Positions 1 through 60,036 of a stretch of DNA of 60,036 nt are shown piece by piece; position 1 is the stretch's first letter; every line of letters begins with the position of its first letter. The position numbers were made by a program, and so were the translations under genes. The stretch comes from Chloroflexota bacterium (GTDB lineage: Bacteria > Chloroflexota > Anaerolineae > Anaerolineales > Villigracilaceae). Below the pieces are notes generated by a model. That model saw only the letters and a program-made list of their open reading frames with translations. It was not told the origin of the DNA and ran no database searches. The DNA is taken from contig JAKAKJ010000018.1 of assembly GCA_021824575.1 (NCBI GenBank), forward strand, positions 1 to 60,036. The letters run 5' to 3'.

Positions 1-323
1 AATCAAAGACCGGCAAGAAGATCGGCGTAATGATTATTGATTCGCATGGACGCGCCTGGCGCATCGGCACGGAAGGAGTTTGCATTGGCTTGAGTGGAAT
101 CCCCGCCGTGATGGATGAACGCGGTTGGAAAGACCTATTCGGCTACTCATTGCGAATCACCGTCGTCGGCGTGGCAGACGAATTGGCCGCGGCTGCGTCG
201 CTCGTCATGGGGCAAGCCGCGGAAGGCACACCGATTGTCCATGTTCGCGGATTTCCGTATCCGCTGCGCGAAGGATCACTGAAAGAATTAATTCGTCCGA
301 AAGAACAAGACTTGTTCCGATGA
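1..323 (+). CDS. cofE: Coenzyme F420-0:L-glutamate ligase CofE, C-terminal part
   Basis: The reading frame is open from the window edge (first full codon at base 3), so only about the last 106 codons are here. CofE adds L-glutamate to F420-0 with GTP, the gamma-glutamyl tail step of F420 synthesis in the cytoplasm. The visible part has the family pattern: a DSHGRAWR stretch, an IGLSGIPAV-type turn, then DERGWKDLFGY, ADELAAAASLVMGQ and a final VHVRGF. The TGA stop overlaps the next start as ATGA at 320-323, so this is the first visible gene of a translationally coupled F420 operon ending with cofC at 3197. In actinobacteria the equivalent FbiB carries a C-terminal nitroreductase domain; here that domain is a separate gene three places downstream. 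Confidence 0.9.
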   Translation, partial: SKTGKKIGVMIIDSHGRAWRIGTEGVCIGLSGIPAVMDERGWKDLFGYSLRITVVGVADELAAAASLVMGQAAEGTPIVHVRGFPYPLREGSLKELIRPKEQDLFR

Positions 324-676
324 AAAATCAACGCGGTCAGGCTTTTTGGGAGGCAATGGCAAATTTAGCGGCGACCCGCCACATCGTCATAGATAGACCC
401 AAAAGTCATCCGCATCCGAAATGGCCTGATATGATTTATCCCCTCGATTATGGATTTCTCGAAGGCACGTCCGCGTCGGATGGCGACGGCATTGACGTTT
501 GGCTTGGATCGTTGAACAACAAAACGCTTACGGGAATCTTATGTACGTTTGATACACTCAAACGCGATGCAGAAGTAAAACTCCTGCTTGGCTGTTCGTC
601 TAATGACGTGGAAAGCATTTTGGCGTTTCATGATGAAAACATGAAAGTTCTCTACATTCCAAACCCCGAGGAATAA
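320..676 (+). CDS. Short inorganic-pyrophosphatase-like protein
   Basis: A protein of 118 aa, shorter than family I inorganic pyrophosphatase (about 170 aa). It keeps the core of that family: a YPLDYGF strand followed by DGDGIDVW, which matches the metal-binding D-G-D-x-x-D-V signature of soluble PPases. I chose the ATG at 320 because it overlaps the cofE stop (ATGA); an in-frame start further upstream would lie inside cofE. Lying between cofE and the flavoproteins of the F420 operon, it may remove the pyrophosphate released by CofC, pulling the guanylylation forward; that role is inference. The short length leaves open that it is a non-catalytic relative. Confidence 0.7.
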   Translation: MKNQRGQAFWEAMANLAATRHIVIDRPKSHPHPKWPDMIYPLDYGFLEGTSASDGDGIDVWLGSLNNKTLTGILCTFDTLKRDAEVKLLLGCSSNDVESILAFHDENMKVLYIPNPEE

Positions 677-677
677 A

Positions 678-1079
678 ATGAAAGTCATTCCTGAATCGCA
701 TCGAGATTTGTTGAAGGATGAAAACAAAGCATTCGTCTATCTTGCGACCGTTAATTCCAACGGCACGCCGCAAGTCACGCCTGTCTGGTTTGATATGGAC
801 GGCGACTACATTCGCATCAACACAGCAACCGGTCGCTTGAAAGACAAAAACATGCGCGCCCGTCCCAATGTGGCACTTTGCATCGCCGATCCAAAAAATC
901 CGTATCGTTATGTGCAAATCCGCGGCAGGATCGTCGAGTTCACAACCGATGGCGCGGAAGATCACATTGATACACTTAATTTCAAATATCATGGCAGCCG
1001 AAATTATCCGGGCCATAATCCCAAACAGCCGCGCGTGATCTATAAAATCGAACCGTTAAAAGTCGACGCGCACGGATGA
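678..1079 (+). CDS. PPOX-class (F420/flavin-binding) split-barrel protein
   Basis: A 133-aa protein of the pyridoxamine-5'-phosphate-oxidase-like split barrel fold, in the group that often binds F420 or FMN. Typical features are VYLATVNSNGTPQVTPVWF near the N-terminus, then RINTATGRLKDKNMRARPNVAL and the RGRIVEF strand. In F420-using bacteria these small proteins act as F420H2-dependent reductases or F420 carriers. The position in an F420 biosynthetic operon favours an F420-linked role over PLP metabolism, but the substrate cannot be told from sequence. Its start is 1 nt after the preceding stop and its TGA overlaps the next ATG (1076-1079). Confidence 0.8.
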   Translation: MKVIPESHRDLLKDENKAFVYLATVNSNGTPQVTPVWFDMDGDYIRINTATGRLKDKNMRARPNVALCIADPKNPYRYVQIRGRIVEFTTDGAEDHIDTLNFKYHGSRNYPGHNPKQPRVIYKIEPLKVDAHG

Positions 1080-1663
1080 ATTCAGCGCACGAATTCCTGC
1101 GTTCGCGGCGCTCAACCCGCCGCTTCAGGCCGGACCCGATACCGGATTCCGTTATCGAGCGCATCCTCACCACTGCGACGTACGCGCCATCCGCCCACAA
1201 CCTCCAGCCGTGGAGATTTGTTATTGTAAAAAATCCGGATTCCAAATCGCGTCTTGGAATCGCGCTGACAACAAAAATGCGCGTTGACATGCAAGCCGAA
1301 GGCGCGCCCGAATCCGAAACCGAAAAGCGTGTTGCCAATTCCTTGCGCCGCATTGACGAAGCGCCTGTGATCATTCTTCTGTGCCGCGATGTGACCGTCG
1401 TCCGCACGGACACACCGGAAGAAACAATCATGAACATCCAGTCCACCGCGCTGGCCGGATTGCAACTTCTGCTGGCGGCACACGCCGAGGGTCTCGGCGG
1501 CAATTGGATTTGCTGGCCGTTGTATGCAACAAAAGAAACGCAAACAACTTTAGGGTTGCCGGAAAGTTGGGAACCGCAAGCGCTGGTTTTTGTTGGATAC
1601 GCTGATGAAGAACCGAAACAGAAAGAATTAAAGTCCCTGAATATAGTTTCAATCGTTATATGA
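1076..1663 (+). CDS. Stand-alone nitroreductase, probable dehydro-F420-0 reductase
   Basis: A 195-aa nitroreductase-fold flavoprotein beginning with the FMN-phosphate-binding SRR-type motif (RSRRSTRRF) and the [12 protein letters not shown] motif, and ending with [10 protein letters not shown] and the LGLPE/VGYADE tail. The closest functional model is the C-terminal domain of actinobacterial FbiB, which reduces dehydro-F420-0 to F420-0; stand-alone versions of this reductase are described in the related Thermomicrobia. Its location between cofE and cofD, overlapping both neighbours by ATGA, fits that role. It would act if CofC/FbiD uses phosphoenolpyruvate rather than 2-phospholactate. A generic nitroreductase is the alternative. 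Confidence 0.75.
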
Positions 1664-2589
1664 AAATCGTTGCTCTCGCCGGCGGAGTCGGCGGTGCAAA
1701 ACTCGCACACGGACTCGCCCAAACCCTCCCACCCGAAGACCTGACCATCATCGTCAACACAGGCGATGACTTTGAACATCTCGGCTTATATATTTCTCCC
1801 GATCTCGATACGGTCTGTTACACATTGGCGGGTCTCGCGAATCCAGACACGGGCTGGGGGCGAGTCAATGAAACATGGCAGGCAATATCGAATATTGAAA
1901 AACTTGGCGGGCAATCATGGTTTCATCTCGGCGACCAGGATTTGGCAACGCATCTCGAGCGCACGCGGCGGCTCAAGGAAGGTCAATGCCTTTCAGAGAT
2001 TACGCGCGACTTTTGCAAAGCGTGGGGGATTCATCATGCCGTAATCCCGATGAGCGATAATCCAATTAGGACCATCGTGAATACTGATGAAGGCGAGCTG
2101 GCGTTTCAGGAATATTTTGTCCATCGAAGATGTGAGCCGCGCGTCAAAGGCTTTCGATTTGACGGAGCCGATAAAGCGCAGCCCACGCCCGGCGTACGTG
2201 AAGCGATTCGATCGGCAGACGCAATCGTCATCTGCCCGTCGAATCCGTGGGTGAGCATCGCGCCTATTTTGGCGGTGCCCGGCCTAAGGTCAAAGATTGA
2301 AGCGAAACCCATTGCGGCAGTATCCCCAATCATCGGCGGGCAGGCAGTCAAAGGTCCAGCTGCAAAAATGTATCGCGAACTTGGAATCGAACCATCTGCG
2401 TTGGCTGTTGCAAAACAATACAATGGACTCGTCTCACATTTCGTGATGGATCACATTGATTCACAACTCGAGTCAGATATTCGGAGTTTAAATATGCAAA
2501 CATTGATCATCAACACACTGATGAAGACACCGGACGACCGGCGACAATTAGCCGAAGATGTGCTAAACTTCATTGGAACAAACCGATGA
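1660..2589 (+). CDS. cofD: 2-phospho-L-lactate transferase CofD (FbiA)
   Basis: The 309-aa protein transfers the phospholactyl or phosphoenolpyruvyl group from the guanosine-linked donor to the deazaflavin Fo, giving F420-0 or dehydro-F420-0. It opens with the Rossmann-like [13 protein letters not shown] loop and has the conserved [20 protein letters not shown] segment, which contains metal- and Fo-binding residues, and later [13 protein letters not shown] and [13 protein letters not shown]. Full length for the family. The ATG at 1660 overlaps the nitroreductase stop, and the stop overlaps cofC's ATG (2586-2589). No Fo synthase gene (cofG/cofH) is seen in the window, so Fo must be made from elsewhere in the genome. 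Confidence 0.93.
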
Positions 2590-3197
2590 CGCTCTGGGCA
2601 ATCGTCCCTGTAAAACCTTTGCGGCGCGGAAAGTCGCGACTCGCTGGCACGTTATCTGAAGATGAACGGGCGGAACTGAATCGCATATTACTTGAACACA
2701 CCATTCAAACACTCACCGATCTCAGGGAAATCGAACAGGTGCTGGTTGTCAGCCGCGACTCGTCAGCGCTGGCGCTCGCACGGGACCTGGGGGCGCGTAC
2801 TGTTCAAGAAGACGGCGCGCCAACTTTGAACACCGCGCTCAAACGCGCAACTGTTGTCGCCCAAGTCTATGCTTCACGCGGCGTTCTGATCGTCCCCGCC
2901 GATTTGCCGCTGCTCAAGCGCGAAGATGTCACCACACTGCTGGAGCGTTCGGCAAATCCGCCAGTGGTTGTCATCGCGCCTGACCGCCATCAAAAAGGGA
3001 CGAATGCTTTGCTCCTTTCGCCCGCCGATATCATCGAATACGATTTTGGCGAAGGCTCGTTCGAACGTCATTGTGACCGCGCAAAGAAAGCGGGCGCACG
3101 CCTTGAAGTCGTCAACCTGCCCTCGCTTGAACTCGACTTGGACCTGCCTGAAGATTTGGAATTGATCAGAAAGATGGAAGCACTAAAAGCCAAATAG
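2586..3197 (+). CDS. cofC: 2-phospholactate/phosphoenolpyruvate guanylyltransferase CofC (FbiD)
   Basis: A 203-aa nucleotidyltransferase that activates 2-phospho-L-lactate or phosphoenolpyruvate with GTP for CofD, releasing pyrophosphate. Diagnostic parts are the N-terminal VPVKPLRRGKSRLAGTL, the central PADLPLL metal-binding loop, and HQKGTNALLL followed by FGEGSFERH near residues 140-160. The presence of a dehydro-F420-0 reductase gene in the same operon suggests phosphoenolpyruvate as substrate, as in mycobacterial FbiD, but this is inference. It is the last gene of the operon; no clear intrinsic terminator follows in the 200-bp gap. Confidence 0.9.
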   Translation: MTLWAIVPVKPLRRGKSRLAGTLSEDERAELNRILLEHTIQTLTDLREIEQVLVVSRDSSALALARDLGARTVQEDGAPTLNTALKRATVVAQVYASRGVLIVPADLPLLKREDVTTLLERSANPPVVVIAPDRHQKGTNALLLSPADIIEYDFGEGSFERHCDRAKKAGARLEVVNLPSLELDLDLPEDLELIRKMEALKAK

Positions 3198-3268
3198 AGA
3201 ATTGATCTTTTGAAGAATCGGCAGCTCTCCACCACGCAAGAAAGCAAGCATGTCTAGGGGAGTTGCTT

Positions 3269-3385
3269 TTATTTAAGCAGTGACATATCGCCTTTGGGGA
3301 ATGGAGTTTCTACACTCGGTTTAAATCCACGAAAGACATAAAATGGAATCGAGAATGCGGCATCAAAAATCAAAATATATCTTCG
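3269..3385 (-). pseudogene. Possible C-terminal remnant of a GNAT-like gene
   Basis: In the gap between cofC and the next gene the minus strand encodes an open stretch of about 38 codons ending in TAA (3269-3271). The peptide has protein-like composition and contains FYVFRGFKP and a final KGDMSLLK, resembling the FYxxxGF...M-L-K end of GNAT acetyltransferases. There is no start codon or ribosome site in the right place and it runs into the start region of the plus-strand gene, so if real it is a decayed tail. Length and similarity are too small to be sure. Confidence 0.25.
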
Positions 3386-3399
3386 ATTGAGGTGTGAAA

Positions 3400-5898
3400 A
3401 TGAACGGCCTATCAGATCCACTTATCATGACCAAACGCCAACTCCAGACGGAGTTAATGCGCTGCGAATACTGCGAGGAGAAACCCTGCAAGGAAGCCTG
3501 TCCAGCGAATTGCTCGCCCTTCGACTTTATCATGGCGGCCCGCGTCGGAAACAAATCCGACATTCAGCGCTCAGCGGCAGAGATCATGCACGCCAATCCG
3601 CTGGGAGGCGTGTGCGGAATGGTCTGCCCGGATACATTCTGCATGGCGGCGTGCAGCCGCAAAAACTTCGACGGCTCGATCAATATTCCAAAAGTTCAAG
3701 CTACCCTCGTTGAAATGGCAAAGCAGGATGGCGGCATTCCAAAATTTTCAACTCCACCTTTGAACGGCAAGAAGGTTGCGGTCATCGGCGGCGGACCAGC
3801 AGGACTTGGAGCCGCAGCGGCACTGGCGCAAATGGGCTACGAAGCCGATATTTACGAGAGTCGGAATCAACTGGGTGGAATGTTGAATTTGATTCCGGAT
3901 CATCGTCTAGATAAAAAAGTCGTCGAGTCGGATATCGATTTCCTTCTTTCGCTCGGTGCGGTCAATGCAAAGACAAATACAAAGATTGAAGATCCAAAAC
4001 AGTTATTGAAACAAGGTTACGACGCGGTTTGCGTCACGGCTGGTTTATGGAAGCCGATTGAGCTTGGCATCGAGAACGAAAATCTTGCCATCAAAATGGT
4101 TGACCTGCTCTCCAATCCTGATGGATTCCAATTCAACGGACGCGTGGCTGTTATCGGCGGCGGAGCCACAGCCGCGGATTGCGCCATCACGGCAAAACAA
4201 CGCGGCGCGAAGCATGTCGAATTGTTCATGCTCGAAAAACTTTCCGAAATGCCGTTGACCGCGAAAGAGCGCCAGGAATTGATTGACTTTGATATTGAAG
4301 TCAACGGGCGCGTCCGCGTGACCCGCATCAAGAAAACCGGAAACAATGTTTCAGGAATCGACACATTGAAGGTTCAATTGCCCGAGGGCCAAACGTTTAG
4401 CCCCGCGAATATCCGCGATCTGAATGGCACGGAAGGCTCGCGCGATGACTTCGATGCAGTCGTTGTTGCCATTGGAATGCGCTCCACTTTGCCGCGCGAT
4501 CCGATCGAAGGAGTCTTCTACGCGGGCGATATGATGACCGGTCCAAAGACTGTTGTTCAGGCTGTTGCATCCGGCAAGAATATCGCGCTCGAAATTGACG
4601 CTTACTTGCAGCAACAACCGAAACCAATCATTGAAAAATCAACCAAATCCTATTATGCGCTTCCCGGATACAACCCTGTACCTGTTTCACTCGCAACCGA
4701 TTTCTTTGGACGACAAATTCGTTCGCCGTACTTGCTGTCCGCTTCGCCGATGACGGATGGATTGAATCAAATGCAAAGGGCGTATGAAGCGGGCTGGGCG
4801 GGCGCAATCATGAAGACCGCGTTCGATAACGTTCCGATTCACATCCCTGCTGAATATATGTTCACGTTCAGTCAATCCACGTATGCAAACGCAGATAATG
4901 TGTCGGGACATCCGCTGGATCGCGTGTGTCGCGAAATCAAGGAGCTTATAAAGAAATACCCGGATCGTTTAACGATGGCTTCCACGGGCGGACCGGTTAC
5001 GGGTCACGATGAGAGCGACAAAGCCGGATGGCAATCCAACACCAAAAAGCTGGAAGCCGCTGGCGCGATGGGAATCGAATACTCATTGTCGTGTCCGCAA
5101 GGCGGCGATGGAACGGAGGGCGATATCGTTTCGCAAAACGCGGCGCTCACTGCCAAGATCATTGACTGGATCATGGAAGTCGGCGATCCAAATATTCCCA
5201 AGCTTTTCAAACTGACGGCCGCGGTTACATCCATCATTCCAATTCTTCGCGCGATCAAACAAGTCTTTGCAAAATATCCAAATAAAAAAGCCGGTGTCAC
5301 ACTGGCGAACTCATTCCCAACGCTTGGATTCAGAACTGGTTCATTGGATCGCGCTTGGGAAGAAGGCGTAATCGTCGGCATGAGCGGCGAAGGCGTCACA
5401 CCGATTTCCAATTTGACTCTTGCCAACGCCGTACCAGAAGGCATAGAGATTTCCGGCAACGGCGGGCCGATGAATTACAAAGCCGCGATGGATTTTCTCG
5501 CGCTCGGCGTAAAAACCGTTCAGTTCTGCACAATGCCAACAAAATATGGATATGGCATTATCAATGAACTCGAATCAGGCACCGCATTTCTCATGCAAGA
5601 GCGCGGCATTAAATCCATGCATGAATTGATTGGGATTGCTCAACCGCATCCGGTCACGGGCTTCATGGAACTCTCGCCGATCAAAAAACTTTCAACCTTC
5701 AACTATGATCTCTGTGTCTCATGCGGAGATTGCGCGCGTTGTCCATATTTGGCGATCACACTGGACGAAAAGCGGCTGCCACATTCTGATCCAGCGCTGT
5801 GCATCGGATGTTCACTCTGCGCACAGAAATGTCTTACAGGCGCAATCACGATGCGCGAGCGGACTCCGCAGGAACTGGCGATGCTTCGAGAAAATTAA
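3400..5898 (+). CDS. Dihydropyrimidine-dehydrogenase-type fused FeS flavoprotein
   Basis: An 832-aa enzyme with the domain order of eukaryotic dihydropyrimidine dehydrogenase: Cys-rich N-terminal [4Fe-4S] domain (CEYCEEKPCKEACP, then GGVCGMVCP...CMAAC), FAD/NAD(P)H domain (VAVIGGGPAGLGAA, VAVIGGGATAADCA), FMN TIM barrel, and a C-terminal ferredoxin pair. I start at ATG 3400 because GAGGTG lies 5 nt upstream; a GTG at 3394 is inside that site. In the barrel the SLSCPQGG loop is present, but the place of the catalytic Cys of DPD-type enzymes is taken by Ser (about residue 578, before QNAAL). The first C-terminal cluster motif is CVSCGDCARCP, with spacing Cx2Cx2Cx2CP. It sits directly before ssnA, as ygfK does in E. 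coli. The substrate is uncertain. Confidence 0.8.
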   Translation: MNGLSDPLIMTKRQLQTELMRCEYCEEKPCKEACPANCSPFDFIMAARVGNKSDIQRSAAEIMHANPLGGVCGMVCPDTFCMAACSRKNFDGSINIPKVQATLVEMAKQDGGIPKFSTPPLNGKKVAVIGGGPAGLGAAAALAQMGYEADIYESRNQLGGMLNLIPDHRLDKKVVESDIDFLLSLGAVNAKTNTKIEDPKQLLKQGYDAVCVTAGLWKPIELGIENENLAIKMVDLLSNPDGFQFNGRVAVIGGGATAADCAITAKQRGAKHVELFMLEKLSEMPLTAKERQELIDFDIEVNGRVRVTRIKKTGNNVSGIDTLKVQLPEGQTFSPANIRDLNGTEGSRDDFDAVVVAIGMRSTLPRDPIEGVFYAGDMMTGPKTVVQAVASGKNIALEIDAYLQQQPKPIIEKSTKSYYALPGYNPVPVSLATDFFGRQIRSPYLLSASPMTDGLNQMQRAYEAGWAGAIMKTAFDNVPIHIPAEYMFTFSQSTYANADNVSGHPLDRVCREIKELIKKYPDRLTMASTGGPVTGHDESDKAGWQSNTKKLEAAGAMGIEYSLSCPQGGDGTEGDIVSQNAALTAKIIDWIMEVGDPNIPKLFKLTAAVTSIIPILRAIKQVFAKYPNKKAGVTLANSFPTLGFRTGSLDRAWEEGVIVGMSGEGVTPISNLTLANAVPEGIEISGNGGPMNYKAAMDFLALGVKTVQFCTMPTKYGYGIINELESGTAFLMQERGIKSMHELIGIAQPHPVTGFMELSPIKKLSTFNYDLCVSCGDCARCPYLAITLDEKRLPHSDPALCIGCSLCAQKCLTGAITMRERTPQELAMLREN

Positions 5899-5936
5899 AT
5901 CATCACACGCTCAACCAAAGGAAAGGATGAAACAAT

Positions 5937-7256
5937 ATGACAACACGATTTGAAAATGGGATTGTTGCAACACTCGGAAAAGATAACAAGGTTTTATTGA
6001 ATGGCTCGGTGGTCACAGATGGCGAGAAAGTTGTCGCGGTGGGCAATTCAACCGAGATGAAGAAACGCTATCCAAACGCCGAAGCTCTTGATTGCAATGG
6101 AAAAGTAATCATGCCGGGATTTATCTGCACGCATCATCATTTCTATTCCACGATGGCGCGTGGCATGGCAATTCCCGGCGAACCAGCCTCCAACTTTGTA
6201 GAAATTCTTGAGCGGCTGTGGTGGAAGCTGGACATGGCGCTCTCGGACGAAGATATTACACTTTCAGCGCAAATTCCGCTGATCGAGTGTATCCGCAATG
6301 GGACGACAACCGTCATTGACCACCACGCCTCGCCGTCCATGCGCGATGGTTCATTGGATTTGATCGAAAACGCCGTTCGCCAAGCCGGGCTTCGCGCCTC
6401 GCTCTGCTATGAAGTTTCTGACCGCAATGTCCCCGGCGGCGGCATAAAAGAGAATGAACGCTTCATCAAGAAGGTCGGCAAAGGTGACGGTCAAATCGCG
6501 GCGATGATGGGACTCCACGCATCATTCACATTGTCGGACGACACGCTGGAGAAATGTGTCGGCATTGCCAAAGATGCCGGAGTCGGCTGCCATATCCATG
6601 TCGCGGAAGACGCGGCCGACCGCGATGACTCAATCAAAAAATATGGAATGCCAACTGTAAATCGGCTGAACAAGATGGGCGCATCGGGCGAGAAATCCTT
6701 ATTCGTACATTGCGTTCACATTGACGACTCCGAGATGGACATCATCGCTGCCACAAAAACCGCCGTTGTCCATAACCCCGAATCAAATATGAACAATGCG
6801 GTTGGAGTCACGCGCGTTCTTGATTTGCTGAAAAAGAATGTCCTCGTCGGTCTGGGCACGGATGGCATGTCGTCCGATATGCTGGCGCAAATGCGCGCGG
6901 CGTATTTATTGCACCGTCTTGCCAACCATGATCCACGCGTGGCGTTTGTCGAAGCGCCGCAAATGCTTTTGCAAAACAACGCCAAAATTTGCGAACGGCA
7001 ATTTGGTTTGAAGTTGGGCGAAATCGCAGAGGGCCGTCCTGCCGATCTTGCGATCATAGATTACCAGCCGCCTACGCCAATCAGCGACGCAAACTTCCTC
7101 GGGCATCTCATCTTCGGTCTGGTTGATGCCACCGTGGATACCACGGTTTGCAAAGGCAAGATTCTGATGAAGGATAAAAAGATTCTCGCCCTGGACGAAG
7201 AACGGATCGCTGCGCGCTCGCGTGAACTCGCGCCAAAAGTGTGGCAAAGACTTTAG
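5937..7256 (+). CDS. ssnA: SsnA-type amidohydrolase
   Basis: A 439-aa metal-dependent amidohydrolase/aminohydrolase of the SsnA group. The metal-site motifs are in order: HHHFYST near residue 67, HIHVAEDA around 222, FVHCVH around 261 and GTDGMSSD around 307, with an N-terminal composite beta domain (VMPGF) and a C-terminal PADLAIID strand. A ribosome site AAAGGA precedes the ATG by 9 nt, and only 38 nt separate it from the flavoprotein gene, so the two form an operon closed by the terminator at 7286. In E. coli ssnA lies between ygfK and the xdhD-type molybdenum hydroxylase genes; here those hydroxylase genes are at 30-38 kb. It probably deaminates or ring-opens a purine-like heterocycle; the exact substrate is unknown. 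Confidence 0.8.
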   Translation: MTTRFENGIVATLGKDNKVLLNGSVVTDGEKVVAVGNSTEMKKRYPNAEALDCNGKVIMPGFICTHHHFYSTMARGMAIPGEPASNFVEILERLWWKLDMALSDEDITLSAQIPLIECIRNGTTTVIDHHASPSMRDGSLDLIENAVRQAGLRASLCYEVSDRNVPGGGIKENERFIKKVGKGDGQIAAMMGLHASFTLSDDTLEKCVGIAKDAGVGCHIHVAEDAADRDDSIKKYGMPTVNRLNKMGASGEKSLFVHCVHIDDSEMDIIAATKTAVVHNPESNMNNAVGVTRVLDLLKKNVLVGLGTDGMSSDMLAQMRAAYLLHRLANHDPRVAFVEAPQMLLQNNAKICERQFGLKLGEIAEGRPADLAIIDYQPPTPISDANFLGHLIFGLVDATVDTTVCKGKILMKDKKILALDEERIAARSRELAPKVWQRL

Positions 7257-7285
7257 TACTTGACAAGCAACAATCTCCTATTAGA

Positions 7286-7322
7286 AAACCATCCCCGAAT
7301 AACCGGGGATGGTTTATTTTGT
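7286..7322 (+). terminator. Intrinsic terminator after ssnA
   Basis: A perfect 12-bp inverted repeat AAACCATCCCCG / CGGGGATGGTTT (7286-7297 and 7304-7315) with a 6-nt loop, followed by ATTTTGTT. It ends the flavoprotein-ssnA operon and faces the minus-strand small gene at 7348-7572. Confidence 0.85.
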
Positions 7323-7347
7323 TGAGATGCGAAAATACATAAAATGC

Positions 7348-7572
7348 TTATCCAACAGCAGGAATCGCTTGTCTTGTTTTGCTTTTCGCGAGAATTTCAT
7401 CCAGCCGAGGATGTTTGCACAGGAAACAGTATCCGAACGGCAAAGCATATTGGCAAAGATTTGGCCCGGACATTTGACACTCCGCAAAGCCAGAAATTCC
7501 AATATCGGCAACACGGCAATTTTCCATGTCGGGCAAAGGCCGGGTTTCTTTATTGGTTTTTATTTTCGTCAT
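7348..7572 (-). CDS. Small Cys-rich protein of unknown function
   Basis: A 74-aa protein. The start is well supported: AAGGAG lies 7 nt before the ATG at 7572, and a promoter-like pair lies further upstream. The central part carries five to six cysteines in a compact arrangement (ENCRVADIGI, AECQMSGPNLCQYA, FGYCFLCKHP), which suggests a metal-binding knuckle or a structural disulfide fold. The C-terminal end is basic. No signal peptide or membrane segment is seen, so it is probably cytoplasmic. I do not recognise the family. Confidence 0.6.
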   Translation of the reverse strand: MTKIKTNKETRPLPDMENCRVADIGISGFAECQMSGPNLCQYALPFGYCFLCKHPRLDEILAKSKTRQAIPAVG

Positions 7573-7607
7573 GGCAGCACTCCTTGCAGTAAAGCATTTT
7601 CAAAACC

Positions 7608-7637
7608 AGTATATAACTTTCAAATCCACCTTTGCAA
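7608..7637 (-). promoter_or_regulatory. Putative sigma-70-type promoter of the small Cys-rich gene
   Basis: On the minus strand TTGCAA (7632-7637) and TATACT (7608-7613) are separated by 18 nt, and lie about 35 nt upstream of the start codon at 7572. Confidence 0.4.
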
Positions 7638-7813
7638 TTGACTATTCTCCTTATCCACGAAGACAATGCTCCTCGCAATTTCAGTCCGATAGACAAAAAT
7701 GTTGCCAACCAAACTCTCAGGTATAATGACAAATCATACCCACATAGCACAACTTCTTCATTCTGATCGCAAACTCAACTTTTGTTACTTCGCCAAATGG
7801 AGGAACATAAACA

Positions 7814-8809
7814 GTGGAAAGAGTAGCTTTGTATCTGCAGGACTCGCATGATTTGAGGGATGGACTCGAGTACGCCAAATATGCAGAAGATCACGGATTT
7901 GAAGCGGTATGGCAGGCGGAATCGCGGCTCGTGCGCGACGCGATTGTCCCGATGGCCGCCTACGCGGCGGTCACGCAGCGAATCAAAGTCGGCTCGGGTG
8001 TGATCAACAACTGGACGCGCAACATCGGTCTGCTCGCCGCCACCTTCCTGACGTTGGACGATCTCGCGCCGAATCGAATCATCTGTGGAATCGGCGCGTG
8101 GTGGGATCCGTTGGCAAGCAACGTCGGCATCAAACGTCACAAAGCCACTTTGGCGATGCGCGAAACGGTCGAAGTGATGCGCCGCCTGTTGAATATGGAG
8201 CGCGTCACATTTCATGGAGAATTCCACAACGTGGAAGGAATCGAGCTGGACGTCGTCCACGGACGCCGCGAGCCACGCCACATCCCGATTATGATCGGCG
8301 CCACCGGCGATCAGATGATGGAACTGACCGGCGAAATCGCAGACGGCGTCGTCATGAATTATTGCGTCCCGCCCGAATACAATGACAAGGCACTGGAATT
8401 GCTCGAAAAAGGGTTGAAAAGATCAGGCCGCAGGTTGGAGGATTTTGACCGTCCGCAATTGATTGTCTGTTCCGTTGACCCCGATCACGATAAAGCCATC
8501 GAATATACAAAAGAATTATTGTGTCAATATTTAGCGCAGCAACCCCACATTGCAAAAGCATCCGGCGTCTCTCAGGATGTGATCGCTGAAATTCAATCCA
8601 CTCTTGGCTGGCCCGCGACAAAGGAACAGATCAACAAAGCCAAACATCTCGTGCCGGATGATCTGGTGTACCGCATCACCGCATCCGGGACGCCAACCGA
8701 GGCGCGCGCTAAAGTGGAAGAATACAAAAAGCGCGGATGTACCTGTCCGATCCTTTACCCCGTCGGCGGGAATTTCAAATTATTGATTGACACATTCGCA
8801 CAAAGCTAA
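7814..8809 (+). CDS. LLM-class F420-dependent oxidoreductase
   Basis: A 331-aa luciferase-like (beta/alpha)8 protein of the F420-dependent group (methylene-H4MPT reductase-like). Supporting segments are [15 protein letters not shown], an early [13 protein letters not shown] strand, [15 protein letters not shown], and the [24 protein letters not shown] loop, which in this superfamily contributes to cofactor binding. The start is GTG 7814 with GGAGG 10 nt upstream. It probably transfers hydride between F420H2 and an organic substrate; the substrate is not predictable. A TATAAT at 7722 may be its promoter, but the -35 box is poorly placed. It is monocistronic and converges with the glucosylglycerate operon. 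Confidence 0.85.
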
Positions 8810-8869
8810 AAAAGCGCGGCGGGTTTTACAGATTTTTTTTCTTTCCGCGCAATTTTGCGGACAAGCACT

Positions 8870-10684
8870 CTAAAGATTCAAAACTCTTTCCCGGTATTCC
8901 TGCAACTCGATCATCGCCGGGCGTTCAAGCTCGGCGATTTCTTCCACGTCGAGAAAGAGCCGTCCCTGTTCATAGCGAATCAATTTCAGCGATTTGTTCA
9001 CATCTTCCAGCATGTTCATCCCATAGCGTTTTTCGATTCTGCGGACAATCGTCTGGATGATCGCGAACGACATCTTGCTCAAAGATTCGAGCGGTTGATT
9101 GTGGTGAACCCGTTCCTGGAGATCAACCTGGGCGATAGCGCTTAGGCCAAATTTCTCGAATACATCAATAAGCAATCCAGTCTCAACGCCATAGCCAGAT
9201 GAAAATTGCAGCTGTTCGAGCGCGGAACGTCGTCCGCCGTATTCGCCTGACAACGGCTGGATCAAGCCGGAAAGTTCGGGGAAGAATAGGTTCAGCAAGG
9301 GCCGCGCTGTCAATTCGGTAACGCGCCCGCCTCCGCCCGCCTGAAGCTTGTTGTCCACTTTTAAAGGGCGGCGATAAAAACCCTTCACGAACTGAATCTC
9401 AGGATGCAGAATGAGCGGCCCGAGTAATCCATATACAAAACGCGGATGAACGTTGACGATATCCGTATCAATCCAGACGAGGATATCGCCGCGCGTCAGG
9501 TAGAGACTCTTCCACAACGCCTCGCCTTTTCCGGTTCGGGGCCCGAGAACAGGCAGAACCTGTTGATGGATGTAAACCGGCACATCCAGTTCCGCGGCAA
9601 TTTCCCGCGTGCGATCGCTTGAATCCGAATCAACGAGAATCATCTCGTCCACCAAATCAACCCGGCCCATCAGCGCCTGCTTGATGGTTTTGATCACCTG
9701 CCCCACCGTTTCTTCCTCGTCCAAAGCGGGGAGCGCCAAGCTGATTGTTAGATTCTGTTTCCGTTTCGATTCCAGCAAAAGATCAAGATCGGCAAATTCG
9801 CCAGCATGGTATGTATTCTCGGCGAACCACTTATCCACTAAAACGGAAATCGCATTGCGGCCCACAACTTCGCTGTCCATGTTGGATGGCAGCGGCCGGC
9901 GGGATTTCACGATCAGCACACCTTTGGAACTCTCGCGCAAGATTGCATCTGCAACGGGGCCAATTGAAATCAAAGAATCTTTCGGGCGGGCGGTCGCGCC
10001 CAAAACTACAAGATCGCTTTCTTTTGACGTCTCGAGAATGGCTTGCACCGGGTCATTTGTGTGAATCTGCATCCGCTTGACCTCCGGCAGGTTTTTCAAC
10101 ACTCGTTCCATCCCTTTGAAAGCCGGGTCCATTGGATGCTCGCCGGCGGCAGGCAATATATGCAAAGCGGTCAGCCGGGAATGACTTACGCTCGAAATGG
10201 AAAGTCCCAATCGAAGCGAAAGTTCAGCATAAGGTCCGCCGCGCAGCGATACCAGCACATGTGCGGGAGATTCGGAAATTTGCCCGCTGGCAATGACCAT
10301 ATCACACGGAGGAAAACGCAGCGCCTCGCCAAGTGTGATCTTCAATCCATCAAAGAATGATGGCTGTAGAATCACAAGGTCCGGTTCTTCTTCCAGGACG
10401 ATACGAATAAGCTCCTCCCACGGCTCATGCGAAACGTGGATGCGCTGTAAAGCATCCACGCCCCTTTTTGCGGCGGTCTCACGCAAAAGTTTACGCAGAT
10501 GCCGCGCCGGCACCGCGGCCTTGCTCAGCGACTCATCGCTGGATATGCCAACGATTCCAACAAGTAGAACACAGGATTCGTCCGCGATGTTCAATGCCGC
10601 CTGAAGCGCGGAATCATAACTCGAACCATAAACGATTGGCACGAGGATTTTGCGGAACAAACTTGCCGAGTAACGACTTTTCAT
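8870..10684 (-). CDS. gpgS: Universal-stress-domain / glucosyl-3-phosphoglycerate synthase fusion
   Basis: A 604-aa protein with two parts. Residues ~10-262 look like two successive universal-stress-protein domains; the second has VVLGATARPKDSL and ends in GVLIVK. Residues ~310-604 are a GT81-type glucosyl-3-phosphoglycerate synthase: PALDEEETVG (~319), DSDSSDRT (~352), GKGEALWKS (~385) and the metal-binding DTD (~406). The catalytic part transfers glucose from an NDP-glucose to 3-phosphoglycerate, the first step to glucosylglycerate. Ordinary GpgS is about 320 aa, so the N-terminal half is extra. The ATG follows the GT4 stop after 1 nt, with AAAGGG as ribosome site. The USP part may bind ATP or another nucleotide and gate activity; this is inference. 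Confidence 0.85.
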   Translation of the reverse strand: MKSRYSASLFRKILVPIVYGSSYDSALQAALNIADESCVLLVGIVGISSDESLSKAAVPARHLRKLLRETAAKRGVDALQRIHVSHEPWEELIRIVLEEEPDLVILQPSFFDGLKITLGEALRFPPCDMVIASGQISESPAHVLVSLRGGPYAELSLRLGLSISSVSHSRLTALHILPAAGEHPMDPAFKGMERVLKNLPEVKRMQIHTNDPVQAILETSKESDLVVLGATARPKDSLISIGPVADAILRESSKGVLIVKSRRPLPSNMDSEVVGRNAISVLVDKWFAENTYHAGEFADLDLLLESKRKQNLTISLALPALDEEETVGQVIKTIKQALMGRVDLVDEMILVDSDSSDRTREIAAELDVPVYIHQQVLPVLGPRTGKGEALWKSLYLTRGDILVWIDTDIVNVHPRFVYGLLGPLILHPEIQFVKGFYRRPLKVDNKLQAGGGGRVTELTARPLLNLFFPELSGLIQPLSGEYGGRRSALEQLQFSSGYGVETGLLIDVFEKFGLSAIAQVDLQERVHHNQPLESLSKMSFAIIQTIVRRIEKRYGMNMLEDVNKSLKLIRYEQGRLFLDVEEIAELERPAMIELQEYRERVLNL

Positions 10685-10685
10685 T

Positions 10686-11909
10686 TCAACCCTTTCTCAA
10701 AAGCAATGGCGCTATTTTTTTTGAATAAATCTTTTCCCAGCGATAATCACTACGCACGCGTTCGCGAAGGGCGAAGAGCGAACTCTTCTTCAAATAATCA
10801 GCAAGCAGCATTGCGACCTTTTTGGGGTCTTCATCTGGCGAGAAAAAAGTGACCTGCAAGTTTCCCAAATCGCGCAGAGGCGCAATGTCCGCACAGAAAA
10901 CAGGAACGGATGCAAGCCCGGCTTCGAGGATTGGGATTCCAAAACCTTCTTCACGACTTGGATAGAACAACGCGTCCGCGAGGCGATAGAAATCGGCGAT
11001 CACTTCATCGGATAAATATTGATCGCTCAGCTCGGCGAGGAAGCGCGCCGCGCCTTCAAGCTTCAACTCACGACGAAGCGCAACCAGTCGTTCGAAATAC
11101 CGGATGTTGGCCGGGTTGTGCGGCCCAAGCGGACCTGTCACGACGAGCATTGCCCGTTTAAATTCTGAACGCAACTCAGCGAGGACGCGCAAAGCCAGTT
11201 CGATATTTTTTCGCGGCGTAATGCGGACAGGCAATAAAAGCAACGGTGAAGCAGACAACAAATCAAGTTGTTTGATAAATTCCTGCGTTTGCGCTTCGAG
11301 TTTAAGAAAATGATTCACGTCAATTCCATTTGAGATCACATGGACGCGTTCGTTTTCAACTCCGAACAATCGGGTGAGTTCGTCTCGGCGCGATTCGGAC
11401 ACAACCACTTGAGCAGCGTTCGGCCAATCAGTGCGAAGCAAATCCCACGGATAGCCATCGTGAAGTTCATTCCGATAGCGCGGCGTTGTCCACGCCAGGT
11501 CGTGATGCCAGAGAATCAAACGCGGACGCGATTGGCTTTCTGATATTTGTTTCAACGCAGCTGTCAACGCAAGATTTTTGTTCAACGAACAAACATTATG
11601 AGCGATGAGCCAATCTGCATCAGCAATCGTTTTGAGCAATTCGGCTCGAATCCGCTCGACGAGTGGATCAAATTCCTTTGGCACGCGCCCGGCATCGAGG
11701 TCCGATTTGAGCGACAAAATTTCGGGATGGCGCGAATCTGCCAGCGGGAGTTGAACGAATCGAATCCGCGCGTCGAATTGTCCGCCGCGTCCGGCAACAA
11801 CGCAAACGTCATGTCCCGCGTCCGCCATCAAGCGCGCATGATGACCCATGACGGTCTCCACGCCGCCGACGACCGGAGGCGCAGCATAATGCAACAGGAC
11901 GATCTTCAT
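10686..11909 (-). CDS. GT4-family glycosyltransferase
   Basis: A 407-aa GT-B retaining glycosyltransferase. The N-terminal domain starts IVLLHYAAPPVVGGVE, with the glycine-rich acceptor loop; the C-terminal domain has VRITPRKNIELA and the nucleotide-sugar-binding YPSREEGFGIPILEAGLASVPV signature. A strong ribosome site (AGGAGGTGA) precedes the ATG. It lies between the phosphatase gene and gpgS in one minus-strand operon, so a role in extending glucosylglycerate, or in a related glycoside, is likely. The donor sugar cannot be told from sequence. Confidence 0.8.
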   Translation of the reverse strand: MKIVLLHYAAPPVVGGVETVMGHHARLMADAGHDVCVVAGRGGQFDARIRFVQLPLADSRHPEILSLKSDLDAGRVPKEFDPLVERIRAELLKTIADADWLIAHNVCSLNKNLALTAALKQISESQSRPRLILWHHDLAWTTPRYRNELHDGYPWDLLRTDWPNAAQVVVSESRRDELTRLFGVENERVHVISNGIDVNHFLKLEAQTQEFIKQLDLLSASPLLLLPVRITPRKNIELALRVLAELRSEFKRAMLVVTGPLGPHNPANIRYFERLVALRRELKLEGAARFLAELSDQYLSDEVIADFYRLADALFYPSREEGFGIPILEAGLASVPVFCADIAPLRDLGNLQVTFFSPDEDPKKVAMLLADYLKKSSLFALRERVRSDYRWEKIYSKKIAPLLLRKG

Positions 11910-11950
11910 TTCACCTCCTGTTTTATCTTTATATCACGAACTCGCTGCGT

Positions 11951-12514
11951 TTATTCAGAACTGATTTCGATTCTCTGCCACGCACCGTTATCGGGGATCA
12001 GCTTCCAGACATCATCAATCGGATGTCCCTGATATTCAGCAAGGATGACTGCCAGCGCAAATCCGTGCGAAACAATCGCAACCGTTTCGGATGGGTGTTG
12101 GGAAACAATTTCATGAACCGCGGCGAGGACGCGTGACCGTACTTGAGCAACCGTTTCGCCGCCGGGCGGAGCAATATTCAACGGGTCGAGGCGACGGCGC
12201 TCGAAATGATCGGCGTAGCGCGACCGGATATCAGCGACCAGCATTCCCTGCCATTCGCCTTGATGAATCTCGCGCAGACGCCGATCAATTTGGATTGGCA
12301 GGCCGGTCGCCTCGGAAAGTTCCTGGGCAGTCTCAAAGGCGCGTATGAGGTCGCTGGAATAGATCGCACTGATGGAAACATCTTTCAATTCCTGCGCAAT
12401 GCGGACCGCTTGTGTGCGGCCGCGTTCGTTCAAAGCAACGTCGGCCTGTCCCTGCCAACGTCCTTCCAGATTCCAATCTGTTTCGCCGTGCCGGATCAAA
12501 ATGAGATCAGTCAT
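11951..12514 (-). CDS. gpgP: Histidine phosphatase, probable glucosyl-3-phosphoglycerate phosphatase
   Basis: A 187-aa phosphoglycerate-mutase-like histidine phosphatase. The catalytic pocket is complete: LIRHGETDWN (phosphorylated His9), Arg58 in SSDLIRAFETA, the acid Glu82 in REIHQGEW, and His150 in VSHGFAL. In mycobacteria GpgP, first annotated as a phosphoglycerate mutase, belongs to this same superfamily and dephosphorylates glucosyl-3-phosphoglycerate. Its position between two GT4 genes, two genes before gpgS in the same operon, makes GpgP the best call. A different phosphatase specificity remains possible since the superfamily is broad. Confidence 0.75.
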   Translation of the reverse strand: MTDLILIRHGETDWNLEGRWQGQADVALNERGRTQAVRIAQELKDVSISAIYSSDLIRAFETAQELSEATGLPIQIDRRLREIHQGEWQGMLVADIRSRYADHFERRRLDPLNIAPPGGETVAQVRSRVLAAVHEIVSQHPSETVAIVSHGFALAVILAEYQGHPIDDVWKLIPDNGAWQRIEISSE

Positions 12515-12545
12515 CGCGCTCGATCTAATTTTTCATCCCATTTTC

Positions 12546-13829
12546 TCAGACGGCCTGCCCCACAAACGAATGCAACAGCGCACGCAGCTGGTGTTCCAGA
12601 ACCCCGTACGAATAAAACCGTTTGGCTAACTGGTAGTTCTGTTCGACCATTTGTTGAACATACGGCTTATCTGTGAGCACCCTCCGCACCTGAGCGACAG
12701 TTTCGTCAGTGATAAACCCTTCGAACTCGATGGCGCGAAACCCCTTCGGCTTGATATCCACTGCGTAGGTGGTGTAATTGTTGACAAGGATTGGGCGCCG
12801 AAAATATACGGCTTCCAGAAATCCGTTTCCAAAACCTTCCAAGAGTGATGGATAAGTCACCAGATCGGCAAATGGATAAACATCCCAGAGCGAGTAAACC
12901 TTGCGTCCGTCAGGCGTTCTATCACGGTGCTCGCTGACAATATCCGACGCAAAATTCGTTTTGACATTCAACAACTTTGCATAGCCGCGAACATGCCGCT
13001 CGTACGCGTCGCCTTCGTCGCCGCCGCTATGCGAGACCACAAAATTGACAGGCAGGTTCAGCCGGTTGATCAGCTCGATGGAGATTTCGATTCCCTTGCG
13101 GCGGACGACCCGCGTGGGCTGAAGAAAAAGATAATGGCCCGGTTCCAGTTTCAGGTCGACGCGCAATGTATCCGTATATTCATCTGGCGGAGTTGGAGGG
13201 TGATCGAAATCCATCACGTTGGGAATGATCCACGGCGATACGCCGCGGCGATACGCCAATTGATCCGCCGCCAACGAGTTGATTGCCACATGACGCACGC
13301 TCCGCAAGCGCGGCGGAAAAGCCATTTCGAGGTAATCCCACACACAGTTTGCCAGAAAACGTTCGCGCTCCCAGAAGAAATCATGGTGATGGGCAATGGT
13401 GTGAATACCGGTCTCGGCAATGAATTCCGTCAGCGCAATACCCAATGGAATATTGAGCGGGATAGCCAGCGCATTTTCAACCAGCAGCAGGTGGATATCA
13501 AATTCCTTGACGAAGCGATATAGTTCCTCTTTGAGATATTGCGATATCTCGTGAATCTTTCGCGTCGTCTCCGGTGAGCGAACAGACTGAGTAAATGATT
13601 CCGTGTAAATCGCCAATATGTCAGGATGTTCAAAGTGTGCTTCAGGAACCAACCGATACTGCCCGGCTGGACAATCACACAACCCTGCGAAGAAAAAGCA
13701 CGTATGACCCAGCCTCGACAAGATGTGGCACCATTTCAATGTTTCCAGAGAAACGCCGTCCGTGCTGTCGAAACGGGTCGAGACGAAACCAATGCGAAGA
13801 TTGGATGCGGGGATAACAGAAGCGGTCAT
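12546..13829 (-). CDS. GT4-family glycosyltransferase, candidate mannosylglucosylglycerate synthase
   Basis: A 427-aa GT-B enzyme. I start at ATG 13829, 1 nt after the upstream TGA (TGATATG), with GAAGGA 10 nt before it; a start upstream would overlap the hydrolase by about 60 nt. The N-terminus has VSTRFDSTDGVSLET, followed by an unusual HHHDFFWERERF stretch, and the donor domain has QPTRVVRRKGIE and YPSLLEGFGNGFLEA. Co-location with glucosylglycerate synthesis and breakdown genes suggests that it adds a sugar, possibly mannose, to glucosylglycerate, as in the mannosylglucosylglycerate route known from Petrotoga and Rhodopirellula. That specificity is inference from context. Confidence 0.7.
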   Translation of the reverse strand: MTASVIPASNLRIGFVSTRFDSTDGVSLETLKWCHILSRLGHTCFFFAGLCDCPAGQYRLVPEAHFEHPDILAIYTESFTQSVRSPETTRKIHEISQYLKEELYRFVKEFDIHLLLVENALAIPLNIPLGIALTEFIAETGIHTIAHHHDFFWERERFLANCVWDYLEMAFPPRLRSVRHVAINSLAADQLAYRRGVSPWIIPNVMDFDHPPTPPDEYTDTLRVDLKLEPGHYLFLQPTRVVRRKGIEISIELINRLNLPVNFVVSHSGGDEGDAYERHVRGYAKLLNVKTNFASDIVSEHRDRTPDGRKVYSLWDVYPFADLVTYPSLLEGFGNGFLEAVYFRRPILVNNYTTYAVDIKPKGFRAIEFEGFITDETVAQVRRVLTDKPYVQQMVEQNYQLAKRFYSYGVLEHQLRALLHSFVGQAV

Positions 13830-13830
13830 A

Positions 13831-15630
13831 TCACTGTTTGTCCTTCGATGCCTGGATTGCCAAATCAATAAATATCGCCGCAGACCAGCCAAAAGTCGAA
13901 GCGGCTTTGGGCGGAACCTTGCCGGTATCAGGATTGTAGTATTCGTAAATGTCGTCCTGCCCCATGATCATTTCAAGCGTGCGATCACGCAGCTCGCGCG
14001 CCAATTCCGGATAACCACTGCGTTGCAAACCTTCGATCAAAAGATAATTGATGTTCACCCACGTTGGGCCGCGCCACATGACCAGCGGTTCAAATTTCGG
14101 GTCATCGTGTGCGACCGTTGGGACTGGATATTGAGTCCAGAATTGGTGTTTATCTGTCAGGTGCGCGACGAGGCGCGCGGCAATTTCCGGCGGCATCCGC
14201 CCTGTGATCAACGGGAAGAGGCTGAACGGCGTTCGGACCCCGACGCGAGACTCGTTCCTCGTGGCCCAAAACAATCCCGTGTCTTCATCCCAGCGCAGGC
14301 GGACCATCCGCTCCGCTTGTTTGTCTGCGCGGCTTGCCCACAACTCCATATCCTGCGGAAGGCCGAGAACGCGCGCGATATTCGACAACGCTTCCTGTTC
14401 CAGGCAGAGATACGTGTTCAAATCCGGAGACTCGACCGGCATTCCCTCATCCCACAGCGGGCTGTTATCCAGGCCTGATGAATATGGATGATGATATTCG
14501 CACAGGCCATTGCCATCTACATCGTTATGCTCGAACCACCAACTATTCCAGCGCACGATCGGTTCATAGATTTCATCCAGAAATTCCCGATCGTGATCCA
14601 CCTCGTACAACTTCCACGCAGCCCATGCAATCAACGGCGGCTTGGTCACATCCGCTTCAATCGGGAACTCAAGGTGGGTCACCGTACCCTCATCATGGAC
14701 TGCATCCGGGATCATTCCATCGAGCCGCTGATGGTCCAACAAGACGCGCAACTGATCGTGAGCCAGCCCCGGTTCGATATGACGATAAGCCAGCGCATGA
14801 AAGTAGGCGTCCCATTGCCAGATGCCGACATAATGAATCATGGAAGGCGTCATTGCTTCGCGCGTCGTGTAAAAGCGCGTGGAAATCAGGCCGGCCCGCA
14901 TGATCCACCAGGCATAATAATATTGGGCGCGATACATCTCCGATACTTGCGGCGCGGCGGAAAACCAATCGTGCCAGCGGCGCGCAGCCGCTTCCAGCAC
15001 GGCGTCGGGCAGCGGAACGTAACGATTAAAACCCAAACGCGGAGTGATGTTCAACAGGAACACGGACGCGCCGGTCGAAACGACCTTCAATTGAATTTGC
15101 TGAACTTCGCCGCCGTCCAGCGGTTTGATCTCGTTACTGACAATCTGGGCATTTGTTGTATAAGCCACGTTGCGGCGGATGTCCCCGGTAAGCCTCAGCA
15201 CACCGCCGCGCCGGTCCATTTGCGCGTTGTCCATCGTCGCGGTCAACGCGACACCGCAAGCGCCTTCCGGCAGGACAAGCATCAGGGTTTCTGTGTCAAC
15301 AAAGGCCAGGGTAAAGACGCCGATGGAAGTCTGGCAATCAAGCCGGTGCGGATACGTGGTCAATTGAAAATCAAGCGGTTTGCCGTTCCCGTCCAAAAAT
15401 TGCCATTGATCAATCAGCGGCGGGCGGTCGCGATAGCCGGAAATCCGCTTGTCAATTTTGAACCAGCGTTCTGCCAGCCGCACCTGAAAATGCTGTTCAG
15501 AGCGAAAGACCAGCAAGCGCGAGCCGCGTTCGCTGAATGGTATCTGGCGAAGGTTGATTCGGTTCTTTAAAAGGTTGAGGTAGGGTGAGTTAATCTCAAG
15601 CAATATCGTCTTCTCAGATTTACTTGCCAT
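13831..15630 (-). CDS. GH63-type hydrolase (glucosylglycerate/mannosylglycerate hydrolase-like)
   Basis: A 599-aa (alpha/alpha)6-barrel glycosidase of the GH63 type. The N-terminal ~220 residues form a beta-sandwich-like domain. The barrel carries GIWQWDAYFHALAY with the Asp expected as general acid, then LDNSPLWDEGM, WRGPTWVNINYLLIEGL and a terminal YEYYNPDTGKVPP...FGWSA. Bacterial members of this size include mannosylglycerate hydrolases and the mycobacterial glucosylglycerate hydrolase. No signal peptide is seen, so it should act on an intracellular solute. The start overlaps the phosphorylase stop by 11 nt. It would release glucose (or mannose) and glycerate during osmotic downshift or starvation recovery. 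Confidence 0.75.
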   Translation of the reverse strand: MASKSEKTILLEINSPYLNLLKNRINLRQIPFSERGSRLLVFRSEQHFQVRLAERWFKIDKRISGYRDRPPLIDQWQFLDGNGKPLDFQLTTYPHRLDCQTSIGVFTLAFVDTETLMLVLPEGACGVALTATMDNAQMDRRGGVLRLTGDIRRNVAYTTNAQIVSNEIKPLDGGEVQQIQLKVVSTGASVFLLNITPRLGFNRYVPLPDAVLEAAARRWHDWFSAAPQVSEMYRAQYYYAWWIMRAGLISTRFYTTREAMTPSMIHYVGIWQWDAYFHALAYRHIEPGLAHDQLRVLLDHQRLDGMIPDAVHDEGTVTHLEFPIEADVTKPPLIAWAAWKLYEVDHDREFLDEIYEPIVRWNSWWFEHNDVDGNGLCEYHHPYSSGLDNSPLWDEGMPVESPDLNTYLCLEQEALSNIARVLGLPQDMELWASRADKQAERMVRLRWDEDTGLFWATRNESRVGVRTPFSLFPLITGRMPPEIAARLVAHLTDKHQFWTQYPVPTVAHDDPKFEPLVMWRGPTWVNINYLLIEGLQRSGYPELARELRDRTLEMIMGQDDIYEYYNPDTGKVPPKAASTFGWSAAIFIDLAIQASKDKQ

Positions 15631-17335
15631 TAGACAACCACAAAGTTTGATACGGCTTCAGCGCGAATCCATCTTTGCCGGAAAAGCTTTGAGCCGTAAC
15701 GAGATCGCTCCATTCGATTGACGGCGACAAACGCATGTCTGCCGAATGTAAATTGACTGACTGTAATTCAGCAGTCACGTTATGAAAGCACAAAACCTGT
15801 TCGTCTCTCGCCTCGCGAAGAATTGCAAATACGCCGCTTCCAAATTCTAACACGCGTTGTTTTCCGTAAGGATCGAAAGCCGCATGCGCCGCGCGGACCA
15901 TCAACAAACGTGACAGGCGATAAAAAACTTGCGACCTCAAAGATTTTTCATCCGCAAGTTCCAATTCAATTTTTTCAAATTGGAGTTTTTGGCGATTGAC
16001 ACTTCGATTGCTTCCGGTTTGCGTCACACCTTCCGGCCAGCCGCGCGAGCCAAACAAACTGTGAAAATAGATTCCAGGCAAGCCGGCGAATGAAAACAAA
16101 ATTGCGTGAGCTGTTACAAACCGCTCGATATTTTGGTCAATCGAATCGACCGGGTCAGACAGCGCGTCAAAGTAATTGACATTCAATTCATACGGACTTT
16201 GATTTCCATCGGGATTGACTTTATAAGAAACCAATCCTCCGCGCGACTTGATCCGTTCTGTCATCGCTTCGATCTCGACCTCGGGCAGGATTCCGCGCAA
16301 CGGGTTTAATCCAATCCCGTCGTGGGACGCGAGAAAATTGAAGAACGCGACTTTATCTGACGGCAGCTTCAGAGTCGAGGCCCAACGCGTCAGCGCCGAC
16401 GCGTTCCCTGTTTGAAAAGCGTGCAAAACCAATGGCGGCAGGGAAAAGTTGTAAACGAGTTGCGCTTCATTCGCGCCATTACCAAAATATGAAATATTTT
16501 CCGCGTGCGGAACGTTCGTTTCGGTAATCAATTTGACATGTGGGGCGACTTCATCCAGAACCGCGCGCAGTAACTGAACGATCCGGTGCGTTTGCGGCAA
16601 ACTGATACATGACGTTCCGCTTTCCTTCCAAATATAGGCAATCGCGTCGAGACGGATAAATTCCGCGCCGCGAGAAACATAAAACAACAACAACTCGATC
16701 ACTTCCAACAAAACTTGTGGATTGTGATAATTCAAATCCACCTGGTCGGCGCTGAATGTCGTCCAGATTTTCTTCTCACGACCAATGCCTACGCGAAATG
16801 TAGTTAGCAACGGAAGCGCACGCGGGCGGACGACGCGCGAAAGATCAGTCTCCCCTTTTACTTCGATGAAATAGTCCCGGTACGCAGGATCGTTACGTAG
16901 AAAACCGCGAAACCATGAACTTTGGGTTGATGCGTGGTTGATCACCGCGTCGAACATCAAACGGAAGTGATTTCCGAGTTGTTCAATATTATTCCATGCG
17001 CCGTATTGCGGAGCGACCGCGCGATAATCCATCACCGAAAATCCATCGTCCGACGACCAGGGATAAAACGGCAAAATGTGAAGGCCGCTGACCACGCCTT
17101 TTAGATGGCGCCCACAAAACTCCGTCAGGGTTTGAAGCGGCAATTCGCCAACTTCTTGAATCTGGTCAGGGTACGTAATCAAAATCGAATCGGCGTGAGT
17201 CAGCTTTGAACTGCGGGAAGAAGAAATTCGAGGGCGATATTTATCCAGTATGGCTGACAGTCGAGGCAAAATCGGAACGCTCGTTTCTTCATCATAAATT
17301 TGAGCCAGCAAGAATTGAATCGCATTTCTCTCCAT
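15620..17335 (-). CDS. GH13_18 phosphorylase, probable glucosylglycerate phosphorylase
   Basis: A 571-aa sucrose-phosphorylase-like enzyme. GH13 motifs are all present: FDAVINHAS, the nucleophile Asp in FIRLDAIAYIWKESGTSC, the acid/base Glu in LITETNVPH, and the ASHDGIGL transition-state Asp. GH13_18 includes sucrose phosphorylase, sucrose-6F-phosphate phosphorylase and glucosylglycerate phosphorylase (described from Meiothermus). The operon with gpgS, a GpgP candidate and a GH63 hydrolase makes glucosylglycerate the likely substrate, giving glucose-1-phosphate and glycerate. It is the first gene of the six-gene minus-strand operon. Confidence 0.75.
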   Translation of the reverse strand: MERNAIQFLLAQIYDEETSVPILPRLSAILDKYRPRISSSRSSKLTHADSILITYPDQIQEVGELPLQTLTEFCGRHLKGVVSGLHILPFYPWSSDDGFSVMDYRAVAPQYGAWNNIEQLGNHFRLMFDAVINHASTQSSWFRGFLRNDPAYRDYFIEVKGETDLSRVVRPRALPLLTTFRVGIGREKKIWTTFSADQVDLNYHNPQVLLEVIELLLFYVSRGAEFIRLDAIAYIWKESGTSCISLPQTHRIVQLLRAVLDEVAPHVKLITETNVPHAENISYFGNGANEAQLVYNFSLPPLVLHAFQTGNASALTRWASTLKLPSDKVAFFNFLASHDGIGLNPLRGILPEVEIEAMTERIKSRGGLVSYKVNPDGNQSPYELNVNYFDALSDPVDSIDQNIERFVTAHAILFSFAGLPGIYFHSLFGSRGWPEGVTQTGSNRSVNRQKLQFEKIELELADEKSLRSQVFYRLSRLLMVRAAHAAFDPYGKQRVLEFGSGVFAILREARDEQVLCFHNVTAELQSVNLHSADMRLSPSIEWSDLVTAQSFSGKDGFALKPYQTLWLSNGK

Positions 17336-17446
17336 GATGACCTATTAATTTCTCCGCACAACAAAACATGATTATGGTGAAGCCGATTCACCCATTAACG
17401 CAAAGTGTCAATGATGGCAACTTCAAATTAGATTATCGGATGACTC

Positions 17447-19342
17447 TCATGGAATCGTCTGACCTTCGCGCAGCGTTTTTACTTCTTCGGCAACAAAAAC
17501 ATTCAAGTCCTTTGGGCTGCTCCATTTCTTGTTGCGCACGAACAGGACGTACCGGTAGTATTGTTTGCGATCAAACTCCAGAAATAGAACGCCATAGGGT
17601 CTTCGAATCCTTAAGTAACCAAGCTGACCATCCACATCCAAATGAAAATATTCCAAATCCCGTCCCTGGGACTGAAAGGCACGCAGGCACGTTCCATCAC
17701 AAGGCAAATTGATCCTCCCCTCCATCTCAATAATTTTGCTTTTCGAACGGATCAATGATTTACTCACCAAATTAAGCAAGAGAGCAACGGCCGTAAAGAT
17801 TCCTACATTCAGACCAATCCATTCCAGTGGGAAGGCATCCGCAAACGAGGAATCGGCACCGCTTAGAAGCGTCAGCCACGGAGATAGAACTTCGGTAAGA
17901 CCAAAACTGGCCGTGGCAGACACCACAAAATTGATGATCAGCAAAGCGTCGTTCTGTATATCGTTCGCGAGGCTGAGACTATGAAGCCCCCGCAAGACAT
18001 CCAATTCCTGCTCACGCTCTTGCTGCTGCCTCATGCGATCCTGAATAATCACAGCTTGCTGAATCTCTTCCTCCAGCCGTTCAGACTTCATCTCGACTAA
18101 ATCAGTGGCTTCTTTCAACCGAAGATGTGGACTTGTCAATAAGCGGGCATAGACCGATTCCCAGTAGGCGGTATGAAACAGGTTGAAAAAATCGAAGCTT
18201 CGCATCGAATGGACGATGCTTCTGCGCTCCCCGGCGATTTTGATAAATGTCGGCAAGTCTTGCGCACCGAGCGAAGCAATCGTCTCCAATTGTTCATCCA
18301 ATTGCCTGTCAAATGCACGCAACAAAGCGCTCTGTAAATTCAGGATCTCAAAAATACGCACAACTTCCACATCCAGGCAGCCATATTTGACTACTCGTTC
18401 TATAACTCTCTCTTCCACGAGGGATTTTGGATTCTGGTTCACATAGAGCGCATGATTTGGCCAGATAAACAATGCCAACGATTCGGTCTGGCGCTCATTA
18501 CGCAGACTCTCACCCAGGTTCGTGCGCTGACCATCGGTGAACAGCCATGCGATTTCCCGCGCATACCGCTCGCCGAAAATATCCGCGCTGAACTGTTCCG
18601 GCTCCACTTCTTCCATCCCCCACACATCCAGAACCGGGCCAAAACTTGTAGGGAAGAGTGAGCGCGTCAACTCCTGCTGATAAAGTTCCCGCAAGAAGAT
18701 ACATCCAAGCGGATCAATTTCGCGACTGGCATTCACCCAGGCTTGGAAATCGTCCAGCGCTGCCAGCGGACTATGACGCTGTGGAAAAGCCGCCGTCCAC
18801 AGAACCTTGTGCAATTGCAAAAAATAATAATTCATCGCCTCCCGCACAAAGAGAGGAACAATCTGGTCGGATAACGGGAGCCGAATTTTTAGACGCTGAG
18901 CATCTCCGTTTTCGCTCTCGGTCAGCAGCCATTGTCGCGTCAAGAACCCGATCTCATCCACAGAATAGGCATCTGCCTTATGTGCATCAGTACGAGCAAG
19001 ACACAAATTTAGCACGCCAAACCCGCTTCCAAGATCCAACAACAAATTTACAGCAATGGGCGTGGATAAACATCTGCCCTGCCCCAAGTCCTGGCACACC
19101 AAATCAAACGCCTGCAGGCGGATACGTACCAGGTTAGAACGTTCCTGATAACGCACATCAAACATTCGCGCATCAATGTCATCAATATCGCCGGGATTCG
19201 ACATATATGCCACGCTCTGTACCAGCGGGCAGTCCGTCAACGCCGCAATCGCCTTACCAAGAACTTTTGTCCCCAGACCGAAGTCATACGCGCGCAGCCA
19301 GCAAACCGAAAAGGCGGAAAAATTCAGGTTGAATTCCTTCAT
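17447..19342 (-). CDS. Large membrane-anchored protein of unknown function
   Basis: A 631-aa protein. ATG 19342 is chosen because AAGGAG lies 8 nt upstream; the reading frame continues upstream but without a better site. About 415 soluble residues with no motif I recognise are followed by a charged Glu/Gln-rich coiled coil (~420-455), two predicted membrane helices (~467-490 and ~510-528) and a ~100-residue cytoplasmic-looking tail. The overall build recalls CorA-type proteins (helical domain then two helices), but the GMN signature of CorA is absent. It is on the same strand as the glucosylglycerate operon, 111 nt upstream of it, so it might be co-transcribed. Function unknown. Confidence 0.7.
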   Translation of the reverse strand: MKEFNLNFSAFSVCWLRAYDFGLGTKVLGKAIAALTDCPLVQSVAYMSNPGDIDDIDARMFDVRYQERSNLVRIRLQAFDLVCQDLGQGRCLSTPIAVNLLLDLGSGFGVLNLCLARTDAHKADAYSVDEIGFLTRQWLLTESENGDAQRLKIRLPLSDQIVPLFVREAMNYYFLQLHKVLWTAAFPQRHSPLAALDDFQAWVNASREIDPLGCIFLRELYQQELTRSLFPTSFGPVLDVWGMEEVEPEQFSADIFGERYAREIAWLFTDGQRTNLGESLRNERQTESLALFIWPNHALYVNQNPKSLVEERVIERVVKYGCLDVEVVRIFEILNLQSALLRAFDRQLDEQLETIASLGAQDLPTFIKIAGERRSIVHSMRSFDFFNLFHTAYWESVYARLLTSPHLRLKEATDLVEMKSERLEEEIQQAVIIQDRMRQQQEREQELDVLRGLHSLSLANDIQNDALLIINFVVSATASFGLTEVLSPWLTLLSGADSSFADAFPLEWIGLNVGIFTAVALLLNLVSKSLIRSKSKIIEMEGRINLPCDGTCLRAFQSQGRDLEYFHLDVDGQLGYLRIRRPYGVLFLEFDRKQYYRYVLFVRNKKWSSPKDLNVFVAEEVKTLREGQTIP

Positions 19343-19488
19343 AAAGAATCTCCTTCCTTGCGAGGAGAATTTATGAACGACCCGGTTACGATTATAAACG
19401 CCAACAAAACTATAACGCAGATGGCAGAACCGCCACAACCCCATCCCAAGCCAGAAACATATGATGCAAATCGCGGTAATACGCTCAA

Positions 19489-20454
19489 CTATCCATACAC
19501 TTCCGGGTTGACGCAATTCGGCAAGCGCTCGCCCTTCAATCCAGCAATCAAATTTTGCGCGGCGAGATACGACATCATGTCACGCGTATATTTGCTCGCA
19601 CTTCCAAGATGCGGAACAACCAGGCAATTATCCAATCCCAGTAAAGGGCTGTCTGCGGGCAGTGGCTCAGGTTCAGTCACATCCAAGGCTGCGGCAAAGA
19701 TGCGATTTGATTTCAACGCGTCATGTAAAGCATGAGGATCAACAACCGGACCGCGCGATGAATTGACCAAAATCGCGTTCGGCTTCATTTTGCTTAACGT
19801 ATTTGCATTGATCATGTGACGCGTCTCATCGGTCAAAGGGACGTGCAAAGAAATAAAATCTGACTCGCGAAACAGTGTATCGAGATCAACCGGCGTTGCA
19901 TCGGAAGTCGACGGAACGGAAGGATCATAATAAATCACGCGCAGATCAAAACCTTTAGCGCGTTTGGCGACCGCCTTCCCGATTCGACCAAAGCCAATAA
20001 TTCCAAGCGTTGCGCCGACGAAGTCCGCGCCGAGCAAAAGCTGTGGATTCCACGTTTTCCATTTACCGTCGCGCACATACTTCTCCCCCTCCACGATTCG
20101 ACGCGCGGCAGACAACATCAAAGCAAAAGCCATATCCGCCGTCGCATCGGTCAGCACGCCCGGCGTGTTGCCAACCGGAAGTTTACGCGCAGTGGCCGCG
20201 GCCACATCCACATTATCCACGCCGACCGCCATATTGCTGATGATTTTCAAGCGCGGCGCAGCATCCATCAGTTCGCCATCAACTTTCTCGGTGAGCAGCG
20301 AAACAAGCCCATCCACGTCACGGACACGCGCCAAAAGTTCTTTGCGCGGCGGCGGCAATTCGTCCTGCCAAATATCTGCATCACAAAAATCGCGTATGAG
20401 CGCAAGTCCTTTTTCTGGAATCAATCGAGTAACAAAGACTTTGGGTTTAGGCAT
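19489..20454 (-). CDS. D-glycerate dehydrogenase / hydroxypyruvate-glyoxylate reductase
   Basis: A 321-aa D-2-hydroxyacid dehydrogenase. It has the NAD(P) fold loop GIIGFGRIGKAVAKR, the catalytic Arg in VNSSRGPVVD, Glu in DVTEPEPLP and His in VVPHLGSA. An NSxxxxGVDNVD segment and TPGVLTDATAD follow the glyoxylate/hydroxypyruvate reductase pattern. Start ATG 20454 is preferred (MPKPKVFV); a TTG at 20472 is in frame but would overlap the promoter. There is no ribosome site because only 6 nt separate the -10 element from the ATG, so a leaderless transcript is likely. It interconverts D-glycerate and hydroxypyruvate and diverges from the glycerate kinase gene. Confidence 0.88.
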   Translation of the reverse strand: MPKPKVFVTRLIPEKGLALIRDFCDADIWQDELPPPRKELLARVRDVDGLVSLLTEKVDGELMDAAPRLKIISNMAVGVDNVDVAAATARKLPVGNTPGVLTDATADMAFALMLSAARRIVEGEKYVRDGKWKTWNPQLLLGADFVGATLGIIGFGRIGKAVAKRAKGFDLRVIYYDPSVPSTSDATPVDLDTLFRESDFISLHVPLTDETRHMINANTLSKMKPNAILVNSSRGPVVDPHALHDALKSNRIFAAALDVTEPEPLPADSPLLGLDNCLVVPHLGSASKYTRDMMSYLAAQNLIAGLKGERLPNCVNPEVYG

Positions 20455-20460
20455 GAGCAA

Positions 20461-20468
20461 AGTATACT
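20461..20468. promoter_or_regulatory. Symmetric -10 element shared by two divergent, probably leaderless genes
   Basis: The palindrome AGTATACT contains TATACT on both strands (plus 20463-20468, minus 20466-20461). On each strand exactly 6 nt lie between the -10 element and the ATG (20475 plus, 20454 minus), which would place the transcription start on the start codon itself. Only 20 bp separate the two ATGs and neither gene has a ribosome site. Confidence 0.6.
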
Positions 20469-20474
20469 GCAAGC

Positions 20475-21755
20475 ATGGATGCGAATCGTTTTCTCACACA
20501 CAGTTTGCAGGACCCGCGCGTCACCCGCATTCTCGCCGCGGCGCTGGACGCAGTTGAACCTGGCAGGATTGTACGGGATTATTTGAACAATGCAGATTTG
20601 CCCGAGCATGGCCGCACCTTTTTATTGGGAATTGGCAAAGCCGCCGAACCGATGACATTTGCCGCAGCGGATGTCTTAACTCCTTTCACCGACGCGTTGG
20701 TTATTACCAAGCACGCCTCGTTTCCACTCCGCGAGCGGATTACCGTTATGGAAGGCGGACATCCCATCCCTGACGAGCGCAGCCTCGCGGCAGGACAGGC
20801 TGTGTTGGATTTTGTTTCAAAGCTGAATGAAAATGATTTATTGATTTGCCTGGTCTCCGGCGGTGGCTCGGCGTTGGTCACCGCGCCGCGTATGAAAATT
20901 CCGCTCGAAGAGATTCGGCAACTTACTTCTTCCCTTTTGGAAAGCGGCGCAACGATTGACGAGATCAACACAGTCCGCCGCAGACTCGATTATCTCAAGG
21001 GCGGAGAATTAGCGCGCAAAACAAAGGCAAAAATCGTGAGCCTGATTTTGTCGGACGTGATTGGCGACCATCTAGAAGTGATCGCCTCCGGTCCCACCGC
21101 GCCCGATCCAACATCATTCATAGACGCAGTTTATATTTTAAGAAAATACAATCTTGAGAAAACCGCATCACCGCAAATTCTTGGCGCACTTCTATTGCAG
21201 CCATCCATCATAAATGACGCAATCTTTTTTACCCGGGTTCAAAATATTATCATTGGCAACAATCAGGCGGCAGCGGACGCTGCGAAGGTTCAGGCTGAAC
21301 AGGAAGGATTTTATTCAGAGATCATAGGTTTAGAGATCCAAGGAGAGGCGCGAAGAATCGGTAAAAAATTGGCAGAAACGCTGTTTGCGGCTTCTGACAA
21401 CCAACCAAGCCCATTTTGCTTAATTGCAGGCGGAGAAACAACAGTCACTATCAAAGGGAACGGCAAAGGCGGACGCAATCAGGAAGTCGCATTAGCCGCG
21501 GTGGATGAATTACGCGGTATCGAAAATATTTTGTTTATCTCACTCGCCACCGACGGCGACGATGGTCCGACCAACGCGGCGGGCGCGGTGGTTAACGGCG
21601 AAAGCTATCAGCGGGCAAAAAAGCTCGGGATGGACGCGTCCGATTATTTATCCCGGAATGACGCGTACAATTTTTTCAATCCGCTCGATGATTTGCTCAA
21701 GCCCGGCTACACCGGCACAAACGTCAACGATCTGATGTTTCTCATCGGGTTTTGA
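20475..21755 (+). CDS. Glycerate 2-kinase (MOFRL family)
   Basis: A 426-aa kinase of the DUF4147/MOFRL type that phosphorylates D-glycerate to 2-phosphoglycerate with ATP. Supporting motifs are LLGIGKAAEPM near residue 50, LVSGGGSALV (~134), TVRRRLDYLKGG (~166), SDVIGDHLEVIASGP (~196), and in the MOFRL domain AGGETTVTIKGNGKGGRNQE (~318) and SLATDGDDGPTNAAGA (~355). It would feed glycerate released from glucosylglycerate by the neighbouring phosphorylase or hydrolase into glycolysis. It shares the symmetric promoter with the glycerate dehydrogenase gene. Confidence 0.9.
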   Translation: MDANRFLTHSLQDPRVTRILAAALDAVEPGRIVRDYLNNADLPEHGRTFLLGIGKAAEPMTFAAADVLTPFTDALVITKHASFPLRERITVMEGGHPIPDERSLAAGQAVLDFVSKLNENDLLICLVSGGGSALVTAPRMKIPLEEIRQLTSSLLESGATIDEINTVRRRLDYLKGGELARKTKAKIVSLILSDVIGDHLEVIASGPTAPDPTSFIDAVYILRKYNLEKTASPQILGALLLQPSIINDAIFFTRVQNIIIGNNQAAADAAKVQAEQEGFYSEIIGLEIQGEARRIGKKLAETLFAASDNQPSPFCLIAGGETTVTIKGNGKGGRNQEVALAAVDELRGIENILFISLATDGDDGPTNAAGAVVNGESYQRAKKLGMDASDYLSRNDAYNFFNPLDDLLKPGYTGTNVNDLMFLIGF

Positions 21756-21861
21756 CTCCACGTGATATTTTTCGGACAAATTGAGGCAGAATATCCTAGC
21801 AAATCAAAGCGCCCATCCTGTAAAATCGCACGCGCAATAATGATTTCAAAGGATGGTTGTT

Positions 21862-22830
21862 ATGAAACTTTTCAGGTTCATTATTCTCCTCGCCGCGTCA
21901 TTAAGTTTGGCGCTCGCGGGCTGCGCGCCCGCCGCGGCCAGCACCTCCGCTGCGCCAGTCACGCTCAAGATCGCAGTCCTGCCAATCATTGACACCTTGC
22001 CAATGTACGTCGCACAGCAAGAGGGTCTATTTGCCAAACACGGCGTGAACGTCGAATTTGTTCCGGTTGCATCCGCCCCTGCGCGCGATCAGCTCATCGC
22101 TGCGGGACAAGCTGATGGGATGATCAACGAAACCATCTCGACATTCCTGTTCAACAAGGACAAAGTTCAAGTGCAGATTGTGCGTTATGCGCTTCGCCCC
22201 ACCGAAGGCGCAGGACACTTCTTTATTCTCGCGTCAGCAAACAGCGGTATCACAAGCCCGGCGGATTTGAAGAATGTCGAGATCGGCGTATCGCAAGGAA
22301 CCGTGATTGAATACGTCACTGATCGTTTGCTCGAAGGCGAAGGACTGACCAGCGATCAAATCAAAACCACATCGGTTCCGAATCTTTCCGACCGCATGGC
22401 GCTGCTTGCGTCTGACCAACTCAAAGCTGGCGTGCTTCCTGATCCGTTCGGCGCGCTGGCTGCGCAACAAGGCGCTTCGATAGTGCTGGATGATTCCAAA
22501 CATCCCGAATACGGATTCAGCGTCATCAGTTTCCGCAAAGATGTGATTGACAAGAACCCTGAAGCCATCCGCGGTTTCCTCGCGGCAATCGAAGAAGCCA
22601 CCGACATGCTCAACACGAATCCCACAAAATACACCAGCGTATTGAGCGACAATAAACTCGTCCCGCCGTCTGTCATCAACACTTACAAAATTCCGCCGTT
22701 TCCAAAAGCCGGTGTGCCAACCGAATCAGAATGGAGCGACGCGTTGGCGTGGGCGAAGGAAAAAGGATTGGTGAACGCTGACATTTCCTACGCGGATTCG
22801 GTCAACGCTTCATTCCTTCCTCGACCATAA
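21862..22830 (+). CDS. NMT1/THI5-type ABC substrate-binding lipoprotein
   Basis: A 322-aa exported lipoprotein. ATG 21862 is chosen over ATG 21853 because AAAGG lies 9 nt upstream. The signal sequence ends in the lipobox LALAGC. The mature part follows the NMT1/THI5 and SsuA/TauA-like pattern: LPIIDTLPMYVAQQEGLF, AAGQADGMINET, then GVSQGTVIEYVTDRLL. Such proteins bind thiamine precursors, riboflavin-like compounds, sulfonates or other small organics; the residues visible do not decide which. It is the first gene of a three-gene transporter, with the ATPase and permease downstream. Confidence 0.85.
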   Translation: MKLFRFIILLAASLSLALAGCAPAAASTSAAPVTLKIAVLPIIDTLPMYVAQQEGLFAKHGVNVEFVPVASAPARDQLIAAGQADGMINETISTFLFNKDKVQVQIVRYALRPTEGAGHFFILASANSGITSPADLKNVEIGVSQGTVIEYVTDRLLEGEGLTSDQIKTTSVPNLSDRMALLASDQLKAGVLPDPFGALAAQQGASIVLDDSKHPEYGFSVISFRKDVIDKNPEAIRGFLAAIEEATDMLNTNPTKYTSVLSDNKLVPPSVINTYKIPPFPKAGVPTESEWSDALAWAKEKGLVNADISYADSVNASFLPRP

Positions 22831-22842
22831 AGCGACTGCCGG

Positions 22843-22875
22843 TATAATGCGGGAGTCTGCCCGTGAGCAGACTTC
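22843..22875 (+). promoter_or_regulatory. Internal promoter and leader hairpin before the ABC ATPase gene
   Basis: A consensus TATAAT (22843-22848) is followed by an inverted repeat AGTCTGC / GCAGACT around CCGTGA (22854-22873), ending about 10 nt before the ATPase ATG. No good ribosome site is seen, so the hairpin may shape translation of the ATPase or mark the end of the binding-protein mRNA. Confidence 0.45.
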
Positions 22876-22884
22876 CGTTAAATC

Positions 22885-23652
22885 ATGATCAAAATTGATT
22901 CGCTCTCCTTCAATTATTTGCACAAGGCATTGATCTTCGACAACTTTAATTTATCCGTTCAGCACGGCGAGACGTGGGCGATTCTTGGTCCATCGGGCTG
23001 CGGAAAAACGACTCTTCTTTATCTGCTGGCAGGATTGAAATTTCCAACATCCGGTCAAATCTTAATTGACGGACAACAACTGACTCGCCCTCGTCCGCGT
23101 ACTGGATTGATCTTGCAGGATTACGGCCTCCTGCCGTGGGCAACCGTCCGGCAAAACGCGGAACTTGGATCGCGCGTCCGGGATTTTTACGGACCAGATG
23201 GAAAACATTCTCCAACAGACCATGAATCGAAAAACAATATTGATCTCTGGCTGAAACGACTTGGCATTGACGAAATTGCGAGACAATATCCTTCACAAAT
23301 CTCAGGCGGGCAGCGCCAGCGCACGGCCATTGCCCGCACGTTGGCGCTTCAGCCCGATCTGCTTTTGATGGATGAGCCGTTCTCGTCGCTGGACGCGATC
23401 ACGCGTGAAGATTTGCAGAACTTGACTCTCGATCTGTGCGCCGAACAAAAGCTGACGCTGGTCGTTGTGACACATTCTGTTGAAGAGGCTGTTTCGCTGG
23501 GACAAAAGATTCTGCTGTTGAAGGCTCCGCCCAATCGAAGCGCGCGGGTTTTCGAGAATCCAGATGCCGGGAGAGATTCACAACGAAACAGCGCGGCTTA
23601 TCGAAATTTATGCGACTTGCTTTGGAAAGAGATGCATCATGAAGCGGCGTGA
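22885..23652 (+). CDS. ABC transporter ATP-binding protein (SsuB/TauB/ThiZ-like)
   Basis: A 255-aa cytoplasmic ATPase. Walker A is GPSGCGKTT (~36), the Q-loop LILQDYGLLPW (~78), the signature SGGQRQRTAIARTLAL (~143) and Walker B LLLMDEPFSSLDA (~163), with the switch His in VVVTHSVEEA. LLPW after the Q-loop is typical of the nitrate/sulfonate/taurine and thiamine-precursor group. Its stop lies inside the permease start region (14-nt overlap), so the two are translationally coupled. Confidence 0.9.
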   Translation: MIKIDSLSFNYLHKALIFDNFNLSVQHGETWAILGPSGCGKTTLLYLLAGLKFPTSGQILIDGQQLTRPRPRTGLILQDYGLLPWATVRQNAELGSRVRDFYGPDGKHSPTDHESKNNIDLWLKRLGIDEIARQYPSQISGGQRQRTAIARTLALQPDLLLMDEPFSSLDAITREDLQNLTLDLCAEQKLTLVVVTHSVEEAVSLGQKILLLKAPPNRSARVFENPDAGRDSQRNSAAYRNLCDLLWKEMHHEAA

Positions 23653-24379
23653 TATTTTGTTCGCATCGTTGGGACTGATGGTCATCTGGCAAATCGCGGC
23701 TATGATCGTCAACCGTCCGATTCTGCCCGCGCCGGTTATCGTGTTGGTAGTTTTTGTTCAGCAGTTGGGCAAAGGCCTGATGATTGATTTCGCAGTCAGC
23801 TTATGGCGCGTCACGGCGGGGATGCTGCTGTCAGTTGCCGCGGCGGTCCCTGCGGGGCTGGCCATCGGCGGGTCCAAAACATTGAACCGCATTTTTTCAC
23901 CCGTTGTGTATTTGCTGTATCCGATTCCGAAAGTTGTGTTTGTGCCCATCGTCTTATTATTCCTGGGAATTGGTGACACAGCCAAAATCACCGTCATCTT
24001 CCTGATTTTATTTTTTCAAATCGTCGTGTTGGTCAGGGATCAGGCCGCGGGCTTGTCGCCACAGCTGATTCAGAGTCTGCAAAGCCTCGGCGCGGGACGG
24101 AGGGCATTATTCCGTTTCGTTTATCTTCCCGCCAGCATTCCGGCGATTCTGACGGCGCTGCGCCAATCCATCGGAACGGCGGTGGCTGTCTTGTATATCA
24201 CCGAGTTGTTCGCAACAAAGTATGGGTTGGGATATTACATTTACTACAACGGGAGCACATTGCTCGATTATCCCGCCATGTACGCGGGTGTGATCGCCAT
24301 GAGTCTGCTTGGCTTGGGACTCTATTTTGGCGTGGACTGGACAGAGCGAAAATTAGTCAAGTGGAAGTTTGCGAGCTAA
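23639..24379 (+). CDS. ABC transporter permease (SsuC/ThiX-like)
   Basis: A 246-aa inner-membrane protein with about six predicted helices and the permease EAA-like loop (QSLQSLGAGRRALFRFVYLPASIP). ATG 23639 is chosen because GGAAAGAG lies about 7 nt upstream and the start is coupled to the ATPase gene; an upstream in-frame ATG would lie deep inside that gene. The family matches the binding protein and ATPase upstream. It converges with menA, 16 nt away. Confidence 0.87.
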   Translation: MKRRDILFASLGLMVIWQIAAMIVNRPILPAPVIVLVVFVQQLGKGLMIDFAVSLWRVTAGMLLSVAAAVPAGLAIGGSKTLNRIFSPVVYLLYPIPKVVFVPIVLLFLGIGDTAKITVIFLILFFQIVVLVRDQAAGLSPQLIQSLQSLGAGRRALFRFVYLPASIPAILTALRQSIGTAVAVLYITELFATKYGLGYYIYYNGSTLLDYPAMYAGVIAMSLLGLGLYFGVDWTERKLVKWKFAS

Positions 24380-24395
24380 ATCCCGCCCACTCGGT

Positions 24396-25307
24396 TCAGA
24401 ACATTTTTGCCAGCACAATTCCAAGCCAAAATAAAATGCTGTAGGCCAGCGCGGTTTGACCAGTGCCAGCCAGCGCGGCGTTCAATTGTTTGCCCTGTTG
24501 CGTGAAGACGATCCGCAAAGACTTCCATGCCAAAGGCAAAGATAGCCATGCCAACAGAGTAATCACAGGAACGATTTTCAGAAAAATCAAAAAAGGCAGA
24601 ATCAAATAGGCAATTGCCAGGCACAGAACATATTGCATGCGCGATCCTTGCGCGCCCATCATGACCGCCAGCGTATGCTTTCCCGCCGCACGGTCGTGAT
24701 CGAGGTCGCGTAAATTATTGACCACAAGAATGGCAGTGACGATCAACCCAATCGGCACGGACATCCACCACGCCGCTGAACTGACCGAGCCGGTTTGTAC
24801 ATAATAGGTTCCAGCCACTGCCGCGAGGCCAAAGAAAATAAAAACAAATACGTCGCCTAATCCGTAATAACCAAGCGGAAAAGGTCCGCCCGTGTAGGCG
24901 ATGGCAGAAATAATGGCCGCCAGCCCAATGATGATCACCGGCCAGCCGCGCAAAAGCGCAAGATAGAGTCCGAACAACGCCGCCAACCCAAAGATGACCC
25001 ACATGCCGCGCTTGACTTGCTCCGGCGTCAATAATTTAGCCTGCGTGACACGCAATGGACCATGACGTTCGGATGTGTCCGCACCGCGCTCAAAATCATA
25101 AACATCATTGGCGACATTGCTTCCAATTTGAAGCAGGAGTGCGACGCATAACGCGGCCAGTGCCGGCAGGATTTGAAACGAATGATCCGCCCAAGCTAGC
25201 GCGCTTCCCATCACTACGCCTGCAGCGGCGGCCGGCAGCGTCTTCGGACGACTTGCAAGCCACCAGATTTTCCAAATATTCGTTGCCGAATTTTCCTGTG
25301 CTGACAT
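24396..25307 (-). CDS. menA: 1,4-dihydroxy-2-naphthoate polyprenyltransferase MenA
   Basis: A 303-aa UbiA-superfamily membrane prenyltransferase with about eight to nine helices. The two Asp-rich metal/diphosphate motifs are present as NVANDVYDFERGAD (~65) and NNLRDLDHDRAAGKHTLAV (~195). The N-terminal ASRPKTLPAAAAGVVMGSALA is typical of MenA. It prenylates DHNA to demethylmenaquinone. GGAGG lies only 3-4 nt before ATG 25307; a TTG start 5 codons upstream (25322) is an alternative. menG lies divergently nearby, so menaquinone is the respiratory quinone. Confidence 0.9.
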   Translation of the reverse strand: MSAQENSATNIWKIWWLASRPKTLPAAAAGVVMGSALAWADHSFQILPALAALCVALLLQIGSNVANDVYDFERGADTSERHGPLRVTQAKLLTPEQVKRGMWVIFGLAALFGLYLALLRGWPVIIIGLAAIISAIAYTGGPFPLGYYGLGDVFVFIFFGLAAVAGTYYVQTGSVSSAAWWMSVPIGLIVTAILVVNNLRDLDHDRAAGKHTLAVMMGAQGSRMQYVLCLAIAYLILPFLIFLKIVPVITLLAWLSLPLAWKSLRIVFTQQGKQLNAALAGTGQTALAYSILFWLGIVLAKMF

Positions 25308-25383
25308 CAGCCTCCAAAACAAAACCGCAGTATAACATGCGTTTATAATATTGATTCACATCATACCATTTGGATGGCGGCTC

Positions 25384-25451
25384 ACCACAGAGGCACAAAT
25401 CTTTTCTTTGTACCATAAAGAAATTCTCTGCGAACTCCGCGTCCTTGTGGT
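25384..25451. repeat. Imperfect inverted intergenic repeat
   Basis: The segment begins ACCACAGAGGCACAAA and ends GCGTCCTTGTGGT; the ends are imperfect inverted copies of each other. A related element with the same type of ends lies at 58597-58658. Similar CACAGAGGCAC...GTGGT segments are common non-coding repeats in several bacterial groups. It lies between the menA and menG starts. Confidence 0.5.
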
Positions 25452-25499
25452 AAACCTTTTGTGGAATCATCCACACGGCAATTTTGATTTAGGAGTCAA

Positions 25500-26201
25500 A
25501 TGGCAAATCTTACCGGACAAGAACGCGCACGCTATGTGCAGAATATGTTCACGCGCATTGCACGACGCTACGATTTGATGAATCGTTTGATGACAGGAGC
25601 GCAAGATGTCCATTGGCGCAAACAGGTTATCAAACTCGCACAGATTGACCAAGGTTCACACTTGTTGGATTTGGGATCGGGAACGGGTGATCTTGCCAGC
25701 GAAGCGCTGCGCCAACAACCAAACGCCCATATCGTCGCGGCAGACTTCACGCTGGAAATGATGCGCGTGGGACAGGCGCATTACGGGCCGCTTAATTGGT
25801 CCGCGGCGGACGCACTTCGCCTGCCGTTCAAAGATGAGACATTCGACGCGGTCGTCTCCGGTTTTCTGATGCGGAATGTCATAGACGTCAGCCAGGCGTT
25901 CAAAGAACAGTTCCGCGTGCTCAAGCCCGGCGGACGAATTGTCATCCTCGACACCACACGCCCGAAACGAAATTTGCTTTCGCCATTCATTTGGATTCAC
26001 ATGCACGCGGTTATCCCCGCCTTGGGCGGAATGGTGTCCGGGGTTCGAGACGCATACAACTATCTGCCCGACTCGACGGAAAGTTTTTTGACCGCAGAAG
26101 CTTTGTCCGCGCGGATGATCGCGGCGGGATTCAAAAACGTCAACTTCCAGCGATTCATGTTCGGCACGATTGCAATTCATCACGGAGAAAAACTGGCATG
26201 A
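25500..26201 (+). CDS. menG: Demethylmenaquinone methyltransferase MenG/UbiE
   Basis: A 233-aa SAM-dependent class I methyltransferase. It shows the UbiE/MenG pattern: MFTRIARRYDLMNRLMTGAQDVHWRKQ at the N-terminus (shown here as MFTRIARRYDLMNRL and HWRKQ), SAM loop LLDLGSGTGDLA (~56), ADALRLPFKDETFDAV and a conserved RNVIDVSQAFKEQFRVLKPG segment. AGGAG stands 5 nt before the ATG. It methylates demethylmenaquinone to menaquinone, the last step after MenA encoded divergently upstream. The stop overlaps the thioesterase start (ATGA, 26198-26201). Confidence 0.9.
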   Translation: MANLTGQERARYVQNMFTRIARRYDLMNRLMTGAQDVHWRKQVIKLAQIDQGSHLLDLGSGTGDLASEALRQQPNAHIVAADFTLEMMRVGQAHYGPLNWSAADALRLPFKDETFDAVVSGFLMRNVIDVSQAFKEQFRVLKPGGRIVILDTTRPKRNLLSPFIWIHMHAVIPALGGMVSGVRDAYNYLPDSTESFLTAEALSARMIAAGFKNVNFQRFMFGTIAIHHGEKLA

Positions 26202-26680
26202 AAGAACAAAACATCAAACAACCAAACTCGCGCATGTGCTTTATTTGCGGGATGGAAAATCCGGTCGGCTTGCATTTGCATATTTACGAGACCGAACCGG
26301 GTGTTGTTGAAGCCGCGTACATCGCGCCCGAACATTTTCAGGGTTATCCCGGCGTTTTGCATGGCGGCATCGTTGCCGCGATCCTCGATGAACTTAGCGG
26401 ACGCGCGCACATGGGCTCCGATCCAAACAACCCGCGTTTCATGTTCACCGGCAAGCTTGAAATCAAATATCGCAAGAACGTGCCGATCGGCAAGCCGTTG
26501 AAAATTGTCGGCAAGGCGGGAAAGCTCAGGAGCAAAATGGCGGAAGCCTGGGCGGGCATTTACGATGCCGAAACGAGCGAACTGCTCGCAGAAGCCAACG
26601 CCCTGCACATCAATGTGCCGGAAGACCAGTTCGATCTTTCGCTACTTCCGCAGTTGGGGTGGAAAGTTTATCCTGATTAA
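26198..26680 (+). CDS. PaaI-type hotdog thioesterase
   Basis: A 160-aa hotdog-fold protein. It begins with the MCFICGMENPVGL signature seen in a subgroup of PaaI-like thioesterases, followed by GYPGVLHGGIVAAILDELSGRA, which holds the HGG loop and catalytic acid. Coupled by ATGA to menG, it might hydrolyse 1,4-dihydroxy-2-naphthoyl-CoA in menaquinone synthesis, as some hotdog thioesterases do; this is inference from the neighbours. A general acyl-CoA thioesterase is the alternative. Confidence 0.8.
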   Translation: MKEQNIKQPNSRMCFICGMENPVGLHLHIYETEPGVVEAAYIAPEHFQGYPGVLHGGIVAAILDELSGRAHMGSDPNNPRFMFTGKLEIKYRKNVPIGKPLKIVGKAGKLRSKMAEAWAGIYDAETSELLAEANALHINVPEDQFDLSLLPQLGWKVYPD

Positions 26681-26771
26681 GCGTTATTCTCTTTAGAATT
26701 CCCTGTTACTTTTTCTACCCCTTCTGCAACATACAAACGTGAACGTTCATGCAGGAGGTAAAACCGCATAC

Positions 26772-27338
26772 ATGAAAGCGCAGTCGAATAATCCGCCTGG
26801 CGATGAAACAAGACTCGCGCGCGAAGCCCGCACCAATGCAGATGCCTTTGCCGAACTGTATCGTCGCTATGTGAATAACGTTTTTCGCTATCACATGGCG
26901 CATACTGGCAATGTCAAGGATGCAGAAGACTTGACCTCGCAAACATTTATGGCCGCGTTGGAAAACATCCGCTCGTATCGCGAACGCGGATCATTCATTG
27001 CGTGGTTAATGGGAATCGCTTCCAGAAAACGACCCCTCTTTTTTCGCGGACTCCGGCGCGAGGTTCCGTTGGACGCGGCGCTTCACATCCCGGACCCCGA
27101 ACCGGCTCCTGATCAAACAGCTTTTCATCATCTTCAAATTGAATCCGTTTCACGTGCGCTAAAGCAGCTTAGTCCCGACCGCGCCGAAGCGATCATTTTA
27201 TATTTCTTCGGCGGGCTGACGCATTCTGAAGCCGCACGCGTGCTTGGCAAAAGCGAAGCCGCGGTCAAGATGTTGATCTCGCGCGGATTGCAGGATTTGC
27301 GTGAGCGAACCTCCCTTGCACTGGAGGTGGAACGATGA
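26772..27338 (+). CDS. ECF-type RNA polymerase sigma factor
   Basis: A 188-aa sigma-70-family factor. Region 2 spans AFAELYRRYVNNVFRYH to the AEDLTSQTFMAALENIRSY segment (~23-75), and region 4 is the helix-turn-helix LSPDRAEAIILYFFGGLTH then SEAARVLGKSEAAVKMLI (~135-175). ATG 26772 is preferred; AGGAGGT lies 12 nt upstream, a little far. A GTG at 26739 is in frame but precedes that site. The stop overlaps the next start as ATGA, so the membrane protein behind it is the probable partner that holds the factor inactive. Confidence 0.85.
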   Translation: MKAQSNNPPGDETRLAREARTNADAFAELYRRYVNNVFRYHMAHTGNVKDAEDLTSQTFMAALENIRSYRERGSFIAWLMGIASRKRPLFFRGLRREVPLDAALHIPDPEPAPDQTAFHHLQIESVSRALKQLSPDRAEAIILYFFGGLTHSEAARVLGKSEAAVKMLISRGLQDLRERTSLALEVER

Positions 27339-29866
27339 ACGAACAAATGAAAAATCTTAACGGTGACTTCAAACCCGAAGATGCGCGCGTCGCGAATTTG
27401 CTGGAACGAACCGCGCACCAAATCGAATTGAATCCAGACTTTCAATCCGCGCTGGAGGGCCGCTTGAAAGACGCGTATGGAACGAAAGGAACAGCCGCCA
27501 TGTCACTTAAAAAAATAATGCCCGCCATCATTGGGGCAATCGCTTTGATCGTCCTTGCAATCGTTCTGGATTGGGCATTCCGCTCGCTGGCGCCAAAAAC
27601 GATCCCCGGCGCAGGTGGAACATCCACGCCCGCTTCACCATTCATGACAAGTGAATCATCAACTTCCACACCAATTGTTACCAATGCAACGGTTTATCAA
27701 TGGCACGGAACTTCACTGACACTGTCCGTTCCGCTACCCGTTTCGCCTGCCGATGCAAATGTTTATCTTTATCAGCCGGAGCAGCCCGCCACACTCGAAA
27801 GCTCCCGCACGCTGGCAGGACAATTGGGATTGAACGGTTCCGCGTATGGCACAACCGATTTCATCATCGTGGACGGAAATCAGCGCCTTATCGTTCACCC
27901 AGATCAATCCTTCGAGTTCTATCCCGATTACCCGCGTTATGTTGCAGCCATCAATGGCGGAGCGCCCCCGCCGGATGCGGAGACACAAATCAATCAATTC
28001 CTCGCCGCACATGGATTCAATTTTCCACATGAAATTCGGGCTTCGGAAATGTACAACAGTTATTTTGTCGTGCCGCTCACGCCGGATGGTCATCCAATCT
28101 GTTATGAATTTTTCAAGTGCGCGGGCTTGAACTTTACACTGGACATAAAAGGCATTCTCTCTGTGGACGGCTCATTGCCGAAATATGAAAAGGTCGGGCA
28201 GTACGGCATCATGAGTGCCGAGGAAGCCCTACAAAAGATTCTCGAACCAACCGGTATGTCCAATGCGACAACCGCGGGAGGCATGCTCGAGGGAATGCGC
28301 TCCGCATCCGGCCCGATCCAAACGTGGGTGCGTCCAATCCCCACAGACCAGACCATCACGATATACGGCTGGCTGAGTTCTGTTCCATCACGAGATGGCA
28401 GCGCGCCATTGATCACGTTGGATGGCTACACTGTAACAGGCAACGTTTCAAATATCCCCGTCGAGTTATCTAATGCGTTTATTGAAGCAACGGGTCAAAT
28501 CCACGATCAAAACGGCGCATTGAACTTCGAACTCCAATCGTGGAAATCACGTGATGGCGCACAAGATGGATTGCTCGGCGCCATCTCAAAACGCGCCGAT
28601 GGACAAATCGTGCTGACTACTCTTGATAACGAGACTTTGCTTCTTTCGGATGTTCCAGATCATTTACCGCTGCCGCTGGAAAACGCCTTCGTCATCGGCG
28701 TTCGAAACGGTGAGACCTTTGACTGGACATCCATTGACCTGCGCCAGACTCGAGGCGGAGGCGGTGGAGGTGGCGGCGGAGGACTCGGTTTCTACAAACT
28801 CAACTTGACGGGCACGCCGGTTCCATTCCCGACGCCACAACCCACTTCCCAACTTGGAGGCGCTGGCGGCGGAGGAGGAAACGGCGAACAAACCTACACC
28901 ATCAAAGCAGGTGACACGCTGTCGAAAATTGCGTCCGAGTTCGGCGTCAGCGTTGACGAATTGGCTCAAGCCAACGGCATCAGCGATCCGGGCACGATAT
29001 ATATCGGTCAAACGCTTGTCATTCCCGGCGCGGCATTGCCAACATTGCAGAAAGTCGAGGGGCTGCGCGGGATACTTTACATGACCATTTACAAAAACTC
29101 TGGCGGCGGTCAGCGCATTGAATATTTCCTTCAACTTACGACTCCGCCGTATGATCGTCCGTTGTTGCAAGGCGCGAACCTGGAAGTGCTTCAAGCTTTT
29201 CAAAATCGTCCGGTGGATATTTGGGGAACAATGGAAATACAAAACGGCCAGCCAGTTTTGAATGTGGATCGTTACGAGATTCCTTTTCCCGATCTCCAAT
29301 TCCAAATCCTGCGCGGCACACAAAAGAGCGTCACACTCGATGGTAAGCCTGCCACGCTTTTCACTACTTCAGATGGAAAGACCTATGTACAGCTATCTCC
29401 CAGTGGGTCAGTGGTTGACAATTCCACTATTGGCAAAGCAGGCGATGAGGTTTTATTGGAGGCGCTGGCCGTCCCCAACGAAAATTTTGGCGGCTATCCC
29501 GCGTTACGCGTTTTCAAGGGCGCAGTGGCAATCAATCCAAAGAATGGCCAACCAATGGAGATGCAAATAACCGATGATAAACCTTATGTAACGCAAGAAC
29601 TAGCGGGATCACCGAACACGCAGCAATCAGCAGAACCGCCGAACGCGCAGCAGCCAACCGCAACAATCGAACGCGTCGAGTTGATTTACTACATGCCTAA
29701 TCCACGCAACACAACAGGCGAACTCAGTCTCGATCAACGTTACATTCAACCGGCGTGGCTATTCACCGGTCATTACAGTGACGGCACTGAATTCTTCATT
29801 CTCGTTCAGGCGCTCAAAACAGAATTTCTATTACCCGAATCCGCGCCTTACACACCGCCCGGATAA
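27335..29866 (+). CDS. Membrane-anchored LysM protein, probable sigma-factor regulator
   Basis: An 843-aa protein with a short cytosolic N-terminus (~1-60), one membrane helix (IIGAIALIVLAIVLDWAF, ~63-82) and a long extracytoplasmic part. The latter contains beta-rich segments, a polyglycine linker near 473, a LysM domain (~518-566: YTIKAGDTLSKIASEFGVSV and QTLVIPG) and further repeats of OB-like strands. Coupling to an ECF sigma gene with a single N-terminal-proximal helix is the layout of an anti-sigma factor, but the zinc HxxxCxxC motif of ZAS proteins is absent. LysM suggests it senses glycan in the envelope. The regulatory role is inference. Confidence 0.7.
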   Translation: MNEQMKNLNGDFKPEDARVANLLERTAHQIELNPDFQSALEGRLKDAYGTKGTAAMSLKKIMPAIIGAIALIVLAIVLDWAFRSLAPKTIPGAGGTSTPASPFMTSESSTSTPIVTNATVYQWHGTSLTLSVPLPVSPADANVYLYQPEQPATLESSRTLAGQLGLNGSAYGTTDFIIVDGNQRLIVHPDQSFEFYPDYPRYVAAINGGAPPPDAETQINQFLAAHGFNFPHEIRASEMYNSYFVVPLTPDGHPICYEFFKCAGLNFTLDIKGILSVDGSLPKYEKVGQYGIMSAEEALQKILEPTGMSNATTAGGMLEGMRSASGPIQTWVRPIPTDQTITIYGWLSSVPSRDGSAPLITLDGYTVTGNVSNIPVELSNAFIEATGQIHDQNGALNFELQSWKSRDGAQDGLLGAISKRADGQIVLTTLDNETLLLSDVPDHLPLPLENAFVIGVRNGETFDWTSIDLRQTRGGGGGGGGGGLGFYKLNLTGTPVPFPTPQPTSQLGGAGGGGGNGEQTYTIKAGDTLSKIASEFGVSVDELAQANGISDPGTIYIGQTLVIPGAALPTLQKVEGLRGILYMTIYKNSGGGQRIEYFLQLTTPPYDRPLLQGANLEVLQAFQNRPVDIWGTMEIQNGQPVLNVDRYEIPFPDLQFQILRGTQKSVTLDGKPATLFTTSDGKTYVQLSPSGSVVDNSTIGKAGDEVLLEALAVPNENFGGYPALRVFKGAVAINPKNGQPMEMQITDDKPYVTQELAGSPNTQQSAEPPNAQQPTATIERVELIYYMPNPRNTTGELSLDQRYIQPAWLFTGHYSDGTEFFILVQALKTEFLLPESAPYTPPG

Positions 29867-29868
29867 AA

Positions 29869-29889
29869 CCAGCGAAAAATTTTCGCTGG
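29869..29889. terminator. Hairpin after the sigma/LysM operon
   Basis: A near-perfect palindrome CCAGCGAAAA / TTTTCGCTGG with one central base starts right after the stop codon. A T-run follows only on the minus strand (TTTTAT), so as a plus-strand terminator it would be weak. Confidence 0.45.
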
Positions 29890-29911
29890 AGATTAAAATA
29901 CGATTTGTCAG

Positions 29912-29941
29912 ACAGGTATCCTGTATAATAGGGATACCTGT
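29912..29941 (+). promoter_or_regulatory. 10-bp inverted repeat centred on a TATAAT box
   Basis: ACAGGTATCC (29912-29921) and GGATACCTGT (29932-29941) are perfect inverted copies around TGTATAATAG, which contains a consensus -10 box (29924-29929). The FAD-subunit gene starts at 29959. Two readings are possible: a repressor operator placed over the promoter, or an intrinsic terminator, since TCTTTTT follows the right arm. Confidence 0.5.
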
Positions 29942-29958
29942 TCTTTTTGGAGCAAACC

Positions 29959-30684
29959 ATGATCACTGCATATCATCGTCCCCAAAGTTTGGACAAAGCC
30001 CTCGAACTACTTTCACATCCCAATACATTTCCTCTCGGCGGAGGGACGCTTCTTTCTCACCGACAATCTGATGCCGTTGAAGTCGTTGACCTTCAAGCCC
30101 TCGGCCTGAACTCGCTAAAGAAAAGCGGAAAGGATCTCGAGATCGGCGCGACTGCGACTCTTCAGCAATTACTTGAAGATTCAAATTGTCTCGTCGCGTT
30201 GAAGTCCGCGCTAAAGCTCGAAGCGCCGCTCAATCTCCGCAACGCGGGGACCGTCGCAGGGACAATCGTTGTTTGCGACGGACGATCCACTTTCACTACG
30301 ACGCTGCTTGCCCTCGATGCGAAATTAACAATCCTCAATCCTCAATCTAAAACCGAAAATCTTGGTGACTTCCTCCCCCTGCGCCCGCGCGGACTCATCA
30401 CATCCATCACAATTCCATTGAATGTCAAGGTTGCATTTGAGTATGTTGCACGTACGCCGGCGGATAAGCCTATCGTTTGCGTTGCACTCGCTCAATGGCC
30501 GTCCGGCCGGACGCGGCTCGCCGTCGGCGGATATGGCAAAGCGCCGATGCTCGCCATGGATGGCACGGAGGCCGAAGGCATCGAAGCCGCGGCGCGCAAT
30601 GCATTTCATGAAGCCCAGGATGAATGGGCCAGCGCGGAATATCGTCAGGACGTTGCCGCGACATTGGCGAAGAGATGTCTGTAG
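29959..30684 (+). CDS. Molybdenum hydroxylase FAD-binding subunit (YgfM/CoxM-like)
   Basis: A 241-aa FAD-binding PCMH-type subunit of the xanthine dehydrogenase family. FPLGGGTLLS (~24) and LRNAGTVAGTIVVCDGRST (~95) are the FAD diphosphate-binding loops; the C-terminal CO-dehydrogenase-flavoprotein domain is short. Family members are usually 280-300 aa, so this is on the small side, like E. coli YgfM. ATG 29959 is chosen because GGAG lies about 8 nt upstream; a TTG 4 codons earlier is inside that site. It would pass electrons from the fused FeS-Mo subunit at 35340 to NAD(P)+, although three unrelated genes lie between. Confidence 0.82.
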   Translation: MITAYHRPQSLDKALELLSHPNTFPLGGGTLLSHRQSDAVEVVDLQALGLNSLKKSGKDLEIGATATLQQLLEDSNCLVALKSALKLEAPLNLRNAGTVAGTIVVCDGRSTFTTTLLALDAKLTILNPQSKTENLGDFLPLRPRGLITSITIPLNVKVAFEYVARTPADKPIVCVALAQWPSGRTRLAVGGYGKAPMLAMDGTEAEGIEAAARNAFHEAQDEWASAEYRQDVAATLAKRCL

Positions 30685-30729
30685 AAGCAAAACGAGAAAT
30701 ATACGTTTGGGTCACCCTCGATTAAACCC

Positions 30730-32109
30730 ATGATCTCATTAGGCAAAAACAAGCTTGTTCAAACGTTTCTATGTTTTCTTGCCTTTTTACTTCTTTACGG
30801 CTTAACCGCCAGGTCGGACCTTCAATCAACAGACGAGGTGGCAGTCTTCGCCTCCGGCATATCATTGGAAAGCCGGGGAAATTTGGCAATTGACAATTTG
30901 CAGTGGCTGAATAACATACCGGATATAAGCATCGGCCAATTGGGCTATGATGGGCACTTTTATACAAAATATTTTCCTGGCAATATAATTTTGACATTTG
31001 TTATTTATGGATTGACAAACAGGCAAAACGACCAACCTTATTTCTGGAATGTGCCCCAAAACCTGAATCCCAGCATGGGCAATCTGGAATTAGCAGCATC
31101 GAATATAGGAGCGAGAATGGCATTGAAAGCCAATGCAGTTTTTGGGGCGTTGGCAATGACCGCGCTTTTCCTCCTACTCAATCTTTATTTCGACTGGAAG
31201 ATAAGCTTGATCACGATCTTGTTGGTCGGGATATGTTCTGATTGGTGGTATCAATCCAGAGGTTTCTTTTCTGAAGTTGGCGCAGGTGCTTTTTTAATTT
31301 CTAGTCTGTATTTTGCCGCGCTTGAACAACCTTATCAAAGCAGCTTTGCCCTGGGTCTTTCCCTTTTATTTCGTCCTACCAATATAATTGCACTGCCGAT
31401 TTGGGCAAAAGCTACATGGAACAAAAGACGGACGGCAATTTGGTCAGGCGTCGGGATCGTTTTTGGATTAATAATTCTGGCATTCTTCAATTGGACTCGC
31501 TTCGGCTCTGTGTTTCAATTTGGATACGTGAATGAAGGTTTTACTTCCAACGTATTCATAGGGCTGTATGGGATATTACTGAGTCCGGGCCGTTCTCTAT
31601 TTGTTTATTCGCCTATCTTGACACTTGCAATTCCGGGAGCATGGTTGTTGTATAAAAGAGAAAAGGCATTGACGCTTCTTTGCATGTGGACTGTCGGATC
31701 TTATTTAATCTTGGTAGCTTCCTGGCACAACTGGGACGGCGGCTGGTCTTGGGGATCCCGACTCCTCACGCCAATAGTTCCGGTTTTAGGATTCCTTGTT
31801 GCGCCCGCAATCGAATATGCATGGCGTAAGAGAGGAGATATTCTGGTTATTGCCGCACTCGCCGTGCTAGGTTTTGGCGTTCAAATAATCGCTCTTGCAA
31901 GCGATCCCATTCAAATCCTTGTAAATTCAGTAATTTATGGCGGAATTAACTATAATGAAACGATAGCAACAATTCATAACTCATGGCTTGTTTTACAATT
32001 GCGGAGCTTACAACACTGGCAAATTTGCGACCTGGACGCATACACTTTGCGACAATGGTTTACAAGTTGCCCATGGCGCCCGATAAAATTCCAACTCTTT
32101 CCTGATTGA
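30730..32109 (+). CDS. Multi-spanning GT-C-like membrane glycosyltransferase
   Basis: A 459-aa polytopic membrane protein with about ten helices. The first periplasmic loop has SDLQSTDEVAVF and GYDGHFYTKYFPGN, as in lipid-linked-sugar-dependent GT-C enzymes, where an early acidic residue is catalytic. Near residue 335 is WHNWDGGWSWGSRLL, a motif common in this unclassified group. The gene is visibly more AT-rich than its neighbours and has no clear ribosome site before ATG 30730, which suggests acquisition. Function is probably glycosylation of an envelope lipid or protein; the substrate is unknown. Confidence 0.65.
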   Translation: MISLGKNKLVQTFLCFLAFLLLYGLTARSDLQSTDEVAVFASGISLESRGNLAIDNLQWLNNIPDISIGQLGYDGHFYTKYFPGNIILTFVIYGLTNRQNDQPYFWNVPQNLNPSMGNLELAASNIGARMALKANAVFGALAMTALFLLLNLYFDWKISLITILLVGICSDWWYQSRGFFSEVGAGAFLISSLYFAALEQPYQSSFALGLSLLFRPTNIIALPIWAKATWNKRRTAIWSGVGIVFGLIILAFFNWTRFGSVFQFGYVNEGFTSNVFIGLYGILLSPGRSLFVYSPILTLAIPGAWLLYKREKALTLLCMWTVGSYLILVASWHNWDGGWSWGSRLLTPIVPVLGFLVAPAIEYAWRKRGDILVIAALAVLGFGVQIIALASDPIQILVNSVIYGGINYNETIATIHNSWLVLQLRSLQHWQICDLDAYTLRQWFTSCPWRPIKFQLFPD

Positions 32110-32124
32110 GAAGGTAATAATCAA

Positions 32125-33777
32125 ATGAAACAAAATCGCTGGATCATCCTCGGCATTCTCGGCTGTATTCTCGTTGCCGCCGTCGGCTATTTATGGGGAA
32201 CGGGCATGATGGATTCGCTTTACGCGTTTCGTTCGCCGCTGAAAGACAATCCACCCGCGCCGGGACAGCCGCTCGGCAAACCGCTCACCCGCCGCGTCGT
32301 CTTTGTTTTGATTGATGCGCTGCGCGACGACACGTCGCACAAAACCAATGTGATGCCATTCTTGAATCAGCTTCGCACAGAAGGGGCGTGGGCGACCGTC
32401 CACAGCCGCACGCCGTCTTATTCCGAGCCGGGTTACAGCGTGCTCATGACCGGCGCCTGGCCCGATATCTCCGACGGCCCCGCGATGAATCTCGATTATG
32501 CCGACATCCCAACCTGGACGCAGGATAATCTTTTCACCGCCGCGCACCGCGCCGGTCTCAAGACTGCTGTCTCCGGTTATTACTGGTTCGAAAAATTGAT
32601 TCCGCAAAACGCGGTGGACGCGTCTTTCTACACGCCCGGTGAAGACCGCGCCGCCGATGTGGATGTGGTCAATCACGCGCTGCCGTGGCTGCAAAGCGGA
32701 GATTATCAATTCATTTTGATTCACATTGACCAGGTGGATTATGCCGGACATCATGAAGGCGGACCGCAGTCACCGAACTGGGACGCAGCCGCGACGCGTG
32801 CGGATGATCTGCTCAAGCAAATCGTCTCCACTCTGGATTTGAAACAGGATACCGTTTTAGTGGTTTCCGACCATGGACAGATTGATCGCGGCGGCCACGG
32901 CGGACAGGACCCGATTGTTTTGCTCGAACCGTTTGTCTTGGCTGGCGCAGGCGTCAAGCCCGGACAATATCCCGACATTCAACAAACCGATATCGCACCG
33001 ACAGTTGCTGCGCTGCTCGGCACGAATATTCCTGCGACCGCGCAAGGCATTGTGCAAGCGTCCATGCTGAATCTCACATCCGATCAATTAACCAGCGCCG
33101 ATGCTGCACAGGTTGCACAGAAATCACAATTGATGACCGCGTACGAAAAAGCGATTGGCGATTCCGTGCAACCGAAATCGGATACGCCCTCAGCGATGAT
33201 CCAAGCGATGGAGCAAGCTAAAACCAACCGATTGACTGCTGAACGGATTCCGCGTTCAGCGTTGGCAATCCTCCTTGCGCTGATTCCGGCTGCGGTCCTG
33301 GTTTGGAAGCGCAGTCGAAAAGTCGCGTGGTTCTTGGGTGGAGCCATCCTTTATACCATTCTGTTCAATTTTGGTTATGCCGTTGTCGCGGGGCGAACGT
33401 ATTCACTAAGTTCCGTTGCCAGTTCAACCGACATCATTGTCTTCACTGCCGGGACTGCTGCCGCATCGCTCGTATTGGCATGGCTTGCATTGATCTATGC
33501 GCTGGATTGGTTCAGGGCCGCACCGCGCGAATCTGCAGAAAGCGTGCTGGCTTTTACGTTCGTCACGATTTATTTGTTATCACTTCCCGTTTTGTTGAGT
33601 TATGCCATCAATGGCGCACTCGTCACATGGACAACGCCCGAAATGGCGAGCATGTTCCTCGGCTTTTTATCATTGCTGCAAGCATTGATCGTTGCCGTTG
33701 TCGGTTTGCTTTTGACCGGCGCAACGTCGTTGATTACATTTGTCAATGGCCGAAGGAAATCGAAAGTTTCTGATTGA
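32125..33777 (+). CDS. Membrane-anchored alkaline-phosphatase-superfamily phosphodiesterase/phosphotransferase
   Basis: A 550-aa protein with an N-terminal membrane helix (~6-25), an extracytoplasmic alkaline-phosphatase-fold domain (~55-330) and about five C-terminal helices. Metal-site motifs are VFVLIDALRDD, the nucleophile region TPSYSEPGYSVLMTG, IHIDQVDYAGHHEGG and VVSDHGQIDRGGHGG. This build resembles GPI ethanolamine-phosphate transferases and related phosphotransferases. Flanked by two GT-C-type genes, it probably modifies a surface glycoconjugate. The exact reaction is not determinable. Confidence 0.78.
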   Translation: MKQNRWIILGILGCILVAAVGYLWGTGMMDSLYAFRSPLKDNPPAPGQPLGKPLTRRVVFVLIDALRDDTSHKTNVMPFLNQLRTEGAWATVHSRTPSYSEPGYSVLMTGAWPDISDGPAMNLDYADIPTWTQDNLFTAAHRAGLKTAVSGYYWFEKLIPQNAVDASFYTPGEDRAADVDVVNHALPWLQSGDYQFILIHIDQVDYAGHHEGGPQSPNWDAAATRADDLLKQIVSTLDLKQDTVLVVSDHGQIDRGGHGGQDPIVLLEPFVLAGAGVKPGQYPDIQQTDIAPTVAALLGTNIPATAQGIVQASMLNLTSDQLTSADAAQVAQKSQLMTAYEKAIGDSVQPKSDTPSAMIQAMEQAKTNRLTAERIPRSALAILLALIPAAVLVWKRSRKVAWFLGGAILYTILFNFGYAVVAGRTYSLSSVASSTDIIVFTAGTAAASLVLAWLALIYALDWFRAAPRESAESVLAFTFVTIYLLSLPVLLSYAINGALVTWTTPEMASMFLGFLSLLQALIVAVVGLLLTGATSLITFVNGRRKSKVSD

Positions 33778-33783
33778 GATTTT

Positions 33784-35325
33784 ATGACAACCGCAGCACC
33801 GCAGCCGACATCAACGATTTCAAATTGGGCAGAAAGAATATTCAGGGCTTTGGTTATTCTTTTCTGCGCGGCGTTCGTTGCGATTGATCTTTTCATCATT
33901 CTCTCACGAATGTTTTATCCATACCAGCTCGAATGGATGGAAGGCGCGTCGCTGGTCGAAGTCAATCATATTCTCGAGGGCAGGATTTTGTTCGCGCCGC
34001 CGTCCATTTATTTTGTTCCGCTGATTTACCCACCGTTATATTTTTATATTTCGGCTGGCATTGCAAAAATCATCGGCATCGGATTCGGCGCATTGCGCCT
34101 GGTCTCTTTTTTGTCATCGGTGGTTTGCGCGGTCGTTCTTTACGCGGCAGTTCATTCAAAGACAAAAAACAAATTTGCCGGATTGCTCGCCATCGGATGT
34201 TTTGCGTCGGCGTTCGTGCTGACCGGACAATGGTTCGACATCGCCCGCGTCGACATGCTGGCCGCGGCTTTATCCATACTGGGGATTTATCTTGCCCGCG
34301 AGCAGGACCGCGAAGCCGCACCGATCACGGCTCTGCTTGCCGGCATCGTTTTCGGTCTGGGATTCATGACCAAGCAAAGTGCGCTGGGAGTCGCTCTCGC
34401 CGCAATCGTTTATCTTCTGATTTTCAACTGGCGTCGCGCGTTCTGGCTGGCGTTTTCCTTCGTTATTTCAACCGGAATCGTTTACAGTATTTTCTGGCTC
34501 GACAGCGCGGGCTGGGTCAATTATTATCTCTTCGCCATACCACGCGCTCACGCGTTCAGCTTTGAGTTGGGCAGAATTATCAGTGTATTGATCGGCCAAT
34601 TTACGCCGATTCAAATTTTGTTGATCGCGGGATTTCTTCCATTCATTCTTTCGCCGCGCAAAACACTCGCAGACCGCGACCATCGTTATTATTTGGTAAT
34701 GACCGGCGCGTTGATTGCGACCAGCGTCATCGGACGCTTGAATGCATTCTCCGGGCCAAATGTTTATGTCTCAACGTATTTAGGCGTTGCCGTGCTCGTC
34801 GGGTTGGAAGCCGGATGGCTTCTGGAAATCATTCAACAGTCCAAACTGCAAAAACTCGGTGCGGCATTGATGACACTGGAATGGATTTTATTATCAGCGC
34901 AATTCGCTTTTCTCGTGCCCGCTTTTATCCAAACGCGTACAATTCCAACGCAGCAGGATAAAGCAACCGGCGACGCGCTGGTTGCCCGAATCAAAAATTA
35001 TCCCAACGATGTACTGGCACCTGACACGAATTATCTAAACTTGTACGCCGGGAAGACACCTTATTATAATGAGATGGCAATGTCAGAAATTCGCGGCGAA
35101 GGCAATTTATATCCGATGCCGGAATGGACAGCCATCGAAGCACAGATTAACACATTGATCCACGCGCCGACCACCAGCGCCATTATCGTAGATTTTCTGC
35201 CGCCGCTCGGCAACCTGGTTTCCGATTGCAAACAGCAGCGCATTTCGTATCCTGACAAAACAACTTTTGCGCCGGTTGCGGGTCCGCCCAATGCGCGACC
35301 CAATATCATCATCACCTGCCATTAA
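33784..35325 (+). CDS. GT-C / PMT-like membrane glycosyltransferase
   Basis: A 513-aa polytopic protein (about ten helices). The first loop has YQLEWMEGASLVEVNHILEG and PLIYPPLYFYISAG, resembling dolichyl/undecaprenyl-phosphate-sugar-dependent enzymes with an early catalytic acid (EWMEG). A soluble C-terminal ~110 residues follow the last helix. The start lies 6 nt after the phosphatase-like gene, so both belong to one envelope-modification cassette with the gene at 30730. Substrate unknown. Confidence 0.7.
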   Translation: MTTAAPQPTSTISNWAERIFRALVILFCAAFVAIDLFIILSRMFYPYQLEWMEGASLVEVNHILEGRILFAPPSIYFVPLIYPPLYFYISAGIAKIIGIGFGALRLVSFLSSVVCAVVLYAAVHSKTKNKFAGLLAIGCFASAFVLTGQWFDIARVDMLAAALSILGIYLAREQDREAAPITALLAGIVFGLGFMTKQSALGVALAAIVYLLIFNWRRAFWLAFSFVISTGIVYSIFWLDSAGWVNYYLFAIPRAHAFSFELGRIISVLIGQFTPIQILLIAGFLPFILSPRKTLADRDHRYYLVMTGALIATSVIGRLNAFSGPNVYVSTYLGVAVLVGLEAGWLLEIIQQSKLQKLGAALMTLEWILLSAQFAFLVPAFIQTRTIPTQQDKATGDALVARIKNYPNDVLAPDTNYLNLYAGKTPYYNEMAMSEIRGEGNLYPMPEWTAIEAQINTLIHAPTTSAIIVDFLPPLGNLVSDCKQQRISYPDKTTFAPVAGPPNARPNIIITCH

Positions 35326-35339
35326 ATTTAGGAGCCAAA

Positions 35340-38339
35340 ATGAATCTCCAATTGAAAATCAATTCTGTCTTGCATGAAATCGAAGCTGCGCCTGGCGAAA
35401 CTCTTTTTTCCGTCATCCGCCGACTCGGTTACTATGGAATCAAATTTGGCGACGAAAGTGGTTTAACCGGAGCCGACACCGTTTTGCTCGACGGCAAACC
35501 GGTCAACGCGGGATCGCTGCTGGCCGCACAAGCTGAAGGTCATAACATTGTCACGATTGAAGCGCTCGGCGAACATCCCGACCAGGGTTGGAAGAAAACC
35601 GAGGGCTTGCATCCGCTTCAACAAGCTTTCGTTGAATCAGGCGCGATCCAATGCGGATATTGCACGCCCGCGCAAATCCTCGCCGCGAAAACGTTACTCG
35701 ACAAAAATCCGAATCCAACTGAAGAGGAAGTTCGCGAAGCGATCTCTGGCGTGTTGTGTCGTTGCACAGGATATCTAAAACCTGTTCAGGCAGTTTTGCG
35801 CGCGGCAGCCATTATGCGCGGCGACGAACCCGTCAACTGGGATTCGGTTAATTGGGATTTTGGGAATCCGCCAGAATCAAATCCTGAAACTTCGGAATCG
35901 CCAAGCGATCAATTTGCTAACATCTTGACCAAGCCAAAGGTTGTTGTCACGCCGCAGACGCAAGCGTGGAACGTTGTCGGCAAACCCGAAAAGAAGGTGG
36001 ATGCTGTCAAACTTGTCCAAGGCAAACCGGCTTTCACGGCAGACATCGAAAAGCGCGCCATGTTGGTTGCAAAAGTTTTGCACAGCCCATATGCACACGC
36101 ACGCATCAAAAAGATTGACACGAGCAAAGCCAAAGCATTGCCCGGTGTTGCCGCCGTGCTGACATGGCAGGATATCCCGCGCGTCGTTTGGTCCACCGCC
36201 GGGCAGTCGGATCCGATACCAGGGCCGCTTGACACATTCTCGCTGGATAACAAAGTGCGCTTCGTTGGCGACCGCGTGGCATTCGTCGCGGCGGAAACGG
36301 TGGAGATCGCTGAAAAAGCGCTAAGCCTGATCGAGGTCGAGTATGAACCGTTGCCCGCGATTCTGGATTCATCCGAGGCGATGAAGCCGGGCGCGATACG
36401 AATCCATGACGAGCCGGAATATGTCAACTTTGCGGATTCAGATCCAAGCCGGAACCTCGCCGCCAAAATCCGCATTGACATCGGCAACGTTGAAAAAGGA
36501 TTCAAAGCCGCGGATCAAATTTTCGAAGCTGAATACGAAGTGCCGAAAGTCCAGCAGGTTTCGATCGAGCCGCATGTGGTTGTGACATATTGGGATGAAG
36601 ATGACCGGCTCGTGATTCGTACTTCGACGCAAGTTCCGTTCCACGTGCGACGCATGCTCGCACCCGTTTTGGATTTGCCCGTCAAACGAATCCGCGTCAT
36701 CAAACCGCGCATCGGCGGCGGCTTCGGCGGCAAGCAGGAGGTGCTGATCGAAGATGTTGCCGCTCATTTGACGATTGCCACCAAGCGGCCGGTGATTTAC
36801 GAATATACGCGCGAAGAAGAATTCATCGCAGCGCGCTCGCGGCATCCGATGAAGATCAAGATGAGAACCGGTGTAAGAAAAGATGGAACGATCACGGCCA
36901 ACGAAATGTATGCGTTGTCTGATACCGGCGCGTACGGCTGTCACGCGCTGACTGTCACAGGAAACACCGGGCACAAATCCATGGCTTTATACGTTGGCGA
37001 CGGCGAATATCGCAAATCGCCAAATATTCGTTTTTACGCCGATATTGTTTACACCAACACGCCTCCCGCGGGCGCGTTCCGCGGTTACGGCGTGCCGCAA
37101 GGTTATTGGCCCGTCGAGCGCCACATGGAAAAGATCGCGCGGGCGATGGGATTTGATCCGATTGAGTTCCGATTGAAGAACACGATTCACGCCGGTGAAT
37201 ATCATCCATTCTCGACCGCGTGGAATGAAGGCCGCGAACCGCGACCAGAGATCATTCACACGGTCGGCCTCGAGCAATGCGTGGCGCAGGGCAAGGCCGC
37301 GATTGGGTGGGATGATAAATACGGAAATGAGAAATGGCATTCTTTCCTCCCGTCTTCTTTCGATGAAAAGAAAGAGGAAAAGATGAAAGAAGAACGATAC
37401 CGAAAAGGCATCGGCGTCGCGCTTGTCATGCAAGGCACGGCGATTCCCTATTTGGATATGGGCGGCGCCTCGGTCAAGATGAACGACGACGGCTCGTTCA
37501 ATCTGCAAGTCGGTGCGACGGATTTGGGCACCGGGTCGGACACGGTCATCGCACAGATGGTGGCGGAAGTACTCGGCGTTCCGCTCGACGACATCATCAC
37601 ATACTCGTCCGACACAGACTTCACGCCGTTCGATAAAGGCGCATACGCATCCTCAACAACTTACATCTCCGGCGCAGCGGCGGTCAAAGCCGCCGAGATG
37701 GCCGCGGAACGAATCAAAATCCGCGCGGCAAAGATGCTGGGCGAAAGCGACCATTCCAAGATTCGATTATTCGATAAACAGGCACATGCGCCAAATGGAA
37801 AATCTGTATCGCTTGCTGAAATTGCCTTGGATACTTTGCATCGCAACGATCAGGAACAGATCACGGGCGTTGGCTCATACGTATCACCGTCATCGCCGCC
37901 GCCATTTGCCGCGCAATTTGCCGAAGTCACCGTGGATTCGGAGACTGGAGTAGTCACGGTTGATAAACTTGTCATGGCCGTTGACTCGGGCGTGATCGTG
38001 AATCCGTTGACTGCATCTGGTCAAATCGAAGGCGGCATGACTCAGGCTTTGGGGTATGCGGTCTGCGAGGAAATGCGCTACGATGAAAAAGGCAGCGCCA
38101 TCGAACGCGACCTCGATCATTATCACATCTTCCGCGCGGACGAGATGCCCGAACTTGAAACCATCTTTGTGGAAACGTTCGAGCCGAGTCATCCATTCGG
38201 AGTCAAAGCCGTAGCGGAAATCCCGATGGACGGCGTCGCGCCCGCGGTTGGGAATGCTGTTCTGGATGCTGTTGGAGTGAACATTGACGACAATCCAATC
38301 ACGCCTGAAAAAGTTTGGAAGGCCCTGAAAGCGAAATAA
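35340..38339 (+). CDS. Fused FeS-molybdopterin hydroxylase, XdhD-like, with one FeS cluster lost
   Basis: A 999-aa xanthine-dehydrogenase-family protein: N-terminal ferredoxin-type domain (~1-80), helical [2Fe-2S] domain (~85-165) and molybdopterin domains (~210-999). The helical cluster is intact (C105, C108 in QCGYC; C140, C142 in LCRC). In the ferredoxin domain, which aligns without gaps, all four ligands are gone: D38, T43, D46 and G58 stand where Cys is normal. The Mo part has RIGGGFGGKQEVL (~457), GAFRGYG and the catalytic Glu960 in AVAEIPMDG. AGGAG precedes the ATG. Fusion of FeS and Mo parts plus the degenerate first domain recall E. coli XdhD. It probably hydroxylates a purine-like ring with electrons passing to the FAD subunit. 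Confidence 0.85.
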   Translation: MNLQLKINSVLHEIEAAPGETLFSVIRRLGYYGIKFGDESGLTGADTVLLDGKPVNAGSLLAAQAEGHNIVTIEALGEHPDQGWKKTEGLHPLQQAFVESGAIQCGYCTPAQILAAKTLLDKNPNPTEEEVREAISGVLCRCTGYLKPVQAVLRAAAIMRGDEPVNWDSVNWDFGNPPESNPETSESPSDQFANILTKPKVVVTPQTQAWNVVGKPEKKVDAVKLVQGKPAFTADIEKRAMLVAKVLHSPYAHARIKKIDTSKAKALPGVAAVLTWQDIPRVVWSTAGQSDPIPGPLDTFSLDNKVRFVGDRVAFVAAETVEIAEKALSLIEVEYEPLPAILDSSEAMKPGAIRIHDEPEYVNFADSDPSRNLAAKIRIDIGNVEKGFKAADQIFEAEYEVPKVQQVSIEPHVVVTYWDEDDRLVIRTSTQVPFHVRRMLAPVLDLPVKRIRVIKPRIGGGFGGKQEVLIEDVAAHLTIATKRPVIYEYTREEEFIAARSRHPMKIKMRTGVRKDGTITANEMYALSDTGAYGCHALTVTGNTGHKSMALYVGDGEYRKSPNIRFYADIVYTNTPPAGAFRGYGVPQGYWPVERHMEKIARAMGFDPIEFRLKNTIHAGEYHPFSTAWNEGREPRPEIIHTVGLEQCVAQGKAAIGWDDKYGNEKWHSFLPSSFDEKKEEKMKEERYRKGIGVALVMQGTAIPYLDMGGASVKMNDDGSFNLQVGATDLGTGSDTVIAQMVAEVLGVPLDDIITYSSDTDFTPFDKGAYASSTTYISGAAAVKAAEMAAERIKIRAAKMLGESDHSKIRLFDKQAHAPNGKSVSLAEIALDTLHRNDQEQITGVGSYVSPSSPPPFAAQFAEVTVDSETGVVTVDKLVMAVDSGVIVNPLTASGQIEGGMTQALGYAVCEEMRYDEKGSAIERDLDHYHIFRADEMPELETIFVETFEPSHPFGVKAVAEIPMDGVAPAVGNAVLDAVGVNIDDNPITPEKVWKALKAK

Positions 38340-38374
38340 ATTTAAAGACCGGGAGTAGACAACATCAGAAACGC

Positions 38375-38441
38375 AATGTCATTCTCCCGAAGGACATCGG
38401 GATGATGTGAGCGACCACAGGGAGCAAAGAGTCCCACGTTC
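38375..38441. repeat. Degenerate intergenic repeat segment
   Basis: Non-coding stretch with GTCATTCTCCCGAAGGACAT and GAGCGACCACAGGGAGCAAA, of the GTCATTCTGAGCG-type dispersed repeat pattern, containing a small CCCGA/TCGGG hairpin (38386-38401). Recognition is by pattern only. Confidence 0.3.
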
Positions 38442-38466
38442 ATGCCTTGCAAGATAGGCACTCCCC

Positions 38467-38501
38467 AAAGACCTGACGAGTTTTGATTCGTCAGGTCTTT
38501 T
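38467..38501 (+). terminator. Intrinsic terminator after the molybdenum hydroxylase gene
   Basis: AAAGACCTGACGA (38467-38479) and TCGTCAGGTCTTT (38488-38500) form a perfect 13-bp stem with an 8-nt loop; the right arm ends in TTTT. It separates the hydroxylase from the DHH-type gene. Confidence 0.75.
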
Positions 38502-38503
38502 GA

Positions 38504-38509
38504 TACAAT
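38504..38509 (+). promoter_or_regulatory. -10 element of a probably leaderless transcript
   Basis: TACAAT is followed after 6 nt by the ATG at 38516, with no ribosome site between. The spacing is identical to that at the symmetric promoter at 20461. Confidence 0.5.
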
Positions 38510-38515
38510 ATCACT

Positions 38516-39859
38516 ATGCAAGATCAAATCTTTATCATCGGTCACGTCAACCCCGATACCGACGCAATTGCTTCAGCGCTGGGCTATGCCTGGCTTTTGC
38601 GCGAGCGCGATAAAGCTCCAGCAGTGGCCGCGCGTGCAGGCGCGATCAACCCGCAAACATCGTGGGTCTTGAAGCGTCTGGAGCTCGAGCCGCCAATTCT
38701 CCTCACAGACGCGTCGCCGCGCTTCGAATCCATCATGCAGCGACTTGATACCATCCGGCCCGAAAGCCAGCTTGGCGCCGCATGGGCGCTGGCGTCACGC
38801 ACAGGCGGAATCGCGCCCGTGGTCAACGAGGACGGCAAACCGTACGGGCTTATCAACGGCTTGAGTCTTTTCAAATATTTCACAGAGACGCTTGGCCCGC
38901 GCCCCGGCGATGCGACCGTGCGCGAGATGATGTCGGTCAGCTGCCGCGAGGCCGCCGATACCACCGTCCCAAAATATGCGGCCAATGCGAAGATCCGCGA
39001 TTCGCTCAACAAAATTTTACGCGATGAATACAACGATTACTGGGTTGTTGATGAAAGCGGACATTATCTCGGCATCGCACACCAGCGCGAAGCGCTCAGC
39101 CCGCCGCGCTTGAAAATTATTCTTGTGGATCACAATGAACCGCGCCAGGCCATCGCCGCGCTCGACGAAGCAGATTTGCTCGAGATTCTCGATCATCACC
39201 GGCTTGGCAATTCATCCACGCATCAGCCAATTCGATTCACAGTGGATGTCGTGGGTTCGACATCCACACTCGTTTCAGAATTGACTGCTGAAGCCGGACT
39301 CTCCATGCCGCCCGCGTTAGCTGGCGCGCTTCTCGCGGGACTTCTATCGGATACCCTTATTTTGACTTCTCCCACCACGACAATGCGCGACAAAGACGCC
39401 GCGCAGCGATTAGCGCGCTGGGCGTTCGTTGGCGGAAGTCCGCTCGAAGGCGAGACGATTGAATCGTATGGCAAAGCGGTTTTAGCCGCGGGCGCGGGAC
39501 TCTCGAACCGCGATCCGAAAGACGTGGTCAGCACCGACATCAAATCCTATGAAGCAGGCGGATTCAAATTCGCGGTGGCGCAGGCTGAAGTCACCGACTT
39601 GCTGCAATTGACCGAACACCTAAAACCAATCTATTCCGCCCTCGACAGTCTGCGCGACAAGCGCGGCCTCGACTTTGCCATGCTGCTCATCACCGACATC
39701 GTCGGCGGTTCGAGCCGGTTGCTTTTGTCCGGCAGTGCTCCGCCAATTCTGGACGATCTCCCCTACCTGCCTTTACCTGACGGCACTCGCGATGCACCCG
39801 GGGTTGTTTCAAGAAAGAAACAATTGTTGCCGGTTGTGCTTGGATTATTGGAGAGATAA
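38516..39859 (+). CDS. DHH-family manganese-dependent inorganic pyrophosphatase with CBS domains
   Basis: A 447-aa family II pyrophosphatase-like protein. The DHH domain has IGHVNPDTDAIASALGYAW (residues 8-26), VDHNEP (~205) and LDHHRLG (~229); the C-terminal DHHA2 domain follows from ~290, with the SRKKQ substrate-binding signature at the end (Arg-Lys-Lys). Between the first motif and DHH is a region (~70-190) that reads as a CBS pair, as in nucleotide-regulated family II PPases. It would hydrolyse PPi to phosphate, with AMP/ADP-type control through the CBS domains. The start is apparently leaderless. Confidence 0.85.
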   Translation: MQDQIFIIGHVNPDTDAIASALGYAWLLRERDKAPAVAARAGAINPQTSWVLKRLELEPPILLTDASPRFESIMQRLDTIRPESQLGAAWALASRTGGIAPVVNEDGKPYGLINGLSLFKYFTETLGPRPGDATVREMMSVSCREAADTTVPKYAANAKIRDSLNKILRDEYNDYWVVDESGHYLGIAHQREALSPPRLKIILVDHNEPRQAIAALDEADLLEILDHHRLGNSSTHQPIRFTVDVVGSTSTLVSELTAEAGLSMPPALAGALLAGLLSDTLILTSPTTTMRDKDAAQRLARWAFVGGSPLEGETIESYGKAVLAAGAGLSNRDPKDVVSTDIKSYEAGGFKFAVAQAEVTDLLQLTEHLKPIYSALDSLRDKRGLDFAMLLITDIVGGSSRLLLSGSAPPILDDLPYLPLPDGTRDAPGVVSRKKQLLPVVLGLLER

Positions 39860-39892
39860 TTTCACAAGCACAAAGAAGCTGGAGAATGCAAA

Positions 39893-40462
39893 ATGAAAAA
39901 CAACGGCCAATTGAAATATCTGGCTCTTGTCATGATTCTGGCAGGAACATTGACCGCCTGTGCAAACAAACCTGTCTCCACAACGCAACTCGCGGAGAAT
40001 CCTCAAGTAGCCGCCATTAATAATTTTCGTGCAGTATTGGGTTTGCCTAATCTGCCTTTGGAATCAACGGGCATGGATCACATGGCAAATTCACCCAGCG
40101 GCGACCTGCCTGTCGCATTGTATGCGGACAGCCAGGGACGAAAATTCTCAGTCGAGCCGATCACGAACACCGTAGTCGAGATGGACGCAAGAGCTTTGTT
40201 GGCTTCGATCCCAACGAACGCGCTGGTCTTGCCAGCAGATGAACTTAAAGCAAGAGCGCTGAAAATTGCAAACACAATAACGCCGGGTTTTGATTCTTTG
40301 CTTCCAAATCTGAATGACAATAGCGGGAACAAAGGCGACAATTATTTTTTCGATTGGAGAAAACCAATGGAGCCGGGCAAAATGATGCCTGCCTTCCTCC
40401 AAATCGGTATTCATACAAGCGGCTTGATCTTCGCCTACTACAACACTTTATCGCTTAAATAA
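39893..40462 (+). CDS. Lipoprotein of unknown function
   Basis: A 189-aa exported protein with a signal peptide ending in the lipobox LTAC (~20-23) and a ribosome site GGAG 8 nt before the ATG. The mature part has no motif I recognise; it contains a cluster TGMDHMANSPSGDLP with His and Met residues and a C-terminal segment rich in Asp/Asn (LNDNSGNKGDN). It lies between the pyrophosphatase and beta-propeller genes on the same strand. Function unknown. Confidence 0.7.
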   Translation: MKNNGQLKYLALVMILAGTLTACANKPVSTTQLAENPQVAAINNFRAVLGLPNLPLESTGMDHMANSPSGDLPVALYADSQGRKFSVEPITNTVVEMDARALLASIPTNALVLPADELKARALKIANTITPGFDSLLPNLNDNSGNKGDNYFFDWRKPMEPGKMMPAFLQIGIHTSGLIFAYYNTLSLK

Positions 40463-40548
40463 CACAATGTAACCATGTTATGATTCGGGGGCGCAGATAA
40501 ATCAAGAATCTGCTGCAATCCTTACCGCATGAACCAAAAGGGTTTGTC

Positions 40549-41589
40549 ATGCCGCCCGTCTTGGATGGAAAATACACATCCGGCAAGCATAAGGGATATT
40601 TATTTCGCGAGAAGCGCCGCCCGCCCTTTCTGCCAATCAGCTTGATCATCCTGGCGCTCATCATTCTCGCGTTCTCGCTGATTAATCCCATCGAGCAAAT
40701 TACCAACATCAACCCGCAGAACATCACCGTACCGCCGCCGACAGCTACTGCCACACCTCTGCCGCGCCCAACCGATGTTCACGGCGGCCATATCGTCTTC
40801 ACCTGTACGCGCGGCAGCAATAACCAAATCTGTATAATCAACGCAGACGGCACAGGCTTCCGTCAATTGACGAACGATACAACCAATTCATATTATCCGG
40901 CGCTGTCACCTGACGGCAGCACCGTCGTGTACGCGGCAAATCACAACGGCAGTTTCGATCTGTTCGAGCTGGATTTGGCGACATTAAAAATAAGCCAATT
41001 GACCTATTACATCGGCAATGTTGTGTCACCGAGTTTTTCGCCAGACGGAAAACAAATCGTCTTTGTCAACCGCGTCGGAGACGCGCCGTCCGCATTGTGG
41101 CTGATGGACAAGTCGGGACGAAATCCACACCAACTTTATGCGGGGCCGAAGGATATTGTCAGCGCGGCCTGGTCGCCGGATGGTCGCACCATTGCATTCG
41201 CAATGGCTGTTGACGCCCAATTTGCTTATCAAATTTTTCTGCTCGATGTCAAGAATCCAAACTCCGCGCAGCAAATCACACAAGGCAGGTCAGACATCGG
41301 CGGAAGCCTCGCCTGGTCGCCGGACGGCAAAAGTCTTCTGATCTTTGCCGGACCTGTGGACGGGCGCCGAATCTTTCGCCTCGATCTCACGAACGGCGCG
41401 GTCACTCAACTGACATTCGACGGCAACAGCGCTTCGGCATTTTATTCGCCCGACGCCCAGTACATTGTTTACAATTCCATTCGCAACAGCACCGACGCCA
41501 ATCTTTATATTATGCGCGCGGACGGTCACAGCACGCGCCAGTTGACCAAAGATTCTGAACCCGATTGGCAGCCCGAATGGGGATGGTAA
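40549..41589 (+). CDS. TolB-like beta-propeller membrane protein
   Basis: A 346-aa protein with a basic N-terminus, a single helix (~34-52, LIILALIILAFSLI), a Thr/Pro-rich linker and about five to six WD40/PD40 blades, each with SPDG plus an I-F/Y-V strand (ALSPDGSTVVYAANHNG; SFSPDGKQIVFVN; AWSPDGRTIAFAMA; AWSPDGKSLLIFA; YSPDAQYIVYNS). The propeller would be outside the membrane. Such proteins usually act as scaffolds or binding proteins. No partner is evident; the start has AAAGGG as ribosome site. Confidence 0.8.
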   Translation: MPPVLDGKYTSGKHKGYLFREKRRPPFLPISLIILALIILAFSLINPIEQITNINPQNITVPPPTATATPLPRPTDVHGGHIVFTCTRGSNNQICIINADGTGFRQLTNDTTNSYYPALSPDGSTVVYAANHNGSFDLFELDLATLKISQLTYYIGNVVSPSFSPDGKQIVFVNRVGDAPSALWLMDKSGRNPHQLYAGPKDIVSAAWSPDGRTIAFAMAVDAQFAYQIFLLDVKNPNSAQQITQGRSDIGGSLAWSPDGKSLLIFAGPVDGRRIFRLDLTNGAVTQLTFDGNSASAFYSPDAQYIVYNSIRNSTDANLYIMRADGHSTRQLTKDSEPDWQPEWGW

Positions 41590-41591
41590 TG

Positions 41592-41682
41592 ATCGCACTG
41601 AGCGAAGCGGCACTTTTAGCGCTGCGAAGTCAAAGCATCATATCAAGCGCGCTTCGACTTCGTTCGTACCGCTCAGCGCGAT
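41592..41682. repeat. Long imperfect intergenic palindrome
   Basis: ATCGCACTGAGCGAAG at the left is mirrored by the right end CGCTCAGCGCGAT, and GCGAAGTCAAAGC by GCTTCGACTTCG. The 91-nt segment can fold into an extended hairpin right after the beta-propeller stop. The CTGAGCGAAGTCGAAG type of sequence is a dispersed bacterial intergenic repeat. Confidence 0.5.
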
Positions 41683-41719
41683 AAAGATGAAAATCGGATA
41701 AAATCATCACAGAGAAAAC

Positions 41720-42511
41720 ATGGACGCAATCTATCAGGCATTGGCTGAAATCGAAAAGAATAATGACAGCGCCGCGCTATGCACCGTTGTAAAAAGTGAA
41801 GGCTCGACGCCGCGGCATGTGGGCAGCAAGATGCTTGTTTATCCCGACGGAAAATTCATCGGCACCGTTGGCGGCGGCGACCTTGAGCATCGCGTTATGG
41901 ATGAAGCAAGGACGGCAATCTCTGAAGGCAAACCGCGCCTTCTTCATTACAACATGTCAGATCCGTCACGCGGCGACCCCGGCGTATGCGGCGGTCAGGT
42001 GGAGGTGTTTGTGGAACCAATTCTTCCGGCCCCGTCAGTCGTTGTCGTCGGTGCGGGGCACGTTGGCAAAGCAGTCGCTCATCTCGCGAAATGGCTCGGA
42101 TTCAGCGTCGCCGTCAGCGATGACAGAGTCGAATTCTGCAATCCACAAACCGTCCCGGACGCCGACGCGTATTACCCTGTCGCGATGGAAGAACTACCCA
42201 GCCAATTCAAGGTCAACAGGCGAACGTTCTTTGTTCTGACCACGCGCGGCTCATCCGTTGACGCGGTGGGACTCGGCCCATTGCTCGATTCGCCCGCGGC
42301 GTACATCGGCGTGATCGGGTCAAAACGCCGTTGGGCAACCACGGTCAAGGAACTGAAAGCCCGCGGCGTGCCCGAGGAAAAAATCGCCCGCGTTCACTCA
42401 CCGATGGGACTCGAATTGCAGGCCGAAACGCCCGAGGAGATCGCGGTCAGCATCATGGCGGAAATCCTGATGATCCGCGACAAAGGCAGCGGGAAGCCGA
42501 TGAAAGGATAA
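41720..42511 (+). CDS. xdhC: XdhC/CoxI-family molybdenum hydroxylase maturation protein
   Basis: A 263-aa protein with an N-terminal XdhC domain (GSTPRHVGSKMLV, GTVGGGDLEHRV near residues 30-60) and a Rossmann-fold C-terminal domain (VVVVGAGHVGKAVAHLAKW, ~107; YIGVIGSKRR, ~198; RVHSPMGLELQAETPEEIA at the end). Members bind molybdenum cofactor and help insert its sulfurated form into xanthine-dehydrogenase-type enzymes. The natural client is the hydroxylase at 35340-38339, 3.4 kb upstream. The promoter region carries TAAAAT at 41699. Confidence 0.88.
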   Translation: MDAIYQALAEIEKNNDSAALCTVVKSEGSTPRHVGSKMLVYPDGKFIGTVGGGDLEHRVMDEARTAISEGKPRLLHYNMSDPSRGDPGVCGGQVEVFVEPILPAPSVVVVGAGHVGKAVAHLAKWLGFSVAVSDDRVEFCNPQTVPDADAYYPVAMEELPSQFKVNRRTFFVLTTRGSSVDAVGLGPLLDSPAAYIGVIGSKRRWATTVKELKARGVPEEKIARVHSPMGLELQAETPEEIAVSIMAEILMIRDKGSGKPMKG

Positions 42512-42527
42512 CCAAACCGTGAGAGAG

Positions 42528-42597
42528 GAGATGGCTTCGGGAAATCCTTCAACTTTGCCATGCTCTGCCCAGGGCGCTCTCGCAACGACGAGCCGGG
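42528..42597. repeat. Degenerate intergenic repeat segment
   Basis: Reads GAGATGGCTTCGGGAAATCC then GGGCGCTCTCGCAACGACG, the pattern of the dispersed GAGATTGCTTCG...CTCGCAATGACG repeat found between genes of many bacteria. Recognised by pattern only; no coding potential seen. Confidence 0.35.
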
Positions 42598-42629
42598 TTA
42601 TCCGTATAAGAATAAGACAAATGGGTTGC

Positions 42630-42658
42630 TTGTCCTGACAAAGCCCATGGACTATAAT
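42630..42658 (+). promoter_or_regulatory. Sigma-70-type promoter of the SPFH gene
   Basis: TTGTCC (42630-42635) and TATAAT (42653-42658) are separated by 17 nt; the ribosome site AAAGGAG follows and the gene starts at 42691. Confidence 0.65.
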
Positions 42659-42690
42659 TTGTTATAGATCATTCAAAGGAGTGAGAAAAA

Positions 42691-43746
42691 ATGGCCAGAA
42701 TTTTTGATGTCATTGAATATCCAAATGAAATGACCGATGAGCTTGTCCATCGTTTCCCTGATGACAGTTCGATTGGCGATTACCGCATTGGCTCGCAGGT
42801 GATCGTGCGCGAAGCACAGTCAGCAGTCTTCTTCCGCGACGGGAATGCGCTGGATGTTTTCAAGGCCGGACGCCATACCATCACGACCGCCAACGTACCA
42901 CTGCTGATCAACTGGATTGGCAAGGCATTTAACGATCGGACGCCCTTCCCCGCCGAAGTGTATTTCGTCTCAATGAAGGAATGGGCCAACAAAAAATGGG
43001 GTACGCCGCAACCGATCATCGTCCGAAATCCTGGCATGGGACTCGGCGTAGCGCTCCTGCAAGGTTTCGGTACATATTCATTCCAGATCACCGATCCGCA
43101 GATGTTCGTGACCAAGATCGTCGGCACGCAGGGAACCTTCCGCACATCCGACATTGAAGATCGTCTTCGCACGATGCTGTTATCCAAACTGCAGGACATC
43201 CTCGGCGAGACGGGCGCGAAGCATTCCGTCCCGGAAATGATCGGACTCACCGAAGAGATCGGCGCAGGCGTCCGAGCGAAAGCGCAGGACGATTTTGCCG
43301 CGCTCGGCATGATGCTCAAGACATTCTATGTCGGCAACTTGAAGCCATCTGACAAGTCTGCTCAGGAATTGCGTGACATGGGCATGCTCGATATGGCAAC
43401 ATATACCCAGCTGCAAGCGGCAGATGCCATGCGCGACGCGGCATCCAATCCGAGCGGCGGTGCGGGCCTGACGGCTGGCATCGGTGCTGGAATGGGCATC
43501 GGCAATTTGATGGGACAGGCGCTTCAAGGCGGGATGCAGAATACCGCGCAAGGCGGAACGGCTCCGAAACCTTCCGGCGGCGGAGAAATGCCCGAGGTGA
43601 TGACCCCGTCCGAAGCGGCTGGCTTCTTGAAAGTTTCCGAGGAAGATGTGATGGCAGCCATTCAGGATGGTTCGCTGAAAGCCAAGAAACTTGGCAACGC
43701 GTATCGCATCAGCAAAGAAGCCGTCGAAGAATTTTTGAAGAGTTGA
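42691..43746 (+). CDS. SPFH-domain protein with C-terminal excisionase-type HTH
   Basis: A 351-aa protein. Residues ~20-230 are an SPFH/band-7-like domain of the virion-core/YdjI type (GSQVIVREAQSAVFFRDG, FGTYSFQITDP). A Gly/Met-rich stretch (~255-290) follows. The last ~47 residues (TPSEAAGFLKVSEEDVMAAI then KKLGNAYRISKEAVEEFL) form a winged helix-turn-helix of the excisionase/MerR type. Relatives commonly end in a zinc ribbon instead. There is no membrane helix. The gene has its own promoter and a strong terminator and is monocistronic. Role unknown; the tail suggests binding of DNA or of a partner protein. Confidence 0.78.
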   Translation: MARIFDVIEYPNEMTDELVHRFPDDSSIGDYRIGSQVIVREAQSAVFFRDGNALDVFKAGRHTITTANVPLLINWIGKAFNDRTPFPAEVYFVSMKEWANKKWGTPQPIIVRNPGMGLGVALLQGFGTYSFQITDPQMFVTKIVGTQGTFRTSDIEDRLRTMLLSKLQDILGETGAKHSVPEMIGLTEEIGAGVRAKAQDDFAALGMMLKTFYVGNLKPSDKSAQELRDMGMLDMATYTQLQAADAMRDAASNPSGGAGLTAGIGAGMGIGNLMGQALQGGMQNTAQGGTAPKPSGGGEMPEVMTPSEAAGFLKVSEEDVMAAIQDGSLKAKKLGNAYRISKEAVEEFLKS

Positions 43747-43761
43747 GAAATTTAAAACATT

Positions 43762-43794
43762 GTAGGGGCACAGCGACGCTGTGCCCCTACTTTT
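43762..43794. terminator. Bidirectional intrinsic terminator
   Basis: GTAGGGGCACAGCG and CGCTGTGCCCCTAC form a 14-bp perfect stem (43762-43790) followed by TTTTATTT. It lies between the convergent SPFH and NAD(P)HX-repair genes. The GTAGGGGC...GCCCCTAC type also occurs as a dispersed repeat in bacteria. Confidence 0.8.
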
Positions 43795-43809
43795 ATTTAA
43801 TTTTGTTCT

Positions 43810-45432
43810 TTACCCCAAATCGCTAAGCACATCTGGGATCGAATTCAGCACATCGCCTGCCAGCACGGACGCGGTGGTTCCCAAATCGTCAGCAGCGTAA
43901 AGACCGGCTTGAGCGTGAATCCACGCGCCGGCGACCGCGGCGTCGAACGCCTCCGCGCCCTGGGCGCGCAAGCCGACAATTAATCCCGCAAGAACATCAC
44001 CCGTTCCAGCGCGCGCCAAAGCTGGAGACGCAACCGGAATCATTGTGATCCGCCCATCGGGCGCGGCGACAATCGTAAACGCACCCTTGAGTACGATCAC
44101 GTGTCCCCATTCTTTTGCAAACTTTTTTGCGACTGCAATTCGATCATTTTGAATCTCATCGCGCGGCAAACCGGTCAACACTGACATCTCACCGGGATGC
44201 GGGGTCAGCACTGCGGGTGCGGGTAATAACTTATGCCAGTCTTTGATTCTGGCGAGCAGTTTCAAACCGTCCGCGTCAAAAACCATTGGCGGCAATTTGC
44301 TTTCCAGTTTTTCCTTCTTTTCGTTTTCTTCATGCACGAAACCGATATGCGAAGTTGCCTTCTTCGGCAGGGATTTTCCCGTTAGAAAATTTTCGATAAA
44401 TTCTTTGGTGGTCTCTTCCAAACCGAATCCCGGACCGATCAACACGGCTGTGGCGCGTTCCAGATTTTTATTTAAAACTTCCACGGCGTCGCGCGAGATC
44501 ACGCCCATTTCGTTGTGAAGCAGAATCCACGTTGCTTCGGGGAATTGACCCGCCAGCGTATCATGCAATTGGGATGGGATGGCCAACGTTACCAGTCCCG
44601 CGCCGACGCGATACGCAGCCTGCCCGGACAATAAGGCGGCTCCCGTGTAATTGACCGATCCCGCGACGATGAGCGCGGTGCCGAACGTACCTTTGTGCGA
44701 ATCAAGCGGGCGCTCCGGCAGCATCGCGGAAACCATTATTTCCTCAGCAACTTCTGTTTGAATAGATTTCAGCGAAGATAAGTCTTCGGGCAAGCCAATA
44801 TCAACAACTTGTAATTCACCGACCAATTCGTAGGCAGGCAGTTTGAGCAATCCCTGTTTGACCGCCGCCATCGTGACCGTTAAATCCGCCGCGATACATT
44901 CTGCTGCGGCTTCGCCAGTATCGCAGTCAATTCCCGATGGGCAATCCACCGCGACCACAAACGGCTCATTCTCGGACTCGTCAAGAATGGATTGCGCTGC
45001 AGCAAGAACACTGGCAACATCGGACTTCAACGGCAATTTGATTCCCGTGCCAAGCACACCATCCAAAACAACCGACGCGGTTTGAATGAACGCATTCAGG
45101 TTTTGGAAATCTTTGTCTTCATCCGCAAAAAGGATTTCGCCTCCGGCATCTGCCAAGCGCTTGACCAGTTCATCATTCTTTCGCTTGATCAAATATGCGC
45201 GCGCGATCCATCCATCTGCGGCGAGATGCGACAAAGCGACCAACGTATCGCCGCCGTTGTTTCCAGAACCGACCAGGCCAAACACTTCGCGGTCATCTTC
45301 TTCGATGGGCAAATCCTGGACGACTTCCGCCAATCCCTGCCCGGCGTTCTCCATCATTTGATCATACGTCAAGCCGCTGGCATCGGCTTCTTTTTCGATG
45401 GCTTTCATTTCAGAAACAGTGACAAATTTCAT
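43810..45432 (-). CDS. nnr: Bifunctional NAD(P)H-hydrate epimerase / ADP-dependent dehydratase
   Basis: A 540-aa fusion. ATG 45432 is used because GGAGG lies 4 nt upstream. The N-terminal epimerase half has MMENAGQGLAEVV, VGSGNNGGDTLV (~55), VLDGVLGTGIKLPL and VAVDCPSGIDCDTG. The C-terminal dehydratase half has SHKGTFGTALIVAGS, VFDADGLKLL, TPHPGEMSVLTG and the ATP/ADP loop ARAGTGDVLAGLIVGL. It repairs NAD(P)HX formed by hydration of NAD(P)H. About 20 extra residues (ENEKKEKLESK) sit before the VFDADGL motif. The AOR gene is 50 nt upstream on the same strand. Confidence 0.93.
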   Translation of the reverse strand: MKFVTVSEMKAIEKEADASGLTYDQMMENAGQGLAEVVQDLPIEEDDREVFGLVGSGNNGGDTLVALSHLAADGWIARAYLIKRKNDELVKRLADAGGEILFADEDKDFQNLNAFIQTASVVLDGVLGTGIKLPLKSDVASVLAAAQSILDESENEPFVVAVDCPSGIDCDTGEAAAECIAADLTVTMAAVKQGLLKLPAYELVGELQVVDIGLPEDLSSLKSIQTEVAEEIMVSAMLPERPLDSHKGTFGTALIVAGSVNYTGAALLSGQAAYRVGAGLVTLAIPSQLHDTLAGQFPEATWILLHNEMGVISRDAVEVLNKNLERATAVLIGPGFGLEETTKEFIENFLTGKSLPKKATSHIGFVHEENEKKEKLESKLPPMVFDADGLKLLARIKDWHKLLPAPAVLTPHPGEMSVLTGLPRDEIQNDRIAVAKKFAKEWGHVIVLKGAFTIVAAPDGRITMIPVASPALARAGTGDVLAGLIVGLRAQGAEAFDAAVAGAWIHAQAGLYAADDLGTTASVLAGDVLNSIPDVLSDLG

Positions 45433-45482
45433 TGTTCCTCCAAAACTTATAGTGGCGCAGCAAGCATTGCCACTGCCGCATA

Positions 45483-47300
45483 TCAGTCCCACAAATCTTT
45501 TGCAACATCATCTAACCCAAGCGAAAGAAGTTTTTCTTTTGTTGGATAACCCGTTTTTTCATCCCAGCCGCGGGCATCGTAATACGCGTAGAGCATTCCT
45601 TGAATATCAGGCACATAGCCTTCCGTCCCGCCGGTTGACAACGGCTCAAGCAATGCCTTCGGCAATTTATCATTGGCGGCAGTCAGGCCCAGGCGATTGT
45701 TGATAGCGCGCTTGATGTTCCAGCCGCGCTCGCCGACTTTCATCATTTCGTCAATCGTCCAATCGTAGCCACAAGCGGCATTGACCAAATCAACCTGCGT
45801 CTGCGGTGCGATGTTTGCGAAGATGCACATTACCATCGAGTTGTAAACCGTCCGCCAGTTTTGATGACGGGCAACATTCGCGGCTTTGGCTCCATCGCCG
45901 TGACGCGGGAAATATTCGATGCCAATCTCCGGCGTGATGTGTCCCCAATCCACAAAGAAATAATCCGACTGGTTATGGCACGCGCCGCGCGGCGACGTGG
46001 CATACGAAAGCGCCATGCCTGAAACGCCGCGCGGATCATGATACGCGACTTCAAGTCCATTCACCTGCACGGCTTCTTCTTCCGCGCCAAAATGTTTTCC
46101 AAGCCGACGCGAACCTTGCGCGATCCATTCGCCGATGCCGTCGCGACGCGCAGTCATCCGCACCAACTGGCGGACAGCAACCGCATCGCCCCATTTGAGT
46201 TCCAAGCCGCCAGTATCCTTTGTGGTGATGATTCCTTTTTCGAAAAGATAAAACACCAGGCCAATCGTGTTGCCGGTGCTGATCGTGTCCATGCCGTAGC
46301 GATCACACAATTCACCAAGCCGCGTGATCTCAGCCAGATCGTCAATCAAAAGATTTGGGCCAAATGACACAACCGTTTCATATTCGGGACCTTTGCGCCG
46401 AGCGCCATCTTCAAGCCGGACGACGCGCCCGCAGGCGATGACGCAGGCATGACAGGCGCTTTGCCCGGCCAAAATTTTTTCCGTCATCATCGCGCCAGAG
46501 ATGCTATCAACCGATTCAAACCCGCCCTGGTGGTAATACTTGGCGGGCATCGCGCCGAGATATTCAGAATAATTCGCCGCGCCCGCCGTGCCCAATTCAT
46601 GCAGGACGCGCGATTCGTTATCCTGCTTCAACGTGCGATTTGATTCGGAGCGCAATCCGCTGTATCGTCCCGAATGAACGAGCGGCAGCGCCCGCTTACC
46701 ATGCACCGCAATCGCTTTGAGATTTTTCGAAGCCATCACCGCGCCGAGTCCAGTGCGACCTGCGGTGCGGCCATGATCACAATAAATACCTGCGAACAAG
46801 ACACCATTTTCCGCCGCGGGACCGACAACCGCGACGTGCGCGTTCGTGCGGCCAACTTCCTGCTTGACGATTTCCTGCGTCTCGTAAGTATCCCTGCCCC
46901 ACAAATGCGCCGCATCCCGGACCTCGAAGCGGCCATCCTGAATCCAAAGATAAACCGGCACTGACGCTTTTCCCGTGATCCACAAACCATCGTATCCCGC
47001 GAAGCGAAGTTCGGGCCCCCAAAAGCCTCCGCAGTTGGATTCAGCCCATAAACCGGTGGCCGGCCCCTTTCCGCAGACAACGAAGCGGCCAACCGTCGGG
47101 CCAGATGTTCCCGTCAGCGGGCCGTTCATGAAAAGCAATGGCGCACCTGCCGAAAATGGATCCAACTCTTTCGTCAGGTACGGATAAAGCAAGCGCGCCG
47201 CCAATGACGCGCCGCCAAGGAAAGCTCTTTCCAATTCCTCCGGAATTTTATATTCTTCCGTCTTGCCAGTTGTCAAATCAATTTTGAGAATGGGCTGCAT
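45483..47300 (-). CDS. Aldehyde ferredoxin oxidoreductase family protein
   Basis: A 605-aa tungsten/molybdenum bis-pterin oxidoreductase of the AOR family. The N-terminal domain has GGASLAARLLY and SGPTVGRFVVCGKGPATG; the single [4Fe-4S] cluster ligands are C283, C286, C290 (CHACVIACG) and C492 (VMCIFA), the family arrangement. A EYETVVSFGPNLLIDDL stretch and DTISTGNTIGL match pterin-binding regions. It oxidises aldehydes to acids with ferredoxin as acceptor, or the reverse. The substrate is not evident. It may share pterin cofactor supply with the molybdenum hydroxylase. Confidence 0.9.
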   Translation of the reverse strand: MQPILKIDLTTGKTEEYKIPEELERAFLGGASLAARLLYPYLTKELDPFSAGAPLLFMNGPLTGTSGPTVGRFVVCGKGPATGLWAESNCGGFWGPELRFAGYDGLWITGKASVPVYLWIQDGRFEVRDAAHLWGRDTYETQEIVKQEVGRTNAHVAVVGPAAENGVLFAGIYCDHGRTAGRTGLGAVMASKNLKAIAVHGKRALPLVHSGRYSGLRSESNRTLKQDNESRVLHELGTAGAANYSEYLGAMPAKYYHQGGFESVDSISGAMMTEKILAGQSACHACVIACGRVVRLEDGARRKGPEYETVVSFGPNLLIDDLAEITRLGELCDRYGMDTISTGNTIGLVFYLFEKGIITTKDTGGLELKWGDAVAVRQLVRMTARRDGIGEWIAQGSRRLGKHFGAEEEAVQVNGLEVAYHDPRGVSGMALSYATSPRGACHNQSDYFFVDWGHITPEIGIEYFPRHGDGAKAANVARHQNWRTVYNSMVMCIFANIAPQTQVDLVNAACGYDWTIDEMMKVGERGWNIKRAINNRLGLTAANDKLPKALLEPLSTGGTEGYVPDIQGMLYAYYDARGWDEKTGYPTKEKLLSLGLDDVAKDLWD

Positions 47301-47408
47301 AGTGAGTTTTCAAGTTGCAGGTTATAGAGTTTGAAGATTGGAAGGTTTGCAAGCCTGAAGGCTGGCAAGTTAACCTGCCAACTTTTTAACATTCGAACTT
47401 GCCGACGA

Positions 47409-47819
47409 TTAAAGTATCTCCGTCGTGATCTCGCGGCAACAGCGGACAAAGTCCAAAACTGTCGGGACGTTTCGCATCATATACCCGAGACTTCCTTCGA
47501 CTTTTAGCTTGCTGGTCATCATGGCGGTCATGGGGTCGAGTTTTCCAAGCAGAATGGAAGTGAAGTTATTGTATGGCGAATGCAAAATAAATGTTGGCTT
47601 TGCATATTTCTTCGCATCAGGCGCATATTCAACACCGCGGCATTTTCCATGCCAGAGATCGAGGTACATAAGCAAAGGTTGGGCCAAATTACCAGCCGGT
47701 TGAATATCAAAAATCAAATCGCCTTCCCAATGCTTTGCCACTTCATTGTAACGCGCATCGTCATTCAGCTTTGCCTGCAGCGCATCCAGCCATTCAGCAG
47801 ACGGAAATTTGACAGACAT
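47409..47819 (-). CDS. SCP2 sterol-carrier-like protein
   Basis: A 136-aa SCP2-fold protein. The central segment (LMYLDLWHGKCRGVEYAPDA) and the DPMTAMMTSKLKVEGSLGYMM region correspond to the SCP2 KLDPMxAMMxGKLKxxGDL pattern. GGAGG lies 6 nt before the ATG. Such proteins bind fatty acyl chains or other hydrophobic ligands. It is about 110 nt upstream of the AOR gene on the same strand, which may mean the two act on the same hydrophobic aldehyde; this is a guess from context. Confidence 0.82.
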   Translation of the reverse strand: MSVKFPSAEWLDALQAKLNDDARYNEVAKHWEGDLIFDIQPAGNLAQPLLMYLDLWHGKCRGVEYAPDAKKYAKPTFILHSPYNNFTSILLGKLDPMTAMMTSKLKVEGSLGYMMRNVPTVLDFVRCCREITTEIL

Positions 47820-48140
47820 GAAAGCCTCCGTTCATCGAATGAATGGATTTTACCACTTCCAATTTTTGATTTGTTCACTGCAGAGATGCGATGAAGAAAA
47901 ATCAGGTTACATTATCAAGCAATGATGTTCAGCTCGAATTAGCGAATTTCATAAATATCGCCAACTCCTTGACTGCCAGCAAAAATTTAACCTGCCTGCC
48001 TCTTGCACAATTCGTCAACATGGTCTATGCTTATAAAAATAGTTCTTCGTCCAAGGGAAAGGAGGATGTTACTCCGATTCATTCATCACTCCTTCTCGAC
48101 AAAATTCCAACAACATAAAACTTGATCAGAGGAGAATGTC
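47820..48140 (+). other. Intergenic region between SCP2 and binding-protein genes
   Basis: About 320 nt without a confident gene. It holds a 75-codon plus-strand reading frame (47891-48118) without ribosome site, a TATAAA box at 48032, which may be a promoter of the amino-acid transporter genes, and the ribosome site AGAGGAG before 48141. Confidence 0.4.
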
Positions 48141-49145
48141 ATGAAGAAACTCAATGCGGTTGTGCTCGTGGTGTTTGCAGGTGCAATGTTATTAACGGCC
48201 TGCGGCGGAGGGGCCGCGCCGACAGCCGCTCCAACCCAGGCGCCAGCGGTAACGCAAGCGCCCGCCGTTCAAGCTCCCGCCACACAAGCGCCAACCACAG
48301 CGCCTGATTTGTTGGCAACAATTCAAACGCGCGGAACTTTGGTCATCTCGACCGATCCGGCGTATCCGCCGCAATCCGCGCTCAAGGCAAATCCGCAGCG
48401 TACACCGGGGACAAAGTGCGCGGCAGATCAAAAGACGCTTGGCGAACTCGAAGGTTTCGACATTGATGTCGCTGCCGCCATCGCCAAAGGATTGGGTGTC
48501 GAGCCTTGCTTCGTCACGCCCGATTGGACATTGATCACAGCTGGAAACTGGGCAGGCCGTTGGGATATCAGCGTTGGTTCCATGAGCATTACGCCCGAAC
48601 GCGCCAAGCTGCTCTACTTTGCCCAACCCTATTACACGACGCCAGCCGCATTATTTGTCTACAAAGACAACACAACGTATCAACAACCGTCTGACCTGAG
48701 TGGAAAGAAGATAGGCTCATGCGGTTCATGCACATACGAAAGCTACCTCAATGGCACACTGGTCATCCCGGGTGAGACAATCAACTTCGTCATCAAGAAC
48801 GCAGATATCAAAACCTACGATACCGACAGCACCGCGCTGGAAGACCTCTCACTGGGCGACGGTGTGCGCCTGGACGCGGTTCTGACCGCGCAGCCCACCG
48901 GCCAGCAAGCCATCAAAGACGGCAAGCCGCTCAAACAGTTGGGCGATCCGCTGTTCTACGAATATCTCGCCCCGGCCTTTGATCGGAATTCGCCGCTCGA
49001 CCCGCATTCCTTCATCGCGAAAGTATCCGAAATTGTTTCGGGACTCCATAAAGACGGCACGCTCACCAAACTTTCGATGCAATATTACGGCACAGATTTA
49101 ACGACAAGCGCCGCAACATTCGACGCGTCCGCATTCGGAAAGTAA
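48141..49145 (+). CDS. Polar amino-acid ABC transporter binding lipoprotein (first system)
   Basis: A 334-aa lipoprotein with lipobox LTAC (~18-21), an Ala/Pro/Thr/Gln-rich linker (~25-55) and a SBP_bac_3 domain (TRGTLVISTDPAYPP, GFDIDVAAAIAKGLG, SITPERAKLLYFAQPYY, then YDTDSTALEDLSLGDGVRLD). Several Cys residues (KCAAD, EPCF, SCGSC) are unusual for the family. AGAGGAG is the ribosome site. It delivers an amino acid or related compound to the permease and ATPase that follow; the ligand is not predictable. Confidence 0.9.
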   Translation: MKKLNAVVLVVFAGAMLLTACGGGAAPTAAPTQAPAVTQAPAVQAPATQAPTTAPDLLATIQTRGTLVISTDPAYPPQSALKANPQRTPGTKCAADQKTLGELEGFDIDVAAAIAKGLGVEPCFVTPDWTLITAGNWAGRWDISVGSMSITPERAKLLYFAQPYYTTPAALFVYKDNTTYQQPSDLSGKKIGSCGSCTYESYLNGTLVIPGETINFVIKNADIKTYDTDSTALEDLSLGDGVRLDAVLTAQPTGQQAIKDGKPLKQLGDPLFYEYLAPAFDRNSPLDPHSFIAKVSEIVSGLHKDGTLTKLSMQYYGTDLTTSAATFDASAFGK

Positions 49146-49155
49146 ATCTCCGCAT

Positions 49156-49190
49156 AAACGGTGGGGCGAACTGCCCCACCGTTTCCTTTT
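49156..49190 (+). terminator. Hairpin between binding-protein and permease genes
   Basis: AAACGGTGGGGC (49156-49167) and GCCCCACCGTTT (49173-49184) form a 12-bp perfect stem with a 5-nt loop followed by CCTTTTTG. As a leaky terminator it would lower permease/ATPase expression relative to the binding protein. Confidence 0.8.
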
Positions 49191-49205
49191 TGTCATTCAT
49201 CTATC

Positions 49206-50063
49206 ATGGCTAGTGAGTCTCTTACACAACCTGACCTCAACCAGGAAATGGGAATTGCCCTGGTTGCCCTTCAGCGGCGGAATAAAATAATCCAGCAAAT
49301 CAAGATCGCGGGGGTTTGGGTCGCATTGGTCGCAGTGCTGACTGGCGGTTTGTTGTTGATACGCATTGAACCAGGCTACATGCTGCAGCACTACAACATC
49401 ATCCTTCAAGGCGCATGGACGACCATTTATGTGTCATTTGTATCCATCCTGATCGCAACTGCAATCGCGTTGATGGGTTCCATAGCACGCTTGTCATCGA
49501 GCGCGGTAGCGCAAGGCATTTCCGGGTTTTATGTGTCGCTTCTGCGTGGGACGCCGTTGTTGATCCAGATTTACGTAATTTATCTCGGTCTTCCGCAGAT
49601 CGGGCAGCAACTCACGGAATCAGGTTTTCCCACCATCGGCAGAATGTTCATACTGGACGCGATCCCTGCTGGTATTCTTGCCTTGAGCCTGAACTACGGC
49701 GCGTACATGACCGAAATCTTCCGAGCCGGACTTCAATCCATCAGCCACGGGCAGCGCGAAGCCGCCATCGCGCTCGGCATGACGCAGTGGCAGGTGATGC
49801 GGCGTGTGATTCTTCCGCAGGCGATCCGCATCATCATCCCGGACGTAGGCAACCAGTTCATTGCCATGCAAAAAGATTCGGCACTGGTCTCGGTCATGGG
49901 TGTGTGGGAAATCACTTATCTTGCGAATCGTTACGCGCGCCGCGACAGCAAATACATGGAAATGTTCCTGGTCGCAGCCGCGGCGTATTGGATATTGACG
50001 ATCATCTCGTCCTGGCTTCAGGGCCGGCTGGAGAAACGGATGGCAAAAGCGTATGAGCGCTGA
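49206..50063 (+). CDS. Polar amino-acid ABC transporter permease (first system)
   Basis: A 285-aa HisM/GlnP-type permease. It has an N-terminal helix (~38-55), then about five helices, with [20 protein letters not shown] (~110), [18 protein letters not shown] and the EAA loop [23 protein letters not shown] 49206 is chosen; there is no strong ribosome site, and the terminator hairpin lies just before it. The ATPase start lies 11 nt inside its end. Confidence 0.87.
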
Positions 50064-50835
50064 ATCAATCGTACGCGTATCCGACCTCCATAAATGGTTT
50101 GGGATGCTGCATGTCCTGCGCGAAATTTCGTTGAACGTTCACGAACGCGAGGTGGTCTGCATTATCGGGCGCAGCGGCTCAGGCAAGAGCACGCTGCTGC
50201 GCTGTATCAATTTTCTCGAAGAGCCGTCACACGGCGCCATCGAAGTCAACAATGTCAAAGTTGAGATCGGTGAAAAAGGCAAAAGCCGCATAAAGAACTA
50301 TAAGCAATCGGTTCATGATATCCGCCTGCAAACCGGCATGGTGTTTCAGGAGTTCAATCTTTTCCCACACATGTCGGCTCTTGAAAATGTGATCGAAGGG
50401 CCGATCACCGTCAAGAAAATGGATAAAACCGAAGCGGTCAAGATTGCCGAGTTCAACCTGGATCGCGTCGGAATGTTGTTCAAGAAAGATGAATATCCGC
50501 TGCGCCTTTCCGGCGGGCAGAAACAGCGCGTGGCAATTGCGCGGGCACTGGCCATGGAGCCGAAGGTCATGCTCTTCGATGAGCCAACGTCCGCTCTCGA
50601 TCCGGAATTGATCGGCGAAGTCCTGAACGTCATGAAGGATTTGGCGAAGGTGGGCATGACCATGCTGGTCGTGACTCACGAAATGGGCTTTGCGCGCGAA
50701 GTGGCCGACCGCGTAGTCGTCATGGCCGATGGCGAAATCATCGAGCAGGGTGTGCCCGCTGAAGTTTTCAATTCGCCGCAGGACGCGCGCACGCGAGCAT
50801 TGATCGAACGCTATCATTCTGGCGGGGCCAGATGA
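50053..50835 (+). CDS. Polar amino-acid ABC transporter ATPase (first system)
   Basis: A 260-aa GlnQ-type ATPase: Walker [10 protein letters not shown] (~37), Q-loop [17 protein letters not shown] (~97), signature [17 protein letters not shown] (~154), Walker [21 protein letters not shown] (~174) and H-loop [24 protein letters not shown] insertion before the Q-loop is typical of this subgroup. Overlap with the permease gene indicates coupled translation. Confidence 0.92.
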
Positions 50836-50997
50836 AATAAAGAAGCAGCCTGTCCATTTGGCAAAACAAGATAAGAAGTTGCTTACAATATATTACGCGT
50901 TTCCGCTCTTCGTGTAAAATTAGATTATGCTTTATGGTTTATTAGCAACAATCGCCGAATCGATTGAAGAAATCAAATTGACAAAGGAGAGAGAAAG

Positions 50998-51960
50998 ATG
51001 AAAAAGGTTTTTGTACTTTTCAGCTCGCTGGTCCTCCTCAGCCTTTTGCTGGCCGCATGCGGACCAACCCCCACGCCGCCTCCGCCGGTCACAGTCGTTG
51101 TGACGGAGATCGTTACCCAGCCTCCCACGGCTGTGCCAACAGCTGCGCCGCCAACCCCAACGCCGGTAGCATCCGTTGATCCCTCGGCTCTGGCGCAAAA
51201 AGGCAAACTCCTGATCTGCTCTGATTTGCCGTATCCTCCTCAGGAATTTTTTGACGCCAATGGCAACCCAACCGGCTCAGATATCGAGATCGGCTTAGAG
51301 ATCGCTAATCGCCTGGGCTTGCAGGGCGTCGTCGTCAACAGTGTCTTTGACACCATCATTGCGGCGGTCACCAGCGGCAAATGCGACATCATCATTTCTG
51401 CCCAGAATATCACCACCGATCGCCAGAAGCAGGTCAGCATGATCCCCTACTTCCAGGCCGGACAATCCATGGTTGTGGCCAAGGGCAACCCGGACAACAT
51501 CAATGCTCCGACCGACTTGTGCGGAAAGAGTGCTGCGGCTGAAAGCGGCACAACGGAAGCTGATTATTTGCAGGGAACCGGCGACTATAAAGGCAAAGGC
51601 TTGCCCGCCGAATGCAGCGCTGCCGGGAAACCTCCAGTCAACGTGGTGGTAACACAAAAAGATACGGACGCCCTGCAGCAGTTGCAGGCTGGCAAGGTGG
51701 CCGCTTACTTTGCTGATTCGCCGGTGGCTTCGTATTACACGGTTCAGCACCCCGATCAATTCCAGGTCGTTGGCCAGATCATCGAACCCGCAATGGAAGG
51801 CATTAGCGTTCCGTGCGGTCAGGCCGATTGCACCAACGCTCCACTCACACCGCTTGGTCAGGCTGTGAAGACCGCTTTGCAGAGCATGATGGCTGATGGG
51901 ACATACTTAAAGATCCTCACCAAGTATGGTTTACAATCTGGGGCGGTAACGCTTCAATAA
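50998..51960 (+). CDS. Polar amino-acid ABC transporter binding lipoprotein (second system)
   Basis: A 320-aa lipoprotein with lipobox LLAAC (~16-20), a Pro/Thr-rich linker (~21-58) and a SBP_bac_3 domain (KGKLLICSDLPYPPQEFFD, GSDIEIGLEIANRLG, CDIIISAQNITTDRQKQVSM, AYFADSPVASYY). It is a diverged counterpart of the binding protein at 48141. AAAGGAG is the ribosome site. The ligand is unknown; differing sequences suggest a different ligand from the first system. Confidence 0.9.
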   Translation: MKKVFVLFSSLVLLSLLLAACGPTPTPPPPVTVVVTEIVTQPPTAVPTAAPPTPTPVASVDPSALAQKGKLLICSDLPYPPQEFFDANGNPTGSDIEIGLEIANRLGLQGVVVNSVFDTIIAAVTSGKCDIIISAQNITTDRQKQVSMIPYFQAGQSMVVAKGNPDNINAPTDLCGKSAAAESGTTEADYLQGTGDYKGKGLPAECSAAGKPPVNVVVTQKDTDALQQLQAGKVAAYFADSPVASYYTVQHPDQFQVVGQIIEPAMEGISVPCGQADCTNAPLTPLGQAVKTALQSMMADGTYLKILTKYGLQSGAVTLQ

Positions 51961-51995
51961 GCACAACGGAATACAGGCGATATGTTGCAATAACA

Positions 51996-52036
51996 TTGGT
52001 GCAGGCTGGTCAGAGACTTCGGCCGGCCTGCACCAA
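51996..52036 (+). terminator. Hairpin between second binding-protein and permease genes
   Basis: TTGGTGCAGGC (51996-52006) and GCCTGCACCAA (52026-52036) form an 11-bp perfect stem, extendable inward by GU and GC pairs. No T-run follows, so it is more likely a 3'-end stabiliser of the binding-protein mRNA than a full terminator. Confidence 0.6.
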
Positions 52037-52059
52037 ATCAACAAACGGGAGAGGTATTC

Positions 52060-52845
52060 ATGTATCATTTTGATTGGCCTCTATTCTTTCAATATATCTG
52101 GCCGCCCACCGCCTTTCATGACCCCTTAATCCGAAACGGATTGATCGTCACCATCGTGGTCAGCATTGTCGCGCAAGCGCTCGGCGTTGTGCTTGGGTTG
52201 TTTATAGCTCTCGGCAAGATGTCCAAGTTCCCGCTTTTTCGCTGGCTGGCCGAAGTGTATGTCTGGTATTTTCGCGGAACGCCGCTGCTGGTTCAAATGA
52301 TGCTGCTCTTCTTCGGGTTGGGCATCACACACATTTACGATTTTCCCGATATCAAACTTGGAGCATTGGTTATCAGCGGCGCGATTCAGGCAGGTGCGCT
52401 TGCGTTGGGTGTCAACGAAGGCGCTTATATGGCTGAAATTGTCCGCGCCGGCATCGAAGCAATTGATCCGGGGCAAATGGAAGCAGCCAAATCGCTTGGC
52501 ATGACCTACGGCCTGGCCATGCAGCGCATTGTTCTCCCGCAAGCCGCCAAAGTTATCATCCCGCCGCTGGGCAACGAATTCAACAGCATGATGAAAACGA
52601 CTTCGCTGATGGAAGTCATCTCAGCAGGTGAATTATTTTTCGGGTTTACCCAGGTCAATGCGCGGCTCTTCAAACCTTTTGAATTATTCATTGCGGCATC
52701 TTTGTACTATCTGGCGCTGACCACCATCTGGTCACTCGTTCAGGCGCGGATCGAAGCCAGCCTTGGTGAACGCAAAGGCGTGGAGCGTGGTCCGGGCATG
52801 GTCCAACGATTGTTTTCCGGTTCCAGCGGAAAAGGAGCGCGCTGA
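52060..52845 (+). CDS. Polar amino-acid ABC transporter permease (second system)
   Basis: A 261-aa permease with about five helices and the HisM/GlnP pattern: YVWYFRGTPLLVQMMLLFFG (~63), GVNEGAYMAEIVRAGIEAI and the EAA loop PGQMEAAKSLGMTYGLAMQRIVLPQAAK. The ribosome site GGGAGAGG precedes ATG 52060. Its stop shares a base with the ATPase start (TGATG). Confidence 0.9.
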   Translation: MYHFDWPLFFQYIWPPTAFHDPLIRNGLIVTIVVSIVAQALGVVLGLFIALGKMSKFPLFRWLAEVYVWYFRGTPLLVQMMLLFFGLGITHIYDFPDIKLGALVISGAIQAGALALGVNEGAYMAEIVRAGIEAIDPGQMEAAKSLGMTYGLAMQRIVLPQAAKVIIPPLGNEFNSMMKTTSLMEVISAGELFFGFTQVNARLFKPFELFIAASLYYLALTTIWSLVQARIEASLGERKGVERGPGMVQRLFSGSSGKGAR

Positions 52846-53645
52846 TGATCACCCCTACCACTCCCATCGTAAAACTGGCTGACAGCAACATCATTGTTAA
52901 GGCCGAAAATGTAAACAAGTATTTTGGCGCGCTTCATGTGTTGAAGGACATTGACCTTGAAGTCCGCAAAAATGAAGTGTTGGTCATCATTGGCCCGTCC
53001 GGTTCGGGCAAAAGCACATTCCTGCGCTGCATCAATCATTTGGAAAAGATCAACAGCGGGCATATATATGTAAACGGCCATCTGATCGGGTACCATGAAC
53101 GCAACGGCAAACTGGTGGAAGACAGTGAGAGAAACATTTCCCACCAGCGCGCCGAGATCGGCATGGTGTTCCAGCATTTCAATTTGTTCCCGCACTTGAC
53201 TGTAATGGAAAACCTCATCGAGGCGCCGATGCGCGTGCGAAAGATACCGGAGGAGCAGGCGCGCGCAGATGGAAAACGATTGCTGGCACGCGTTGGGCTG
53301 ACCGATAAACACGATAAATATCCAAACCAGTTATCCGGCGGGCAGCAGCAGCGCGTCGCGATTGCGCGTGCGCTGGCAATGAAACCAAGCCTGATGCTTT
53401 TCGATGAACCGACATCCGCTCTCGATCCGGAAATGATCGGTGAAGTCCTCGACGTGATGAAGGAGCTTGCCCACGAGATGACCATGATCGTCGTCTCACA
53501 CGAAATGGGATTCGCCCGCGCTGCCGCGAATCGAATTGTCTTCGTGGACGAAGGTCAAATCATTGAACAGGCATCGCCTGAAGAATTCTTTGCCAATCCG
53601 CGTTCAGAACGGACGCGATTATTCCTGAGCCAAATCCTTCATTAG
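52845..53645 (+). CDS. Polar amino-acid ABC transporter ATPase (second system)
   Basis: A 266-aa GlnQ-type ATPase: Walker A GPSGSGKST (~46), Q-loop MVFQHFNLFPHLTVMEN (~107), signature [17 protein letters not shown] (~163), Walker [21 protein letters not shown] (~183) and H-loop VVSHEMGFA. It resembles the ATPase at 50053, which supports a duplication of the whole three-gene unit. AAAGGAG lies 7 nt before the ATG. A strong terminator follows. Confidence 0.92.
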   Translation: MITPTTPIVKLADSNIIVKAENVNKYFGALHVLKDIDLEVRKNEVLVIIGPSGSGKSTFLRCINHLEKINSGHIYVNGHLIGYHERNGKLVEDSERNISHQRAEIGMVFQHFNLFPHLTVMENLIEAPMRVRKIPEEQARADGKRLLARVGLTDKHDKYPNQLSGGQQQRVAIARALAMKPSLMLFDEPTSALDPEMIGEVLDVMKELAHEMTMIVVSHEMGFARAAANRIVFVDEGQIIEQASPEEFFANPRSERTRLFLSQILH

Positions 53646-53666
53646 GTTATCGGCAAATCAAAACAC

Positions 53667-53696
53667 AAAGTCCCCGAAAATTTCGGGGACTTTTTT
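53667..53696. terminator. Bidirectional intrinsic terminator
   Basis: AAAGTCCCCGAAA / TTTCGGGGACTTT with one central base and a TTTTTT run. It lies between the convergent ATPase and ferric-reductase-like genes and has a partial T-run on the other strand as well. Confidence 0.85.
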
Positions 53697-53722
53697 CTGG
53701 TCAATCCAGAAATAAAACCGCA

Positions 53723-54514
53723 TTATCTGCGAGTTTGGGAAAGTCGCTGGGCCTGGCCTTTCGCGATTGCCGCACGCGCAACCGCGGCGGCCTGTTCGCG
53801 CTTTGCCAGCGCGCCGACCACAAGCCAGTAAACCGTTAGAAAAAGCACAACGAGAAACGATCCGACATAAAGAACACGCGCGATCGGCAGCGCCGAGTCG
53901 GTTCCGCCATAAAGCCCGTGCAGGGTTGCGCCCAGATAACCAACCAAACTCAGGATGTGAATACTGCGAAACGTCCGGGTGCCAATGCTGCGGCGCATAT
54001 AAAACGTTACAGTGACGAGCAGAAAAAGATATGCGCCGATGATACCCAGTCCCACCCAGAGCGGACGATAGGTATCGGTAAAGGGAATGAGAATTTGCCA
54101 GATGGAGAACGGGAGAAACTGATCGAGCATCAGCACGATGACATGCAAGGCAACAAAACCGAGCCCCAGCAGGGAAAGAAATTCATGGAAATCGTAGGAA
54201 TACGTTCCTTCGACGCTCGGAGAAAAGAACCTGCTTGGAATGGCCATGCCCCACACCATCGAAAGCCAGAGCAGAAAATACGATGTCAGCCCGGCTGCGC
54301 GCGTGATATACCACCAGGCCTGGACCGTGTTCATCGCAAACAGCGATGCAAGCGATTGGGCGATCGGCGCGCCTGCCGGAGTCTGAGCGAACCAGATGAG
54401 CGTCAACACGCCGACAAAAGCCGCGCCCACAAAAACGAAAATGCCCAACACCTTGAAGAACTGGTGAACGCCCGAATTCGATCTAGTCCTGGTGATAGGT
54501 GTAGGTGAAGTCAT
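53723..54514 (-). CDS. Ferric-reductase-like transmembrane heme protein
   Basis: A 263-aa membrane protein with about six to seven helices of the ferric reductase/MsrQ type. Two His pairs stand where heme ligands are expected: FHEFLSLLGLGFVALHVIVL and FRSIHILSLVGYLGATLHG. The start lies inside the end of the apbE gene (32-nt overlap), so the pair is coupled. It probably moves electrons from quinol or a flavoprotein across the membrane. No flavin- or NAD-binding tail is present. Confidence 0.8.
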   Translation of the reverse strand: MTSPTPITRTRSNSGVHQFFKVLGIFVFVGAAFVGVLTLIWFAQTPAGAPIAQSLASLFAMNTVQAWWYITRAAGLTSYFLLWLSMVWGMAIPSRFFSPSVEGTYSYDFHEFLSLLGLGFVALHVIVLMLDQFLPFSIWQILIPFTDTYRPLWVGLGIIGAYLFLLVTVTFYMRRSIGTRTFRSIHILSLVGYLGATLHGLYGGTDSALPIARVLYVGSFLVVLFLTVYWLVVGALAKREQAAAVARAAIAKGQAQRLSQTRR

Positions 54515-55433
54515 TCAAATATTCCCTGCTGGTCTGCGATCCAAATAATTTGCCCTGCGCGTCAACCGTAATAAAAGCAAGCTCTGGCCGCCGTGCGGCA
54601 ACGCGCGCGGCTTCCGCTTCGCCGCCGATCAGCATGGTCTTGGCATACACTTCCGCGGCAAGAATATCCGGCCCAATGACGGTTACGCTCAACCAATCCG
54701 TTTGAGCTGGTTCGCCGGTGCGCGGATCAATCAGATGATGCCGCGCCCGACCATTTTGATTCCACGTGCGCTTGGCAACGGAGGATGTCACAACAGCGCT
54801 CTGCCCAACATGCAAAACGGCTACCGATTGCGATGGGTTGCGCGGGTCTTCAAGTTCCACGCGCCATTTCGAACCATCGAGCGGTTCGCCGATAAAACAA
54901 ATATCCCCACCCGCGCTGACGGCGCAGATCGCCGCATAAGAGTTGAGCAATTCTGCAGCCTTTAAAACGATCCAGCCTTTGGCGATTCCGCCGAGGTCAA
55001 TTTCCACGCCGCGCGGCAGGCGGACCCGCCTCCCGCGTTGGTCAAATTCAATTTCACCGAGAGCCGGCCTGACTTCCCGCGGCGACGCGGTTTCAACAAT
55101 TGCCGTGCCATCCGCGCGGATCGCGTCGATGCTTTTGTCGTATCCAATGCGTTTCAAATCCGGAAGGATGGATGGGTCGAATAATCCGGCCGTTTCTTTA
55201 TAATAATTCAACGACTCGACGAGCATGTCCATCAAATCATCCGAAACCGAAAACCAATCCCCCGCGCTCCGGTTCAGTTGAGAAAGTTCGCTATCAGGCA
55301 GGAACCGGCTGAAGCGCAGTTCGCATTGCTCGATGAACTTGCGCGTCTCCTGCAATCCGGCAACCGCCCAATCATGTCCCTCCGCCGCCATCAGCACAGA
55401 TGTACTCATGGCGCGGAATTCAAGTGTTTGCAT
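54483..55433 (-). CDS. apbE: FAD:protein FMN transferase ApbE
   Basis: A 316-aa ApbE-family enzyme that attaches FMN from FAD to a Thr/Ser of target flavoproteins. Conserved parts are FRAMSTSVLMAAEGH at the start, GLFDPSILPDLKRIGY (~100), GVEIDLGGIAKGW (~166), VSAGGDICFIGEP (~196), RHHLIDPRTGEPAQ (~255) and the metal-site VYAKTMLIGG. No signal peptide or lipobox is visible, unlike many exported forms. No FMN-acceptor protein is apparent in the window. It is coupled to both neighbours (TAATG upstream, overlap downstream). Confidence 0.9.
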   Translation of the reverse strand: MQTLEFRAMSTSVLMAAEGHDWAVAGLQETRKFIEQCELRFSRFLPDSELSQLNRSAGDWFSVSDDLMDMLVESLNYYKETAGLFDPSILPDLKRIGYDKSIDAIRADGTAIVETASPREVRPALGEIEFDQRGRRVRLPRGVEIDLGGIAKGWIVLKAAELLNSYAAICAVSAGGDICFIGEPLDGSKWRVELEDPRNPSQSVAVLHVGQSAVVTSSVAKRTWNQNGRARHHLIDPRTGEPAQTDWLSVTVIGPDILAAEVYAKTMLIGGEAEAARVAARRPELAFITVDAQGKLFGSQTSREYLNDFTYTYHQD

Positions 55434-55741
55434 TACGATCCACGAGTCCTGAACGAAGGCTGCGGTGCGAAGAAATTCTGGGGTTGAACTTGCGGCTGGG
55501 GTGCGGGCTGAACCGAGAACGATTGACTCTGGAGATTACCGCCGTTATTGGAAAAGTTCAACGGCGACAGCGGCGCAAGAGTCGGCAAAGGCGTTATCGA
55601 AACGCCCGGCGCTGACGAGACTGAAACGGAAGTCGGTTGAACGGGCTTGGGCGAATGCGCCAAGGCGATCCAACCAACCAAGAAACTGACAATGCTCGTT
55701 AAGGCTATCCAGACGCGAAGTCCAAGTTTAAATAAAGTCAT
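55433..55741 (-). CDS. Small membrane-anchored Pro/Gln-rich protein
   Basis: A 102-aa protein with one N-terminal helix (~8-28, VWIALTSIVSFLVGWIAL) and an extracytoplasmic low-complexity tail rich in Pro, Ser and Gln. The stop and the apbE start share a base (TAATG). Its ribosome site is AGTGAG. No motif is recognised; possibly a small subunit or tether for the ApbE/heme-protein system. Confidence 0.6.
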   Translation of the reverse strand: MTLFKLGLRVWIALTSIVSFLVGWIALAHSPKPVQPTSVSVSSAPGVSITPLPTLAPLSPLNFSNNGGNLQSQSFSVQPAPQPQVQPQNFFAPQPSFRTRGS

Positions 55742-55787
55742 TACATCTCACTTTCTTTGGAATGATATTCAGTATGGTGGTGTTGAT

Positions 55788-56240
55788 CTACGGCTCTCCG
55801 CCCTCCCCACCCTCGCCACTAAAACCGCCTCCGCTATTGATAAAGACCCGGCCGTCATTGGTGACAGTGATAATGCCGCGCTGCTGCAAAGCCGCCAACA
55901 GCATTTGAACCTGCTGCATTTGCGCCTGCGCCTGCTGAACCTGTTGATTAGCCTGTTGGAGCTGCTGCTGGTATTGCTGTTCGCGTTGTTGGTATTGTTG
56001 TTCGCGCTGCTGATACTGTGCGATCAGGTTTTGCAATTGTTGAATCTGCGCCTGGTCCTGTGACTGTTGAGCCGCGCTTACACTTGACGGCGGCGGATCA
56101 GACGCGGTTTGAGAAGGCGAGTTGGCGGCCTGTACGCCATTGGGGTTAAAAAATGCAAACCCGCCTATGGCGAGGATCGAAACTCCCACACAGGCCGTCA
56201 TCAGCATAGCTGCGGCAAAAGCAATCACTTGTTTCTTCAT
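55788..56240 (-). CDS. Exported Gln-rich coiled-coil protein
   Basis: A 150-aa protein starting at ATG 56240, with GGAGGAGA 5 nt upstream. It has an N-terminal signal/anchor helix (~8-30, with a Cys at ~17), a Ser/Pro linker, and a Gln-rich coiled coil (~60-115) with heptad-length QYQQREQ units repeated. The tail ends in VTNDGRVFINSGGGFS and a Gly/Glu run. It is the first gene of the minus-strand operon with the small membrane protein, apbE and the ferric-reductase-like gene. Function unknown; probably structural. Confidence 0.65.
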   Translation of the reverse strand: MKKQVIAFAAAMLMTACVGVSILAIGGFAFFNPNGVQAANSPSQTASDPPPSSVSAAQQSQDQAQIQQLQNLIAQYQQREQQYQQREQQYQQQLQQANQQVQQAQAQMQQVQMLLAALQQRGIITVTNDGRVFINSGGGFSGEGGEGGEP

Positions 56241-56268
56241 ATGCTCTCCTCCGAGCCGGTTGCGGAAA

Positions 56269-56301
56269 GTATACCGACCCAAGATTACAGGAAGATTACA
56301 G
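56269..56301 (-). promoter_or_regulatory. Promoter with 11-bp tandem repeat, candidate response-regulator site
   Basis: AAGATTACAG occurs at 56281-56290 and again at 56292-56301, an exact direct repeat with 11-bp period; on the minus strand it reads CTGTAATCTT twice, similar to Pho-box-type half-sites. TATACT (minus strand, 56274-56269) lies 6 nt downstream, so the repeats cover the -35 region of the Gln-rich protein gene. Confidence 0.6.
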
Positions 56302-56395
56302 CCATGTTATCGGGGCGTAAATCACACAGATTTTCCCTGTCATTTTCTAATCATGTTCGGGTGCTACAATTAATAAAAAATGGGAGAAGGACGCT

Positions 56396-57076
56396 ATGCG
56401 AATTTTAATTATCGAGGACAATCGCCGTCTGAGCGATTCGCTACGCAAGACCTTGATGGAAGACGGCTACGCGGTGGACGCAGCTTATGATGGCGTCGAA
56501 GGCGAGGACATGGCTTTGATCACGCCTTACGACATCATCATCCTGGATGTGATGCTGCCGAAACGGGATGGGATCGAGGTTTGCCGTTCGCTGCGGGACC
56601 AGAAAACGGCTACGCCAATCCTGATGCTGACCGCCCGTGACGGTCTGGACGATAAAGTGCTCGGCCTCGACAGCGGCGCGGATGATTATCTTGTCAAGCC
56701 GTTTGAGATCAAGGAACTGCGCGCCCGCCTGCGAGCCTTGCTGCGGCGCGATTCAGCGGACAAAGGCAGCAGCCTCGTCATTGACGATTTGCGGATTGAC
56801 CCGGCAACCCATTACGCCTGGCGCGGCGAGCAGCCGCTGGATCTGACAGCCAAGGAATATTCCCTGCTCGAATATATGATGCGTAACACGAACCGGTTGA
56901 TCACGCGCGAAATGGTCGTGTCACATCTTTGGGATTCCGATCAATCCATCGCGTCGAATGTTGTGGATGTTTATATTCGCCGCCTGCGTCGAAAAGTGGA
57001 TGATCCTTATCCAACGAAATTGATCGAGACCGTGCGCGGCGCAGGCTATCGCATCCACGACCCGGAGCGTAAATGA
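56396..57076 (+). CDS. OmpR/PhoB-family response regulator
   Basis: A 226-aa two-domain regulator. Receiver: acidic pair in IIEDN, phospho-acceptor Asp51 in IIILDVMLPKRDG, Thr in LMLTARD and Lys in DDYLVKPFE (~102). The C-terminal winged helix (~130-224) has LDLTAKEYSLLEYMM, SNVVDVYIRRLRRKVDD and the RGAGYRIHD hairpin. Ribosome site GGGAGAAGG. It overlaps the kinase gene by ATGA. The tandem 11-bp repeat upstream suggests it controls the divergent operon and perhaps itself. Confidence 0.93.
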   Translation: MRILIIEDNRRLSDSLRKTLMEDGYAVDAAYDGVEGEDMALITPYDIIILDVMLPKRDGIEVCRSLRDQKTATPILMLTARDGLDDKVLGLDSGADDYLVKPFEIKELRARLRALLRRDSADKGSSLVIDDLRIDPATHYAWRGEQPLDLTAKEYSLLEYMMRNTNRLITREMVVSHLWDSDQSIASNVVDVYIRRLRRKVDDPYPTKLIETVRGAGYRIHDPERK

Positions 57077-58575
57077 AGCGGGTGTTCCAAAACCTTTTTA
57101 ATTCGCTGGCGCTTTTCTACCACAGCATTCGATTCCGGCTGACTTTATGGTTTGTCCTGATTCTTGCGTTTGTCCTGGCAGCGTTCAGCGCGTTCATATA
57201 TTTCGCACAGGCGCGCGACTTGCAAATTGACGAGGTTGGGCAAATGCAGGAGAAGTTTGCGCGCGTAACAGCCTTCTTTCGCAATCCTGACTGGCAAAAC
57301 CTTACCCTGTCTGCCACCAATGTGCCTGGCAGCAACGCGCCGCTCCAATCCGGCGACCTGATGATTCTGACCGACATGAATGGACAGACAATCCAGAGCT
57401 GGGGCGTGTCGCCGTCCAATCCAAATACGCTGATCAGCGAATTGGTTTCTGCGGCAAGCCAGCGGCACGATTTGAATGTTTACGAACAAAGCATTTCATA
57501 CACAAACAATGGACAGCAATCCAGGGGCGATTATCTTTTCATCATCACGCCGGTTCTTGGCGGCGACCATCTGCTGGGGTTTCTGATCGTTGGAAGCCCG
57601 TCCAGCCTGAACAACCAGCTTCGCCGTCTGATGCTTTCGCTGCTACTCGGCAGCCTTGGAATGTTGGCGGTCGCTTTCCTCGGCGGCTTATGGTTGGCAG
57701 ACCGCGCCATGCGGCCCGTCAAGGCCATCACACGGACCGCGCACACGATCAGTGAAAGCGACTTGAGCCGCCGAATCAATCTGCGCGGGCGCGATGAACT
57801 TGCCCAATTGGCGGGCACGTTCGACGAAATGCTGGCGCGCCTGCAATCCGCGTTTGACCGCCAACGCCGATTTGTCGCAGACGCCAGCCACGAACTGCGC
57901 ACGCCGCTGACCATCATCAACCTGGAAGTCGGGCGCGTGCTTTCGAATCGTCATTCGGCAGACGAATATAAAAAAGCCCTGCAAACTGTGGACGCGGAAG
58001 GTGCGCGCATGTCGCGTCTTGTGAACGATCTGATGACGCTTGCCCGAATGGATTCCGGTCAGGCCATTTTGCAAATGGAAGATATTGATCTCAGCGACGC
58101 GGCAGTCGAGGCAGTCGAGCGGATGTCGCCCCTCGCAGAGCATCAAAATGTGAAACTCGAAGTCGGTGAGATGCCGGAATTACACGTGCGCGGCGACCGT
58201 CAGAGCCTCATTCAAATGATCAGCAATTTGATTGAGAACGGAATCAAATACAGCGGCGCGGGGCAAACAGTAAAAATTGAAACCGATTCCCATCGCAACG
58301 GGAAACATGATTTTGCGGTTCTCCGCGTGACGGATACGGGGCCGGGAATCCCCTCGGATCATCTGCCGAGACTTTTCGACCGCTTCTATCGCGTCGACCA
58401 GGCACGGGCGCGCGATACCGACGAAGATTCCAACTCCCCCACCGGTTCCGGCCTCGGACTTTCGATTGTCGCATCCATTGTTCAAATGCACGGCGGCGAA
58501 ATCCATGTAGAAAGCAAGGTGAACAAAGGAACAACATTTGAAGTGACTCTGCCGCTTCAATCAGAGATGCTATAA
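57073..58575 (+). CDS. Membrane sensor histidine kinase
   Basis: A 500-aa kinase: helix 1 (~22-45), an extracytoplasmic sensor region of about 140 residues, helix 2 (~188-210), HAMP (~212-265), HisKA with His273 in VADASHELRTPLTII, and HATPase_c with NLIENGIKYS (N box), DTGPGIP (G1) and GSGLGLSIV (G2). The sensor region has no motif that tells the signal. The gene overlaps the response regulator gene, so they are cognate partners. Confidence 0.93.
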   Translation: MKRVFQNLFNSLALFYHSIRFRLTLWFVLILAFVLAAFSAFIYFAQARDLQIDEVGQMQEKFARVTAFFRNPDWQNLTLSATNVPGSNAPLQSGDLMILTDMNGQTIQSWGVSPSNPNTLISELVSAASQRHDLNVYEQSISYTNNGQQSRGDYLFIITPVLGGDHLLGFLIVGSPSSLNNQLRRLMLSLLLGSLGMLAVAFLGGLWLADRAMRPVKAITRTAHTISESDLSRRINLRGRDELAQLAGTFDEMLARLQSAFDRQRRFVADASHELRTPLTIINLEVGRVLSNRHSADEYKKALQTVDAEGARMSRLVNDLMTLARMDSGQAILQMEDIDLSDAAVEAVERMSPLAEHQNVKLEVGEMPELHVRGDRQSLIQMISNLIENGIKYSGAGQTVKIETDSHRNGKHDFAVLRVTDTGPGIPSDHLPRLFDRFYRVDQARARDTDEDSNSPTGSGLGLSIVASIVQMHGGEIHVESKVNKGTTFEVTLPLQSEML

Positions 58576-58596
58576 TCAAATCGCAAAAGTTGATGA

Positions 58597-58658
58597 ACCG
58601 CCAAAGACGCAAAGTCCGCGAAGAAAGAAAACGAAAAGAACCTTGCGTGCCTGGTGGT
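58597..58658. repeat. Imperfect inverted intergenic repeat
   Basis: Begins ACCGCCAAAGACGCAAAG and ends GCGTGCCTGGTGGT, which is its imperfect inverted copy. Same type as the element at 25384-25451. Confidence 0.5.
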
Positions 58659-58677
58659 CAATTCTCCAACATCGAAC

Positions 58678-58705
58678 TTGACAGTTAGAACAAATGTCCT
58701 ATAAT
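58678..58705 (+). promoter_or_regulatory. Consensus sigma-70 promoter, probably leaderless
   Basis: Perfect TTGACA (58678-58683) and TATAAT (58700-58705) with 16 nt between. The ATG of the radical SAM gene follows after 7 nt, with no ribosome site. Confidence 0.75.
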
Positions 58706-58712
58706 TACTGGC

Positions 58713-59888
58713 ATGGATTCATTTGCCCGCCTGCAGATGTTGACCAGCCAGATGGAACTGGAACCAGCCGAAGAAAACCGCGGCGAACGGAGGCCGGCTG
58801 ACGCCGAGGCGCGGCCCGCCTGCTTCACACCAAAACAACGTGACGCGGTCTTTGTTCATCCCGCGCAGCTCCCCAACGGTCAAACCATCAAATTGCTGAA
58901 GACTCTGCTCACATCCGCGTGCGAACGGGATTGTTTTTACTGTCCATTTCGCGCCGGGCGCGACTTTCGCCGCGCAACCTTCAAGCCGGACGAATTTGCG
59001 AACGTTTTCATGGAATTGAATCGCCGCGGCATCGCCGAAGGAACATTTCTAAGTTCTGGCATCGCGGGCGGCGGAATCCGAACACAGGATAAGCTGATTG
59101 ACACGGCTGAAATTCTGCGAAACAAACTTGGCTTTCGCGGTTACATCCATTTGAAAATTATGCCGGGCGCGGAAAAGGCACAGGTTGAACGCGCCATGCA
59201 ATTGGCAGACCGAGTCTCGGTCAATCTCGAGGCGCCGAACACGGAACGACTCTCAAGGCTGGCTCCCCACAAGCAATTTTTGGATGAGTTATTGCAGCCG
59301 CTCAAATGGGTCGAAGAGATTCGCAAAAGCGTGCCATCATACAAAGGCTGGAATGGACGCTGGCCCTCGACGACTACACAATTCGTTGTCGGCGGCGCGG
59401 ACGAAAGCGATTTGGAATTATTGACAACTACTGCGTGGCTGAACAAAAACGTACGGCTCAAACGCGCATACTTCTCAGCCTTCAGTCCAATTTCAGATAC
59501 GCCGCTTGAGAACAAAGCTCCGACTGATCCGCTGCGAGAACATCGTTTATATCAAGCTTCATTCCTTCTTCGCGATTACGGCTTTGATTTGGAAGACCTG
59601 CCTTTTGTTGATCATGGCTTCCTTCCGCTTCGCGCAGACCCAAAACAAGCCTGGGCGCAGATTCATCTAAAAGAAAAACCGGTCGAGATCAATCGCGCAG
59701 ATCGAATCGAATTGCTTCGTATTCCAGGTATTGGCATCAAAGGCGCAGAGGCAATTCTGCGCGCGCGCCGAATCAGCAAATTAAATGATTTAACGTCATT
59801 GAAGAAGCTTGGCATCATTGCTGAACGCGCCGCACCATATATTTTGATGAACGGGAAACGAACAGATTATCAACCTTTACTCTTCTAA
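58713..59888 (+). CDS. Radical SAM protein with helix-hairpin-helix tail (DNA modification/repair type)
   Basis: A 391-aa radical SAM enzyme. The [4Fe-4S] site is CERDCFYC (Cx3Cx2C) near residue 70, followed by a TIM-barrel core with SSGIAGGGIRTQDKL and VSVNLEAPNTERLSRL. The last ~60 residues carry a helix-hairpin-helix DNA-binding motif (RIPGIGIKGAEAILRARRIS). This composition matches the putative DNA modification/repair radical SAM group that is often next to a uracil-DNA-glycosylase-like gene. That partner would be beyond the window; what follows here is a probable insertion sequence. Confidence 0.82.
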   Translation: MDSFARLQMLTSQMELEPAEENRGERRPADAEARPACFTPKQRDAVFVHPAQLPNGQTIKLLKTLLTSACERDCFYCPFRAGRDFRRATFKPDEFANVFMELNRRGIAEGTFLSSGIAGGGIRTQDKLIDTAEILRNKLGFRGYIHLKIMPGAEKAQVERAMQLADRVSVNLEAPNTERLSRLAPHKQFLDELLQPLKWVEEIRKSVPSYKGWNGRWPSTTTQFVVGGADESDLELLTTTAWLNKNVRLKRAYFSAFSPISDTPLENKAPTDPLREHRLYQASFLLRDYGFDLEDLPFVDHGFLPLRADPKQAWAQIHLKEKPVEINRADRIELLRIPGIGIKGAEAILRARRISKLNDLTSLKKLGIIAERAAPYILMNGKRTDYQPLLF

Positions 59889-59928
59889 CAATATGACATC
59901 GCAATGTAATTTTCATCAAAAGAAGTAG

Positions 59929-60036
59929 TGTAGGATTGTTTCTGTAAATTGCAATGAAAGGTAGGTCAAGTGTTATCCTTGCGGTTGCGAGACCAAAAAG
60001 GAGAAGTACATGACCTACCGCGAAGATTTTACACTA
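59929..60036 (+). mobile_element. Probable left end of an IS256-type insertion sequence (cut by window)
   Basis: After the radical SAM gene, an AT-richer leader (about 59929 onwards, boundary uncertain) leads to a strong ribosome site and an ORF beginning MTYREDFTL, which resembles the N-terminus of IS256/Mutator-family transposases as I remember them. GGTAGGTCA (59961-59969) and TGACCTACC (60011-60019) are perfect inverted copies; the second covers the start codon. Terminal inverted repeats cannot be checked because the right end is outside. Confidence 0.45.
60010..60036 (+). CDS. Start of a probable IS256-family transposase (partial)
   Basis: Only the first nine codons are inside the window. 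AAAGGAG lies 6 nt before the ATG. The peptide MTYREDFTL fits the start of IS256-type transposases. The call depends on the sequence beyond the window. Confidence 0.45.

Follow-up and report, generated by a model that had tools for sequence, protein, structure and literature searches.

In the xanthine oxidase family electrons pass along a chain consisting of the molybdenum centre, two [2Fe-2S] clusters and FAD, with the distal cluster usually providing the bridge to FAD. The XdhD-like protein encoded in the stretch of Chloroflexota DNA analysed here (60,036 nucleotides, referred to as the window) raises the question of how such an enzyme may operate once the ligands of its distal cluster are gone. 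Within this protein MoCoBD_1, MoCoBD_2, Ald_Xan_dh_C and Fer2_2 score above their Pfam cut-offs, so that the molybdopterin-binding and a/b hammerhead domains of the family are present, in agreement with the fold match. The top NCBIfam model is TIGR03313, the XdhD equivalog, whose 696.1 bits remain below the curated cut-off of 1101.9. The XdhD-like identity proposed in a first-pass annotation of the locus is supported. Its account of the clusters holds as well. D38, T43, D46 and G58 occupy the four columns which harbour the distal Cys ligands in eight-Cys relatives, and the loop aligns without any gap to relatives such as L106 (in another eight-Cys group, L108 and others, it is one residue longer and reads FGGC). 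C105, C108, C140 and C142, the only Cys residues among the first 200, leave the second ligand set intact, so that four of the eight Cys ligands expected for the two [2Fe-2S] clusters of the family are found. The distal fold is predicted to be ordered, each block of ten residues up to residue 80 having a pLDDT of 84-94. E630 aligns with E606 of E. coli XdhD in a gappy part of the alignment. No Rfam family exceeds its gathering score within the window.

Features of the window discussed in the text, with positions counted from its first nucleotide.
Feature	Position	Strand	Remark
XdhD-like fused Fe-S/molybdopterin subunit, 999 aa	35340..38339	+	Profile matches in the text
Distal (plant-ferredoxin-like) domain, residues 1-75	35340..35564	+	4/4 Cys ligands replaced
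Former distal ligand codons	D38 35451-35453, T43 35466-35468, D46 35475-35477, G58 35511-35513	+	
Intact proximal [2Fe-2S] ligands	35652..35765	+	C105 35652, C108 35661, C140 35757, C142 35763
Molybdopterin domain	35967..38336	+	GGFGGKQ (460), AFRGYGVPQ (579), E630, VKAVAEIP (955)
YgfM-like FAD subunit, 245 aa	29947..30684	+	Without canonical TD and NDT FAD residues
XdhC/CoxI-type maturation factor	41720..42511	+	Above Pfam, below NCBIfam cut-offs
SsnA amidohydrolase	5937..7256	+	532 bits, cut-off 455.5
GltD-like flavoprotein fused to PreA/dihydroorotate-dehydrogenase-like part	3394..5898	+	Candidate pathway reductase
Luciferase-like (LLM) oxidoreductase	7814..8809	+	Mer models (F420-dependent) are nearest, with scores below their cut-offs
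CofD, coenzyme F420 biosynthesis	1660..2589	+	Above cut-off
CofC, coenzyme F420 biosynthesis	2586..3197	+	Above cut-off

We aligned 182 rows and coded each by the presence or loss of its distal (D4 or D0) and proximal (P4 or P0) ligands; L081 and L094 (split frame) and L112 (cut) carry no state. The 179 scorable proteins comprise 76 D0P4, 69 D4P4, 27 D0P0 and seven D4P0 cases, the D4P4 class consisting of 68 proteins in which eight Cys are seen and of L220, which shows seven behind a garbled start and was assigned by hand. Among the 179 are E. coli XdhD, a Cetobacterium protein, the paralogue L002 and E. coli XdhC+XdhA, other phyla being represented only by E. coli and the plasmid collection; proteins shorter than 880 residues, including those of the loci truncated to roughly 3.5 kb (L009-L038), stand outside this number, their Fe-S domains having been read nonetheless. 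As a control, all 24 complete non-XdhD Fe-S proteins from the fetched loci possess eight Cys (the repeat rows L005 and L139 are counted among the 179, and the cut row L115 is excluded).

In the window's group the distal ligands have given way to an almost invariable D-[S/T]-D-G set: among the 76 D0P4 proteins Asp38 is found in 75, Ser or Thr43 in 75, Asp46 in all and Gly58 in 73. Since these residues barely vary between loci of many different genomes, the replacement is real and due neither to chance nor to sequencing error. Residues 1-100 contain no Cys in 56 of these proteins and a single one in the other 20, and a displaced ligand set is therefore absent; displaced Cys had been named beforehand as the finding that speaks against a distal loss, which accordingly stands. 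The proximal Cys are retained by all scored rows of the window's group save L114. Wherever the proximal set is missing, position 142 is acidic (34 of 34 rows; Glu in 31, Asp in three). The equivalent of E. coli E606 is Glu in 174 of the 179 proteins, and the Mo-site motifs are mostly conserved across the family. E. coli XdhD carries D,A,D,S at the distal and S,N,S,D at the proximal positions and is thus devoid of ligands for either cluster, as the first-pass annotation had stated.

A tree of 109 Mo domains, dereplicated at 90% except for the main FGDE group, where 80% was applied, requires eight distal and six proximal losses, seven and six of which are forced by starred branches, while a mixture-model tree of 48 rows gives Fitch counts of nine distal and seven proximal changes, raised by its placement of the eight-Cys L138 among D0P0 rows; both are quick trees, in which starred branches are less trustworthy. 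The larger tree bears a long-branch warning for L002/XdhCA, which it sets beside E. coli and Cetobacterium and which are omitted from the smaller one. In both trees E. coli XdhD pairs, on long branches and with an SH-aLRT of 100, with the eight-Cys Cetobacterium protein (L221), its nearest relative among those fetched. A single loss common to the window clade and E. coli XdhD is rejected (AU p 7.7e-6), and the suggestion that the window protein is an intermediate stage leading to XdhD is not supported. Likewise rejected is a single loss shared by the window clade and a second D0P4 clade (L204, L191; p 3.9e-52). One clade of the window's D0 neighbours with L101 and L105 is compatible with the data (p 0.497), although the best trees separate L101/L105, so that the distal losses could number seven rather than eight. 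The relatives have hence lost one or both ligand sets repeatedly and in parallel, one lineage having been deprived of the proximal set alone. Within the window's own clade the D0P4 state is a stepping stone, L114 additionally lacking the proximal ligands.

A canonical FAD subunit is not universal in the xanthine oxidase family; the aldehyde oxidoreductase of Desulfovibrio gigas, for instance, does without one. The YgfM-like subunit of the window matches PF00941 above the cut-off, with the TD and NDT residues missing and a mean pLDDT of 54 in model block 31-40. The Asp of the NDT motif is present in 23 of 23 canonical subunits, in eight of 37 from D4P4 loci and in none from D0P4 (0/39), D0P0 (0/20) or D4P0 (0/4) loci. 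By phmmer, no FAD subunit was found near any of five D4P0 loci and near 14 of 24 D0P0 loci. The idea that the subunit is lost together with the clusters was dropped, as a YgfM-type gene (defined by a FAD_binding_5 match below 100 bits) lies elsewhere in 13 of the 16 proximal-less genomes searched whole; it was found in 24 of 27 chosen genomes and not in whole-genome searches of G686, G623 and G630.

Linkage to the XdhD-like gene is loose in the window, with SsnA 28 kb and the YgfM-type gene 5 kb away. The linkage is close in L105 and, counting only loci of at least 9 kb, in 12 of the 58 D4P4 loci, while SsnA occurs in the flanks covered for four of 68 D0P4 loci. None of the 18 probe proteins sought in the flanks follows distal loss across lineages. 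A pyrophosphatase gene (51 of 68 D0P4 versus eight of 58 D4P4 loci) and a Band7 gene (36 versus 0) track the window's group and did not turn up next to the XdhD-type genes of the second D0P4 clade.

Judged from its sequence, the window protein is probably an XdhD-like urate reductase, because SsnA and other uricolysis-type genes are present in the window. That the FAD-to-Mo relay is dispensable is suggested by E. coli XdhD-YgfM, reported to convert urate to yanthine with NADH (PMC12507026, main text) although XdhD has no cluster ligands. We favour, as a plausible reading that still falls short of probable, an XdhD-type Mo enzyme whose relay is inessential and being dismantled, and which most likely serves anaerobic uric-acid breakdown as a urate (purine) reductase. 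Molybdenum would be reduced without the FAD-distal-proximal chain, and the cycle would be closed at the Mo site, where the same pocket would accept either another reduced substrate or a donor that hands over two electrons directly. The emptied distal domain would persist as a folded scaffold with acidic and hydroxyl side chains in the vacated site, and the proximal cluster might be retained mainly for a contact between C142 and the pterin. This contact of the last proximal Cys, which we take from the D. gigas structure, is not stated in print in those parts of the literature that were searched; rows without the proximal set have an acidic residue in place of C142 throughout.

Our findings suggest that the XdhD branch of the family may run without the usual electron relay. 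Most Mo-site motifs have been retained, as have the genes for an XdhC-type protein and the FAD subunit, and a folded distal domain is predicted. It is conceivable, though less likely than not, that the branch dispenses with the FAD-iron-sulfur relay altogether. The Mo centre would then be reset either by another substrate entering its pocket, as in a purine-to-purine transhydroxylation, or by a donor that delivers two electrons directly, with the carboxylate replacing Cys142 taking over the pterin edge. The favoured reading of an inessential relay is supported by the repeated losses, the eight-Cys control, the acid at position 142, the constrained loop, the eroded FAD residues, the widespread YgfM-type gene, the conserved E606 equivalent, SsnA and the reported E. 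coli activity. Against it count the retained FAD-subunit gene, YgfM being called a FAD-binding electron-transfer module in the accessible text of PMC12990295, the scarcity and distance of SsnA at D0P4 loci and in the window, and the canonical FAD Asp kept at some D4P4 loci. The assay text of PMC12507026, in its main part, mentions neither a control lacking NADH nor the iron content of XdhD.

The retention of the proximal Cys in the window's group, L114 excepted, also counts against this reading, as it favours a working proximal cluster and some electron entry there. Electrons could still pass through this cluster but be delivered to it by a different partner, be it ferredoxin, a flavoprotein linked to F420H2 or NAD(P)H, or an FAD subunit docked more closely, only the distal step being replaced. 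We regard this as a possibility to be taken seriously, if not a likely one: the FAD-subunit gene is kept and two candidate flavoproteins are encoded in the window (3394-5898 and 7814-8809), but the proximal set has also vanished in six lineages including E. coli, part of one of which keeps the distal set, and none of the 18 flank probes accompanies distal loss across lineages. The first-pass annotation had called for a new route or a different partner. In outline this stands, given the usual bridging role of the distal cluster; a route needing no relay is also possible, because the FAD subunits mostly lack canonical residues and the E. coli enzyme, devoid of cluster ligands, is reported to be active with NADH (PMC12507026).

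A pseudoenzyme or regulator without useful cofactor, to which the repeated loss of redox ligands and the erosion of FAD-binding residues would be suited, is improbable in view of the mostly conserved Mo-site motifs, the retained XdhC-type gene, low dN/dS and the reported activity of the cluster-less E. coli relative (PMC12507026, main text). We consider it similarly unlikely that the D-[S/T]-D-G set binds another metal or an unusual cluster at the old site. A near-identical set did arise twice, in the window clade and in the L204/L191 clade, and exchanging Cys for Asp takes two base changes; but G58 offers no side-chain ligand, the loop of the window protein contains no His, and other distal-loss lineages show S,T,A,D or S,D,S,V instead. 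Neutral decay of an unused domain would agree with several independent losses, but is least credible: the median dN/dS of loop 34-62 (0.068) is close to that of the Mo domain (0.064), with dS near saturation and, for that reason, five to 11 of 12 pairs usable per window, the fold is confidently predicted and the replacements recur.

The natural series of distal, proximal and double ligand losses offers a direct test of the role of each cluster. It also sharpens a puzzle, namely that E. coli XdhD-YgfM is reported to reduce urate with NADH while XdhD has ligands for neither cluster (PMC12507026, main text); in the open papers searched, supplements apart, we found no mention of these missing ligands alongside the NADH activity. 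The XdhD-YgfM enzyme is the entry to a gut uric-acid pathway that is of medical interest.

With E. coli XdhD-YgfM the window system shares the fused Fe-S/Mo layout, the YgfM-type FAD subunit, the linkage to SsnA and the E606 equivalent (PMC12507026, main text). The D,A,D,S of its distal site resembles D,T,D,G of the window protein, from which E. coli XdhD differs in having lost the proximal ligands too, its losses grouping apart from the window clade. The best structural match to the predicted model is D. gigas aldehyde oxidoreductase (1sij), which has the fused fold of the window protein (TM-score of 0.79 when normalised to the query length) but in contrast contains two [2Fe-2S] clusters and lacks an FAD domain (PMC10223205, accessible part). 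Xanthine dehydrogenases, i.e. E. coli XdhABC and the XDH-type proteins of the same loci, have the Mo-site motifs and the domain set in common with the window protein but possess eight Cys ligands and canonical FAD-binding residues. We know of no Chloroflexota enzyme with such ligand losses that has been assayed. Also available for comparison are the eight-Cys XdhD-type Chloroflexota proteins (L106-L111, L113, L115-L118), which belong to the same family, show 72-74% best-segment identity and similar neighbours and, like Cetobacterium L221 and unlike the window protein, keep both ligand sets intact.

Four Pfam models exceed their cut-offs within the XdhD-like 999-residue frame (Fer2_2, Ald_Xan_dh_C, MoCoBD_1 and MoCoBD_2), no plant-type ferredoxin model being present in these matches. 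The top NCBIfam model is that of the XdhD family (TIGR03313), hit with 696 bits compared to a cut-off of 1102. The distal ligand positions are occupied by D38, T43, D46 and G58 and the proximal ones by four cysteines, which confirms the first-pass annotation in that the distal set is replaced and the second set intact. A check for displaced ligands revealed no cysteine beyond the proximal four within residues 1 to 200.

Genes of the window around the XdhD-like gene
Feature	Coordinates	Strand	Remarks
F420-biosynthesis/uricolysis-type group	678-8809		FbiB-like, CofD, CofC, GltD-PreA fusion, SsnA, LLM oxidoreductase
GltD-PreA-like fusion	3394-5898		834 aa; GltD/YgfK-like NAD(P)H flavoprotein plus PreA/dihydroorotate-dehydrogenase-like part; domain order that of dihydropyrimidine dehydrogenase
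SsnA (amidohydrolase)	5937-7256
LLM (luciferase-like) oxidoreductase	7814-8809
Glucosyl-3-phosphoglycerate synthase fused to universal-stress-protein-like part	8870-10684	-	near MGH1-like glycoside hydrolase and glycerate kinase: compatible-solute gene group
YgfM-like FAD subunit	29947-30684
XdhD-like ORF, 999 aa	35340-38339	+	N-terminal [2Fe-2S] part and molybdopterin part in a single chain
XdhC-type gene	from 41720		Pfam/NCBIfam profile search
AFOR (aldehyde ferredoxin oxidoreductase)	45483-47300	-	about 3 kb from XdhC-type gene

From 210 confirmed loci 80 were kept and supplemented by loci from further genomes of the phylum and class, the alignment comprising 182 fused proteins, 179 of them scorable; a ligand set was regarded as lost if at most one of its cysteines is left. 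By this measure 76 of the 179 proteins have lost the distal set only (D0P4), 69 are counted as retaining both sets (D4P4), 27 possess neither (D0P0, with one proximal cysteine left in a few) and seven lack the proximal set only (D4P0). All eight cysteines are present in 68 of the D4P4 proteins; L220, also counted there, shows seven and a garbled start near position 6923. The frames of L081 and L094 are in two pieces near position 9000; in all three assemblies a frameshift or an assembly error may be responsible. The D4P0 proteins (L125, L167-L169, L172, L173, L179) have lost every proximal ligand and represent the mirror image of the window case, as the cluster adjoining the Mo site is gone and the far one kept. 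Since eight cysteines are retained in every one of 24 complete Fe-S proteins of non-XdhD type from the same fetched loci, recurrent ligand loss seems to be characteristic of the XdhD-type proteins rather than of the genomes.

Both trees were calculated from the Mo domain alone, so that the trait's own columns have no influence on them. The 109-row tree, which carries a long-branch warning and is, as the other, a quick one, requires eight changes at the distal site, seven of them forced by starred branches, and six at the proximal site, all forced; a losses-only count gives the same figures (distal eight, proximal six). Nine distal and seven proximal changes are obtained from the 48-row mixture-model tree. 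In both, E. coli XdhD pairs with the eight-cysteine Cetobacterium protein (SH-aLRT 100), albeit on long branches. The earlier suggestion that the window protein is an intermediate towards XdhD is not supported, as the AU test rejects a clade uniting E. coli XdhD with the window clade (p 7.7e-6). It likewise rejects a union of the window clade with the other D0P4 clade (p 3.9e-52), and does not reject the window's own neighbourhood as a single clade (p 0.497). Hence the window protein belongs to a series of parallel losses. The order of the losses varies among lineages: the distal set is lost only or first in the window clade, where L114 later loses the proximal ligands, in the clade of L189-L191, L195, L196, L204, L206, L217 and L218, and in L171/L175. 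In the D4P0 proteins the proximal ligands are lost and the distal ones kept; the 109-row tree includes three of these proteins and places them as sister to a clade lacking both sets.

The replacements are convergent (REPLACEMENTS). Among D0P4 proteins those of the distal set are almost fixed (D in 75/76, S/T in 75/76, D in 76/76, G in 73/76), and the D-S/T-D pattern turns up repeatedly, namely in the window clade, in the L189-L218 group (L191 having D-A-D), the L171/L175 pair and L185/L187/L205; E. coli XdhD also shows D-A-D. The site of the last proximal ligand, 142, is occupied by an acid in 34 of 34 proximal-less rows (E in 31, D in 3), the common outcome of six separate proximal losses; a Cys codon requires at least two base changes to encode Asp and three to encode Glu. 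The proximal cysteine of D. gigas aldehyde oxidoreductase that corresponds to this site touches the pterin amino group, and elsewhere a carboxylate is a usual pterin partner, which would account for the glutamate; no confirmation of the cysteine-pterin contact was found in the literature searched.

The former ligand loop (34-62), the proximal domain and the Mo domain are still under selection, with median dN/dS of 0.068, 0.053 and 0.064 between the window gene and its near kin, values which are rough as dS is near saturation. In the AlphaFold2 model (mean 85.1, pTM 0.87) the distal domain is predicted to be ordered, at 84-94 per ten-residue block over residues 1-80; the best match of the model as a whole is D. 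gigas aldehyde oxidoreductase. GGFGGKQ, AFRGYGVPQ and the catalytic Glu region are largely kept across all four states, GGFGGKQ varying at positions one, two and five in D0P0 rows.

The FAD site of the FAD subunit is eroded. All 23 canonical subunits of the fetched loci possess the SPAND-motif Asp, compared to 8/37 in D4P4 loci, 0/39 (D0P4), 0/20 (D0P0) and 0/4 (D4P0), and the GGTD Asp in 23/23, 2/37, 1/39, 0/20 and 0/4, respectively, single-row calls being unsure because these loops align with gaps. The window subunit is modelled with the FAD-subunit fold, its first loop (31-40) being least ordered (mean pLDDT 54). The YgfM-type gene is kept, with FAD_binding_5 matches below 100 bits in 24 of 27 chosen genomes; in 13 of the 16 with lost proximal ligands its position is distant from that of the XdhD-type gene, and these distant genes score 129-189 against the YgfM-type profile (E. 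coli XdhB: 54). As the FAD site is eroded even beside eight-cysteine proteins, the data fit a relay that lost importance starting at the flavin and moving inward; FAD may still be bound.

In the textbook order of the family the distal cluster bridges the proximal cluster and FAD. In its absence, the gap would, at the usual geometry, probably be too long for useful electron transfer. A different donor might deliver electrons to the proximal cluster, in keeping with the proximal cysteines retained in the window's group; we regard this as the somewhat less likely of two readings. We favour, tentatively and as a distinct possibility, that the Mo site of an XdhD-type enzyme could be reset without any relay, in view of the repeated ligand losses, of the six lineages that have lost the proximal set and of the activity published for the E. 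coli enzyme.

The XdhD-type family and its reported urate reaction are already known. No description of the range of ligand states, of their repeated origin or of the acidic residue at position 142 was found in the literature searched. The string "2Fe-2S" does not occur in the main text of PMC12507026, an "Fe-S" passage of which concerns YgfK, and the XdhD passages of PMC2997495 and PMC3958847 do not mention missing ligands. RefSeq, too, labels E. coli XdhD as Fe-S binding subunit, and a passage of the commentary on PMC12507026 (PMC12990295) treats YgfM as the electron-transfer module.

According to a passage of PMC12507026, E. coli XdhD and YgfM convert urate to 2,8-dioxopurine with NADH as donor. 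The glutamate singled out there, E606, aligns with E630 of the window protein, and 174 of the 179 rows have Glu at this site. Based on this conservation, the E. coli reaction and the gene surroundings, our best guess is that the window enzyme acts as a urate reductase. In 12 of 58 D4P4 loci a stretch of about 10-14 kb contains the genes for SsnA, CofD, CofC, LLM, the FAD subunit, the XdhD-like protein and XdhC, and L105, which has lost the distal set, holds all except XdhC, its flank being cut. The linkage to SsnA is loose, as few examined flanks contain it (D4P4 16/58, D0P4 4/68, D0P0 3/24, D4P0 0/5). In L131 a dihydroorotate-dehydrogenase-like gene (6802-7926) lies immediately upstream of a cluster-less XdhD-type gene. 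Chloroflexota SsnA clusters are described in part of PMC12507026 as lacking YgfK/UacX and as holding a putative F420-dependent enzyme. Two candidate purine reductases are close to each other in the window despite that description: compared to it, the window contains the F420-type candidate enzyme and a YgfK-like fusion as well.
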